Source: a virus | Length of the DNA stretch: 36,537 bases | Strand: one strand, 5' to 3' | IMG/VR virus record: IMGVR_UViG_3300046504_000196 | Span: 1 to 36,537 of that record | Part shown: positions 1 to 36,537 of the stretch, one piece after another | Layout of the letters: each line of letters starts with the position of its first letter | How positions within the stretch are numbered: position 1 is the stretch's first letter | Made by a program: the position numbers and the translations under genes | Notes under the pieces: generated by a model | Database searches by the model: none | Told to the model about the DNA's origin: nothing | The model's input: only the letters and a program-made list of their open reading frames with translations

Positions 1-621
1 TTGTATAATTGTATTACTATAATATTCAGTTGTGTTATTTACTTGCTCAAATATCATATCAATACTTGCAGGATTTTTAACATTTAATTTAAGAACATTA
101 CCGTCTTCATGTTTTCCTGCTCTAATTGATACTTGATTGATTCTCAATATAATATCTGTGTTAACTCTACCAACAATTGCAATATCTTCTATTAAAGGAT
201 ATACACCATCGGCATCGGGATATGTGCTTACTGCAGGTTGAGGACTTGTCAATCCCATATTTGTTGTTGAAAGTGCAGTATATGAAGTATCAAAGTTTAT
301 TTTTTGCGGTTGACTAATTATTGGACCTTCCCAATAACGACTTCTTTGTGGAAATTTAATGTCTTCTATAAAAACTCTCACAACCTCGCCCACCTTTGGA
401 TAGACATGAAAAAATTTAGGCACAATAGGGTAACACCAAGTCAAATCAGCATTGCTTGTTTGATTATCCAAATCAGGAATTTTTACTTTAATTCTACCGC
501 CATCGGTAGGATCATCAATGCTAACCACTTCGCCATAGTAAATTGTTCTCGTAACATCAAGAGTACCAGTAACTTTTTTATACGGGTTTGATGTCTGCAT
601 TATTGGTCTTTCAAACGACAT
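1..621 (-). CDS. gp5-like baseplate hub/spike protein, N-terminal OB-fold (partial)
   Basis: The frame is open from an ATG at 619-621 to the left edge of the window, giving 207 residues without a stop; the C-terminus lies outside. Residues 25-80 read as an OB-fold of the T4 gp5/VgrG class: a G-E-V-V-S-I-D-D-P strand, G-G-R-I-K-V-K-I-P, then L-T-W-C-Y-P and P-K-V-G-E-V-V-R-V-F. In T4, gp5 forms the trimeric hub and puncturing needle under the tail tube, and its OB domain contacts gp27. Whether a lysozyme or needle domain follows cannot be seen. It is the last visible gene of the minus-strand virion block and overlaps the coiled-coil gene upstream by 11 nt. The fold class is fairly sure; equivalence to gp5 itself is inferred. 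Confidence 0.7.
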   Translation of the reverse strand, partial: MSFERPIMQTSNPYKKVTGTLDVTRTIYYGEVVSIDDPTDGGRIKVKIPDLDNQTSNADLTWCYPIVPKFFHVYPKVGEVVRVFIEDIKFPQRSRYWEGPIISQPQKINFDTSYTALSTTNMGLTSPQPAVSTYPDADGVYPLIEDIAIVGRVNTDIILRINQVSIRAGKHEDGNVLKLNVKNPASIDMIFEQVNNTTEYYSNTIIQ

Positions 622-829
622 TTTGTCTATTATTTAATTCTTCAATGAGTTTAACGTATTCCTTTTCTTTTTTATTAAGAACATCAATTCTTGCATTAAT
701 TTTTTGTTCAAGTACATCGACTTCATAGGTCATGTCAATAATTTCTTGCTTAAGTGTATCATGCATTGCTTTGCAATCATTTATCATCTTAAGTAATTCA
801 GTTTCTGTATATCCACTTAAATTTTCCAT
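611..829 (-). CDS. Small coiled-coil protein
   Basis: This 72-residue protein is almost entirely heptad-like and charged. It has hydrophobic residues at regular spacing from about residue 10 to 66 and no Cys, which predicts one long coiled coil. I do not recognise a family. It overlaps the next gene by 11 nt and touches the previous stop codon, so it is translationally coupled inside the baseplate block. A structural linker or assembly role is plausible from context only. Confidence 0.6.
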   Translation of the reverse strand: MENLSGYTETELLKMINDCKAMHDTLKQEIIDMTYEVDVLEQKINARIDVLNKKEKEYVKLIEELNNRQNVV

Positions 830-1236
830 TATTGTATAATTCCATAACCTTTAGCATAATATATTGTCATACCTGCCACAGTAACTGGTCCTGTTGGTCC
901 AATACCTGAAGCACTCACAGTAATTCCCGGTGGAATTGCTACTGTAATAAGTGCATCTTCTTGAAATGCTCTTACGATTTCTTCAATTCTGATTCTCTCC
1001 ATAATTTCATCAGGACTTGCACCACCTGAAGGTAAAGCACCAACAGGAAGACCAGCCTCAGATTTTCTGGCAATAATACGTGAAGCAATTTTAGTTGGCG
1101 ATAATCCAGGTCTTTTTTTAACACCCACCAATATTAATATAACGGGCACTGAAGGTGGACCGCCTATGTTGGTGAGTTGCAATATCTTATCAAAACCACC
1201 AATAATTGATTCAATACTATTAAAATCTATTGCCAT
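829..1236 (-). CDS. Hypothetical virion-block protein, 135 aa
   Basis: The family is not recognised. The N-terminal third is followed by a Val/Ile-rich strand around residues 30-40. A helical segment then runs from about residue 75 to 95, and the C-terminal 40 residues are rich in Gly, Pro, Thr and Val (I-P-P-G-I-T-V, G-P-T-G-P-V-T-V), suggesting a beta-rich end. There is no signal peptide or clear membrane segment. Its stop overlaps the start of the coiled-coil gene. Position between gp5-like and other baseplate-block genes suggests a structural or assembly protein. Confidence 0.6.
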   Translation of the reverse strand: MAIDFNSIESIIGGFDKILQLTNIGGPPSVPVILILVGVKKRPGLSPTKIASRIIARKSEAGLPVGALPSGGASPDEIMERIRIEEIVRAFQEDALITVAIPPGITVSASGIGPTGPVTVAGMTIYYAKGYGIIQ

Positions 1237-1239
1237 TTT

Positions 1240-1416
1240 TTACTTTGGTGCTTTTAATTCTTTAATACTAATCCATTTCCAACCCAAAAACCATTTGGTC
1301 ATCAGTATCCTGAACCAAGTTGGTTTTACAGTTGTTGCGAGTTGTGTACCGTCTATCACACCATCGATGAGGTAAACGCCTACAAACTGTTTGTTTAATT
1401 TCTGATCTACTATCAT
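1240..1416 (-). CDS. Small Trp-rich protein, 58 aa
   Basis: A minus-strand frame begins with ATG at 1414-1416 and ends with TAA at 1240-1242, filling the gap between the 436-residue and 135-residue genes. The product starts M-I-V-D-Q-K-L and ends K-E-L-K-A-P-K. It has five tryptophans packed into its second half (T-W-F, K-W-F-L-G-W-K-W), an unusual composition. Tight spacing on both sides (13 nt and 3 nt) and absence of a competing frame support it as a real gene. Function unknown; the position suggests a minor virion or assembly part. Confidence 0.6.
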   Translation of the reverse strand: MIVDQKLNKQFVGVYLIDGVIDGTQLATTVKPTWFRILMTKWFLGWKWISIKELKAPK

Positions 1417-1429
1417 ATGCTTATTTTTA

Positions 1430-2740
1430 TTAAATTTCTACATTACCAACAGTAAGACTTTTTAATATACCTACGTACTGATTTACTTTTTCTTTAATTA
1501 TTTTTCTTATCACAGGATTAAGTAATGCCATTAAAAATGTAATTACTAATTGAAATATGAATTTATTTATCATTCTCATTGCATCCTGAATAACACATTT
1601 TAAATATATTTTTGATTTCTTCAGATCATCAAGAGGATTTCCGATTTGCGGAATACCATTATTTTGAAATGCAGATGAAATTGCCAATAATGCTCGTATT
1701 TGTGGCGATAATGTCACAAGATTTGCCAACATTTGCGATATTAATTTTATTAATCTCTGAAAAAATCCATCTTTTACTGTTTGTTTATTTGCTTCAGCAA
1801 CAACAGGAGTACCTGTAGTACTTTGATCTATAGTAGCATTAACCTGATTGCCAACAAAAAATGGATCACTTGAACCACTAATACTTGTTACTAATGAACT
1901 CAGTCCACTTAATGGCAGACTTGCAGCCATTATACCGCAACCCATATCATAATAAACAACGCCATTTACTATTTGCTCTGCTTGTTGCTGTAATGCTTCA
2001 TAGTCTTCAGGAGAAATTACAAAACTATCATTATCATTAACTAATTGTTCAATAAGTTTATTAACCTGTAATTCTTGATAAACTTGTTCAACGGTTTTCT
2101 TTTGATTTTTTGTAATACTACCATAAAAAGCATTCATAACATTACTTATAAATGTCTTCTTATCAATTATTTGAGTGTGATCAACAAAATCGCCTAACCA
2201 TTTACCAATACTTGGACTTGCACCATTTGGTTTAAAAACAAAACTATCAGTAGTTGCATTGTAATTAATAAGCAGATTTCCAAATGAAGTATCTGTTCCG
2301 GCATTCAATATGGCAGTATATGCTTTCTTATTAAAACTATCTGGATTACTGCTATATAGCATACTGCCACTTGCTGAATTTGGATTAGTTTTTAATGTTC
2401 CGAATACATCAACACTTTTTGCAGGCACTGAAATTCCTGCTGTAAAATATGCAGGAAGTGGTTGACCTGAATTATATTGAACTACTTGCTTTTTTACTAT
2501 TGTTTTTAATTGAGGTTCTGCAGCATCAACCATTTTAGTAAATAATTGACCTGTCAAGTCCTGCAAAGCATTTGAACCAACAACTACTTTCAAAACATCA
2601 AGCAAATATGGTACAATATCCTTTTTATTATTGATTGAGGGGAATATATTAGTGGGATCGGGCAAAGTACCTGACTGTTGTAAGGAAGTATATGCGCCAA
2701 TTGTAGTAAAAATACTTTTTTTATTGTCAACTAATCCCAT
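1430..2740 (-). CDS. Hypothetical virion protein, 436 aa
   Basis: No family recognised. The first 250 residues are mixed and Asn/Ser-rich. A Ser/Gly-rich stretch with M-G-C-G-I-M-A-A follows near residue 270. The C-terminal 100 residues contain long hydrophobic helices (for example F-I-F-Q-L-V-I-T-F-L-M-A-L-L-N-P) that could be membrane-active or buried in an assembly. It overlaps the next upstream gene by one base (ATG/TAA junction at 2740), consistent with coupled translation. The block carries a late-type promoter and ends in a gp5-like gene, so a baseplate or tail-tip role is the best guess. Confidence 0.6.
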   Translation of the reverse strand: MGLVDNKKSIFTTIGAYTSLQQSGTLPDPTNIFPSINNKKDIVPYLLDVLKVVVGSNALQDLTGQLFTKMVDAAEPQLKTIVKKQVVQYNSGQPLPAYFTAGISVPAKSVDVFGTLKTNPNSASGSMLYSSNPDSFNKKAYTAILNAGTDTSFGNLLINYNATTDSFVFKPNGASPSIGKWLGDFVDHTQIIDKKTFISNVMNAFYGSITKNQKKTVEQVYQELQVNKLIEQLVNDNDSFVISPEDYEALQQQAEQIVNGVVYYDMGCGIMAASLPLSGLSSLVTSISGSSDPFFVGNQVNATIDQSTTGTPVVAEANKQTVKDGFFQRLIKLISQMLANLVTLSPQIRALLAISSAFQNNGIPQIGNPLDDLKKSKIYLKCVIQDAMRMINKFIFQLVITFLMALLNPVIRKIIKEKVNQYVGILKSLTVGNVEI

Positions 2741-3132
2741 TAATTACTTCTTAATTTGTCTTTTTTTTCTAATTCATCTTCAACTAACTTCAATATTTCA
2801 TTTCTTCTGTCTGCCGTAACATTTCCAGCATCTTCAGGTTTTCTATTTGGATTATTACCTTCATTTACTTTATTATCAAAGACAACTTCCTTCAAATATC
2901 TTAACAGCATGATTTTTTGATCCTGATTCTTGGCTTCGGCTGCAATAAGTTTAACAATTGCATCACCAATTGCCTGTACTTCGCCAGTTTCTTTTACTTT
3001 AAGTTCCCATTTAGTGAACAAACGAGCAATTTTTGCTTTTATATTATGACTTTCATCATAGATTTCCTGAAGTAGTTTATTTACACTATCTTCATCAAAT
3101 TTTAATTTTCTTCTGATAGGTCTTGGACACAT
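2740..3132 (-). CDS. Hypothetical helical protein, first gene of minus-strand late block
   Basis: This 130-residue, highly charged and predominantly helical protein has a basic N-terminus (C-P-R-P-I-R-R-K) and Lys/Glu-rich ends. I do not recognise the family. It is the first gene after the late-type motif at 3152-3161, with a 19-nt gap between motif and ATG, so it heads the transcript running to the gp5-like gene. A structural or assembly role is inferred from operon membership only. Confidence 0.6.
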   Translation of the reverse strand: MCPRPIRRKLKFDEDSVNKLLQEIYDESHNIKAKIARLFTKWELKVKETGEVQAIGDAIVKLIAAEAKNQDQKIMLLRYLKEVVFDNKVNEGNNPNRKPEDAGNVTADRRNEILKLVEDELEKKDKLRSN

Positions 3133-3151
3133 CTTATTATAGTTTTAGTAC

Positions 3152-3161
3152 ATATAAATAC
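3152..3161 (-). promoter_or_regulatory. Candidate phage late promoter (GTATTTATAT)
   Basis: Read on the minus strand the sequence is GTATTTATAT, ending 19 nt before the ATG at 3132. It sits in the short gap after the stop of the sigma-factor gene. The same 10-mer core occurs upstream of several plus-strand virion genes, always in the sense direction. Confidence 0.6.
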
Positions 3162-3178
3162 ACGTTATTTAATTTCTA

Positions 3179-3940
3179 TTAGTCATCCAAGTAATCTATT
3201 TTTTCAATAAAATATATTTCTTTGAATGGTTTAATACCTATTCGAATTTCTTTGGTTGACAAACCTGTTTGTTCTTTTAAGAAAAGCAAGATTTTATTCT
3301 TTGCAAATTTATTTGTAATTCTTTTATTGTATTTGCCTTCTGGAGTATCTTCTTGAAACAACACATGCCAATTTTTTAATACATTTACAATTGCATCACC
3401 AACAATTATTTCATTTCTTTTCATTAATGCATCGTTTGGTGGATTAATTTTGTCTTCAATCTTTTCAATTACTGTCTTAATGAGTTTATCTAACTGATTA
3501 TGACTATCTACTTCTAATTCATAAGTATATTCAATGTTTTCATTAATTTCATCAATATAATCATCAAAACTCAAGTTGATCTTCTTTTCAGTATAACTTT
3601 TTTTACTATGATCTTTATAATAGTTTCTAATGATTGTCTGACAGTAACTAAATGCCTTGGTTTTATTTCCGGACTTTGTAATTTTATCCGGATTAAATTT
3701 TACCATGTGCTCAATTAAATGAGTTAAGGCATTGGATTCGACTTCTTCCATATCGTAATTACCAATATGTATGGGATACCTGCGCAATATGGATTGTATC
3801 ATTTTACGGAAAGGCTCAATTAATATTTCATTATATATTTGATTCTTTTCTGCTGCGGAATTCGAATTAATATAATCTAAAACTGCTTTTTCCTCTCTCT
3901 CTGCAAAATACGGAGCACTTTCTATTTCTTTCTCTTTCAT
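3179..3940 (-). CDS. gp55-like late-transcription sigma factor
   Basis: This 253-residue protein has a sigma region 2-like core. Residues 62-83 read D-M-E-E-V-E-S-N-A-L-T-H-L-I-E-H-M-V-K-F-N-P, followed at 97-110 by F-S-Y-C-Q-T-I-I-R-N-Y-Y-K-D. That arrangement (acidic helix, 'kFn' turn, then 'aYi.q..rN') is what T4 gp55 and other minimal sigma factors show where they hold RNA polymerase and the -10 element. A longer C-terminal part follows. The last residues (I-D-Y-L-D-D) are hydrophobic-acidic, loosely like the sliding-clamp peptide at the end of T4 gp55; this likeness is weak. It lies immediately upstream of a late-type promoter motif. Sigma-like assignment is fairly strong; the gp55 role is inferred from the T4-like context. 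Confidence 0.7.
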   Translation of the reverse strand: MKEKEIESAPYFAEREEKAVLDYINSNSAAEKNQIYNEILIEPFRKMIQSILRRYPIHIGNYDMEEVESNALTHLIEHMVKFNPDKITKSGNKTKAFSYCQTIIRNYYKDHSKKSYTEKKINLSFDDYIDEINENIEYTYELEVDSHNQLDKLIKTVIEKIEDKINPPNDALMKRNEIIVGDAIVNVLKNWHVLFQEDTPEGKYNKRITNKFAKNKILLFLKEQTGLSTKEIRIGIKPFKEIYFIEKIDYLDD

Positions 3941-3966
3941 TCATGAAAATATGAGATATAAGTTAT

Positions 3967-4797
3967 TTATTCAGCAACAACTATTTTAGAAAGTCTCGAC
4001 ATATCAATTGGTCTGTCTGTAATGAAATTGGCTTCTTTATTTGCTGTATCGAACCAAAATTTTCTTTCATCTATTGGCATATTCTTCAGATAACCATCAA
4101 ATAAACTACCTTCACGTGTTGCTAAGTGTTTATAACCAATTTTTGGTATAGAATATATCTTACATGCATTGTTTAATGCCCTGAGTAAGAATTCATACAT
4201 GAAGGTTAACTTAATATTTGATTTATATCTACCAACATTAATAAATTCGGACTTTTTAATAACTGCACCCGACAATTTGAAGTCTGTGTATTGTTTAAGT
4301 GCGTTGGCGTTCAGATAACCCATTTCACCGTTCTCACCCACAAACTGTTGTGCCCATACGGTTTCATTGGTTAGTTTAACACCTTGATTTTGTTCATTAA
4401 CCTCAATCATCATAGTCATAAAGACATCAATTTCCGGATATATGGCGATATACAACACAACATTTCTAAAAAATGTAGTACTGTATTCATCATCAAATTC
4501 AAGTACCGAGAAATAATCGGTAGTTGCAGTATCAACAGCAAGATTTACTTGTGATTGATAATCTGTTTTACCTTCATTTTTAACCAAAACAAAAGTTAAT
4601 TTATCTTGATATAAACGTAACATTGAATCTCTCCAACCAATTACGTCTGCTTCAATTAATGCCGGAAATACAATATAAATTAATGGCAGACTTTCTATCT
4701 GTTCTTGCTTTGCTATTGATTCTACGGCTTTTGTTAGTAACGGTGTTGTACTATCGTTACATTCAATTATTGGAATTATTATTGATAAATTATTCAT
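3967..4797 (-). CDS. GT-A type glycosyltransferase
   Basis: The protein (276 aa) opens with a Rossmann-like strand typical of GT2 enzymes (L-S-I-I-I-P-I-I-E-C). It carries an acidic metal/nucleotide-sugar motif E-F-D-D-E at 100-104 after a segment D-Y-F-S-V-L. A later stretch S-G-A-V-I-K-K-S-E-F-I-N-V-G-R-Y matches the acceptor-side strand seen in this fold. It lies 26 nt upstream of the sigma gene in the direction of transcription and follows a GT-B enzyme. Acceptor and sugar donor are unknown. Cytoplasmic; no membrane segment seen. Confidence 0.7.
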   Translation of the reverse strand: MNNLSIIIPIIECNDSTTPLLTKAVESIAKQEQIESLPLIYIVFPALIEADVIGWRDSMLRLYQDKLTFVLVKNEGKTDYQSQVNLAVDTATTDYFSVLEFDDEYSTTFFRNVVLYIAIYPEIDVFMTMMIEVNEQNQGVKLTNETVWAQQFVGENGEMGYLNANALKQYTDFKLSGAVIKKSEFINVGRYKSNIKLTFMYEFLLRALNNACKIYSIPKIGYKHLATREGSLFDGYLKNMPIDERKFWFDTANKEANFITDRPIDMSRLSKIVVAE

Positions 4798-4821
4798 ATT
4801 AATTTATTTTTAATTTTCTAA

Positions 4822-6021
4822 TTATTTTTGTTCAGTTATTGTTGGTGGTAATGGTTCATTAGGTATATTTACACCTGTAGGCGGTGGTGTTAATACTGAT
4901 TGAAATATTGCAATTCTCTGATTAATAAGTCCTTGATATATTTCAGTAAGGCGTTTTTCTGAGTTTTCCTGAGTATATTTTTCGGCAATTTTTTCCATTG
5001 AAGTATATAGTGCGGGAGAAATTGCGTCATCAAGAAACTTAATAAGTACTTCACCAATTAAAACTGGCAGATCGTAATAATTATCGGTCCAAATGCCTGC
5101 ACCTTCAGCAATTTTTACAACTGTGGTATCGCCTGTACCTTGTCTTTCAAGAATGTATTCAGGTGTAATATCAGGTTTTAAACAGATTGGAATTACTCCG
5201 GACTTCATACATTCAAGAGGAAATGTACCAAAACTTGAGATTCTATCTATCCATACTGCAGCAAAATTACCCTGCAATCTTTTTGCAAAGTCAACTCTGC
5301 GCATTTGCTGTGGTGGTTTACTCTTGGTGAGCATAGGGTCAAAAGTTATCCATGAGTATTGCGGATACCTGCTGAAGAAAACTTTTACTAATTTTGAAAT
5401 TTCATTTGCATTTCTTCCCATAACAGAGACTACGGGTTTTTGTAGTACTGCTGATCTCTGAAAATAACTGGGAATACCAATATCATATACTTGGATATTA
5501 AACTTGCCTCTGCCTTGGAATGTTTCAACCCATTCTTTAAGGGTTTCTGAGGTTGTAATAATATCATTAATGCCGAATGATTTCCAATCAGTGCCCGGAA
5601 TTAATGAATTTATCATATAGTCAACTGATTGAAGTAAACCAATTCTCTGACAAGGCAGGTTTTTAGTTTGTTCCATTACATTAGAATATATGTCAGGTAT
5701 AACCATAATATCTTCAGGACCTACCATTAGTTTTGGATCAGCCATAGGTACGTGCTTAAACTGTGTTAATTCTTTTTCTATCCAAATAGGAATAACATAG
5801 TCACTTTTTTCTACCATAATGAAAACTTCATATCCCATATTCTTTACAACAGTTGCATGAAAATACATTTCATATACACTTGCTGTCGGACCTGGGGAAT
5901 CCGGTATGACAAATAAGAATTTTGATTTCTTATTTATGATCTTATCTAAAGATACTCGGACCTTTTCAATTTTTTCTAATTCGGCTTTTTGTGCCTCATT
6001 ATTTAATAATACTTCACTCAT
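4822..6021 (-). CDS. GT-B type (GT4-like) glycosyltransferase
   Basis: The protein has 399 residues. Its N-terminal Rossmann half includes F-L-F-V-I-P-D-S-P-G-P near 35-45. The C-terminal half begins P-V-V-S-V-M-G-R-N near 197 and carries S-F-G-T-F-P-L-E-C-M-K-S-G-V-I-P-I around 263-279. That last stretch is the GT4 donor-binding signature in which a Glu (E270) contacts the nucleotide sugar. A Pro-rich tail follows residue 375. The start overlaps the stop of the HAD-like gene by 8 nt, so translation is coupled. It forms a pair with the downstream GT-A enzyme. Target unknown. Confidence 0.7.
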   Translation of the reverse strand: MSEVLLNNEAQKAELEKIEKVRVSLDKIINKKSKFLFVIPDSPGPTASVYEMYFHATVVKNMGYEVFIMVEKSDYVIPIWIEKELTQFKHVPMADPKLMVGPEDIMVIPDIYSNVMEQTKNLPCQRIGLLQSVDYMINSLIPGTDWKSFGINDIITTSETLKEWVETFQGRGKFNIQVYDIGIPSYFQRSAVLQKPVVSVMGRNANEISKLVKVFFSRYPQYSWITFDPMLTKSKPPQQMRRVDFAKRLQGNFAAVWIDRISSFGTFPLECMKSGVIPICLKPDITPEYILERQGTGDTTVVKIAEGAGIWTDNYYDLPVLIGEVLIKFLDDAISPALYTSMEKIAEKYTQENSEKRLTEIYQGLINQRIAIFQSVLTPPPTGVNIPNEPLPPTITEQK

Positions 6022-6766
6022 TTGTTTGTGGTTTTATATAATTAATTAATTTTTCAAATTCCAGATTTCCATTTAAGTCGTTGATTTGAAGAACAGGAGT
6101 AATATCACCATTAATACAATTTTCATTATATGGTCGGGTTAATTTAATTACTTTTTTTCCTGTCGGAGTATCAAGAATTTCAGGATCAGTTGTTATCAAT
6201 ATGTCAACACCTTCCAATATTTCATTATTGGTTTCACAAAAACGATAATTGGTAAATCTTGATGTTATCTTGCTTAAGAAAAACAATGTTGACGGTATAC
6301 TGAAGTAATTTTCTTTTGAAACTATGACAAAATCAACAGTGTCTTTATATTTAAAGAAGAAATTTTTAACATCCAAATCTAAATTCGGATACATTTTGGG
6401 TGCACTGCCGTGAATTTCAAAAACAAAATCTTCATACATGAAACGATTGTAAACTTCTTTTGCCGTTAAATGAATTTCTTTTGGATTTTTAAATAAAGCA
6501 AAATCTGCAGGTGCTTCTCCGGTCTTTTCATCAATTTGATAATCAATAGGATTTATGTCTTCAGGAAAATCTTCCGGTTCTTTTAATTCTTTTTCGATTT
6601 CAACTTTGTCTTCCCATTTATATTTACCAAAAAAATCATACACATATTCTGGTTGGGTTTCTATTTCACTGCTACCAAATTCTTGGTCATAAAATCTATC
6701 AAACTGAAGCCATCTGGCTCTCAGGACTTCATTAACATCAATGCCTATTGTTAATTTTTTACTCAT
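6014..6766 (-). CDS. HAD-like protein with altered catalytic motif
   Basis: This 250-residue protein begins with a HAD motif-I-like strand, I-G-I-D-V-N-E-V-L-R. The first Asp (D10) is present but the usual second Asp is replaced by Asn (N12). Later segments fit other HAD elements: F-V-I-V-S-K-E-N (Ser of motif II) and V-D-I-L-I-T-T-D-P-E-I-L (motif IV region). A long acidic insert fills residues 30-110. HAD hydrolases normally need both Asp residues for phosphatase activity, so this may be a non-catalytic or altered enzyme. It overlaps both neighbours (8 nt each), indicating tight coupling with the glycosyltransferase pair. Confidence 0.55.
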   Translation of the reverse strand: MSKKLTIGIDVNEVLRARWLQFDRFYDQEFGSSEIETQPEYVYDFFGKYKWEDKVEIEKELKEPEDFPEDINPIDYQIDEKTGEAPADFALFKNPKEIHLTAKEVYNRFMYEDFVFEIHGSAPKMYPNLDLDVKNFFFKYKDTVDFVIVSKENYFSIPSTLFFLSKITSRFTNYRFCETNNEILEGVDILITTDPEILDTPTGKKVIKLTRPYNENCINGDITPVLQINDLNGNLEFEKLINYIKPQTNE

Positions 6767-7040
6767 GTTTCTCTTCTTTTATAATTTTTATTTGTTCAAG
6801 TAATGCTTCCTGAAGTTCTTTCATTAGTTCAGTGTGTCGTTGAATTAATTCAGGTTCTGTAATATATTTTGGATTAATACATTCGATTCTTGTGTTTACG
6901 TCTTGTATGGGAATTACGATTATTTCGCCTTCAAAAGTCGTTGGTATGACTTTACTGACAATTTTATGTACATAATAATCAATATCTTCACTTCTAATTG
7001 TAGCAACTCCAACGTATACTACTAAAATTTTATGTTCCAT
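6759..7040 (-). CDS. Hypothetical protein, 93 aa
   Basis: The family is not recognised. The chain starts with a hydrophobic strand (I-L-V-V-Y-V-G-V) and has a second strand G-E-I-I-V-I-P-I. A strongly helical, charged C-terminus runs from about residue 62. It contains the phrase N-T-R-I-E-C-I-N-P-K-Y-I-T. The alpha/beta layout suggests a small soluble protein. It overlaps the HNH gene before it by 11 nt and the HAD-like gene after it by 8 nt. Confidence 0.55.
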   Translation of the reverse strand: MEHKILVVYVGVATIRSEDIDYYVHKIVSKVIPTTFEGEIIVIPIQDVNTRIECINPKYITEPELIQRHTELMKELQEALLEQIKIIKEEKHE

Positions 7041-7368
7041 TTATTTGAATTTTTATGTTAAAATATTCAATAATATTATTTATATCATCATTAATATATC
7101 CCAAAAATCTATTACAATTATGACATAATAATCCTCTTATTTTACCCGTCTTATGATCATGGTCAATACATAATCTTTGTTTAAATTCAGATTGATGTCT
7201 ACTACATATGGCACAACAACCATTTTGTTTTTCAAATATTTTATTATATTCTTCAATTGTAATATTATAGTCTCTTTTATACAAATATTTACGCATCAAA
7301 TCTGCATATAGTTTCTTATGATTTTTTTTATATTCAATTAAATATGCTTTTCTTTTTTCTTTATTCAT
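7030..7368 (-). CDS. Endonuclease VII-like HNH nuclease
   Basis: This 112-residue protein has a clear His-Me finger of the recombination endonuclease VII type. C52-x2-C55 is followed by L-C-I-D-H-D-H (69-72) and G-K-I-R-G-L-L-C-H-N-C-N (75-86). The four Cys would bind structural zinc and D-H-D-H is the catalytic centre. T4 gp49 resolves Holliday junctions and trims packaging intermediates, but it is longer and has a dimerisation tail. This short form may instead be a free-standing homing-type nuclease. It is the first gene of the minus-strand operon at the divergent junction and overlaps the next gene by 11 nt. Domain sure, role not. Confidence 0.8.
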   Translation of the reverse strand: MNKEKRKAYLIEYKKNHKKLYADLMRKYLYKRDYNITIEEYNKIFEKQNGCCAICSRHQSEFKQRLCIDHDHKTGKIRGLLCHNCNRFLGYINDDINNIIEYFNIKIQINGT

Positions 7369-7525
7369 TATATCTAAATAATTACTTTAAGTAATATTAA
7401 CTATGTAAAACATTATTACTTTAATATACACTAATACGATAATTTTAAGAAAATCTTGAATTGTGACGAAAATTTTTTTTCACGTATTTATTAAAACAAT
7501 AATAAAGTATAAAAATTTATAAAAT
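7369..7525. promoter_or_regulatory. Divergent intergenic regulatory region
   Basis: These 157 AT-rich bases separate the minus- and plus-strand halves. A perfect 7-bp palindrome with one central base (ATTACTTTAAGTAAT) lies at 7381-7395, just upstream of the HNH start. Its left arm recurs as ATTACTTTAA at 7415-7424. This pairing resembles an operator for a dimeric regulator. The plus-strand late motif is at 7484-7493. No host-type promoter was found for the minus operon. No open frame of note. Confidence 0.4.
7484..7493 (+). promoter_or_regulatory. Candidate phage late promoter (GTATTTATTA)
   Basis: GTATTTATTA ends 32 nt before the ATG of the gp26-like gene. It matches the motif seen before other virion genes (GTATTTATWW). 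Confidence 0.5.
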
Positions 7526-8443
7526 ATGGCAAACGAAAACATTCCACCAAAAGAAACTCCAAAAGAAAGTATTGCTGAAGTATTAAAAAAATACAAAGAA
7601 GCAACTGCAAGTGGTGAAAATAAGGCAACTGGTACTAATATTCCAAAAATGCCTGTTTTTAATCCACAAGAATTTGAAAGAACTATGTCAAAAGAAACTG
7701 ATCCTGATTTAATGACTTCATATGAAAGCATTAAATTACCATCAAAAGGTATGTTCTATCAAAACGGAATATCAGAAGTTAATGTTGAATACATGACTTC
7801 AAGAGATGAAGATTTACTCACTACACCATCATTAATTGAAAATGGAACTGTAATTGATCTTCTTTTGAGAAGAAAAATTAAAACATCCGGGATTAATCCT
7901 GAAGAATTACTGCCTGGTGACCGTAACGCAATTATATTATTTTTGCGTATTTCAAGTTATGGTCCAGATTATGCAGTGCAAGTAAATGATCCTCGAACAG
8001 GTATGCCATTTAAAACAACTGTTGATTTAGCCAGATTAAGGCATAAAGAAATAGAAGAACAACCAGATCAATTTGGTCATTTTCAGGTTGAACTGCCTAT
8101 GCGTAAGAAAATTGCAACTATTAGATTATTAACTTCAGGTGAAGATACTATTATATTTAAAAAAGCCGAAGCATATAAAGAAGCAAGTGGCGAAGAATAT
8201 AGTCAATATTCAACAATGAAGTTAAAGGCAAGTGTTGTCGCAATTAATGAAAAGACAGATCGATCATATATTGATAAGTTTGTTGATGCAATGCCTGCAC
8301 TTGATGCCTATACAATTCGTAGAAAATTAATGGATGTTAGTCCTGATGTTGATATGGACTATGAATTCACCGCACCTGATAAAGTATTTAAATTTAAGGC
8401 AACTTTAACTGTGGGCATAGACTTTTTTTTCCCCTCAACTTAG
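7526..8443 (+). CDS. T4 gp26/gp51-type baseplate hub assembly (tail chaperone) protein
   Basis: The 305-residue product carries features of the T4 baseplate assembly family (T4_baseplate, gp26/gp51). These are L-P-S-K-G-M-F-Y near 73-80, a strand V-N-V-E-Y-M-T-S-R-D-E-D-L-L, L-L-P-G-D-R-N-A-I-I-L-F-L-R-I-S-S-Y-G, and V-D-L-A-R-L. These proteins help build the central hub and are not thought to remain in the finished tail. The gene is directly upstream of the tape measure, the position used by tail assembly chaperones. The zero frame stops at TAG 8441-8443, only three codons after a run of eight T and four C. The -1 frame stays open to 8640, suggesting a frameshifted longer form. Confidence 0.75.
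   Translation: MANENIPPKETPKESIAEVLKKYKEATASGENKATGTNIPKMPVFNPQEFERTMSKETDPDLMTSYESIKLPSKGMFYQNGISEVNVEYMTSRDEDLLTTPSLIENGTVIDLLLRRKIKTSGINPEELLPGDRNAIILFLRISSYGPDYAVQVNDPRTGMPFKTTVDLARLRHKEIEEQPDQFGHFQVELPMRKKIATIRLLTSGEDTIIFKKAEAYKEASGEEYSQYSTMKLKASVVAINEKTDRSYIDKFVDAMPALDAYTIRRKLMDVSPDVDMDYEFTAPDKVFKFKATLTVGIDFFFPST
8425..8431 (+). other. Candidate -1 frameshift slippery heptamer (T TTT TTC)
   Basis: In the frame of the gp26-like gene the codons are GAC TTT TTT TTC CCC. The heptamer T-TTT-TTC (8425-8431) is a canonical X-XXY-YYZ slip site: both tRNAs re-pair after moving one base back. The zero frame ends three codons later. No convincing downstream stem-loop was seen. A homopolymer read error is the main alternative. 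Confidence 0.55.
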
Positions 8444-8640
8444 CAGGTGATTACAAAAAAATGGTTGATGAAGAGATTTATATATTGACCAAACATGCTA
8501 AGTTTCAAGCAGATTATATAGAAAATCTGCCAATATATAGAAGACGACACTTTTTGTTTCTCTTACAAAAAGAAAACGAAGAAATAGAAAAGCAACAAGA
8601 TAAGGCAAAAAATAAAAACAATTTTAGACCGAGTAGATAA
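8425..8640 (+). CDS. Minus-1 frame C-terminal extension of the gp26-like protein
   Basis: After a -1 slip at 8425-8431, reading continues for 69 codons from CCC (8431) to TAA (8638-8640). This would make a 371-residue fusion in place of the 305-residue protein. The extension is helical and contains H-A-K-F-Q-A-D-Y-I-E-N-L-P-I-Y-R-R-R-H-F, resembling the C-terminal end of gp26-like proteins ('d.mP.yerr.fi..l'), then a Lys/Glu-rich tail. Its coding-like composition and natural stop argue against chance. Alternatively it is a separate small gene beginning at ATG 8461 (M-V-D-E-E-I-Y-I-L). The tape measure follows, as in lambda G/GT loci. Confidence 0.6.
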   Translation, partial: FFPLNLAGDYKKMVDEEIYILTKHAKFQADYIENLPIYRRRHFLFLLQKENEEIEKQQDKAKNKNNFRPSR

Positions 8641-8655
8641 AAATCTCGGTCTTTT
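8626..8655 (+). terminator. Hairpin terminator overlapping the gp26-extension stop
   Basis: AGACCGAG (8626-8633) pairs with CTCGGTCT (8645-8652) around an 11-nt loop, followed by a short T run. The stem includes the last codons of the extension frame. The late-type motif GTATTTATAA starts one base after the T run, separating two transcription units. Confidence 0.6.
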
Positions 8656-8665
8656 GTATTTATAA
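8656..8665 (+). promoter_or_regulatory. Candidate phage late promoter (GTATTTATAA)
   Basis: GTATTTATAA ends 15 nt before the tape-measure ATG and directly follows a hairpin terminator. Same motif and orientation as the other late-type sites. Confidence 0.6.
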
Positions 8666-8680
8666 TAAGAAAATACTATA

Positions 8681-11203
8681 ATGGCAACTTCAGATGATAA
8701 AAGTAAATTGGATTTTTTAAAGGCTCTTAAAGATGCACAAGATGACCTTAATAAAAGGATGAATTCTAATTATGAAACAACTGAAAAAATTAAAATTCAA
8801 GAAGAACTTATTGCCAATTCCAAACGTATTCAAGCCGAACAAGAAAGACTTCTTAGTGAATCAAAATCAAAAAATAGTGCTCTTACTACTACTGAAAAAA
8901 AAGAATTAGATGAAATATTAAAAGATCAAAATAAGATAAATGAATCTGTAAAAAAAGAAGGTCTTTTAAGAACCATTGTAAATAAAACTTTAGGTGATTA
9001 TAATAAAGGATTAAAGAGTGCATGGCGTTATTTAATGGATTCAGATAAAGCCATTAAATCAACTATTTTAAGTCTTGGATTATCAGGTGCTAAAGCAATG
9101 GAAATGAGAGGATCATTTGAAGAATCTGCTCGTTTTGTTGCACATATTGGCGGTAGTCTTGAAGATGTTCAGAAAATCATGACAGGTTTTGCAGATGAAA
9201 CAGGTAGAGCACGTGCATTATCTGCAGAAATGGTAGAAGATATTGCATTAATTGGTAGAGGTACTGGACTTGGCATCGAACAAGGAACAAAACTTGGAGC
9301 ACAATTCGAATTAATGGGTGTTAATGCCAAAGGAGCAATGGATTATGTTCAAAATGTTGTTGATACTTCAGAAAGAATGGGTGTTAATACTACTAAGGTA
9401 TTAAAAAATGTATCAGATAATTTTAAGAAACTCCAAACAATGAATTTTCAACAGGGTGTCAAAGGTTATGCAGAAATGGCACAATATGCTGAAAAAATGA
9501 AAATTGATATGACCAGCACATTTGGTGCTATGGATAAAGTAAAAACACTTGAAGGTGCTATTGATACTTTTGCACAATTACAAGTTTTAGGCGGTCAATT
9601 TGCAAAACAAGATTTTCTTGAAATGTTTTATTTAAAACGTAATGATCCTAAGAAATTCCAGGAAAGATTAAATGAAATGACTAAGGGTGTTGTAACATTT
9701 AGAAAGAAAGCAGATGGTAGTTTCGAAAAATTTATTAGTCCGGCAGACCGTGACAGACTTGAACAAGCCGAAAAAGTCTTAGGATTACAGGCGGGTGATT
9801 TAACAACACAGGCACTTCGTATGGCAGAAATGCAAAGACTTCGTGTTAAAATGTCAGGTATGGGATTAAGTCCTAAAGAAAAGGAACTTATTGAAGGTGC
9901 AGCAATCTTTAATTCACAAACAGGTCAATTTGAAGCCAAAGTCGGTGGCGAAATGAAAGATATTACTTCTTTAACTAAAGAACAGGCACAGGCATTTGCT
10001 AAACAAAGTGTAGGTCTTAAAAAACGTGCTGAAGATTCAATGACTGCCGAAGAAGCATTAAAAGCAGCAGTTATGGAGTTAAAATCAGCATTACTTCCAT
10101 TACTTCAAAGAATTAATATAATGATAGATTCATTGAAAAAGATCGTTAAACCAATTATAGATTTTTTTACAACAGGTCATCTTCCTTGGTTAAAAGTTGT
10201 AGGCGGATTTATGGCAGCAGCCTTAGTATGGAGAACAGTTAGTGGTATACTTGGAGCAGTTGCAGGAAATCTTACGAAGGGTCTTATGGGAAGTAAAGTC
10301 GGCAGTCTTTTAGGCGGTGCAGGTAAAAAAGTAATTCCTTCACCTAACGGTATTCCTGCTACTGGTGGTGCAGGTCCTTCTTTTGGTAGTGGTGCAGGTG
10401 CAGGATTAAGTAAAATGGGTGCAGGTGCAGGAATTGGTTTGGCGTTGGCAGGTGCAGGTGAAGGTATAAATCTTGCTGCAACAGGTATTAGCAAACTTGC
10501 CGAAGCAATGAAAGGACTTGGACCTGAACAAGCAAAATCATTAAAATCAATTGCAATGACATTAGCAATTTCATTTCCTCTTGCAGCCGTTGGATTAGCA
10601 TTAGTTGGGGCAGCAGGTTGGGAAGCAGCAATACCAATATTGGCAGTAGGCGCAGCAATGGTTGCAATGGGATTTGGTGTTAATTTGGCAGGAAAAGGTA
10701 TTGGTATAATGGCTGAAGGTCTTACTAAACTTGTAACTGCAGGTAAGGATGCAGGACCTTCTATGTTAAAAGTTGGTTTAGGTATTGGTGCAATTACTGC
10801 ATCTATGATTGCTTTAACATTTAGTGGTGGATTAGGAATGTTAAAATTTTCAGCCTTAATGAATAGTATTGAAAGACATTCAGGGGCAAAATTAACTGCA
10901 GTAGGTGATGCCTTTGGAAAAATAGGCGCAGTGCTTACCGGAAGTAAAGATGATTTTATTGCTGTTGATAATGCAATTAAATCGATTTCAAATATGAATA
11001 CCAAAGGTGGATCGGCATTTGCAGAACTTGCAGCATTATTAAAAACACCATTAAAAGTTGAATTTGCAAATAAAGAAGTTGCAGTTGTTTCAAACATAAC
11101 CATGAATATTGATGGCTATAAATTTCATCAGGCAACTAAGACAAGTGATTATGTTAGTCAAAGTTCCGTTGATTCCAAAGCAGGTAAAAGTGGTAAAACA
11201 TAA
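8681..11203 (+). CDS. Tail tape measure protein
   Basis: This 840-residue protein sets tail length and sits in the tail tube before DNA ejection. The N-terminal 125 residues are charged and coiled-coil-like. Residues 135-430 are helical and resemble phage tail tape measure domains (repeated Gly-containing helices such as L-I-G-R-G-T-G-L-G-I-E-Q-G and S-E-R-M-G-V-N-T-T-K-V). Three hydrophobic stretches around 500-540, 620-680 and 700-730 could span the host inner membrane, with Gly/Ala-rich linkers between them. The protein is longer than T4 gp29, consistent with a longer tail. It is preceded by the gp26-like frameshift locus, the expected order, and has its own late-type motif. The assignment is strong on length, composition and context. 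Confidence 0.8.
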   Translation: MATSDDKSKLDFLKALKDAQDDLNKRMNSNYETTEKIKIQEELIANSKRIQAEQERLLSESKSKNSALTTTEKKELDEILKDQNKINESVKKEGLLRTIVNKTLGDYNKGLKSAWRYLMDSDKAIKSTILSLGLSGAKAMEMRGSFEESARFVAHIGGSLEDVQKIMTGFADETGRARALSAEMVEDIALIGRGTGLGIEQGTKLGAQFELMGVNAKGAMDYVQNVVDTSERMGVNTTKVLKNVSDNFKKLQTMNFQQGVKGYAEMAQYAEKMKIDMTSTFGAMDKVKTLEGAIDTFAQLQVLGGQFAKQDFLEMFYLKRNDPKKFQERLNEMTKGVVTFRKKADGSFEKFISPADRDRLEQAEKVLGLQAGDLTTQALRMAEMQRLRVKMSGMGLSPKEKELIEGAAIFNSQTGQFEAKVGGEMKDITSLTKEQAQAFAKQSVGLKKRAEDSMTAEEALKAAVMELKSALLPLLQRINIMIDSLKKIVKPIIDFFTTGHLPWLKVVGGFMAAALVWRTVSGILGAVAGNLTKGLMGSKVGSLLGGAGKKVIPSPNGIPATGGAGPSFGSGAGAGLSKMGAGAGIGLALAGAGEGINLAATGISKLAEAMKGLGPEQAKSLKSIAMTLAISFPLAAVGLALVGAAGWEAAIPILAVGAAMVAMGFGVNLAGKGIGIMAEGLTKLVTAGKDAGPSMLKVGLGIGAITASMIALTFSGGLGMLKFSALMNSIERHSGAKLTAVGDAFGKIGAVLTGSKDDFIAVDNAIKSISNMNTKGGSAFAELAALLKTPLKVEFANKEVAVVSNITMNIDGYKFHQATKTSDYVSQSSVDSKAGKSGKT

Positions 11204-11231
11204 TCTAATTTTTCAACATTTTTAAAAAGTC

Positions 11232-11262
11232 TTGCATTTGTCATTTTTTTCTTGTAACTTCG
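11232..11262 (+). promoter_or_regulatory. Weak host-type (Bacteroidetes) promoter candidate
   Basis: TTG (11232-11234), exactly 20 nt, then TAACTTCG (11255-11262), one base off the TAnnTTTG consensus. The surrounding text closely matches the stronger promoter at 15364-15394 (shared CTTGCAT and T-rich spacer). The -7 box overlaps the left arm of the inverted repeat, so the promoter and the full RNA stem are competing readings. Confidence 0.35.
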
Positions 11263-11321
11263 CATCGTTTTGCGAAAACGAAAACGATTTTCTCCTTCCT
11301 CGAAAAACACGAAGTCACAAG
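11251..11321 (+). ncRNA. Possible structured RNA: long imperfect stem with inner hairpin
   Basis: CTTGTAACTTCG (11251-11262) pairs with CGAAGTCACAAG (11310-11321), 12 positions with one A-C mismatch. Inside it, ATCGTTTT (11264-11271) pairs with AAAACGAT (11281-11288) around a 9-nt loop. AACGAAAAC (11277-11285) can alternatively pair with GTTTTCGTT (11327-11335). No known RNA family is recognised. It could be a processing site, a transcript-end structure or a small RNA. Confidence 0.35.
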
Positions 11322-11562
11322 GTTTGGTTTTCGTTCCTCTGAAACAAAAACACCTTGAAAAACAGGAAAACTATATTCATTACTATCGTAATTCATTTTT
11401 CAACCTCAAAGTTATATATTTAAGAACGTAAATCAAAACCCTTTAATTAAATTTATTTTTACTATACCCAATTTTTAGGATTGATAGATGGTAAAATTGT
11501 TTCCAACGGTTTGGCACAGTTTTATCCAATGTAAAAGTACTGACAATAAAATTAATCTGCAA

Positions 11563-11572
11563 GTATTTATTT
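11563..11572 (+). promoter_or_regulatory. Candidate phage late promoter (GTATTTATTT)
   Basis: GTATTTATTT ends 14 nt before the ATG at 11587, nearly the same spacing as at the tape measure gene. Confidence 0.6.
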
Positions 11573-11586
11573 AAAAATATCTTTCT

Positions 11587-14500
11587 ATGCCAATTGCAGA
11601 TAATGTAAATTATAATCCTTCAAGACTATTAACAAGTACTGAGATTGTTAGAAATCAATTAGTTGCGAGAAATTTATATACTCCTAACAGGATATATCCT
11701 ATTACTGAGAAGCAACAGGTACAGAATGTTGTTAATGCAGTTAGTAGTGTTTTAAGTATGATTGCTCCATTTAAGTCAATTGATTTAAAAAATACTGTAT
11801 TTGCAAGACTTATTGTGCAACAATCTCCATTATCAGATATTGGTTTGGCTATGCTTGGTACTCAATTTGCTTATAATGCTGGATCAAACATGGCACAGCA
11901 ACATTTTCCAACGATTAAATTAGCCAATTTATTTGATGGTGATAAAAATACACATCTTTTTACCGAAAATATTAATTTTAGTATTACTAAGAAGCCGAAG
12001 GTTACAAGTTTTCAAGACTTTTTGGATTCACTAACATCTTTTAATCCAAGTAGAAAAAATCCATTTAAAGGCAGTCAATCTACAAATATAAATTCAATTC
12101 CTATTTCAAATAATCCATTAATTCAAAATAGTTTTTATATTAAGAATACTGGTTTGGGTCAATTAACATTTTTAATTAATGCATTTAATCAGAATATTTA
12201 TAAAGAAGGTTTTAGTAGAACCCCTACCGATAATGCGTTACAAACTACTGCAAGTGAGATAAATGCAAAATTAACTACAAGAAATACTTTAATTGGTTCA
12301 GAAAGTTCTCCACAAAATAAATTTCAGAATTATTATAATTTTTTTACTGCTCAAAGTAATCCATATAGCATTTTTCCGCCAATTAGTACTGTTTCAATAA
12401 TTAATGCAAATGGCGCAATGGTATATGCAATGGAAAACATAAATAATTTTGCTGGATTAGGTCCAACATATAGTTCTGCTGCACAAGCAATACAAGGTGG
12501 TACACAAGAATATGCACCAACACAAGACTACGTAAAATTTAATTTAGGTACAGGCATAAAAGAACAAGGATATTCAATTAGTGAAGTAAGTAATAATTGG
12601 ATTAATCCTGCAGATGAATTTAATAATGTTGAAATGGATTCTGTTGTTTCAAAGGATAAACTTGTTTGGGGTAGAAATGGTATTTCAGCAAAAGCAAATG
12701 AAGAGACTAATATATTACTTGGCACATTTAATGATGCCGATTCAGCATCAATAACTGTTGACAGAAGAAATACTGAATTTAATGCATATCAGGGTTTATT
12801 GGAATATACACGTAACTTATTGAACGCAAGTGAAGGTAATTTGATTAGTATTACAAAAAAAGCATTTTTAAAAGGTAAAAATATTGAAGGTTTTAATGGT
12901 TCTGCACTTTGGGTTGCAAATAATAGTACATATGCTCAAAAAAGTGAAACTGCTGGTTTAACAGGTGTTCGACAACATAGTGCTTTTGATCAATATAATA
13001 GATTTGCAAAAGCAATAAGATTTAATGGTAATACCGAATATCAGGGTAATCCAAATTCTGTTATATATAAGTCTGTAATACCACGTATGCATCCGACAAT
13101 CGATAAGAATTTACAGGGTCAGAGTTTTTTAAATAATCATAATTTGATGTTTTCAATTGAAAATCTTGCTGTTAGGGTTATTAGTAATGATTCGGGTATT
13201 GGCATTATTGATGATGAATATGGTTCAATGATTCCTGCATGTGAAGTAGGACAATTTAATGGCAGACAAATGTGGTTTCCACCATATGATGTTACCATAC
13301 AGGAAACAACTAATGCCGTATATGAATCAACTGTTATGGTTGGCAGAAGTGAACCAATGTATGCATATCAGAATTCAACAAGAACGGCAACATTAACTTT
13401 TACTTTGCTTGTTGATTATCCGTATCAATTAAAAGATGCACTATATCAAGGTGCAAATAAACATAAAATAATTTCAGAATTTTTTGCTTTTGGTGGTAAT
13501 CCTTATGGACCACTGACACCTGTAAATAATCCACCTAAGAAAAGTACTGACATTGAAATACAAAAGAAAACAATTACTGGACCTACACAACCTGCAGGAC
13601 CGGATGAATTGACTGTACCTGATAAAATAATTGTATTTCCTAATGATTTTCCAAAACCCGGTCAAGAAGATACTGCTATTGATGTTATGTATGGTAAAGA
13701 ATATGAATATCAAATAATAAATGGTTGTTTAAATGCAAGGGGTCAAGTTTCTTCTGGTTTTAATAATGGCATATTTGTGAAAATGAATGTAAGTGGAGAT
13801 AGTACTTTGGAAACAACTAATCCTAATTATTTACAATTACATTTACCATTACCTGCAGGTTTTTCACAATATACGACAACTGCTATGACAAATACTGATC
13901 TGCCTGGTGGTGGTAGTGCATTAACTGCAGCACTTTATAAAACATATAATAATGTCAATAACAGATCATATTATGATATTATTGTAAGAGGCGGTGCATC
14001 AAAATTATATATCGAAGACCCAAATACTAAAGCCAAAAAAGAACCTAAATACAATACTGATTTAGGTCTTCGCAGGGCAAACGCAGCAATAAAATTAATT
14101 AGAGAAAGGATCAAAGCATTATTTGGTCAATATCCTGAAAATCTTAATCCAAAAATAAATGTGATTCTTGATACAAGTACGAAGGAACTTACAGGTACTG
14201 TGGGTAGTACAGGTAGTTTATTGGCAAGTTTAAGTACTGCAGAAATAAAAAGAATTGAAGTAGATGAAACAATTAGTGCAAGATATGCAAGAATTACTAT
14301 TAAAAGAAATAATAAAGTTCCACCACCAATTGTACCGCCAACTTCTCAGGAAGATAAAAGTAATATAACGAAATTAAATCATGATTCAAATTCACTTGCT
14401 AAAATAAGCAGTAATCAAAAAAGTAATTCCGGAGCAGATTGTGTTTATAATGAAAGAGGTAAAGATACTGAGGCAATACTCAATGGATTTAAGTCAATAA

Positions 14501-15045
14501 GTGGAAATTATATGTATCCAGTATTTCACAGTCAAACTCCTGAAGATTTTCATCGTAGATTGACATTTTTACAGCAATGTATGAGACAGGGTGCGGCAAA
14601 ACGTTTTGATATGACCGATGATAACGGTATTTTGAGAGCAAAAAACTCAGTTTTTGGTCGTCAGCCGATTTGTATTTTAAGAATTGGTGACTTTTTCTTT
14701 ACAAAAGTAGTTATTAACCAATTGAACATTGACTATACTGATGCCCCTTGGGATATGAACCCTGAAGGTTTTGGTATGCAACCAATGTTGGCTAAAATAA
14801 CATTACAGATGAATATAATCGGTGGTCAATCATTAGTTGGACCAATTGATGCACTTCAAAATGCTTTGACATTTAATTATTATGCTAATTCAAATTATAC
14901 AAATGCTGGTATGTACTATCGTCCTGCAACTGAAGCAAATAATCAGAAGTCCTACATGGATGGTATATTAACATCTGAACAAAATAAATTAAAATATGCA
15001 TTATTTGCTCCCGGCTTAAAAGCAATGGGATTTATACCAAGATAA
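11587..15045 (+). CDS. Large baseplate/tail structural protein with embedded OmpA-like domain
   Basis: The protein has 1152 residues. Most of the N-terminal 700 are Asn/Thr/Ser-rich with no recognised fold. Residues about 797-908 resemble an OmpA C-terminal peptidoglycan-binding domain: Y-D-I-I-V-R-G-G-A-S, then Y822-N-T-D-L-G-L-R-R-A, and a closing R-Y-A-R-I-T-I-K-R-N. The Arg of the L-R-R-A helix is kept, but the T-D of the canonical peptidoglycan site is replaced by A-S. The C-terminal part (about 950-1152) includes G-G-Q-S-L-V-G-P-I-D-A-L-Q-N-A at 1079-1093, followed by F-N-Y-Y-A-N. A LysM-like baseplate gene follows 3 nt after the stop. A hub or tube-initiator role is inferred from position after the tape measure. 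It has its own late-type promoter. Confidence 0.6.
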   Translation: MPIADNVNYNPSRLLTSTEIVRNQLVARNLYTPNRIYPITEKQQVQNVVNAVSSVLSMIAPFKSIDLKNTVFARLIVQQSPLSDIGLAMLGTQFAYNAGSNMAQQHFPTIKLANLFDGDKNTHLFTENINFSITKKPKVTSFQDFLDSLTSFNPSRKNPFKGSQSTNINSIPISNNPLIQNSFYIKNTGLGQLTFLINAFNQNIYKEGFSRTPTDNALQTTASEINAKLTTRNTLIGSESSPQNKFQNYYNFFTAQSNPYSIFPPISTVSIINANGAMVYAMENINNFAGLGPTYSSAAQAIQGGTQEYAPTQDYVKFNLGTGIKEQGYSISEVSNNWINPADEFNNVEMDSVVSKDKLVWGRNGISAKANEETNILLGTFNDADSASITVDRRNTEFNAYQGLLEYTRNLLNASEGNLISITKKAFLKGKNIEGFNGSALWVANNSTYAQKSETAGLTGVRQHSAFDQYNRFAKAIRFNGNTEYQGNPNSVIYKSVIPRMHPTIDKNLQGQSFLNNHNLMFSIENLAVRVISNDSGIGIIDDEYGSMIPACEVGQFNGRQMWFPPYDVTIQETTNAVYESTVMVGRSEPMYAYQNSTRTATLTFTLLVDYPYQLKDALYQGANKHKIISEFFAFGGNPYGPLTPVNNPPKKSTDIEIQKKTITGPTQPAGPDELTVPDKIIVFPNDFPKPGQEDTAIDVMYGKEYEYQIINGCLNARGQVSSGFNNGIFVKMNVSGDSTLETTNPNYLQLHLPLPAGFSQYTTTAMTNTDLPGGGSALTAALYKTYNNVNNRSYYDIIVRGGASKLYIEDPNTKAKKEPKYNTDLGLRRANAAIKLIRERIKALFGQYPENLNPKINVILDTSTKELTGTVGSTGSLLASLSTAEIKRIEVDETISARYARITIKRNNKVPPPIVPPTSQEDKSNITKLNHDSNSLAKISSNQKSNSGADCVYNERGKDTEAILNGFKSISGNYMYPVFHSQTPEDFHRRLTFLQQCMRQGAAKRFDMTDDNGILRAKNSVFGRQPICILRIGDFFFTKVVINQLNIDYTDAPWDMNPEGFGMQPMLAKITLQMNIIGGQSLVGPIDALQNALTFNYYANSNYTNAGMYYRPATEANNQKSYMDGILTSEQNKLKYALFAPGLKAMGFIPR

Positions 15046-15048
15046 ACT

Positions 15049-15360
15049 ATGCCACAGAAAGATTATAATAGATATGCAATATTAACAAATGCCGATGGCA
15101 CTACTGATCCTATGCCATTTGTTATACTGCCTGTAAATCCAAGTGATAAGTATGAAACTTGGAATACTGAATATAATAGATTAGATAAAATCAGTCAAAA
15201 ATATTATGGAAGTCCATTTTATGATTTCCTGATCCTCTATGCAAATGGTTATTTGTCAGAGTTTGATATACCTGATGGTCAGTTAATCAGAATACCATTT
15301 CCATTGTCAAAAGTAAAGAGTGATTATGAAAGTGCATTAACTGCATATACTCAACAATAA
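15049..15360 (+). CDS. LysM-like baseplate protein (gp53 / tail protein X type)
   Basis: The protein has 103 residues. A LysM-like core runs from about 45 to 85: L-D-K-I-S-Q-K-Y-Y-G-S-P-F-Y-D-F-L-I, then Y-A-N-G-Y-L, and I-P-D-G-Q-L-I-R-I-P. This matches the way T4 gp53 and P2 protein X place a LysM fold in the baseplate wedge or hub ('D.Ia..yYG.p..w..i..aN.....di.pG..l.iP'). It starts 3 nt after the large structural gene and must be co-translated with it. It is the last virion gene before the glycan operon. Domain call fairly strong; the exact T4 counterpart is uncertain. Confidence 0.7.
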   Translation: MPQKDYNRYAILTNADGTTDPMPFVILPVNPSDKYETWNTEYNRLDKISQKYYGSPFYDFLILYANGYLSEFDIPDGQLIRIPFPLSKVKSDYESALTAYTQQ

Positions 15361-15363
15361 TCC

Positions 15364-15394
15364 TTGCATCTCTGATTTTTTTTCTTTATGTTTG
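15364..15394 (+). promoter_or_regulatory. Host-type (Bacteroidetes) promoter for the glycan operon
   Basis: TTG (15364-15366), 20 nt, TATGTTTG (15387-15394) matches the Bacteroidetes TTTG / TAnnTTTG promoter. It lies in the 54-nt gap before the ATG at 15415, predicting a leader of roughly 15 nt. The spacing is identical to the gp32 promoter at 32851-32881. Confidence 0.65.
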
Positions 15395-15414
15395 CGGTTG
15401 CATAAAATGTAAAT

Positions 15415-17544
15415 ATGAAAAATAACATCGTAGTCGTATTTTCCTCACATTTTTCAGAAGAAGAAAATCAAAAGTTTATAAAACACGTAGATGAAACAAT
15501 TGGAGTTCAACACAAAACAATTTGTTATCAAAACCTCAATCAATTTAGTCTACCACAGGTATATAATGATGCAATTGAGAAGCATAAAGTCAATGATTGT
15601 ATTTTTGTAATGTGTCATAATGATATTATTATTAAAACTAAAAATTGGGGTAGACTACTTCTAACTAAATATAATAATTCAAAGTACGACATTATTGGTG
15701 TTGCTGGAAGTACATATCTTCCCGCATCGGGAATGTGGTGGGAAGATCGAACCAAAATGTGTGGCATTGTGGAACATACCGATGGTTTAACTCAATGGGT
15801 AAGTGAATACTCTAAGCCAATTCTTAATGTAAAAGAAGTGGTTTTAATTGATGGTTTATTTATAACATTTAATCCCGACACAATTATACATAAATTTGAT
15901 GAAGAATTTAAAGGTTTTCATTTTTATGACCTGAGTTTCTGTATGCCTAACTATCTTGATGGTTGTAATATTGGTGTAACAACCGTAATCAGGATACTGC
16001 ATAAGTCAGTTGGTCAGACCAATCAACAATGGGAAGATTGTAGACGGCAATTTGCAAAGAAATATGAAGACGAATTACCATTGTCGTTACCACCAATTTA
16101 TAGTGATATTGTTGTCAAGTTAACTGCAGAACCCAAGGTTTCGATCATTATACCTACAAAGAATAATCTTAAATATATTCTTAATAATATAAATTCGTGG
16201 AATGATATCTGTAATTATAGTAATTACGAAATTTTAATTGCAGACACGGGTAGTACTGATGATGTAATTAGTGGATATGATGAAATACTGAGTGATAAGG
16301 TAAAACTTATTCGTTATGATTGGTATAATTTTGCCAAAATCAACAACAATATGGTGAAAAATCATGTGAGTGCCGACACAGAATTAGTGCTGTTCTGCAA
16401 CGATGATATTAGGTTAATTAATGATGCACTCAGCAGATGTGTTGAAATCTATAATAAGAATAAAGACGTTGTTGGTACAATTGGAATTCGTTTGCATTAC
16501 GGTAATGGCAGTATTCAGCATAATGGTATTATAATATATCGGGATCATGAAACCAATATAAGACTTTCACATCGGGACATAAAAAAATTGGAAGACTATC
16601 AGACAGGTGTAAATATGAATTCAATCGGTAATACTGGAGCATTTTTACTAATAAAAAAAGATTTATTTCAGTCTTTCGGTGGATTTCCGGAAAATTACGT
16701 GGAATGCCTTGAGGACGTTGAATTAAATCTCCGTTGTAAAATATTGGGTTTAAAAAACATTACTGTTAGTGATGCTGTTGCATATCACTATGAATCTGTT
16801 TCAAGAAACAAAATTCCTGGCGGTGAAAACAGATTTATGACAGATTATTTTACTTTATTGAATTTCATACAAAATAACGGTGTTTCAATAGTACAAAATG
16901 TGGTGAAAATACTTCCTGTAAGTAAATTTGTGGAAGGTAAATATAGTGATGCACTTGTTAATATAATAACAAGAACGCACAACAGACCTAAATATTTTGA
17001 GAATTGCCGAGAATCAATATTAAATCAAAGTCATAAAAATATTAATCATGTTGTTGGTAGTGATACGGATTGTGATTATTATGGTGATTGTATAAACTTA
17101 AAACTTCAAGACGTACAATTTCCTGTTGCAGAATATGGAACATATCAAGCACCTTGGAATTTACATTTAAATGAGTTACAAAAACACGTTAAAAACGGTT
17201 GGGTAATGTATTTAGACGATGACGATAAATTTGTTTCCAATGAGTCATTAAAAATTATAGTAAACAATATTGATAATGAGGACCAAATGATATTTTGGAG
17301 AGTAGACATCAACGGTTGGATTGTACCACCAAATGAAAGTTTTGGTAAAATTATTGCAGGTCAGATTTCGGGTATTGGTTTTATGTTTCATAGTAAACAT
17401 TTGCCAGTTGATTGGGGTTCATGGAATTTTGGTGATTATCGTGTAATGACGCAATTAGCAAAAAAATTAAAACAAAAATGGATCAATGCCGTGTTAACTC
17501 AGACACAAGGCAAACCCAATTTTGGTCAAATACCTGTTGATTAA
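15415..17544 (+). CDS. Three-module glycosyltransferase (GT2-like fusion)
   Basis: This 709-residue protein holds three GT-A-like modules. Module 1 (about 1-225) has I-V-V-V-F-S-S and a motif F-V-M-C-H-N-D-I at 64-71, like the StrF-type glycosyltransferase domain. Module 2 (about 240-495) is a classical GT2: V-S-I-I-I-P-T-K-N-N, A-D-T-G-S-T-D, F-C-N-D-D-I near 330, and a rhamnosyl-type G-A-F-L-L-I-K-K-D-L-F and E-D-V-E-L-N-L-R-C. Module 3 (about 510-709) has N-I-I-T-R-T-H-N-R-P and Y-L-D-D-D-D near 600. It could add several sugars in succession. It is first in the operon and follows a host-type promoter. Donors and acceptor are not known. Confidence 0.8.
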   Translation: MKNNIVVVFSSHFSEEENQKFIKHVDETIGVQHKTICYQNLNQFSLPQVYNDAIEKHKVNDCIFVMCHNDIIIKTKNWGRLLLTKYNNSKYDIIGVAGSTYLPASGMWWEDRTKMCGIVEHTDGLTQWVSEYSKPILNVKEVVLIDGLFITFNPDTIIHKFDEEFKGFHFYDLSFCMPNYLDGCNIGVTTVIRILHKSVGQTNQQWEDCRRQFAKKYEDELPLSLPPIYSDIVVKLTAEPKVSIIIPTKNNLKYILNNINSWNDICNYSNYEILIADTGSTDDVISGYDEILSDKVKLIRYDWYNFAKINNNMVKNHVSADTELVLFCNDDIRLINDALSRCVEIYNKNKDVVGTIGIRLHYGNGSIQHNGIIIYRDHETNIRLSHRDIKKLEDYQTGVNMNSIGNTGAFLLIKKDLFQSFGGFPENYVECLEDVELNLRCKILGLKNITVSDAVAYHYESVSRNKIPGGENRFMTDYFTLLNFIQNNGVSIVQNVVKILPVSKFVEGKYSDALVNIITRTHNRPKYFENCRESILNQSHKNINHVVGSDTDCDYYGDCINLKLQDVQFPVAEYGTYQAPWNLHLNELQKHVKNGWVMYLDDDDKFVSNESLKIIVNNIDNEDQMIFWRVDINGWIVPPNESFGKIIAGQISGIGFMFHSKHLPVDWGSWNFGDYRVMTQLAKKLKQKWINAVLTQTQGKPNFGQIPVD

Positions 17545-17546
17545 TT

Positions 17547-18260
17547 ATGGAGAAATTGGTTGATATTTATATGGCATCATTGTGGCGACAGGGACATGTG
17601 GTTAAAACAGTTAAATCGTTATTGCAGAGTCCAGAAGTGGGTAGTGTTACAATAGCATGTAATAATTACACTAATGAACAATGGGAATTTGTTAATAAAG
17701 AATTGGATGATCCAAAAGTTATATTACATAGAACTAATAATGAAAAGGGCAGTAATGAAAAACTCAGATTTATTGCTATTGGAAGTAATTTTTATATATG
17801 CTTGGCAGACGATGATCTCATATATCCACCTGATTATCTTAATAAATTAATTCAAGGCTGTGAAAAATATAATGCTATGGTTTCTCTACACGGTAGAATC
17901 ATACCAAAAGGTATTATTGGTAGTTATTATGGACAACCGTTGGCAGTTTTTCGATCATTAGGCACAGTTTTAAATGATGTTGAGGTTGACATTGCATCTA
18001 ATTGTGGTTCTTTATTTAAAAGAAATTTTTATAATGATCTTGATAAATGGTATGACTTCTGTGGCGGTACTTCAATGGATGACATATATGTAAATTATTT
18101 TGCTAAAAAAAGAGGTATTCGTAGGATAATACTTGCACATCAAGAAGGATATTTAAGACATAAAGAGCAACTTCCTGAAGATGATTATGTATTTAATAGA
18201 CATAGATATAGTGATAGAGTACAGACTGAATTTATAAATAAATATTTCAACACGATTTAA
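17547..18260 (+). CDS. GT2-like glycosyltransferase
   Basis: The protein has 237 residues. It starts with V-D-I-Y-M-A-S-L-W-R-Q-G, then V-T-I-A-C-N-N-Y-T-N as the nucleotide-binding strand, and C-L-A-D-D-D-L-I-Y-P with the metal-binding Asp residues at 88-90. This is the layout of short GT-A enzymes that act in O-glycan or capsule assembly. It starts 2 nt after the fusion glycosyltransferase and abuts the next gene exactly, so all three are one operon. Acceptor unknown. Confidence 0.75.
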   Translation: MEKLVDIYMASLWRQGHVVKTVKSLLQSPEVGSVTIACNNYTNEQWEFVNKELDDPKVILHRTNNEKGSNEKLRFIAIGSNFYICLADDDLIYPPDYLNKLIQGCEKYNAMVSLHGRIIPKGIIGSYYGQPLAVFRSLGTVLNDVEVDIASNCGSLFKRNFYNDLDKWYDFCGGTSMDDIYVNYFAKKRGIRRIILAHQEGYLRHKEQLPEDDYVFNRHRYSDRVQTEFINKYFNTI

Positions 18261-19070
18261 ATGAAAAGAAATAATATAAATATTAAAAAGACAATTAAAA
18301 AAAGAATTCTATTTGAACAACAAAATAAAGCAGATAGACTTAATAAATCAAAAGGGCATGAAATTTATGTCAGAAGTCATCCTGTGAAAACAGGAAAAAA
18401 AATAAATGTAATTATTTCTGCATATGATTGTGCTGAATTTATTGAAGAATGTTTAAATTCAATTGAAAAACAAACGTATAAATGTTATAAAATATTGTTA
18501 GGTATTGATGGCTGTGAAAAAACATTGGAAAAAATAAAGGAGATTCATCAAAAATATTCAAATTTATATGTATATTATTCTGAGGAAAATAATGGTCCGT
18601 ATCAAATGTTCAATGCACTTATACAATTAGTTCCAAATGGAGAATACATTCAAATATTTGGTGCTGATGATGTAATGAATATTAATATGTTGGAAAATAT
18701 GTCAAAATATGAAATTCCTACGGTATCACGTAATGATGGCGTTTTATTTATTAATAAAAATGTATTAAATATAGTAGGCGGTTTTAGAGATTGGAAATGC
18801 GGTGCTGATAGTGACATGATACATAGAATTACATTGGCAACAAAAAGTAAAATGTATTATGTTTCTCAATATTTTTTTCGTAGAGAACATGATAAACAAC
18901 TCACAAAACATTACAATACAAATTTTGATAGTAATTTAAGAAAGAGATATATTGAAATTACTGAAAACAATAAAAAATCGAAAAATCCTGATATTTATAT
19001 AACTCCGATTTGTAGTATAATAAAAAGAATTTTATATGAAACATTTGATAATAGTACGATTAAAATATAG
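18261..19070 (+). CDS. GT2-like glycosyltransferase
   Basis: The protein has 269 residues. After a basic N-terminal extension of about 45 residues comes I-N-V-I-I-S-A-Y-D-C-A-E-F, the GT2 opening strand. It is followed by L-N-S-I-E-K-Q-T-Y, L-L-G-I-D-G-C-E, and Q-I-F-G-A-D-D at 131-137 as the D-x-D-type site. The C-terminal part has V-G-G-F-R-D-W-K-C-G-A-D-S-D, typical of acceptor recognition in this fold. The stop is TAG. The next gene begins 35 nt inside this one in another frame. Confidence 0.75.
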   Translation: MKRNNINIKKTIKKRILFEQQNKADRLNKSKGHEIYVRSHPVKTGKKINVIISAYDCAEFIEECLNSIEKQTYKCYKILLGIDGCEKTLEKIKEIHQKYSNLYVYYSEENNGPYQMFNALIQLVPNGEYIQIFGADDVMNINMLENMSKYEIPTVSRNDGVLFINKNVLNIVGGFRDWKCGADSDMIHRITLATKSKMYYVSQYFFRREHDKQLTKHYNTNFDSNLRKRYIEITENNKKSKNPDIYITPICSIIKRILYETFDNSTIKI

Positions 19071-19653
19071 AGATATTGAACTCTTAAAATTTCGTGCATC
19101 ACTAATGAAAGAAATTTTAATTCCGTGTTTAGAATCACAAACAAATCAAGATTTTACTCTTTGCATTATGATGTATGATGCTGATCTTAAGTTTGTTTAT
19201 AATGTTTTACAATATAATTTTATATCATTTGAAGATTATAAAATACTTAAACAATATTGCATTGACGATAATATTAACATACAAACACGTCACGATTCTG
19301 ATGATTTCATGTCTAATAATTATGTTGAAAAAATTCAGTTGGAATATAAAAATATTATAAAGGGGCATGACACATTTATACTACAATTTCAACCAGAAAA
19401 AATTAATTATAAAACAGGTGAAATTTTACCCTTTTATCAATATACGAATGAGTCGATTTCGGGATTTGTTACTTTATGTCAAAAAAATGTAAATTTCACT
19501 GTTTATGAAAGACAACATATTTATTTATATGAATTAACAAAAAACATTTATACTTATCCAATAGGATATGTTAAATACTATATACATGGAAAAAATGATT
19601 CATTAATACCACGTGAAGAACGAATTCGTCAATGGAAGTATAATAATGATTAA
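19036..19653 (+). CDS. Putative rhamnosyltransferase-like protein
   Basis: The product (205 aa) fits the 'putative rhamnosyl transferase' family: I-I-V-R-L-K-Y-R-D-I near the start, L-I-P-C-L-E-S-Q-T-N-Q-D-F at 28-40, and the acidic motif R-H-D-S-D-D at 85-90. The early start that overlaps the previous gene by 35 nt is preferred because the N-terminal strand and R-A-S-L-M-K-E helix belong to the fold. It is shorter than typical members at the C-terminus. Sugar specificity cannot be read from sequence. Confidence 0.65.
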   Translation: MKHLIIVRLKYRDIELLKFRASLMKEILIPCLESQTNQDFTLCIMMYDADLKFVYNVLQYNFISFEDYKILKQYCIDDNINIQTRHDSDDFMSNNYVEKIQLEYKNIIKGHDTFILQFQPEKINYKTGEILPFYQYTNESISGFVTLCQKNVNFTVYERQHIYLYELTKNIYTYPIGYVKYYIHGKNDSLIPREERIRQWKYNND

Positions 19654-19663
19654 AATATAAAAC

Positions 19664-20218
19664 ATGATGACATTTAATAGTAAAGAATATTGGGAAAACA
19701 GATATAAATCTGGTGGTAATTCTGGAATAGGATCACAAGGCATTATTGCTGAATATAAGGCGAAAGTAATTAATGATTTTGTGAAGAACAATAATATTCA
19801 GACGGTATGTGAACTTGGTTGTGGAGATTGGTTGTTTTCATTATTCAAAGTTTCCGAATATACAGGATTTGATGTTAGTGAATTTGTTGTTGAAAGAAAT
19901 AAAAAAATATACAAACATAAGTTTACTACATCTATGAATGAACTTACTTTGTATGATTTAACCATTTCAATGGATGTTATTTTACATTTAATTGAAGAAG
20001 AAGTGTATCAACAATATATGAAAGACCTTTTTAGGTTAAGTAACAAGTATGTAATTGTTTATAGTACAAATAAGGACGAAATTCTTGGTGGTATACATAA
20101 TATATTTAGAAAATTTTTACCTGATGTTCCTCAAGAGTTTGAACTAATTGAATTTATTGACAATCCACATAAAGGACCAAATACTCAAGCAGATTTTTTT
20201 ATTTTTAAAAAAATATAA
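19664..20218 (+). CDS. SAM-dependent methyltransferase
   Basis: This class I methyltransferase of 184 residues has motif I V-C-E-L-G-C-G-D at 48-55 for S-adenosylmethionine, followed by Y-T-G-F-D-V-S at 66-72 and a motif IV-like region D-L-T-I-S-M-D-V-I-L-H-L-I-E-E. The D-V-I-x-H-L-I-x-x-x-x-Y pattern is common in methyltransferases found in glycan operons. Two ATG codons are adjacent at the start and either may be used. Its place among glycosyltransferases suggests methylation or capping of a sugar, though a small-molecule target is possible. Confidence 0.7.
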   Translation: MMTFNSKEYWENRYKSGGNSGIGSQGIIAEYKAKVINDFVKNNNIQTVCELGCGDWLFSLFKVSEYTGFDVSEFVVERNKKIYKHKFTTSMNELTLYDLTISMDVILHLIEEEVYQQYMKDLFRLSNKYVIVYSTNKDEILGGIHNIFRKFLPDVPQEFELIEFIDNPHKGPNTQADFFIFKKI

Positions 20219-20226
20219 TTAATAAT

Positions 20227-20943
20227 ATGGCAAAGGTAAATATTATAATAAGAGCATTCAATCGTCTCGAATATACAATAACTACAATTCGTGAAATTGA
20301 CCGTTTGGCGGGTTATAATAATTATAAAATTATTGTTATTGACAATGCCAGTAGTGATGGAACAAAAGAATGGTTAAAATCTTTAATGATTGAGGGTTAT
20401 TATAAATTAAAGCCAATTTACTTGAATTATAATGCTGGTGATTTTGGCGGTACAAAAATAGGTTATGATAATCTTGACTTAGATTGCGAATATGCGATGC
20501 AATGGGATAATGATTGTCCACCATTAACCGAAGGATTTTTAGCAAAAATGGTTGATATTATGGACACTTTTTCAATAATTGGTCAGTTAATGTTAAAACG
20601 TCAAGGTGTTGGAACTGTTTTACAAATATTTAATAAACAAGAGTATAATGGAGTGATTTTTGGTGATGTTAGTCAAGTAACTTGTGTTAATATGCATAGA
20701 AGGTCGGCAGTTCAAAAAATAAATTTTTGGATTACTGAACTTGATACCAAAACATATTGGGATTTTGGTTTAAATGATAAAATGCGAGAAGCAGGATATT
20801 ATTTAAAAAAAATTGAAAACATTAAAGTACAACACATTGATTGTAATGGTACATATGAGGGAAATCGACAAGTACTTAAATATCCAATATATACTAAAAA
20901 TCGCAGTGGAAACATAAATTACAATAAAACTAAATATGAATAA
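20227..20943 (+). CDS. GT2-like glycosyltransferase
   Basis: The protein has 238 residues. It shows V-N-I-I-I-R-A-F-N-R-L at 4-14, I-I-V-I-D-N-A-S-S-D-G-T at 35-46 and Q-W-D-N-D at 92-96, the GT-A nucleotide-sugar and metal motifs. The last 40 residues include V-Q-H-I-D-C-N-G-T-Y-E-G, possibly a catalytic His/Asp region. It begins 8 nt after the methyltransferase and overlaps the following gene by 8 nt. Confidence 0.75.
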   Translation: MAKVNIIIRAFNRLEYTITTIREIDRLAGYNNYKIIVIDNASSDGTKEWLKSLMIEGYYKLKPIYLNYNAGDFGGTKIGYDNLDLDCEYAMQWDNDCPPLTEGFLAKMVDIMDTFSIIGQLMLKRQGVGTVLQIFNKQEYNGVIFGDVSQVTCVNMHRRSAVQKINFWITELDTKTYWDFGLNDKMREAGYYLKKIENIKVQHIDCNGTYEGNRQVLKYPIYTKNRSGNINYNKTKYE

Positions 20944-21640
20944 AAAGATTGGCATTGTTATGACCTATTATAATAGGCAATATCAATTAAATAAAACACT
21001 TGAAACAATAAATCAACAAAATTATGATAATTTGTCAGTTGTAATTGTCGATGATAAAAGTGATGTAGAACTTGTTTTACCAAAATGTAATTTTGATGTT
21101 AAAATAATTAGAATTGGTGACGAAAAACAATGGACAAATCCAGAACCAGCATATAATAGAGGATTTTTATATTTACTTGAAAATACTGATTCAGAAATAA
21201 TTATAAATCAAAATGCCGAAACATACCATGTTGGTAACGTATTAGAATATGCATCGATAAATACGAATTTAAATAATTACATTACATTTGGTTGTTATAA
21301 TGTTGTTCCAAGTGGTAAGCAGAATGGATGGTATAATCATCCAATACATAGACCAGTAGCATATGAATTTTGTTCAGCAATTCATAAAGAGAATTTAATA
21401 AAATTAAATGGATATGATGAACGGTTTTCACTTGGTAGTGGATATGGTGACGATTTTTTATTACATAGAATAAGACTAATGAGATTAAATGTCGAAATAA
21501 CAACAAATCCAATTGTTGTACATCAATGGCATGAAAGTGTTTTGCATGGCGATTTTAATAAAAATCAAAGATTGCTTCAAATTTTAAGACAAGAAGGAAA
21601 AATTAAGGCGGTACATCTTTTTAATAAAGATTTCTGCTAA
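20936..21640 (+). CDS. GT2/galactosyltransferase-like protein
   Basis: The protein has 234 residues. The N-terminus G-I-V-M-T-Y-Y-N-R at 6-14 and V-V-I-V-D-D-K-S-D at 35-43 are typical GT2 strands. The usual D-x-D is replaced by N-Q-N-A-E at 91-95. The C-terminal domain A-I-H-K-E-N-L-I-K-L-N-G-Y-D-E-R, then G-S-G-Y-G-D-D-F, matches the galactosyltransferase C-terminal module. Absence of a clear D-x-D may mean a different metal dependence. It overlaps the previous gene by 8 nt; a 29-nt gap precedes the epimerase. Confidence 0.7.
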   Translation: MNKKIGIVMTYYNRQYQLNKTLETINQQNYDNLSVVIVDDKSDVELVLPKCNFDVKIIRIGDEKQWTNPEPAYNRGFLYLLENTDSEIIINQNAETYHVGNVLEYASINTNLNNYITFGCYNVVPSGKQNGWYNHPIHRPVAYEFCSAIHKENLIKLNGYDERFSLGSGYGDDFLLHRIRLMRLNVEITTNPIVVHQWHESVLHGDFNKNQRLLQILRQEGKIKAVHLFNKDFC

Positions 21641-21669
21641 AAATAATAAGTATATTTTAAATAAAAACA

Positions 21670-22545
21670 ATGAGAATTTTAATTACTGGTGCTAAAGGAT
21701 TTATTGGCACACACTTAACGAAACATTTAGAAGAATGTGGATATGATGTTATCGGTATAGATTTTCAAGATGGCGATCTTCGAGAAGATGGTATGGCAGA
21801 TGCATTAATTGAAAAATATAAACCAGAAATAGTAATTCATCTTGCAGCACAGGTGGGAATATGGTTTAACGAACAAGATTGTTTTCACGCAATTAATTCA
21901 AATGCCATAATGACATTACGTGTTGCTCAAGCATGTGCTAAAAATGGTGCAAGACTATTTCACACATCAACATCAGAAGTTTATGGTGAACATGGCGATG
22001 AAACTATTGATGAAGATGCTCCATTGATTGGTAAACCAACGGGTATTTATGCAATAAGTAAAAGATGGAGTGAAGATGCTGCAAGAGAATATGCGCCAGA
22101 TGGTTTGGTTATTATTAGACCGTCAATGCCATATGGTGCAGGAGCACCCCCTGGAAAAGGACGTAGAGCAATGGATAATATGTTGTGGCAAGCATATCAT
22201 CGCAAATCAATTACTGTACACAGGGGGTCAGTTCGTTCATGGTGTTGGATTGGTGATGTGGTGCGTGGTTGGCAAACAATAATTGAATCTGGACAAGAGG
22301 GTGCATTTAATATTGGAAGGGATGATGACGAAAGAACAATGCTTTGGATAGCAGAAGAATCTTGTAGAATTACAGGTGCTGACAAATCGTTGATTAAATT
22401 AGTTGACCCACCAATAAAAAAAACGATGATTAAAAGATTGTCGACAAAAAAATTACGTGATTTAGGATGGAAACCCATTGTTGAGATTGAAGAAGGAATG
22501 CAGAAAGTTTATGAGTGGGTAATTAAATTTCCTTGGGAAGAATAA
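21670..22545 (+). CDS. NAD-dependent sugar-nucleotide epimerase/dehydratase
   Basis: The protein (291 aa) is an extended short-chain dehydrogenase. The NAD-binding G-A-K-G-F-I-G lies at 7-13. H-L-A-A-Q-V-G follows at 57-63, then H-T-S-T-S-E-V-Y-G at 108-116 and the catalytic Y127-x3-K131. It ends with a domain containing V-R-S-W-C-W-I-G-D-V and F-N-I-G-R-D-D, as in UDP-glucose 4-epimerase and dTDP-glucose dehydratase relatives. It would convert a nucleotide sugar used by the nearby glycosyltransferases. The substrate cannot be told from motifs. It is distinct from the HldD-like epimerase further on. Confidence 0.8.
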   Translation: MRILITGAKGFIGTHLTKHLEECGYDVIGIDFQDGDLREDGMADALIEKYKPEIVIHLAAQVGIWFNEQDCFHAINSNAIMTLRVAQACAKNGARLFHTSTSEVYGEHGDETIDEDAPLIGKPTGIYAISKRWSEDAAREYAPDGLVIIRPSMPYGAGAPPGKGRRAMDNMLWQAYHRKSITVHRGSVRSWCWIGDVVRGWQTIIESGQEGAFNIGRDDDERTMLWIAEESCRITGADKSLIKLVDPPIKKTMIKRLSTKKLRDLGWKPIVEIEEGMQKVYEWVIKFPWEE

Positions 22546-22566
22546 TGCCGAATATAAAAAAATATT

Positions 22567-22746
22567 ATGAAAGACGACAAAATAAAAACCGAAAAATGCG
22601 TTAATTGTGGCGCAGAAACAGATATTCCAATCAGTTTAGACATTGATTTAAGAAAAAATTACGTGGAAGGTGCAGGTCAATTATGTCCTGCTTGTTATAA
22701 TAAGTTTTATGATACAAGAGAAGACAAAGGTTCTGGTAATAGGTGA
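22567..22746 (+). CDS. Small zinc-ribbon protein, 59 aa
   Basis: ATG at 22567 opens a frame ending TGA at 22744-22746. Two C-x2-C pairs, C11/C14 and C40/C43, would form one zinc ribbon. The first 10 residues and the tail are charged. It begins 21 nt after the epimerase and overlaps the HldE-type kinase start by 38 nt. The paired Cys and the fit in the operon support a real gene. Function unknown; a nucleic-acid or protein-binding adaptor is possible. Confidence 0.6.
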   Translation: MKDDKIKTEKCVNCGAETDIPISLDIDLRKNYVEGAGQLCPACYNKFYDTREDKGSGNR

Positions 22747-23494
22747 TGGTTGCAAGGATGTATTTCAATACGGTAAATGCGAAAGGTTAAGTCCTGAAGC
22801 ACCAGTTCCGGTATTTAAACCCCTGAAAGCCATAAATAATGGCGGTATGGCGGTAAATGTATATAATAATCTCAAAGGATTGGGTGTTGATTGTGATATT
22901 CTTACTAATTCAGGTATAACCAAAACCAGGATCGTTGATGAAGTCAGCAATCAGATGCTTTTGAGGATCGATGAAAATGATGAAATTCAGCAAATCACAA
23001 TGGAACAATTAGAAACAATTAATTATGGAATATATAAAGCAATTGTAATTAGTGATTATGGAAAGGGTTTTTTGCATGAAGAAGACATAGAGCATATTTC
23101 AATAAGGCATAAACGTGTATTCATGGATACCAAAAAAGAAATTGGAAATTGGTGTAACGATGTTTTTTGCATTAAAATAAACAACAAAGAATATCAAAGA
23201 AATAAATCTTGGTTAGATCATATGTTTAATAATAATTTAATTGTGACATTAGGTGATAAGGGCGCAAGGTATTGGAATATAAAGAAAAAAGTAAAAGAAC
23301 AGATATTTCCAAACACCAATGAGCATCCTGTACGTGATCTTACAGGTGCAGGTGATACTTTTTTAGCAGGACTTGTTGCAAAATTCATAGAAAATAACGA
23401 TATTTGTGATGCAATAATTTTTGCCAATCGTTGTGCTGCTTGGGCAGTAACGCAAAAGGGTGTGTCAGTGGTTGATAGATATAAAATTGTTTGA
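22709..23494 (+). CDS. HldE-type heptose-7-phosphate kinase domain (PfkB family)
   Basis: This 261-residue product closely resembles the N-terminal kinase half of HldE/RfaE. It has V-L-V-I-G-D-G near 8-14, then R-L-S-P-E-A-P-V-P-V-F at 26-36, N-G-G-M-A-V-N-V-Y-N-N at 44-54, T-R-I-V-D-E-V-S-N-Q-M-L-L-R-I-D at 73-88, and the ATP-site motif L-T-G-A-G-D at 211-216 with the catalytic Asp. HldE phosphorylates D-glycero-D-manno-heptose 7-phosphate at C1. In Escherichia coli this domain is fused to the adenylyltransferase; here the two halves are separate genes, as with HldA/HldC. I chose ATG 22709 because earlier codons lie inside the zinc-ribbon gene and look unrelated. The cupin gene follows after one base. 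Confidence 0.8.
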   Translation: MIQEKTKVLVIGDGCKDVFQYGKCERLSPEAPVPVFKPLKAINNGGMAVNVYNNLKGLGVDCDILTNSGITKTRIVDEVSNQMLLRIDENDEIQQITMEQLETINYGIYKAIVISDYGKGFLHEEDIEHISIRHKRVFMDTKKEIGNWCNDVFCIKINNKEYQRNKSWLDHMFNNNLIVTLGDKGARYWNIKKKVKEQIFPNTNEHPVRDLTGAGDTFLAGLVAKFIENNDICDAIIFANRCAAWAVTQKGVSVVDRYKIV

Positions 23495-23495
23495 A

Positions 23496-23873
23496 ATGAT
23501 AGATGTTAAGTATCAAAAAGACCCGAAATTAAAAGTGCCAAAGGCATGGGGAGAAGAAGTAATAATACATAATGATGATGGTTATTGTGGAAAACTTTTG
23601 CGTTTCAGGAAAGGTGGAAAATTCAGTATGCATTTTCATTCGGTGAAAACCGAAACTTGGTATGTTAATTATGGTAAATTTATACTAACATTTATTGATA
23701 CAAAAATTGCAGATAGACGTACAACTACTTTAGTGAATGGTGATATAGTACATGTTGAAAAAAATACTCCACATCAACTTGAAGCACTCGAAGACGGTGA
23801 AATATTTGAAGTCTCAACACCACATTCAGATGAAGATAGTTATAGAATTGAGAAAGGAGATAGTCAAATATAA
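23496..23873 (+). CDS. Cupin-fold protein (sugar-phosphate isomerase-like)
   Basis: The protein has 125 residues. The single cupin barrel has metal ligands H46-x-H48 and E53 in motif 1 (M-H-F-H-S-V-K-T-E) and H93 in motif 2 (N-T-P-H-Q-L). The start K-A-W-G-E-E resembles the mannose-6-phosphate isomerase C-terminal cupin family. It sits between the HldE-type kinase and a HAD phosphatase, so it may act on a sugar phosphate or nucleotide sugar; a GmhA-replacing isomerase is a speculative possibility. ATG 23496 fits better than the upstream GTG at 23460, which lies inside the kinase gene. Confidence 0.65.
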   Translation: MIDVKYQKDPKLKVPKAWGEEVIIHNDDGYCGKLLRFRKGGKFSMHFHSVKTETWYVNYGKFILTFIDTKIADRRTTTLVNGDIVHVEKNTPHQLEALEDGEIFEVSTPHSDEDSYRIEKGDSQI

Positions 23874-24160
23874 TGTTAATTTATGTGGACATTGATGGCA
23901 CTGTGTGTGATACTGTTGGCGGTTATATGAACGCCAAACCAGATCATCAGGCGATTGCTAAGATCAATAAATTATATGATGAGGGCAATATAATTGTTTA
24001 TTGGACCGCAAGGGGTAAAACAACTGGCATTGATTGGTCTGAATTAACCGGACGACAGTTGACAGATTGGGGTTGTAAATTTCATGATCTTATAATGAAC
24101 CAAAAGCCTAATTATGATTTACTTATTTGTGATAAGACTAAAAGAATTGAAGAATTATGA
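23873..24160 (+). CDS. Compact HAD phosphatase
   Basis: The protein has only 95 residues. Motif I is Y-V-D-I-D-G-T with D6 and D8, motif II is Y-W-T-A-R-G (T45), and a motif IV-like region is L-L-I-C-D-K-T. The family resembles short phosphatases of capsule or polysaccharide loci. Placed between the HldE-like kinase and nucleotidyltransferase, it could take the GmhB step (heptose 1,7-bisphosphate to 1-phosphate), although GmhB proteins are about twice as long. The start overlaps the cupin stop by one base, and the end overlaps the next gene by 4 bases. Confidence 0.7.
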   Translation: MLIYVDIDGTVCDTVGGYMNAKPDHQAIAKINKLYDEGNIIVYWTARGKTTGIDWSELTGRQLTDWGCKFHDLIMNQKPNYDLLICDKTKRIEEL

Positions 24161-24591
24161 ATATTTGGACAAACGGATGCTTTGACATCTTACACGCAGG
24201 GCATATTGATTTATTGTGGTATGCAAAATTATATACTGATGATGTGCAGACAACTGCAAATATTAATGTACCAACAAATAAATTATATGTTGGACTTGAT
24301 AGTGATGAACGGGTTAAGTTCCTCAAAGGAGATAAACGACCAATTAATGACATTAATACCAGAGTTAAAATAATGTCAAATCTTAAAATGGTTGACAGTG
24401 TTGTAATTTTTCATGATGAACAGGAATTAGAATATTTTATCAAAGTATTTAATATTGATTACATGGTAATTGGCGATCAATACAAAGATAAACGGGTTAT
24501 TGGCGCAGAATTTGCGAAACTTGGTGTGATTTATTATCCGACAGATGATCGTTCAAGTACAAATATAATTGAAAAGATTAAAAATCTATGA
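24157..24591 (+). CDS. HldE-type heptose-1-phosphate nucleotidyltransferase domain
   Basis: This 144-residue protein matches the C-terminal adenylyltransferase half of HldE/RfaE. It has T-N-G-C-F-D at 5-10, H-A-G-H at 13-16 (nucleotide-binding HxGH), L-Y-V-G-L-D-S-D-E-R-V-K, G-D-K-R-P-I-N, V-I-G-D-Q-Y, and S-S-T-N-I-I-E-K-I near the end. It would join heptose 1-phosphate to AMP from ATP, giving ADP-heptose. It overlaps the HAD gene (ATGA) and the epimerase gene (4 bases). The adenosine rather than cytidine preference is inferred from the HldE likeness. Confidence 0.8.
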   Translation: MNIWTNGCFDILHAGHIDLLWYAKLYTDDVQTTANINVPTNKLYVGLDSDERVKFLKGDKRPINDINTRVKIMSNLKMVDSVVIFHDEQELEYFIKVFNIDYMVIGDQYKDKRVIGAEFAKLGVIYYPTDDRSSTNIIEKIKNL

Positions 24592-25547
24592 TAGTAGTAA
24601 CAGGTGGAGAAGGTTTTATTGGTCAGAATCTCGTCAAGGAGTTAGAAAAACGGGGAAATATTGGCGTTGTGGTTCTCGATACAAAAACCGAAACTCTGAA
24701 TTCAATTTATGAATGGTTGATGATTCATGCCAAAGAAATTGATATAATCTTTCATTTAGGTGCTATTACCGATACCACTATAATGGATAGAAATCTTTTC
24801 GATGAATATAATGTAGTTTCATCAATGTTTATTTGGAACATCTGCACAAATAATCAAATTCCGTTGATTTATGCAAGTTCGGCAGCAACTTATGGTGATG
24901 GAGAAGAAGGTTTTGATGATGAAAAATCAATATTGGATTTGAAACCATTAAATCCATACGGTTGGTCAAAACAGCAATTTGATTTATGGGTATTAGAACA
25001 GGAAAAACAACCACCATATTGGTATGGATTGAAATTCTTTAATGTATATGGCAATGGTGAGGCAGGTAAGGGCAAGATGGCATCAGTTGTGTATCAGAAA
25101 TATCTTGAAATTAGGGCAAATGAAGAATATGTGGATGATTGCGTTAAGTCTGATGGTAGTTTTTGTGGTACTCTGCATGTGAATCTATTTAAATCTCACA
25201 ATCCAAAATATATGGATGGTGAACAATTGAGAGATTTTATTTATGTTGATGATATAGTTGATGTTTGTATTTGGCTTTGGAGAGAAAAACCATTGTCCGG
25301 CATTTATAATGTTGGCACAGGTAATGCACGTACATTTAATGATCTCGTAATGGCAGTTTTCAAAAGTCTTGGTACAATGCAAAATATTAAATATATTAAT
25401 ATTCCACCTAAAATCAGGGATAAATATCAATATTTTACTCAGGCAAAGATGAATAAATTAAGAAATGCGGGTTACAGTAAACCTTTTCATGAATTGGAAG
25501 ATGGCGTTAAGAAGTACGTTAATAAACTAAAATATGAAAATTGCTAA
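24588..25547 (+). CDS. HldD-like ADP-heptose 6-epimerase
   Basis: This 319-residue protein resembles HldD/RfaD. The nucleotide site T-G-G-E-G-F-I-G lies at 5-12. H-L-G-A-I-T-D-T-T follows at 56-64, then Y-A-S-S-A-A-T-Y-G-D-G at 95-105 and P-Y-G-W-S-K at 123-128 (catalytic Y124, K128). F-F-N-V-Y-G-N-G-E and K-G-K-M-A-S-V-V are also present. HldD epimerises ADP-D-glycero-beta-D-manno-heptose to the L-glycero form used for lipopolysaccharide core. With the kinase and nucleotidyltransferase just upstream the pathway reading is mutually supporting. It overlaps its neighbours at both ends. Confidence 0.85.
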   Translation: MIVVTGGEGFIGQNLVKELEKRGNIGVVVLDTKTETLNSIYEWLMIHAKEIDIIFHLGAITDTTIMDRNLFDEYNVVSSMFIWNICTNNQIPLIYASSAATYGDGEEGFDDEKSILDLKPLNPYGWSKQQFDLWVLEQEKQPPYWYGLKFFNVYGNGEAGKGKMASVVYQKYLEIRANEEYVDDCVKSDGSFCGTLHVNLFKSHNPKYMDGEQLRDFIYVDDIVDVCIWLWREKPLSGIYNVGTGNARTFNDLVMAVFKSLGTMQNIKYINIPPKIRDKYQYFTQAKMNKLRNAGYSKPFHELEDGVKKYVNKLKYENC

Positions 25548-26169
25548 CATTGTTTACGAGAATGAGTTGGTCAATCACACCAATGTGGAGTATGTAAACT
25601 ATTACAAAGGACTAACTCAGTATGAAAAACTTGATAATACACAGCCTACTTTGTATGTTGGATGGTCTTTTATGAAAGCCTGTAATCCAGATAATGAGAT
25701 TATCCGAAATGCTGATATTCTCAGGAAGAAGATCATTGCCAATGAATTATATTGGGAATTTAGTTTTGAGGAAAGTAAGGCATCTCACATACGTGGTGTT
25801 GACAATTTCGTGAATTTAGCACCGACTTTCTACTTTCAACCAAAGTACGTTTATGTCAATTTAGACCCAGTTTTCTTTCAAGTTGTTGACATTCAAGGTT
25901 TGTTTGATGTTCTACCGAAAAAGATTGATGTCGCATACAATTATCGAAATGAAATGATATATGTTCTTTTTGAAAATAAAATCACTGGTATTGATTTGAG
26001 AATGTATGATTATTTTAAATTTGACACAAATGATATAATTAAAAGATTATCAGAACGTTCAGCAATAATGCATAATGATCTGGATGGTATGATGTATCTC
26101 AATCACTATAAAATCTTTCCAAATTTTAATCTGCTTAAAAGATATCTAATTACGATATTGCCAAAATAA
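25534..26169 (+). CDS. Unknown protein at end of glycan operon, 211 aa
   Basis: The family is not recognised. The sequence is rich in aromatic residues (Y-V-N-Y-Y-K-G, L-Y-V-G-W-S-F-M-K, P-K-Y-V-Y-V-N-L-D-P-V-F-F), with alternating strands and a hydrophilic helical centre. There is no membrane segment or signal peptide. It overlaps the HldD-like gene by 14 nt and is the last gene before a late-type promoter, so it belongs to the sugar operon. A glycan-handling role is only inferred. Confidence 0.6.
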   Translation: MKIANIVYENELVNHTNVEYVNYYKGLTQYEKLDNTQPTLYVGWSFMKACNPDNEIIRNADILRKKIIANELYWEFSFEESKASHIRGVDNFVNLAPTFYFQPKYVYVNLDPVFFQVVDIQGLFDVLPKKIDVAYNYRNEMIYVLFENKITGIDLRMYDYFKFDTNDIIKRLSERSAIMHNDLDGMMYLNHYKIFPNFNLLKRYLITILPK

Positions 26170-26189
26170 TTATTTTCTAATAAAACATA

Positions 26190-26199
26190 GTATTTATAT
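26190..26199 (+). promoter_or_regulatory. Candidate phage late promoter (GTATTTATAT)
   Basis: GTATTTATAT ends 18 nt before ATG 26218 and heads the block of probable head-internal genes. It is identical over ten bases to the minus-strand site at 3152-3161. Confidence 0.6.
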
Positions 26200-26217
26200 G
26201 AAATAAATATAAGTACT

Positions 26218-26430
26218 ATGGAAAACAAGTTAGAAAAAGCACTTGATGATTTTGTTGAAACTCCTTTAACAGAAGAAGAATTGGCAGCAAAAGCAAAAAA
26301 AGTTATACCGTTGGAACATACTGTTAACACTAAAAAAGTCATTCTCGATGAAAGGGAAGGCTTAATTGAACGTGTGGATAAAGTATTTGTTACAAAGGAC
26401 GGAAAACAATTATTAAGAGAAATATATTAA
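26218..26430 (+). CDS. Small charged protein, 70 aa
   Basis: Not recognised. The chain is Lys/Glu-rich and mainly helical in the first half (L-T-E-E-E-L-A-A-K-A-K-K-V). A beta-like end follows (V-D-K-V-F-V-T-K-D-G-K-Q-L-L). It is the first gene behind a late-type promoter and precedes three probable virion-internal proteins. No transmembrane segment. Confidence 0.55.
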   Translation: MENKLEKALDDFVETPLTEEELAAKAKKVIPLEHTVNTKKVILDEREGLIERVDKVFVTKDGKQLLREIY

Positions 26431-26443
26431 TATTCTTTTGACA

Positions 26444-27232
26444 ATGGAAAAAGACAAAAAAAGTAATCTTTCAGAAGAGCATCTTAGGAAGATTAAATAT
26501 CGTTTTGGATATAAGATAAATGAAACCGCAAGATATTCTCCATTAACAAACGCAAATGAAGTATTTGATGAAATACCTACGTTAAAAAATGAGGCAGGTG
26601 ATCAGGAAGATGCTCCTAAACCTGGCGGTGGCGAAGTGCCACCTGCGCCAACTAATGATTTACCTCAAGGTACAGATACATCCACGTTACCTGGACCTGA
26701 AGGTGGTGCTGGCGAAACTCCGGGCGAACAATTGCCAAAGAAAATATCTGCAGGTGGAAAAGAAACACCTGAAGAAGACCCCGAAGTAACGGGTCAAGAC
26801 CCAATGGTAGGTGGTGATGTTAATCCAATGGGTGCAGACATGAATGCAAATCCTCAAGGAGAAGTTGATGACATTCAGAATGATATTATTAAACATAATA
26901 TTGAGGCAATGAAATCTATTAATGATCAATTGCAAAGCCTCGATAAAACAACACAGGATTTGAATGCTAAATTAGATAGTCTTAATGCTGATGTTGAAGA
27001 AGTTCGTGAACCAACGAATACTGAGAAACTTATGAATAAAACAAGTGTAAGTTATCCTTATTATTTTAATCTTAATGATTTTTGGTCGGGAAATTGGTTT
27101 AATGAAAAACATAGTGGTGAAAAAGAAAAGGGCGTAAGAGAACTTCCTGATGGTTCATTCATAGCAGATTTTGATGATCTGCCACAGAAGTCAAAACAGG
27201 ATGTTCAGAATAGTTTTAATGAATTTGATTAA
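26444..27232 (+). CDS. Probable virion/head-associated protein with Pro/Gly-rich linker
   Basis: The product has 262 residues. A basic N-terminal helix (N-L-S-E-E-H-L-R-K-I-K-Y-R-F-G-Y-K-I-N-E) precedes a disordered Pro/Gly/Glu-rich section from about residue 45 to 130. A coiled coil follows (D-I-Q-N-D-I-I-K-H-N-I-E, then S-L-D-K-T-T-Q-D-L-N-A-K) and a folded C-terminal segment with W-S-G-N-W-F. I start at ATG 26444; a TTG two codons earlier is unlikely. The next gene starts within its stop codon. No function assigned. Confidence 0.6.
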   Translation: MEKDKKSNLSEEHLRKIKYRFGYKINETARYSPLTNANEVFDEIPTLKNEAGDQEDAPKPGGGEVPPAPTNDLPQGTDTSTLPGPEGGAGETPGEQLPKKISAGGKETPEEDPEVTGQDPMVGGDVNPMGADMNANPQGEVDDIQNDIIKHNIEAMKSINDQLQSLDKTTQDLNAKLDSLNADVEEVREPTNTEKLMNKTSVSYPYYFNLNDFWSGNWFNEKHSGEKEKGVRELPDGSFIADFDDLPQKSKQDVQNSFNEFD

Positions 27233-27705
27233 TGAAAGTATTTCATTCATATGGCAGTAAAGAAAAACTTTTTGACATGATGAGAAAAGTTAATGGCATT
27301 GCATTGAGTGAAAAAAAAGAAAAAATAAACGAAGAAGTGCTTCCGCAAGGACAAAGGCATGAAATACTCGAAAAATTCATTGAATTTGTTGATGAAAAAC
27401 TTCAGTTAGGTAAAAATATGCCAAAGATTATCATATCATATGATGGTAATGAGGCAAAGAATATGTTGTCGTTTGGCAAAAATACTCCTGAAGCAAAAGA
27501 AATAAGAGTGGTTGATAAAAATAGAAATTTGGCAGACACATGTAGAACATTAGGTCACGAATTAAAACATACCGACCAATATATAAAGGGAAAATTAAAT
27601 CCTGGTTCTGGTGACGATGGCACTGATTTTGAGAACGAAGCAAATGCTTTTGCAGGTGTTATCATGAGAGAATTTGGAAGAAAGTACCCAATAATATTTG
27701 AATAA
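27232..27705 (+). CDS. Minigluzincin-like metalloprotease with possible head-targeting N-terminus
   Basis: The protein has 157 residues. It contains a zinc-protease signature H-E-L-K-H at 109-113 and, 23 residues on, F-E-N-E-A-N-A-F-A-G (E136 a plausible third ligand), the gluzincin arrangement. The first 27 residues parallel those of the next gene (G-S-K at 8-10, V-N near 20) and end in L25-S-E27. T4 head protease gp21 cuts after (L/I)-x-E, so this may be a cleavable capsid-targeting peptide. A late-type promoter heads the block. A protease carried in the head is inferred, not shown. Confidence 0.65.
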   Translation: MKVFHSYGSKEKLFDMMRKVNGIALSEKKEKINEEVLPQGQRHEILEKFIEFVDEKLQLGKNMPKIIISYDGNEAKNMLSFGKNTPEAKEIRVVDKNRNLADTCRTLGHELKHTDQYIKGKLNPGSGDDGTDFENEANAFAGVIMREFGRKYPIIFE

Positions 27706-27714
27706 TTAAAGAAA

Positions 27715-30700
27715 ATGAGAATCTATAAACCAGTTGGTAGTAAAGATAGATTTGTTGAAATGTTTCAGAACGTCAACAAAATTAAATTAAATGAGGGATT
27801 ATATGAAGCAGGTAGTCCAAATTTAAATGCCGATACTGTTTTAAACATGGCATACAATCAATTAAAAAATAACGGTCTTAATATAGAACATAGTAATACT
27901 CAGGCAACTGGCGAAGAAAATTTCGTTGAATTGTTATGTACTGATAAACAAGGCAATAATATTACTTTTGTTTTTAAAGTACAATCAACCGAAGGTGATC
28001 AGGAAGGTGTATATAATGTTAGTGGTGTTATACTAAACAGTTTTTCATATGATAGTGCTGATGGCGAAGAAACTATTGACTTGGCTGAAGACGGATTAAA
28101 TAAATTCAATCAGCAACATGGTCAAGAATTATTTGATGTAGTTAACAAATATATTGATGTCGAAGAACCTGCAGAAACTGATGTTCAGGAAGCAGTTGAT
28201 TTAATTGATGCTATAAAACAAGATAGTTATCCTTTTGGCGGTGGCGATGATAGAATGCAAACCGGAAAAAATTATGGTGATGAAAAACCAACAAATGATG
28301 CAGTTAGAGTAAAATCACCCGAATTGGATCAATTTGTTCAGGAAGGCGATATGAAAACATCATCTATTTTTTCAGTTTCAAATTCATTAAAAAAATTAGG
28401 TATTCGAATGCTTGATATTATTGACAAACCAGAAATTAATACAATTATATTTAAATTAAAATATGGGGGTAAATCTTATAATGCTTCGGTTAATAAGGAT
28501 GAAATTGATTCAATAGATAATGTTTCAGAAATATTAAAAAATAAACTTGGAATCAGTAGTGTTTCAGAAACATTACAAACTGGAAAAGCATATGCAGACG
28601 AAAAACCAACAAATCCTGATGTAAGGGCAAAATCACCTGAATTGGATCAGTTTGTTCAGGAAGAACAGAGTGTTAATGAATTTGATAAACCTGCAATGAA
28701 GTTAATTCAGCAAGCACCGGGTGGTGCGACTGCAGGCGGTGTTAAGCAACTTGAAGAGAAAATGGAATTGCCAATAATGGGAGTATCAAGTATTGGTGGT
28801 GCAAGTGTTAATGAAGTGGATATAGTTGGTGAACCAAAACCCCCGTTTCCAGTGAGTACAAAATCGCCTGTCGATGATCTACCACCGGAAAAAAAGAAAG
28901 TTATCATGGATGCCATTAATAATTTAACTGTTAAAAGAGGCAGACGTGAATATGCTCCAAGTGCAAATGAAATAAATGATGAAATACTAAAAATGCGTAA
29001 TCAACCATCTGCAGTTAAAGAAGATTGGGAAGATGATATATTGCATAAAGGTGCAGAAGAATTTGAAAAAAGAGTTGGTGATCCTGTTGTAATTGATAGA
29101 GATAATCCTGTTGATATACAGCAAGTACCTGAACCAGAAGAAGAACCAATTCCTGAAGTAAGTCCTGAAAAACGAAAAATTATTTTGCAAGCAGAGGAAA
29201 ATCTAATGGCAAAAAATATAAGAAATACTAATTATTCACCAACAATAACTGAATTGTTGGATGAAATTGACAAGATCGAAGGTAAAGTAAAGCCTATTAA
29301 GAAATTCAGAAGTGTTTCACAAGAAGCAGAACCATATTTAAGTGAAATTGGTACTGCACCTTCACCATCTCCATATAGGATTAGTTCAAAAGATATGGAA
29401 CAAATTTTTGATAGAATTGATCCAAATTCTAATATTAAAACTCAAGTAATTCAGGCAGCAAATGAATTTGTTGATACGACATTAGGTGTTCAAAGATTTC
29501 AAATGCCGCCAGAAAAATATAAACAAATAGTAAAAAATGTTGCAGTACAGATGTATATGGCTTATTTGGAACGAATAGCAGTATTAAATGAGGAAGAAGA
29601 AAAAAATAATTATCCTGATCCGTTAGGAAAAAAGTTTAAACCAAAAAAACATTATCCACATAAAAAGAAAAAATTAGATACTTCTGTTAAATTAACCGAA
29701 GAAGAAAATTATACTGATGACGATGATGAACCCGTATTGCCTGTTGATGCTGCTGCAAAAAGAGCACAAATGCAGGCAAGATCAGATATTTCCAAGGACC
29801 TTGGCGGTGATGCAAAACGTCCAATAGGAAATTATGATACAAAATTTCAATTTGACATGGCTGAAGACCTAAGTGGCGAACAACCTTCAACTGGTGAAGA
29901 ACTATTGAAAAAAGAATATGAAAATCTCAGACAGAACGAAACATTTGAATTTCTATCGGATGCATATATTAGTTTGTTAGGACTTAGTAGGGAGTTCAGG
30001 GACGACAAGAAGATTCAAGTTTCATTAACAAATATTCGTGACAGTATTGTAGAATATCTTAATATGTCTGATATACCTATTACTCAACAAGGTGTTCAGG
30101 ACTTTTTTGAAAATAGTGATCTTGAAGAAGGTTTAAGTGAAGATAAAGAACCTGGAGCAGAAATACCTGAAACCGATCCCGATGCGACAGGACCTGATAT
30201 TACTCCTGAAGAAACACCAACTGATGATGGTATGTCACATGAACCTGAAGGTGATAAAATTGAACAACTTGCACAAGATAAAGAAGAACAGGGTGAAGTA
30301 ATTCAAGGTGGCAAAGGCGATGGTAAATCACCATTAGAATTCGATCCGGAACAGATATTAATGGGATTGAAAGTAGAAAAAGAACATACAGATGATCCTC
30401 TGACCGCAATTGAAATTGTTATGGATCATTTAACTGAAGACCCTGAATATTATACGCAAAAGGATACTCCTGAAGCAAGTGCACAAGCAGGCGCAAGTGC
30501 AGATGCAAGTAATGGTGAAGAAAAAAGTCGATTGCCGGGCGTAGACAGTGATGATGAAGGTAATCCAATACCAGCAATTGAGCCGAATTTTAAGGCAATG
30601 GGTTTAGAACCTAAAGATAATGACAAGGAAATGACCGATAGATTGCTTGGTTTTAAACCACATAATGTAGGTGATGAGGTAGAACCAGAAAAAGAACTTG

Positions 30701-31248
30701 GTGAATCTACAACAGTTTCGGATGAAAAAGATAGATTTCAAGCAATTGTCAATACTCCAAGACCTGAAACTCCATTAGTAAAAGAAGATTTAGGTTTTTC
30801 AGAAAAAGATTTGAAAGATCGTGATCCTGCTTCATGGCATCAACTTCAAATAGCAAAAAAGACATTACAAATGCCTGATGCAATGGTTGGCGTAATGGGT
30901 GGTATGACTAAAGAGGAAGCAAAAGAAATTCTAAGAAAATATAGTGTTAAAGGTATTCAGGAAATCGTTGCAGGTAAGAAAAGCAAAGCATTTCGAATTG
31001 GTGAATATGCCGTTGGTGGCATTATAAAGGTAGATATAAATGGTCCAATGATTAGAATTGAAGCATTGGATTTTAATAGCAAGAGACCTGTTAAAGGAGA
31101 AGATTTTGCAAAAGACGATGTAAATGGCATGGATAATTATCTTAATGAATTGACTTCATCATTTTATGCAGGTAAAGTAATGGAATGGATTAAAACAAAT
31201 TTGGGTGTTAGTTCAAAACCTAACTATTTTAGTAATCAAAATTGGTAA
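27715..31248 (+). CDS. Giant acidic repeat protein, probable internal head protein
   Basis: The protein is 1177 residues long, strongly acidic and largely low-complexity. The N-terminus (M-R-I-Y-K-P-V-G-S-K...L25-N-E27) parallels the preceding metalloprotease-like protein and ends in a possible T4-type prohead protease site. Two internal duplications are visible. One is T-G-K-x-Y-x-D-E-K-P-T-N...S-P-E-L-D-Q-F-V-Q-E at about 182-211 and 288-317. The other is P-E-K-(K/R)-K-x-I...Y-(A/S)-P-(S/T) at about 390-428 and 482-520. A compact C-terminal region after about 1040 has W-H-Q-L-Q-I and V-D-I-N-G-P-M-I-R-I-E. An ejected inner-body protein is a reasonable guess. No enzyme motif recognised. A terminator follows. 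Confidence 0.6.
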   Translation: MRIYKPVGSKDRFVEMFQNVNKIKLNEGLYEAGSPNLNADTVLNMAYNQLKNNGLNIEHSNTQATGEENFVELLCTDKQGNNITFVFKVQSTEGDQEGVYNVSGVILNSFSYDSADGEETIDLAEDGLNKFNQQHGQELFDVVNKYIDVEEPAETDVQEAVDLIDAIKQDSYPFGGGDDRMQTGKNYGDEKPTNDAVRVKSPELDQFVQEGDMKTSSIFSVSNSLKKLGIRMLDIIDKPEINTIIFKLKYGGKSYNASVNKDEIDSIDNVSEILKNKLGISSVSETLQTGKAYADEKPTNPDVRAKSPELDQFVQEEQSVNEFDKPAMKLIQQAPGGATAGGVKQLEEKMELPIMGVSSIGGASVNEVDIVGEPKPPFPVSTKSPVDDLPPEKKKVIMDAINNLTVKRGRREYAPSANEINDEILKMRNQPSAVKEDWEDDILHKGAEEFEKRVGDPVVIDRDNPVDIQQVPEPEEEPIPEVSPEKRKIILQAEENLMAKNIRNTNYSPTITELLDEIDKIEGKVKPIKKFRSVSQEAEPYLSEIGTAPSPSPYRISSKDMEQIFDRIDPNSNIKTQVIQAANEFVDTTLGVQRFQMPPEKYKQIVKNVAVQMYMAYLERIAVLNEEEEKNNYPDPLGKKFKPKKHYPHKKKKLDTSVKLTEEENYTDDDDEPVLPVDAAAKRAQMQARSDISKDLGGDAKRPIGNYDTKFQFDMAEDLSGEQPSTGEELLKKEYENLRQNETFEFLSDAYISLLGLSREFRDDKKIQVSLTNIRDSIVEYLNMSDIPITQQGVQDFFENSDLEEGLSEDKEPGAEIPETDPDATGPDITPEETPTDDGMSHEPEGDKIEQLAQDKEEQGEVIQGGKGDGKSPLEFDPEQILMGLKVEKEHTDDPLTAIEIVMDHLTEDPEYYTQKDTPEASAQAGASADASNGEEKSRLPGVDSDDEGNPIPAIEPNFKAMGLEPKDNDKEMTDRLLGFKPHNVGDEVEPEKELGESTTVSDEKDRFQAIVNTPRPETPLVKEDLGFSEKDLKDRDPASWHQLQIAKKTLQMPDAMVGVMGGMTKEEAKEILRKYSVKGIQEIVAGKKSKAFRIGEYAVGGIIKVDINGPMIRIEALDFNSKRPVKGEDFAKDDVNGMDNYLNELTSSFYAGKVMEWIKTNLGVSSKPNYFSNQNW
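28258..28345 (+). repeat. 88-bp imperfect direct repeat, copy 1
   Basis: This copy lies in the giant head-associated gene, 230 nt before copy 2 at 28576-28663. Both encode T-G-K-x-Y-x-D-E-K-P-T-N and S-P-E-L-D-Q-F-V-Q-E. Differences are mostly at third positions and in the middle, so the duplication is old and the protein motif is under selection. Confidence 0.75.
28576..28663 (+). repeat. 88-bp imperfect direct repeat, copy 2
   Basis: Second copy of the in-frame repeat at 28258-28345, same length and no internal gap. Confidence 0.75.
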
Positions 31249-31276
31249 TTTAAATTTTATGAATGAAATTAACAAT

Positions 31277-31304
31277 AAAAAGACTACCGAGTGTAGTCTT
31301 TTTT
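31277..31304 (+). terminator. Strong Rho-independent terminator
   Basis: AAAAAGACTAC (31277-31287) pairs perfectly with GTAGTCTTTTT (31293-31303) around a 5-nt loop (CGAGT), ending in a T tract. It lies 29 nt after the stop of the giant gene and 10 nt before a late-type promoter. Confidence 0.85.
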
Positions 31305-31313
31305 GTTTGTGAG

Positions 31314-31323
31314 GTATTTATAT
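31314..31323 (+). promoter_or_regulatory. Candidate phage late promoter (GTATTTATAT)
   Basis: GTATTTATAT follows the terminator and ends 11 nt before ATG 31335, so any leader would be only a few bases. Confidence 0.65.
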
Positions 31324-31334
31324 AGAAAAGCAAG

Positions 31335-32801
31335 ATGTCAGTATTCAGATCATATTTTTCCAAGAACGATACATTGATACAGTCGAATCTAACCAACAAT
31401 AGTCAGAATCCTGTAACTGAAATATCTTATGGCACATTGGAGAAGCAAGTCAGCAGATTTATTTTTGATGTTGATCTTAATGCTTTGCGCAGTAAAATTC
31501 AACAGGGTTTTATTGTCCCCAATGCTTCAATGAGACATGTATTGCATATGACTAATACAATTCGATATGCACCTCAGTATATTGGTAAAAAATCATATAG
31601 TCAGAGCATCGAGAGAGCAGGTAGTTTTATTTTAGACTTATTTAATGTTACCGAAGATTGGCAAGAAGGTTCGGGATATGAATTCACATATTCAGATAAA
31701 CAAGACTTATTTACGGGAGACCCACTTCCGGTTTTAGGCGAACAGGCAGCCAATTGGACCGCAAGAACAACAGGTGTTCGTTGGACAGTTGATGGTGCAT
31801 ATATTAGTGGTGTATCAGAAATAATAGGCAGTCAACAATTTGAAGCAGGTAATGAAAGCATTGAGATTGACGTTACAGACTACATAAATCAGAGATTATT
31901 TGGTACGGGATATACCGGAACATCTGCATTTACGGGTAATTCATTCGGTTTGGGAATTAAATTTCCTGAATTTATTGAAGACTTAGAAACTGAATATCGT
32001 CAAGCAGTTGCATTTCATGCAAAGCACACCAATACATTTTATGAACCATTTATAGAAACTACAGTTGATGATATTATTACCGATGACAGGAATTATTTCT
32101 TCTTGGATAAGGATAATGACCTATACATATATGTAAATATTGGTAATTTTCCTCAAGATATTGTTGTGAATAAGGTTGATATTTATGATTATGAAGATAA
32201 TCTGATTGATACTCTTAGTGGCGCATCAATAGTTAATACAGGCAAAGGTGTTTATAAGATAACATATAAGGTATCACAGTGGAATGGCATTACTGAAAGT
32301 CTGGGAACTTATCCTGATGCAGTATTATTCAGGGATGTATGGTCTGTAGTAATTAATGGCAGACCAACAACATTTGAAGGTGAGTTTTATTTGATCTCAC
32401 AGAAGAATTATTATACGTTCAATCTTTCAAATGAAATTGATTTTAGAAATTATTACTTCTATTTTTGGGGTATTAATGAAAAAGAAAATATCAGATCAGG
32501 TCAGGTAAGAAAAATCAGACTTACAGTAAAAGAATTATATGCAAATCAGAATAATTTCTTACCTTTGGAAATAGAATATAGACTTTATACGACTGTAGGT
32601 GCAAAATATCAGATTGATATTATACCGTTTACTCCGGTAAACAGAACGTCAAATGGTTATGAATTTGATCTGGATACTTCATGGTTAATTCCGCAAGATT
32701 ATTACCTTGAACTCAGGTTAAAAAACGGCAATTATTATGAAACTAAACAGAGTGTATCATTTACCATTGTTTCTGATGGAATAATTGTTGAAAATCGTTA
32801 A
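31335..32801 (+). CDS. Virion structural protein, 488 aa
   Basis: The product is beta-rich and has no enzyme motif. The start F-R-S-Y-F-S-K-N-D-T-L-I is followed by P-V-T-E-I-S-Y-G-T and R-F-I-F-D-V-D-L. Later sections are Tyr/Phe/Asn-rich (for example N-F-P-Q-D-I-V-V-N-K-V-D-I-Y-D-Y-E-D-N), suggesting Ig-like or jelly-roll modules as in fibres, neck or sheath-decoration proteins. It has a private late-type promoter and is flanked by a strong terminator and by the gp32 promoter, so it is a single-gene late unit. The exact virion location is unknown. Confidence 0.6.
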   Translation: MSVFRSYFSKNDTLIQSNLTNNSQNPVTEISYGTLEKQVSRFIFDVDLNALRSKIQQGFIVPNASMRHVLHMTNTIRYAPQYIGKKSYSQSIERAGSFILDLFNVTEDWQEGSGYEFTYSDKQDLFTGDPLPVLGEQAANWTARTTGVRWTVDGAYISGVSEIIGSQQFEAGNESIEIDVTDYINQRLFGTGYTGTSAFTGNSFGLGIKFPEFIEDLETEYRQAVAFHAKHTNTFYEPFIETTVDDIITDDRNYFFLDKDNDLYIYVNIGNFPQDIVVNKVDIYDYEDNLIDTLSGASIVNTGKGVYKITYKVSQWNGITESLGTYPDAVLFRDVWSVVINGRPTTFEGEFYLISQKNYYTFNLSNEIDFRNYYFYFWGINEKENIRSGQVRKIRLTVKELYANQNNFLPLEIEYRLYTTVGAKYQIDIIPFTPVNRTSNGYEFDLDTSWLIPQDYYLELRLKNGNYYETKQSVSFTIVSDGIIVENR

Positions 32802-32850
32802 GAATTTACTGAAAATTTGTTAATAATTTTAAGATTATTTTCAAAAAACC

Positions 32851-32881
32851 TTGTATTTATGTAGAATGAAGGCTATATTTG
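32851..32881 (+). promoter_or_regulatory. Host-type (Bacteroidetes) promoter for the gp32 operon
   Basis: TTG (32851-32853), 20 nt, TATATTTG (32874-32881) is a full match to TAnnTTTG with the same spacing as the glycan operon promoter. It predicts a leader of about 45 nt before ATG 32932. An inverted repeat ACAATT/AATTGT with a 3-nt loop (32886-32900) lies at the expected start of transcription and could be an operator or leader hairpin. Confidence 0.7.
32853..32862 (+). promoter_or_regulatory. Late-type motif inside the gp32 promoter
   Basis: GTATTTATGT overlaps the -33 TTG of the host-type promoter and lies 69 nt before the gp32 ATG, further than at other sites. It may allow late expression of gp32, or may be chance. 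Confidence 0.35.
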
Positions 32882-32931
32882 TAGCACAATTATAAATTGT
32901 AAAAATAATTTTACTGTAAATTTTAAATGAA

Positions 32932-34149
32932 ATGGCAAATGAAAATGCAATGACAAACCCACAAGGTGGCGATTTGTCAGACTTGAAAAAGATGTTTACT
33001 GATTATCAGAAAAAATCAGAAAAGAAAAAAAGAAAAACAAGTGAGGAAATTTTAGCAAAGTATTTTGTTCCCCGCAACACCGTAGAAACCTACAGAGTTT
33101 TACCCCCAAAACCAGGCAAAAAACACATTGAAGAAGCATTCTTCCATGTTGTTTCTATTACCACAACTGGTGGCAAAAAGAAACATGGTAAGGTTATCTA
33201 TTGTCCTATGCATAATGATCCTAAAATCAAAAAACTCGATGGTCAGGGTAATGTTATGCTTGATGGCAATGGCAATCCGATCCTGACTCCTGCTCCATGT
33301 CCTCTTTGCGATAAAGCAAAGAAAATGCTTGCCAAACAAGACCCATCATTAAAGGGTGTTAAAAAAGAGGCAATGAATGCAAAACAGTTGGAGATCAATG
33401 AAAACAATAAGAAAATTTTTGCAGAAGCAAACAAGTGGGAAGCAAAAAAATTCTACATTGTTCGTGGAATTGACAAAGGTAAGGTAAAAGATGGCGTTAA
33501 ATTCTGGAGATTCAAACACAATTTCAGAAATCAAGGTACTCTTGAAAAACTCTTACCTGTATTAAATGCGTATGTAAATGCGTATCAGGCAGATTTTGCT
33601 GATGTAAAAAGAGGTACTGATTTAAATCTCACTATGGCTGATAGTGAATGGAATGGTCATGTTTACAAGACCTTATCTGCAGTTATTTTTGGTCAGCCTT
33701 CTCCATTACATAATGATCAGGACCTTGTAAATTTCTGGTTGAATGATAACACCACATGGAGAGACGTATTTCTTCCAATGAAAGCACCGGGAATGACATC
33801 TTATGAATTCCTTGAAACGGTAGCAGTAGGTACTAATCCTTATTGGGATGATACAGATTCAAATAATAAACATTGGGTATTTCCAGGTCGTCCTGATTTG
33901 GAAGCACAGGCAAACACCCGTAAGGCAAATCTTGATGCAGATGATGAAAATTTTGAACAGGCATCCGACCTTGATTACGATGAACCGATTGTTAATGTAA
34001 GTAATATAACACCAAAAACAGTTGGCACATATCAAGAAGATGCTGTTGATATCACTGCAAAAGCAAATGCAAATGTAAGTGTTCCAGTAGAAGAAGTTGA
34101 CGAGGAAGATATTCCACCAACAACAGATTATGACGATCTCCCCTTCTGA
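32932..34149 (+). CDS. gp32-like single-stranded DNA-binding protein
   Basis: The protein has 405 residues. It is built like T4 gp32: a basic N-terminal helix region (K-K-S-E-K-K-K-R-K at 27-35) for cooperativity, an OB-type core with a zinc site made by C91-x2-H94 and C123-x2-C126, and an acidic C-terminal tail. T4 gp32 coats single-stranded DNA in replication, repair and recombination, and its acidic tail recruits partners. The last residues D-Y-D-D-L-P-F resemble the tip of bacterial SSB (D-D-I-P-F), unlike T4. UvsX and a 5'-3' exonuclease follow, as expected. A host-type promoter drives it. The gene is longer than T4 gp32 (301 aa), mainly through the Asp/Glu/Val-rich tail. Confidence 0.8.
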   Translation: MANENAMTNPQGGDLSDLKKMFTDYQKKSEKKKRKTSEEILAKYFVPRNTVETYRVLPPKPGKKHIEEAFFHVVSITTTGGKKKHGKVIYCPMHNDPKIKKLDGQGNVMLDGNGNPILTPAPCPLCDKAKKMLAKQDPSLKGVKKEAMNAKQLEINENNKKIFAEANKWEAKKFYIVRGIDKGKVKDGVKFWRFKHNFRNQGTLEKLLPVLNAYVNAYQADFADVKRGTDLNLTMADSEWNGHVYKTLSAVIFGQPSPLHNDQDLVNFWLNDNTTWRDVFLPMKAPGMTSYEFLETVAVGTNPYWDDTDSNNKHWVFPGRPDLEAQANTRKANLDADDENFEQASDLDYDEPIVNVSNITPKTVGTYQEDAVDITAKANANVSVPVEEVDEEDIPPTTDYDDLPF

Positions 34150-34174
34150 TGTGATTGATAATCAATTAGTTATC

Positions 34175-34663
34175 ATGAAGAAATGCATCAGATGCAACAT
34201 TGATAAAGAATTGAATGATTTTTATGCCCATCCCCAAATGCGGGATGGGCATTTAAACAAATGCAAAGAATGTTGTAAAGAAGTAGCAGACATTAGAGAA
34301 AAGGCATTACGAAAGAATTCTGAAGATTTTTGCGAAAAAGAACGACTAAGAAGTAAAGAAAGGTATTATCGTTTAGGATATGGAGAAATACAAACTGAAC
34401 AAAAGAAATTAAAATCATATATAAATGGTACATATAAAAATCTTTCTCGTGATTTAAAATTATCTTCTAATGAAAATCCACACCATTGGAATTATGCTTT
34501 ACTTAAAGATGTAATTGTTTTAGATAAAAAGTTTCATAGATTCATTCATAGATATTTGATTTTAAATGAAGAAACATTAATGTTTACAACAAAAAATGAT
34601 GAAGTTTTGGATTCCAAAGAAAAACATTTGGAATTTATTGAAAAAATAAAATTATTGTATTAA
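34175..34663 (+). CDS. HNH-like zinc-finger protein, possible homing endonuclease
   Basis: The protein has 162 residues from ATG 34175. An earlier in-frame ATG (34097) lies inside gp32 and gives an unconvincing N-terminus. C4-x2-C7 and C30-x2-C33 form a zinc-binding head of the type found in phage HNH proteins. The C-terminal half has N-P-H-H-W-N-Y and F-H-R-F-I-H-R-Y-L, which could supply the His-Me catalytic histidines. It stands between gp32 and uvsX; in T4 the homing endonuclease gene segG is also next to gene 32. Mobility is inferred. Confidence 0.55.
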   Translation: MKKCIRCNIDKELNDFYAHPQMRDGHLNKCKECCKEVADIREKALRKNSEDFCEKERLRSKERYYRLGYGEIQTEQKKLKSYINGTYKNLSRDLKLSSNENPHHWNYALLKDVIVLDKKFHRFIHRYLILNEETLMFTTKNDEVLDSKEKHLEFIEKIKLLY

Positions 34664-34676
34664 ACAAAATTTAAAC

Positions 34677-35819
34677 ATGGCAAAAGACAATGATAAGGAA
34701 GTTCCTGCAGTTCCTACAAGAAAGCCAACGGCAAAAAAAACGTTTTCATTAGATAATTTTAAGAAAAAAGCAGGTGTTGAAGATGTTCCGGATAAACCAT
34801 TACAATGGCTTGTAATGTCAGAAGGATTTAAGAAAGCATGCGGTCTGCCGGGATTCGCCAAAGGTTATGTAAATCAAGTTCGTGGTCATACAAATACAGG
34901 TAAATCAACTGCAATTTGTGAAGTACTTGTGGTAGCACAAAAAATGGGTATATTGCCAATACTTATTGATACTGAAAACAATATGGCAAGAGGTAATTAC
35001 AGATTAAGTGAATTAGGATTCGATTTTAATAATTACATAAGAATTGATAATGATTATCTTCTCAAGAATTTTGGTAAAAAACAAAATGAAAAGAGAAACG
35101 AAGCAGCAATTGAAGATTTGGCAAAATGTTTTTATTATTTTCTTGATCAACAAGCAATTGGTGAATTACCAGTTGATTTATTATTTGCAATTGATTCAAT
35201 TGGAACATTAAATTGCATTCAGTCGATTGATGCTGAAATAAAAGATGAAAAAGCAAATAACATGTGGAATGCCGGAGCATATGAAAAGGCGTTCATGTAT
35301 TTGTTAAACAACACCATACCAAGTAGCAGAAAAATTACAAGACCATATACCAATACGGTTGTTGCAACTCAGAAAATTTGGATTGATAACATGAATAAAG
35401 GTGTTGTTAAACACAAAGGCGGTGAAACATGGAATCTTGGTGCAAGACTCATTTATCATTTTGGTGGTATTATTACTCACGGAACTAAAGCAGCAACTGC
35501 AGATAGTAAAAAACGTACTGTTAGTTATGGCATTGAAACTAAAATTAGTGTTGCAAAAAATCACGTTGACGGTCCACTTGGTGGAATTTCAATGCAGGGA
35601 ACAATAATTTCAACACCATTGGGTTTTGTATCACCTGAAGATCAAGACGAATTTAAAAAGAAACACATACTTTATTTTCGTAATTTATTTGAAGATGATA
35701 GTATTAATGCCGATGATCTTACATTAGGAACAAAAGAAATTGATGCTAATGGTAAAATTTCATTTGAGGAAGGTGTGATTGAAAGAGCACCTGATGTTGA
35801 AAATACTGAACCTGAATGA
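34677..35819 (+). CDS. uvsX: UvsX/RecA-like recombinase
   Basis: The product has 380 residues. Walker A is G-H-T-N-T-G-K-S at 70-77. Walker B is L-L-F-A-I-D-S-I-G with D173. A conserved L-I-D-T-E-N follows the Walker A helix near 96-101. The 35-residue N-terminal tail includes F-S-L-D-N-F-K-K-K-A-G. In T4, UvsX forms ATP-dependent filaments on single-stranded DNA with gp32 and UvsY and drives strand exchange for recombination-dependent replication. No mediator (UvsY) gene is visible here. It starts 13 nt after the HNH-like gene, and its stop overlaps the exonuclease start (ATGA). The match to UvsX rather than host RecA rests on context and shape. Confidence 0.75.
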   Translation: MAKDNDKEVPAVPTRKPTAKKTFSLDNFKKKAGVEDVPDKPLQWLVMSEGFKKACGLPGFAKGYVNQVRGHTNTGKSTAICEVLVVAQKMGILPILIDTENNMARGNYRLSELGFDFNNYIRIDNDYLLKNFGKKQNEKRNEAAIEDLAKCFYYFLDQQAIGELPVDLLFAIDSIGTLNCIQSIDAEIKDEKANNMWNAGAYEKAFMYLLNNTIPSSRKITRPYTNTVVATQKIWIDNMNKGVVKHKGGETWNLGARLIYHFGGIITHGTKAATADSKKRTVSYGIETKISVAKNHVDGPLGGISMQGTIISTPLGFVSPEDQDEFKKKHILYFRNLFEDDSINADDLTLGTKEIDANGKISFEEGVIERAPDVENTEPE

Positions 35820-36537
35820 GAATCAGAACATTATTAGTGGATTCTTCCTATCTTTTGAAAAGGTCATTCAATGGAGCAAAGGATGTACATACCAATAAGT
35901 TTGGTCATATTGGTGGATTATATTCTTTTCTTACAACTGTACGTAAATTAATTAAAGAATACAAAATCAATAAAGTCGTTTTAGTCTGGGATGGTCAAAA
36001 CGGTGGTGTCTATCGATACCATATTGACTCTGCGTACAAAGCCAATCATAAAAATAAAGAATGGCACAAAAAAATTGAATTGACTGATGCGGAAATTCGC
36101 AGAGAGAAAGAGAAAGAAGAATCCCTTTTAAAACAAAGACAGAGAATTAAAGCATATGCCGAAGAACTTTTTCTTAGGCAAATTGAAGTAGATGACATAG
36201 AAGCAGATGATCTTATTGCAGCATATTGTCTACAATATGATAATAAGGAAGAAATATTTATATTTACAAATGACCGTGACTTTTCACAGTTGTTAGATTT
36301 GAATATAACAATTTTGTTTGCAAATATCGAACAACCAATAAATAAAACCAATTATTTTTTTCATTTTAATCATCATTTCTCCAATGCATTGATTATAAAA
36401 ACAATCATTGGTGATGTTAGTGATAATGTTAAAGGCATTCAGGGCATAAAAGAAGATATGTTATTAAAATATTTTCCTGATCTTAAATATAAAACATATA
36501 CTGTCAGAGAAATTTGTAAAGAAGCCGACAAAATTAA
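35816..36537 (+). CDS. T4 RNase H-type 5'-3' exonuclease (partial)
   Basis: Starting at ATG 35816, overlapping the UvsX stop, the frame is open to the window end (240 codons). It has the FEN/PIN metal-binding residues: D9 in L-L-V-D-S-S, D59 in V-W-D-G-Q-N-G-G, E-V-D-D-I-E-A-D-D-L at 124-133, T-N-D-R-D at 151-155, and G-D-V-S-D-N at 199-204, followed by an H3TH-like V-K-G-I-Q-G-I. T4 Rnh removes RNA primers from Okazaki fragments with gp32 help. The C-terminus is missing. Acidic residues are all present, so the enzyme is probably active. Confidence 0.85.
   Translation, partial: MRIRTLLVDSSYLLKRSFNGAKDVHTNKFGHIGGLYSFLTTVRKLIKEYKINKVVLVWDGQNGGVYRYHIDSAYKANHKNKEWHKKIELTDAEIRREKEKEESLLKQRQRIKAYAEELFLRQIEVDDIEADDLIAAYCLQYDNKEEIFIFTNDRDFSQLLDLNITILFANIEQPINKTNYFFHFNHHFSNALIIKTIIGDVSDNVKGIQGIKEDMLLKYFPDLKYKTYTVREICKEADKI

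Follow-up and report, generated by a model that had tools for sequence, protein, structure and literature searches.

The window analyzed here, a 36,537-nucleotide stretch of viral DNA (IMG/VR record IMGVR_UViG_3300046504_000196), carries a block of glycan-synthesis genes that we interpret, with moderate confidence, as an exchangeable, serotype-like island of a jumbo myophage whose likeliest acceptor would be the phage's own virion proteins. The observed basis for this interpretation consists of the gene content, a fixed slot with variable filling, the absence of lipid-carrier machinery and a contrast in promoter type; from it we infer enzyme activities, transfer order, acceptor and benefit.

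On the plus strand, positions 15415-26169 are filled by ORFs lying nearly end to end that, according to the ORF list and to Pfam and NCBIfam profiles, make up a tight glycan-synthesis block (Table 1). The glycosyltransferase (GT) domains and the gp53 border bear out the proposal of an earlier note that this is a dedicated, multi-step glycosylation operon adjoining baseplate genes, but several of its particulars required adjustment. The block is GT-rich as described, but the number of GT domains is eight by Pfam, and seven only if PF11316 is left aside. The ORFs are indeed packed, except at 22546-22708, which is either a spacer or belongs to a zinc-ribbon-like ORF of 59 aa. The methyltransferase remains a weakly supported candidate, with homologues in other islands at 36-74% identity, and the epimerase beginning at 21670 is clear, although it reaches none of the NCBIfam equivalog cut-offs. 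The AlphaFold model of the triple GT (pLDDT 78) aligns with majastridin-UDP (VIA Z 17.4), and GC content is 28.4% in the GT part of the island versus 32-34%. The region at 31335-32801, previously called downstream head genes, gave no PHROG or Pfam match. Of the second GT pair proposed on the opposite strand, 3967-4797 persists as a weak GT2, but searches of Pfam, PHROGs and PDB sequences with the product of 4822-6021 came back empty. In 10 of 14 near relatives, too, a PF00535 match lies beyond the island, encoded on the other strand at a distance of 10-18 kb from the island's head side.

Table 1. Features of the window, with the evidence for each assignment.
Feature	Position	Strand	Evidence
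Separate weak GT2	3967-4797	-	PF00535 17.8 bits, below cut-off 23.3
Neighbour called GT by the earlier note	4822-6021	-	No supporting match
gp53-like baseplate wedge gene, upstream island border	15049-15360	+	phrog_7145 baseplate wedge subunit, E 8e-5
Bacteroidota-like host-type promoter candidate, TTG-N20-TATGTTTG	15364-15394	+	3 nt past gp53 stop
Triple GT, 709 aa: N-terminal PF13712 "anchor" GT-A domain (residues 1-224) and two GT2	15415-17544	+	PF13712; PF00535
GT2	17547-18260	+	PF00535 30.2 bits, above curated cut-off
GT2	18261-19070	+	PF00535 52.4 bits, above curated cut-off
Rhamnosyltransferase-like GT	19036-19653	+	PF11316 (Rhamno_transf) 36.8 bits, above cut-off 23
Probable SAM methyltransferase	19664-20218	+	PF13847 20.2 bits, below cut-off 27
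GT2	20227-20943	+	PF00535 41.8 bits, above curated cut-off
GT2 / galactosyltransferase-like	20936-21640	+	PF00535 29.1 bits, above curated cut-off; PF02709 20.0 bits
NAD-dependent sugar-nucleotide epimerase/dehydratase (SDR)	21670-22545	+	PF01370 143 bits
KIN: heptose-phosphate-kinase-like PfkB kinase, like HldE domain I	22709-23494	+	TIGR02198 127 bits, below cut-off 345; phrog_8133 257 bits
CUP: small cupin	23460-23873 (likely start near 23496)	+	PF07883; phrog_7851 133 bits
HAD: HAD-type phosphatase candidate, 95 aa	23873-24160	+	DIDGT motif; weak HAD matches
NT: heptose-1-phosphate nucleotidyltransferase-like, like HldE domain II	24157-24591	+	TIGR02199 98 bits, below cut-off 181.5; phrog_7878
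HldD-type ADP-glyceromanno-heptose 6-epimerase	24588-25547	+	TIGR02197 333.4 bits, above equivalog cut-off 274.6
U211: conserved 211-aa gene, downstream island border	25534-26169	+	Near-universal
Late-type motif GTATTTATA	26190-26198 (approximate)	+	Upstream of 26218 and virion-side genes

The heptose module named in the earlier note was recovered by Pfam and NCBIfam as five genes, encoding the kinase, cupin, HAD-type protein, nucleotidyltransferase and HldD-type epimerase. The kinase gene probably starts at 22709 rather than at the listed GTG at 22670. TIGR02198 and TIGR02199 are the best matches of KIN and NT, but both proteins are diverged, and because they score below the equivalog cut-offs the sugar may not be ADP-heptose. 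The HAD-type protein matches no GmhB model in NCBIfam; it matches a capsule biosynthesis protein in the PDB (9iqw, E 6e-10) and cyanophage genes (45-55%), and the cupin is 47% identical to that of P-SSM2. All five genes have cyanophage orthologues, which are adjacent in P-SSM2. In an unrooted tree of 21 viral and 24 cellular rows, the latter chosen for spread among the 80 loci listed, the viral kinases group together, separate from the sampled cellular HldE kinases (support 100/100), although cellular kinases closer to the viral ones may exist. GmhA (PF13580) was detected in none of 14 near relatives, whose records may be fragments, nor among the island proteins scanned, and no GT9 heptosyltransferase that could use the heptose scored above cut-off in 15 records, which held one sub-threshold fragment.

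The relatives of this phage are uncultured jumbo phages, of which the best 80 of at least 434 were kept, so all counts concern near relatives; several of these loci represent one and the same contig, or contigs that are nearly identical. Comparing gene order, as the earlier note had proposed, revealed a fixed slot whose variable filling has been swapped between phages. The slot runs from gp53 through the anchor GT and variable genes to the module, where there is one, and U211, and the GTs, methyltransferases and sugar-nucleotide enzymes that fill it differ by phage, often with the heptose module at the end. Directly upstream of the island, gp53 is found in 10 of 14 near relatives (L111, L113-L117, L119, L120, L122 and L123); it was not detected in L118, and in L112, L121 and L124 its place falls beyond the fetched stretch. 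The anchor GT is kept in 13 of the 14 at 50-68% identity, either as a stand-alone domain or joined to C-terminal domains that vary. GT2 matches occur in all 14, and 42 of their 56 PF00535 matches fall inside the slot, which accounts for 6.4% of their sequence, a concentration beyond that expected by chance. At the other border, complete U211 ORFs are present in 52 loci of this set of near relatives; the gene is absent from L059, which has v70 and where about 1.1 kb is available. The U211 model is confident (pLDDT 88.8) but matches nothing in the PDB at E<=0.001; a single viral match is uncharacterised, and the gene was not counted among the glycan genes. A role for U211 as a sugar enzyme was considered and rejected, PDB searches giving weak, partial DnaQ-exonuclease-like and other matches (best E 0.15).

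Several comparisons point to exchange of the slot's contents. On the MARK tree, the presence of HldD switches at least three times when supported branches are considered, and eight times in the best tree. Between loci L121 and L122 the module matches at 80-83%, and the GT part not at all. L032 and L046 have flanks that are 90-92% identical, with 3.3-5 kb before U211 lacking any nucleotide match; their islands (L116 and L117) have the first GT gene and another 1.8-kb stretch in common at 90-92%, and the exchange, as read from these alignments, is partial. A recent whole-cassette swap was also considered for L029 and L030, which are 98-99% identical up to a point inside KIN and different before it, but L029 ends at the divergence point, so that a contig-end artefact is possible and the pair was not used as proof. 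The suggestion that the operon makes a defined oligosaccharide fits the GT count; yet since phages that resemble each other in the flanks differ in their GTs, the product is probably exchangeable rather than one fixed glycan of the phage group. Some islands contain homing-endonuclease-like ORFs, with LAGLIDADG_3 matching 2 of 115 proteins. Among INPHARED phages, neither a near-identity search with the whole block nor protein searches with the v1152 gene, MARK, the anchor GT and U211 returned a match.

The candidate promoter at the head of the island was assigned through what we take to be the Bacteroidota-type consensus. Among near relatives, 6 of 11 island heads carry a host-type site within 150 nt past the gp53 stop, against a background of 2.5%; the full site is absent from 5 of the 11, and one head also has the late-type motif within 150 nt. 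The late-type motif GTATTTAT, in turn, is present in 33/33 distinct upstreams of the 26218 gene among the near relatives kept, and in 62/64 and 47/53 upstreams of other flanking genes, compared with 0/13 at the anchor. The earlier note had read the promoter type as a sign of early action on the host surface. The type does differ from that of the virion genes, but an early-type promoter alone does not single out a host-surface target, since chlorovirus GTs are described as early and yet glycosylate the capsid (PMC5408694). Bacteroidota-type promoters are present, UvsX matches among isolates are confined to four Flavobacterium phage records, and the source jumbo myophage probably infects Bacteroidota.

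By hydropathy, none of 266 island proteins has two or more hydrophobic stretches, as a multi-pass protein would, and only three contain a single stretch, in one case merely because of where the listed ORF starts. The flippase family PF13440 was absent from all 15 records (control, 14/14 genomes), as was the initiating polyprenol-phosphate sugar transferase PF02397 (control, 10/14 genomes). The islands thus lack the flippase and polyprenol-phosphate transferase of a Wzx/Wzy-type O-antigen or capsule locus, and their GTs appear soluble, as in virion glycosylation of the chlorovirus and Megavirinae type, so the chain would be built by soluble enzymes. The GTs of the LPS core are likewise soluble and need no flippase, and the missing membrane proteins are therefore also compatible with a host-surface target.

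Taken together, these data suggest a pathway in which transcription would begin at the host-type promoter, allowing unmodified host RNA polymerase to make the enzymes. KIN would phosphorylate a C7 sugar phosphate, presumably drawn from the host given that no GmhA was found; the HAD-type protein would remove a phosphate, NT would activate the sugar with a nucleotide, probably ADP, and the HldD-type enzyme would epimerise the activated sugar. Soluble GTs would attach sugars singly in the cytoplasm, with the first or core linkage probably made by the conserved PF13712 anchor GT and the remaining glycan structure determined by the variable GTs, methyltransferase and SDR. With the phage's own virion protein as the likeliest acceptor, the island would set the "glycotype" of the particle. 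More broadly, we propose tentatively, as a generalization somewhat short of probable, that Bacteroidota jumbo phages coat their virions with defined, heptose-containing oligosaccharides made entirely by cytoplasmic, soluble phage enzymes, that a swappable anchored cassette sets the glycotype, as a prokaryotic equivalent of glycosylation in mimiviruses and chloroviruses, and that the heptose enzymes belong to an ancient lineage of viral genes common to cyanophages rather than being a recent gift from a host.

Alternatively, the island might serve to remodel the envelope of the host soon after infection. Its GTs would then act at the cytoplasmic face on LPS core, O-chain or capsule precursors, rely on the lipid carriers and export of the host, and thereby block superinfection by competitors or change receptor exposure; we regard this as possible but rather doubtful. 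The host-type promoter at the island head, where the late-type motif is absent in the window, is of an early type that fits a host-surface change at least equally well. Furthermore, the implied sugars are typical of envelopes (heptose, and UDP-ManNAc via wecB, above cut-off in the proteins scanned of 4 of 10 near relatives), and island content turns over in an O-antigen-like manner. Host O-chain modification is also the reading preferred in print, by the authors themselves for pelagimyophage GTs (PMC7029224) and, as a review reports, for Immutovirus (PMC11500664). Set against this are the 15 records without a flippase or initiating transferase family or an above-cut-off GT9 heptosyltransferase, the lack of multi-pass proteins, and the place of the island inside the virion gene region, which is maintained across relatives. 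By analogy with virion-glycosylating viruses, the virion would be a more likely acceptor than host LPS or capsule.

A role in DNA modification, with GTs placing an oligosaccharide on a hydroxymethylated base of phage DNA, is unlikely, and in our estimate strongly so. Viral GTs are known to hypermodify phage DNA with sugars, and an early-type promoter would suit such a role. Yet the hydroxymethylated-base enzyme expected of a DNA-hypermodification cluster was not found: Tet_JBP exceeded its cut-off in 0/14 near relatives (two sub-threshold fragments each contain a stop codon), and C5 DNA methylase occurs in 1/14 and the thymidylate-synthase family in only 6/14, while GT2 occurs in all 14. Hydroxymethylases carry Asp at a thymidylate-synthase motif position that, in the four of six matching records read, by motif only, is Asn in three and different in the fourth. 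Even harder to credit is a block of passenger genes that lack a joint product and are maintained because genes flow into a permissive site. High turnover, homing-endonuclease-like ORFs and the lower GC of the GT part would be expected of passengers, but the anchor GT and the module order are conserved over long distances, the frames are intact, the promoter position is common, and every island holds a coherent class of functions.

Phage glycosylation genes are commonly filed as "auxiliary", and their target is seldom settled. A slot in which the first enzyme stays constant while the others are exchanged offers a testable system, in which the anchor GT would be expected to define the acceptor and swapping of the rest to alter the glycan. 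If the virion is the target, phages would possess surface serotypes that recombination can exchange, which would affect adsorption, grazing, recognition by antibodies and the typing of phages. It would also help to explain the heptose-type module that cyanophages and uncultured jumbo phages have in common.

Phage GT islands have been published previously; the anchored slot, cassette exchange, promoter contrast and virus-owned heptose module are new, and open-licence PMC papers yielded no recognised description of the slot or of such a phage heptose module. Moraphages, uncultured jumbo phages with predicted Bacteroidota hosts, have putative GTs as four core orthogroups and variable-content islands for which DNA, host serotype and virion glycosylation are named as options (PMC12619734). 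The main text of that paper contains neither heptose nor epimerase, and, in a comparison by description only, its account mentions no fixed slot with an anchor GT, no exchange of cassettes and no contrast between promoters. The cultured Immutovirus, which infects Flavobacterium sp. LMO8, matches at the hub (30%), UvsX (34%) and EXO (31%) and has an 11-kb GT island (~49-60 kb) in which none of 12 proteins tested has a hydrophobic stretch; this island occupies another genome place and contains no match to KIN, NT or U211, and neither promoter motif occurs in the 90 nt that precede its first GT gene.

The GTs of chlorovirus PBCV-1 are reported to be mostly soluble, with one multidomain GT and two universal GTs predicted for the glycan core (PMC5408694), and Megavirinae are described as having clusters of 6-33 genes, nucleotide-sugar synthesis included, with clade-specific content (PMC10117803). 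Both groups have eukaryotic hosts and chemically demonstrated glycans, whereas a glycan product of the present island is predicted from its genes. The host recognition cluster of pelagimyophages resembles the island in being a hypervariable T4-like region with several GTs and rfaE among its LPS-related genes; as described, it contains tail fibre genes and is dominated by GT8 (PMC7029224), in contrast with the GT2-rich, gp53/U211-bounded island, in which no fibre gene was seen. Among Kyanoviridae, P-SSM2 and S-SM2 (T4-GC 304-308) differ from the island in gene order, host phylum and the lack of a gp53-bounded slot, and their epimerases are shorter and 30-32% identical. Of the module, all five genes are adjacent in P-SSM2 at 30-47% identity, and KIN, HAD, NT and epimerase have counterparts in S-SM2 at 32-55%.

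The 36.5-kb IMG/VR virus record is probably a fragment, with genes on the minus strand until ~7.4 kb and on the plus strand from 7.5 kb. The island of glycosyltransferase (GT) genes at 15415-26169 ends with U211, a conserved 211-aa gene (25534-26169), followed on the plus strand by small and large genes without assigned function, MARK, an ssDNA-binding-like gene (SSB), a UvsX-like recombinase and a 5'-3' exonuclease (EXO). The SSB label follows position and the annotated order in Immutovirus, a cultured phage of Flavobacterium sp. LMO8; among the virion and replication genes of the window, tblastn against this phage gave direct matches only for hub, UvsX and EXO.

Genes flanking the GT island
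Gene	Position	Strand	Basis or remark
T4-type baseplate protein	7526	+	PF12322, 29 bits; phrog_150
Long protein, candidate tape measure	8681	+	labelled by position and annotated gene order in Immutovirus
1152-aa protein	between the 8681 gene and the gp53-like gene	+	
gp53-like wedge protein	15049	+	directly before the GT block
MARK, conserved 488-aa gene	31335	+	

Scanning with the HldD-type epimerase (HldD) of the island returned one close relative, in two contigs (299 and 85 kb) identical across the 20.9 kb compared, and scanning with MARK returned at least 434, the best 80 of which were retained; their contigs reach 349 kb. Mapping of the window proteins revealed a single gene order across 101 loci: variable genes, KIN (a PfkB kinase like HldE domain I), CUP (cupin), HAD, NT (a nucleotidyltransferase like HldE domain II), HldD, U211, the genes at 26218, 26438, 27232 and 27715, MARK, SSB, UvsX and EXO. 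The module genes (KIN to HldD) are often absent from these loci, and U211 is nearly always present (exception, L059). Almost universal in these phages, U211 has a confidently predicted fold; no relatives were found in Pfam, PHROGs or PDB, the sole match being one uncharacterised viral structure. The 157-aa protein at 27232-27705, among conserved virion-side genes, carries a HELKH metalloprotease-like motif (weak PF14891).

Of 14 relatives' islands compared in detail, 13 contain the anchor, the N-terminal PF13712 domain of the first island gene, and the stretch of the other (L121) begins within the island. The anchor is 50-68% identical among relatives, where it is either free-standing (~228-236 aa) or joined to differing C-terminal parts. 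Structure prediction gives it a GT-A fold; the nearest match is a bacterial protein with bound UDP (Z 17.4, rmsd 3.1, 205 aligned), followed by many UDP-sugar GTs (Z ~13-14). In the window, Pfam places two PF00535 stretches after the anchor in the same gene, PF00535 in four further genes and PF11316 in one, together with a weak methyltransferase match and a clear epimerase match (SDR). The module follows SDR in the order KIN, CUP, HAD, NT, HldD, and the motifs expected in these proteins seem intact in translation: GAGDTF, a His-rich cupin motif, DIDGT, HAGH and YxxxK, respectively. A GmhA gene was not found in the block. GC content is 28.4% in the GT part, compared to 33.7% in SDR plus module and 32.1% in the remainder. 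The kinase gene start is overlapped by a 59-aa ORF (22567-22746) that contains two CxxC motifs and possibly encodes a small zinc-ribbon protein.

The module has counterparts in cyanophages: genes 309-313 of P-SSM2 encode adjacent NT, KIN, HAD, cupin and epimerase (30-47% identity to those of the window), and S-SM2 carries KIN, HAD, NT and epimerase (32-55%). Jumbo-phage and cyanophage kinases group together, and a branch with full support separates them from the 24 cellular HldE kinases included, which represent several phyla; the best cellular matches among those listed are 25-32% identical. Two database names look wrong: phosphoheptose isomerase (phrog_1238), given in PHROGs and P-SSM2 to the HAD protein (window 23873-24160; P-SSM2 gene 311) and contradicted by its DIDGT motif and HAD matches, and cysteine dioxygenase (phrog_7851), given to the small cupin (window 23460-23873; P-SSM2 gene 312). 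A third module arrangement, KIN-SDR-NT-HAD-CUP-SDR, occurs on another viral contig (L107, 8001-11005).

Between island head and module or U211, the 14 islands encode 193 proteins, tallied over the 25 commonest families per table. PF00535 occurs in 38, PF13712 in 13, UDP-GlcNAc 2-epimerase in nine and DegT aminotransferase in three, with many methyltransferase and SDR matches; of ten proteins scanned, four reached the wecB cut-off and two came near the gmd cut-off but stayed under it. Loci L121 and L122 share 80-83% nucleotide identity in the module, and their GT parts have no match at all. On the MARK tree (32 rows, 14 without HldD), HldD presence changes eight times on the best tree and at least three times on supported branches. 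In L008 (8144-9295), the cupin gene of the module is fused in frame with an HNH-type endonuclease sequence, which resembles the insertion of a homing gene into the island; equal length suggests the same fusion at this position in L124.

Upstream signals differ between the island head and the flanking genes. Within 90 nt upstream, GTATTTAT precedes all 33 distinct 26218 homologues, MARK (62/64), SSB (47/53) and the 1152-aa gene (5/8), and none of the 13 anchor GTs (background, 118 of 5000 random 90-mers). In the window it recurs upstream of 7526, 8681, 11587, 26218, 31335 and 32932 (+) and 3132 (-). Since virion-side genes lie after it, we infer a late-type element, and its recurrence suggests that this phage group uses it as a late promoter signal. 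The candidate host-type promoter TTG-N17-22-TANNTTTG follows gp53 in six of 11 island heads when the 150 nt after its stop codon are considered, each time beginning 3-6 nt past the stop; random 150-mers contain it in 2.5% of cases (binomial p ~1e-7, which overstates independence, the heads coming from related phages). SSB upstream regions hold both motif types (host-type, 46/53). The window also has a sigma-like gene, at 3179-3940 (Sigma70_r2, E 0.025).

The machinery appears soluble. The hydropathy rule used picks out four or five hydrophobic stretches in each of several homologues of the tape measure protein; under it, none of the 266 proteins from gp53 to U211 in 15 islands has two or more, and three have one, which in one of the three is an artefact of where the KIN start was listed. 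Across 15 records we found no flippase family PF13440 (control genomes positive, 14/14), no initiating transferase family PF02397 (10/14) and no GT9 over cut-off, hence no heptose-transferring enzyme of that family. Together, these absences speak against a self-contained lipid-linked polysaccharide route, and use of the host's lipid-linked route stays compatible with the missing membrane machinery.

Taken together, the constant first GT and site, the cassette turnover, and the variation among the soluble GTs and the sugar-nucleotide enzymes are most simply explained by a glycan that is attached in a constant way and that faces diversifying pressure on its outer structure. By analogy, its acceptor may be the virion, to which we give an even chance; the host envelope is a possible but less probable target. 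This ranking rests on viral parallels. Chloroviruses have two universal GTs, predicted to build the core, and a variable remainder, with early, mostly soluble GTs and cytoplasmic capsid glycosylation (PMC5408694), a pattern resembling the constant first GT and variable soluble rest of the island, and Megavirinae carry clade-specific clusters of 6-33 genes (PMC10117803). For moraphages, four core GT orthogroups are described, with DNA, host and virion discussed as targets (PMC12619734); pelagimyophages have hypervariable GT-rich regions and carry rfaE (PMC7029224). Immutovirus has a GT island of its own. GT islands in phages are thus already published; what this analysis adds is the anchored slot with its exchange of cassettes, the contrast in promoters, and the heptose-type module shared by jumbo phages and cyanophages.

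Follow-up and report, generated by a model that had tools for sequence, protein, structure and literature searches.

A phage cassette encoding a putative NDP-heptose pathway with candidate substitutes for GmhA and GmhB

NDP-heptoses are of wide interest because they are sensed by vertebrates through ALPK1. In bacteria, a kinase and a nucleotidyltransferase carried by two proteins, HldA and HldC, constitute a standard arrangement. The phage cassette described here shares with the canonical heptose pathway an HldA-like kinase, an HldC-like nucleotidyltransferase and HldD, and its kinase/transferase split is the one found in HldA+HldC bacteria. It differs by the presence of a cupin, with no GmhA found, by a mini-HAD of 95 amino acids, with no GmhB, and by a kinase of only about 260 amino acids. 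Assays of viral enzymes for NDP-heptose biosynthesis exist, and ADP-heptose was made by them in vitro (Tang et al. Science 2024, as described in PMC11461863 and PMC11573728). Commentary on this work states that the phosphatase is absent in viruses, and neither of the two commentaries mentions a cupin (PMC11461863, PMC11573728).

The cassette, its gene identities and its synteny

The window analysed (the whole stretch of 36,537 nucleotides of the IMG/VR record IMGVR_UViG_3300046504_000196) is a fragment of a phage genome rather than a complete one. This T4-like environmental contig carries, on the + strand, five heptose-type genes that are consecutive and overlap or abut:

15415..21640, + strand: upstream glycosyltransferase and methyltransferase genes (709, 237, 269, 205, 184, 238 and 234 aa), Pfam/PHROG matches for most, none shown for the 269-aa gene
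21670..22545, + strand: NAD-dependent epimerase/dehydratase (phrog_540), the second in the glycan operon
22567-22746: distinct ORF of 59 aa carrying two CxxC pairs
22709..23494, + strand: HldA-like kinase, best family TIGR02198
23496..23873, + strand: cupin of 125 aa with an HxHx4E...H motif and linkage to the kinase, proposed sedoheptulose-7-phosphate isomerase replacing GmhA
23873..24160, + strand: mini-HAD phosphatase of 95 aa with HAD motifs (phrog_1238), proposed heptose-1,7-bisphosphate 7-phosphatase replacing GmhB
24157..24591, + strand: HldC/HldE-C-like nucleotidyltransferase of 144 aa, best family TIGR02199
24588..25547, + strand: HldD, ADP-glyceromanno-heptose 6-epimerase, TIGR02197 above cut-off
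25534..26169, + strand: 211-aa protein after HldD, syntenic in L001-L010

A sequence-only reading had described here a run of five consecutive, overlapping genes, and all five are present at this locus. The start which it gave to the module, 22567, belongs to the separate 59-aa ORF, and ATG 22709 is the most likely start of the kinase. The order of all five genes and of the next one is kept in most of the IMG/VR relatives L001-L010, whose cassette proteins present about 40-80% amino-acid identity with those of the window, and this conservation argues that the cassette is not due to chance. The HAD match is absent in L010 and the cupin frame is broken in L007. The cassettes of L001, L004, L006 and L009 contain extra segments, which we considered as a hidden GmhA and which are inserted homing endonucleases of the HNH or GIY-YIG type, that of L006 being assigned by its layout, identical to that of L004. 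The same gene set was found in further T4-like environmental contigs and in cyanophages.

The 211-aa protein was considered as a sixth pathway gene. It gave no usable match in Pfam, NCBIfam, PHROGs, PDB sequences or INPHARED, and its AF2 model, folded with 9 relatives, was unusable (pLDDT 47). Because 15/50 viral loci with this gene show no cassette gene within the available flank, we treat it as a conserved neighbour, which is probably not a pathway enzyme. The upstream glycosyltransferases and methyltransferases are the likely users of the sugar.

Kinase, nucleotidyltransferase, epimerase and mini-HAD

The HldD-like protein scores 333.4 bits against TIGR02197, above the curated equivalog cut-off of 274.6, and matches E. 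coli HldD (1eq2) with E=1.8e-46. HldD proteins carry the catalytic Tyr/Lys pair of the SDR family and a second Lys in the active site, with Tyr140 and Lys178 among these residues in E. coli. Tyr124, Lys128 and Lys161 are invariant in 11 phage HldD proteins and line up with the corresponding E. coli residues in 1eq2. By score and by these residues, the epimerase is a true member of the HldD family, as had been read from the sequence.

The kinase has TIGR02198 (RfaE domain I) as its best family, with 127 bits for a cut-off of 345; this cut-off is strict, since most kinases of the bacterial heptose operons found also miss it. Its closest solved relative is the heptose-7-phosphate kinase 4e84 (profile E=1.6e-28), the only chain that the PDB search aligned with its RLSPEAPVPV segment. 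Both the PEAPVPV stretch and the GAGD catalytic motif expected of HldA/HldE domain I are present, and RLSPEAPVPV and GAGD are conserved among the phage relatives. The nucleotidyltransferase in turn has TIGR02199 (RfaE domain II) as its best family, at 98 bits and below the 181.5 cut-off, 5x9q as its top phmmer match, and both the GxFD-HxGH nucleotide-binding motif and the C-terminal S[ST]T motif. The HldE-type assignment of these two proteins therefore holds as best match to domains I and II, though under the equivalog cut-offs, while their separation, which had been called unusual, is the ordinary HldA + HldC arrangement and so nothing exceptional. In the window, an Arg precedes SST (STTR5 position, DDRSST), and Tang et al. 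tie an Arg at this position to CTP/UTP promiscuity (PMC11461863, PMC11573728); the product may thus not be ADP-heptose alone.

The compact HAD had been taken for GmhB. No GmhB family model matched it at E<=0.1, and its 95 amino acids compare with about 180-200 for the full-length HAD core of GmhB. It is of the capsule-phosphatase type: its nearest solved chains are 9iqw (E=2e-18), named a 'capsule biosynthesis protein', and 1xpj, and it is assigned to phrog_1238. A literature search, thin in subscription journals, found no publication on 9iqw. The DxDGT, T/SAR, K and DxxxxD motifs are conserved in the HAD of the phage relatives, and we regard the protein as the candidate phosphatase of the pathway. 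What is supported of the proposed ADP-heptose module in a phage glycan operon is an NDP-heptose pathway, whose enzymes match HldD and the two HldE domains best; the GmhB identity does not stand and a restriction to ADP is not supported.

The cupin and the distribution of GmhA

The cupin, to which the sequence-only reading had assigned no role, keeps its HxHx4E...H motif invariant in the phage relatives except in the broken frame of L007. Its AF2 model (pLDDT 85) gave general cupin matches only (oxalate decarboxylase, quercetinase, D-lyxose isomerase, phosphomannose isomerase), and the predicted fold alone does not decide between an isomerase and a dioxygenase or decarboxylase. Its profile matches include D-lyxose isomerase, L-ribose isomerase and a phosphomannose isomerase. 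The cupins of the phosphomannose isomerase (PF01050) and D-lyxose isomerase (PF07385) families, which carry out aldose/ketose isomerase chemistry and match the window cupin by sequence profile, have the fold and the metal-ligand pattern in common with it. The window cupin differs in being linked to heptose genes and in reaching only 19.9 bits against PF01050, under the gathering score of 23.6; 14/25 members of its family match PF01050 at E<=0.01. Of 26 viral loci with the cupin that span 18 kb or more, 19 contain the kinase, none being seen in the other 7/26 with full flanks; in 29/80 viral loci with the kinase, the available flank contains no cupin.

The isomerase GmhA had been described as the only step not visible. 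No SIS_2/GmhA was found in the window (a fragment), in the ten relatives or in four complete cyanophages, and a local GmhA profile detected none in 80 viral kinase loci and 80 viral cupin loci. The step need not be missing, since the cupin adjoining the kinase is the best candidate to fill it.

Bacterial genomes bear on this assignment. In Patescibacteria, the kinase is present in 17/287 genomes, and in five it is linked to the cupin, either adjacent (L016, L038) or fused (L072, L073, L074). A GmhA-size SIS_2 protein is absent in 5/5 of these cupin-linked genomes and present in the 12/12 others (P=1.6e-4), and in Planctomycetota SIS_2 is absent in 18/20 genomes with kinase and cupin against 29/236 cupin-negative kinase genomes (Fisher P=3.6e-13), both Fisher tests ignoring shared ancestry. 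The 29 cupin-negative genomes may reflect MAG incompleteness. In 9/12 of the cupin-unlinked Patescibacteria, GmhA neighbours the kinase or is fused to it; the fusions found comprise GmhA-kinase (G160) and cupin-kinase in both domain orders. The cupin statistically replaces GmhA in two bacterial phyla. Bacterial cupin-kinase operons include GmhB-like and HldD genes. In many bacteria the cupin also stands apart from heptose genes, and in L018 it lies beside a gene that, on visual inspection of its sequence, looks like a GDP-mannose 4,6-dehydratase, a context suggesting that some family members may be mannose-6-phosphate isomerases. Kinase fusion, linkage and a distribution complementary to that of GmhA point indirectly to the cupin as a putative non-orthologous sedoheptulose-7-phosphate isomerase. 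In the same literature search we found no publication linking a cupin with GmhA or ADP-heptose, and its substitution for GmhA, in phage and in some bacteria, apparently was not described before, as far as we found.

Proposed pathway, alternatives and known systems

We infer the following activities, nucleotide and end use for the cassette. The cupin would isomerise sedoheptulose 7-phosphate in place of GmhA; the HldA-like kinase would produce heptose 1,7-bisphosphate, from which the mini-HAD, replacing GmhB, would take off the 7-phosphate; the HldC-like enzyme would attach the nucleotide (ADP and perhaps CDP or UDP as well) and HldD would epimerise C6. The neighbouring glycosyltransferases would then transfer this sugar to a glycan of the virion or of the host surface. 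With the cupin as isomerase and the mini-HAD as phosphatase the cassette would lack no step, and we judge it probable that it constitutes a complete phage-borne NDP-heptose pathway with two non-orthologous substitutes. For the broader proposal, we see slightly better than even chances: the cupin family (T4-like phages, Patescibacteria, Planctomycetota and others) would represent another class of sedoheptulose-7-phosphate isomerase, unrelated to GmhA and replacing it, and, together with the mini-HAD, would provide a self-contained phage pathway.

Phages commonly rely on host enzymes, and the host might supply GmhA while the cupin has another job, such as a later ketoisomerase/epimerase step or the tailoring of a different sugar of the operon. 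Cupin sugar enzymes are indeed common in glycan operons, this family has non-heptose contexts, and no kinase was seen in 7/26 full-flank viral loci. We nevertheless find this explanation, including such another job, rather unlikely: GmhA and a linked cupin are mutually exclusive in kinase-bearing Patescibacteria, where cupin-kinase fusions occur, and the complementarity is strong in Planctomycetota. Moreover, a search for the HldE kinase alone did not see it in 66/81 genomes of picocyanobacteria, the cyanophage-host family, so that a host GmhA serving this pathway is not expected there.

Other doubts concern the sugar and its use. The sub-cut-off scores of kinase and nucleotidyltransferase, the A3 (nucleotidyltransferase) profile, which also scores glycerol-3-phosphate and ethanolamine-phosphate cytidylyltransferases, and the capsule type of the HAD would suit a cassette in which a PfkB kinase, a HAD, a small nucleotidyltransferase and an SDR epimerase make another nucleotide-activated sugar from a non-heptose ketose or aldose phosphate. 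This is improbable given an HldD above its curated cut-off, RfaE domains as best families of both other enzymes, the exclusive alignment of RLSPEAPVPV with 4e84, and the GmhB-like and HldD genes of the bacterial cupin-kinase operons. That the cassette supplies or depletes NDP-heptose for signalling or as a metabolite related to defence, instead of a glycan precursor, was the third use offered by the sequence-only reading. It recalls the signalling of NDP-heptoses to ALPK1 in vertebrates (PMC11461863), but ALPK1 occurs in vertebrates only (PMC11573728), annotation without padloc models revealed no defence gene beside the cassette, and the cassette follows a run of glycosyltransferases; we hold it very improbable. 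These neighbours favour glycan use, and nothing points to signalling or defence.

If the complete NDP-heptose pathway is correct, the phage would depend on its host for no more than a pentose-phosphate intermediate and nucleotides, and the first heptose-activation step would be filled in phages and in seemingly GmhA-less bacteria. Searches based on GmhA and GmhB would then miss NDP-heptose producers among organisms and viruses, and database names would be corrected.

In the cyanophages S-CAM1, P-SSM2, S-SM2, S-T4 and Sf-CH8, as in the window, a single region brings together the kinase, the nucleotidyltransferase, the mini-HAD and the cupin; in S-CAM1 and S-SM2 it also contains a nucleotide-sugar epimerase. 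Their annotations name the HAD 'phosphoheptose isomerase' and the cupin 'cysteine dioxygenase', the names to which the correction would apply. Their glycan islands are mostly 35-50% identical to the window and differ in gene order, their nucleotidyltransferase commonly has Tyr before STT/SST where the window has Arg, and the 211-aa gene, unlike in the window, was not found in INPHARED. For the viral enzymes of Tang et al., commentary holds the phosphatase to be absent in viruses, whereas the present cassette offers the mini-HAD as candidate phosphatase and the cupin as candidate isomerase. Phage heptose genes as such are not new, since the set recurs in phages, cyanophage annotations already include such genes and assays of the viral enzymes exist; with these genes and the kinase/transferase split already known, the new element is the role proposed for the cupin.

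Layout of the cassette and identity of its enzymes

Judging from its gene content, the 36.5-kb window, an IMG/VR virus record, represents part of a larger T4-like phage: T4 baseplate-like genes occur at 7526 and 15049, a UvsX-like gene occurs at 34677, and its relatives lie on contigs of up to 299 kb. The heptose region is organized as follows.

15415-22545, glycosyltransferase, methyltransferase and epimerase genes, between structural genes and ahead of the five-gene cassette
22567-22746, separate ORF of 59 residues that overlaps the kinase start and encodes two CxxC pairs (CVNC...CPAC)
22709-23494, kinase
23496-23873, cupin
23873-24160, compact HAD protein
24157-24591, nucleotidyltransferase
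24588-25547, HldD-like epimerase

The five cassette genes abut or overlap by at most 4 bases, the pattern expected for translational coupling. The start at 22567 proposed by the sequence-only reading belongs to the separate ORF, probably encoding a small zinc-ribbon protein; 22709 is the most likely start of the kinase, and 23496 that of the cupin. Downstream of the cassette, two genes (26438-31248) encode low-complexity Pro/Glu/Gly-rich proteins of 264 and 1177 residues with short repeated motifs.

The proposed HldD-like epimerase was borne out: it scores above the curated NCBIfam cut-off, matches E. coli HldD with E=1.8e-46 and conserves the catalytic Tyr and both Lys. The HldE-type kinase and nucleotidyltransferase held in part, because HldE/RfaE domains I and II are their respective best families but both proteins fall under the equivalog cut-offs. 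The top structure for the kinase profile was D-beta-D-heptose 7-phosphate kinase 4e84 (1.6e-28, versus 4e-12 for other PfkB kinases), and the best-aligned stretch includes the N-terminal PEAPVPV region. The substrate of the nucleotidyltransferase is less secure, because the single-sequence search ranked 5x9q first whereas, with the alignment profile, an ethanolamine-phosphate cytidylyltransferase scored above it. This enzyme has Arg in the STT-type motif position (DDRSST), which is occupied by Arg in 23 and by Tyr in 36 of the 73 viral loci where the motif was found (some contigs counted twice). As relayed in two commentaries, Tang et al. linked the use of CTP/UTP to an Arg within the (F/L)xxGxSTT motif (PMC11461863, PMC11573728).

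The cupin and the isomerase step

GmhA, the textbook isomerase, had been noted as the only step not visible. Its SIS domain (PF13580) was not found in the window, ten T4-like relatives or four complete cyanophages, and a local GmhA profile had no hit among 80 viral kinase loci and 80 viral cupin loci (some contigs shared). Fusion with the kinase in both orders, occupation of GmhA's operon position and a complementary distribution in two phyla together make the cupin the likely isomerase of the heptose pathway. Cupin enzymes are known for equivalent chemistry on fructose/mannose and fructose-6-phosphate/mannose-6-phosphate. The HxHx4E...H pattern is invariant across 25 aligned phage and bacterial relatives, the predicted model is confident (pLDDT 85), and profile similarity extends to D-lyxose isomerase, L-ribose isomerase and cupin mannose-6-phosphate isomerase, but also to dioxygenases and decarboxylases.

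We scanned the cupin profile against GTDB genomes. In two Patescibacteria loci (L016, L038), the cupin sits immediately ahead of the heptose kinase; GmhB-like and nucleotidyltransferase genes come next, joined in L038 by HldD. The kinase occurs at E<=1e-30 in 17 of 287 Patescibacteria genomes. Five of these have a linked cupin, adjacent in G012 and G034, fused cupin-first in G202 and G224 and cupin-last in G254; they have no GmhA-size SIS_2 protein, solely frames of 598-644 residues (G202, G224) taken by size as GlmS. All 12 others have SIS_2 at E<=1e-18, adjacent to or fused with the kinase in 9 (Fisher P=1.6e-4, ignoring shared ancestry, in MAGs with completeness not given), and some also have unlinked, lower-scoring cupins. 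Among Planctomycetota, where 256 of 314 genomes have the kinase (E<=1e-55), SIS_2 (E<=1e-10) is missing from 18 of 20 kinase genomes with the cupin (E<=1e-22) versus 29 of 236 without it (P=3.6e-13, again ignoring shared ancestry, in MAGs with completeness not given). This absence spans both cupin subtypes (all five top-scoring genomes, and 13 of the other 15). The Planctomycetota cupin is usually off the kinase contig, so the evidence there is complementarity, not linkage. The kinase was present in 22 of 26 genomes found via the cupin.

Of 80 viral kinase loci, 51 contain the cupin; some of the 29 without it have full flanks. Among viral cupin loci 18 kb or longer, 19 of 26 contain the kinase, and none was seen in the other seven. 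Heptose specificity probably does not extend to the whole family, given these seven full-flank loci and also L018, where the cupin adjoins what looks like a GDP-mannose 4,6-dehydratase gene. In the cupin tree, which has many weak branches, the phage cupins group with L016, L038 and members from Planctomycetota/Binatota, and the fused cupins form a separate branch.

The compact HAD protein and the predicted pathway

The suggestion that the HAD protein is GmhB was not upheld: no GmhB model matched this 95-residue protein, and the solved structures closest to it are 9iqw ('capsule biosynthesis protein') and 1xpj. The characteristic HAD residues are conserved among phage relatives, and by position and elimination it may be the pathway phosphatase, a weaker assignment because bacterial operons have a GmhB-like HAD instead. 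Public names for the mini-HAD and the cupin are 'phosphoheptose isomerase' and 'cysteine dioxygenase' (L013 14060-14389 and 14349-14726; L011 6331-7015; PHROGs 1238 and 7851). The former is a wrong name for a HAD and could lead phage pathway surveys astray.

The pathway would thus start from sedoheptulose 7-phosphate, with the cupin as predicted isomerase and the mini-HAD as predicted phosphatase, and would yield NDP-L-glycero-D-manno-heptose. Judging by the adjoining glycosyltransferases, its end use may be a virion or host-surface glycan.

Spread in phages and comparison with known systems

Ten IMG/VR T4-like contigs, found via HldD or the kinase, have the cassette in the same order, followed by a 211-residue gene, at ~40-80% identity. 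The exceptions are L010, with no HAD seen, and L007, whose cupin coding sequence is broken across two frames at 8755-9155 (frameshift or sequencing error), the remaining cassette being intact. Homing endonucleases lie inside four of the ten cassettes, HNH/GIY-YIG types that share the reading frame of the cupin or HAD gene (L001 6144-7295; L004 9156-10097; L006 2192-3133; L009 5493-6512 and 6986-8155); between its nucleotidyltransferase and HldD genes, L009 also has an ORF that by eye resembles TnpB. The 211-residue protein (25534-26169 in the window) recurs at 45-77% identity in 50 IMG/VR loci (L168-L217) on contigs of up to 365 kb. Searches of INPHARED, PHROGs, Pfam and PDB sequences gave no relative for it, and its gene marks a junction beside a variable glycan island. 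The cupin contig of the Prochlorococcus single-cell genome AG-409-P03 (L027) has a UvsX/RecA-like gene and, by eye, looks like a T4-like phage, not cyanobacterial DNA.

No HldE kinase was found in 66 of 81 genomes of the cyanophage host family, which argues that cyanophages do not merely boost a host heptose pathway. Cyanophages S-CAM1 and S-SM2 have all five gene kinds within one region, and S-T4 and Sf-CH8 have the kinase, nucleotidyltransferase, HAD and cupin; phage heptose genes were therefore already known. According to the two commentaries on Tang et al. (Science 2024; PMC11461863, PMC11573728), the phosphatase was reported absent in viruses, and viral heptose enzymes were shown to make ADP-heptose.

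Follow-up and report, generated by a model that had tools for sequence, protein, structure and literature searches.

Two adjacent genes of a T4-like virus fragment begin with a common peptide segment, which belongs to a family of tags found on 181 distinct proteins and which we interpret, at a probability of about 0.83, as a portable capsid-targeting propeptide that would be cut by the gp21-type prohead protease of this clade. The modularity of the tag, the conservation of its sequence up to a glutamate, the presence of the protease gene in relatives and a matching motif in their gp22 and gp23 proteins are direct observations; the docking partner, the packaging, the cleavage and the ejection are inferred. 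The set of tagged proteins and the conserved L/I-x-E motif, together with the protease of the relatives and the gp22 and gp23 sites, support the reading as an analogous packaging tag that had been offered in a preliminary description of the same DNA.

The window, the whole stretch of DNA that was analyzed, comprises positions 1-36,537 of the IMG/VR record IMGVR_UViG_3300046504_000196, a 36.5-kb virus fragment that we assign as T4-like because it encodes a T4_baseplate protein at 7526-8443. A big block of genes for glycosyltransferases and nucleotide-sugar enzymes (15415-25547, including epimerases and glycosyltransferase 2) separates the tagged gene pair from the T4-like structural genes. The first gene of this pair, the metalloprotease-like ORF at 27232-27705 (157 aa), begins with MKVFHSYGSKEKLFDMMRKVNGIALSE, and the second, a large ORF at 27715-31248 (1177 aa), with MRIYKPVGSKDRFVEMFQNVNKIKLNE (Table 1). 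In an ungapped comparison, 10 of the first 27 residues of both proteins are identical, and the BLOSUM62 score of the two segments without the initial Met amounts to 50, compared to a mean of -21 for shuffled sequences (sd 11.4, z 6.2), none of which reached the observed value in 200,000 attempts. Beyond the tag we found no relatedness between the two proteins (BLASTP best E 3.9), and no third segment of close similarity is encoded in any of the six frames of the window. The proposed presence of a common N-terminal segment on two adjacent and otherwise different proteins is thus real, and the L-x-E had been correctly located at residues 25-27 of both. On the level of DNA, the two tags are identical at 50 of 81 positions and show synonymous differences at common residues, which argues that it is the peptide and not the DNA that is conserved.

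Table 1. Coordinates of the described features, in positions of the window except for the last row, which refers to related contigs.
Feature	Position	Strand	Basis
262-aa upstream gene, member of the same conserved cluster	26444..27232	+	homologues in about 45 loci
157-aa HExxH metalloprotease-like putative cargo protein with N-terminal tag	27232..27705	+	HELKH and ENEANA kept in 30+ relatives
Metalloprotease tag (putative propeptide), residues 1-34	27232..27333	+	30-homologue alignment, AlphaFold model
L-S-E, residues 25-27, site of the preliminary description	27304..27312	+	common to closest relatives only
I-N-E, residues 32-34, likelier cleavage site	27325..27333	+	E34 invariant in 30/30
HELKH zinc-binding HExxH motif, residues 109-113	27556..27570	+	invariant columns H109, E110, H113
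Acidic multidomain protein of 1177 aa, tagged at its N-terminus; DUF5661 towards the C-terminus	27715..31248	+	
Large-protein tag, residues 1-27	27715..27795	+	N-terminal similarity, homologue alignment
L-N-E, residues 25-27; cleavage predicted to follow E27 (27795)	27787..27795	+	alignment of 10 homologues, with N26 and E27 invariant
DUF5661 domain, residues 879-915 of the large protein	30349..30459	+	Pfam PF18905, E 6e-8
Stand-alone gp23-propeptide-like proteins	G005:112271-112501 (L247); L127 from 17538; G017:103792-104007	minus for L127	

A profile search with the alignment of the two window tags retrieved 48 viral contigs, many of them 100-370 kb long, nearly all of which carry the same gene pair with a tag on both proteins. 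A looser profile built from the first loci uncovered a second flavour of the tag on many smaller proteins, which is described by the consensus M-(K)-(D/N)-(S/N)-K-Q-R-L-F-E-V-M-x-(K/R)-(V/L)-D-x-x-F-K-P-K-L-N-E and accounts for 95 further matches. All tagged proteins originate from large viral contigs of the T4-like type, and single-linkage BLASTP clustering divides their mature parts into at least 34 unrelated families, with counts that vary with the thresholds. Both flavours contain a core that is predicted to be helical, (G-S/D-N)-K-(E/Q)-R-L-F-E-(M/V)-M-x-(K/R)-V-N/D, followed by a linker of variable length that ends with (L/I)-x-E, usually L-N-E. Matches to the core in the first set are confined almost entirely to the beginning of reading frames (100 at ORF starts vs 6 elsewhere). 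The search for other proteins starting with the tag, which had been suggested as a check, was thus successful, and a first property expected of a capsid-targeting sequence (CTS), namely an N-terminal segment that is common to otherwise unrelated proteins, is met. Full or near-full genomes contain one to about six tagged genes when judged by the strict core model and more if weaker matches are included. When 84,980 genomes of bacteria and archaea were scanned, no confirmed match to either flavour emerged at the sensitivity of that scan, and 50,697 phage records contained no convincing tag; INPHARED matches in PA5oct-like Pseudomonas phages (E 5) were dismissed, the matching frame of phage Ettore lacking the core at the gene start.

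The adjacency of the two window genes, which are nearly always found together, might suggest that neighbours have merely received a common 5' end by recombination, without any present function. We give this explanation virtually no credence, since the limited DNA identity of the window tags described above and the variation of codons at invariant residues stand against it, as does the retention of the peptide across so many unrelated families. On the basis of this codon variation, conservation at the level of DNA or a duplication of gene starts was rejected.

The conservation of the tag extends up to its terminal motif. The flavour-1 tags were recovered without any L-x-E in the search pattern, and L/I-x-E is found in all 71 of them, compared to 39 of 212 control windows of the same proteins (18%), with the more specific L/I-N-E being present in 65 of the 71 tags and in a single control window (1/212, 0.5%). 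For flavour 2, the set of 95 matches is partly biased since one of the search patterns contained LNE; among the 25 tags that were found independently of this pattern, 22 contain L/I-x-E (control windows 28%) and 19 contain L/I-N-E (control windows 2.4%). In total, the first position of the motif is occupied by L in 150 and by I in 22 cases, and the middle position by N in 141 of 172, otherwise by K, S, T or D. The E has a relative entropy of 3.1 bits, compared to 0.6 for the residue behind it, which is often E or D, and conservation thus ends at the glutamate. In untagged genes of the same genomes, L/I-N-E is not enriched at N-termini (1.6 vs 1.5 per 1000), from which we conclude that the motif belongs to the tag. 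The distance between core and motif is mostly 13, 15 or 18 residues and extends up to 35, with the motif being retained, and a group of small proteins preserves L-(N/K/T)-E followed by WNFDKKK behind variable linkers. A second property of a CTS, the termination of the segment in the gp21 motif (L/I)-x-E, is met in flavour 1 and in the unbiased set of flavour 2. About 10% of flavour-2 tags do not contain L/I-x-E, among them those of a tagged ADP-ribosyltransferase (ART) and a kinase. A protein of 82-83 aa with the sequence K(F/M/Y)LNE(E/N)VS near residue 40 is conserved in three genomes (L125:7044, L131:7435, L100:4225).

In the window metalloprotease, the location of L-S-E at residues 25-27 stands as described, but its assignment as the site probably does not: this triplet is confined to the protein and its closest relatives (LSE in L001, LKE in L007) and constitutes an additional motif that is restricted to a small number of the longest tags, whereas the glutamate of I-N-E at residues 32-34, which directly precedes the mature domain, is invariant in all 30 aligned family sequences. 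Judged from this alignment, cleavage would probably occur at I-N-E 32-34 rather than at L-S-E 25-27. An AlphaFold model of the protein contains a helix comprising residues 9-21 and a globular domain from about residue 39, and shows residues 22-34, including both motifs, at low confidence and thus as probably disordered. The protein conforms to what is expected of HExxH metallopeptidases of the IrrE/M78 or M91-like type, an HExxH motif and a downstream acidic ligand, with the conserved HExxH and ENEANA sequences. Matches of the modelled fold, which are of IrrE/PprI- and selecase-type, are weak (best E 0.036), and we therefore refrain from assigning the protein to a named peptidase family. Profile matches to PDB entries (9hnh and the portal structures 9c39/9mt4) were dismissed as chance helical or weak. 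A search with the metalloprotease alone revealed no close relatives, which were only found with the tag alignment.

The gene located upstream of the pair contains I-N-E at residues 25-27 (26516-26524) behind a different N-terminal leader, and its homologues mostly retain (I/V/L)-x-E at this position. The leader itself is conserved and ends with K(I/F)K(Y/H)R..Y(K/V)(I/V)(N/S)E followed by (S/T)(P/A)(K/R)Y. It possibly represents a third leader type, and we infer that the upstream gene belongs to the cargo set.

The absence of a prohead protease had been named as an observation that would refute the packaging-tag reading. The 36.5-kb window, itself a fragment, does not contain such a gene; among its relatives, a gp21-type protease (Peptidase_S77) exceeds the Pfam cut-off in 12/21 and 9/19 contigs (21/40 in total), most of the searched contigs being fragments. 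In one contig (G004), the missing protease is accounted for by the location of gp23 only 1.2 kb from the contig end. In the intact clade gp21 relatives that were aligned, H, S and D coincide with H85, S140 and D168 of the T4 protein, which we take to be the positions of its catalytic residues. Since the protease accompanies the tag because the clade is T4-like, this co-occurrence is necessary, and not an independent proof. In L119:14791-16695, an insert of about 400 aa interrupts the protease beside the catalytic His (HPD followed by C) and matches a Pfam intein splicing domain at an E of 2e-6, below its cut-off, and the same interruption is found in G008, G009, G010, G017, G018, G021, G022, G026, G032, G035, G038 and G040.

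A motif equivalent to the end of the tag is found at the positions of gp22 and gp23 that are processed in T4. The clade gp23, which is encoded in the same gene block as the protease, contains FENQLSHM(I/L)NE followed by SS, compared to FENQ...SFLTE followed by AE in T4, and an alignment of nine full-length clade sequences with T4 gp23 shows M(I/L)NE followed by S in each of the nine. In gp22, I-x-E-(A/S) is found in 9/9 sequences with a variable middle residue. Some contigs encode stand-alone proteins, about 130-146 aa long, whose similarity to gp23 is limited to its N-terminal propeptide region; the copy in G017 contains an internal stop.

The gp23 site also bears on the question whether the tag might instead dock to another phage or host complex, such as the replication, transcription or lysis machinery, with L-x-E being part of a binding motif that remains uncut. 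The resemblance of some tagged proteins to intracellular enzymes (kinase, cupin) and the tags without L-x-E would agree with such a role. We nevertheless regard it as improbable, since L/I-x-E shifts by at least 10 residues relative to the core and yet remains in a disordered linker bordering the mature domain, and since the same motif occupies the site in gp23 that is homologous to the maturation site of T4, neither of which would be expected of a rigid docking motif.

The mature parts of the tagged proteins include ART-PolyVal, AAA_33/Zeta-like kinase, GP88 (9 proteins) and cupin domains (2), besides DUF5661, DUF3293, DUF4313 and a putative metallopeptidase. At one locus, homologous kinases occur with the tag in L147 and without it in L126, with an identity of 45% that begins immediately behind the tag, which defines the latter as a detachable module. 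A second ART-PolyVal protein (L112:10213-10623, minus strand) carries a different leader, MELRKIIATTIREYLNE, that ends with IREYLNE directly before the domain. The presence of metalloprotease, ART, kinase and cupin domains, which are folded enzymes, and of a separate gp22-like gene argues against the tagged proteins being parts of the prohead core or scaffold that gp21 degrades, as are gp22, gp67 and gp68 in T4, instead of cargo. This alternative is suggested above all by the large protein, which is acidic, repeat-rich and of variable length among relatives (379-1177 aa); we consider it unlikely, if somewhat less so than docking to another complex. A scaffold role of the large protein alone remains possible and would still imply processing by gp21.

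For a capsid-targeting propeptide, the following sequence of events can be envisaged. The amphipathic helix (K-E/Q-R-L-F-E-M/V-M-x-K/R-V-N/D) would dock the cargo to the prohead core during head assembly, probably by binding to gp22 or the inner shell, and the flexible linker would then present (L/I)-x-E. The clade gp21, once activated in the prohead, would cut after the E, upon which the tag would leave and the mature protein would be free in the interior of the head, from where it would be ejected together with the DNA at infection. If L-x-E is lacking, a tag might confer targeting without release, as described for the T4 CTS with Asp in position 10 (PMC9026906). Against this reading stand the lack of a cultured relative and of virion proteomics, the absence of similarity to the T4 CTS beyond its ends, the flavour-2 tags without the motif and the frequent acidic residue following the E.

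If the reading is correct, a single short motif identifies the proteins carried in the head and injected by an uncultured clade of giant phages, comprising at least 34 families of mostly unknown function, with (L/I)-N-E as the cleavage rule. It would also extend the capsid-targeting principle of T4 to an unrelated tag sequence, and the tag might be used for loading large heads of the T4-like type with foreign proteins. We consider it conceivable, but only as a speculation that is more probably wrong than right, that the two flavours (GSKERLFEMM...LNE and DNKQRLFEVM...FKPKLNE) constitute a clade-wide loading code, which would direct dozens of interchangeable effectors, among them the metalloprotease, ADP-ribosyltransferase, kinase, cupin and GP88 proteins besides many of unknown function, to two different places or assembly steps of the prohead and make a swappable set of injected proteins readable from sequence.

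Similar strategies are known from several phages. In P1, the N-terminal 30 residues of DarB send the cargo to the capsid, whereas the Dar proteins share no common sequence and no gp21-type L/I-x-E tag is described for them (PMC9024508). The giant phages phiKZ and SPN3US resemble the present clade in having a diverged gp21-type protease (gp175/gp245) that cuts after x-x-E and in ejecting inner-head proteins, with two paralogues sharing identical N-terminal 15 residues, and differ by their A-x-E or S/A/G-x-E specificity and by propeptides that mostly exceed 100 residues (PMC5694885). They do not contain a tag common to dozens of families, and the capsid lineage of the tag clade is that of the T4-type gp23. 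The closest parallel is offered by T4, where gp21 cleaves behind (L/I)-x-E and proteins need the CTS propeptide to become incorporated into the head (PMC9026906). The CTS of T4 spans about 10 residues (MKTYQEFIAE), whereas the clade tag comprises about 24-35 residues, contains a conserved helix, strongly favours N as the middle residue of the site and often continues with an acidic residue, unlike the A found in T4 gp22. Among the T4 proteins inspected, similarity to MKTYQEFIAE of IPII and IPIII is restricted to the initial MK and the final (L/I)-x-E; the tag thus fails as a sequence homologue of the T4 CTS and is not classified as such. Our best reading, inferred from sequence and by analogy, is that it would function like a T4 CTS. 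As in IPI, IPII, IPIII and Alt, an N-terminal segment that is common to unrelated proteins ends with (L/I)-x-E (PMC9026906). As in T4, a gp21-type protease with the same catalytic triad is encoded in related contigs of the clade, if not in the window fragment. Finally, the tagged proteins include an ADP-ribosyltransferase, the activity of T4 Alt, which is packaged into the head and represents the prototype of host-modifying enzymes that are injected (PMC5512222).
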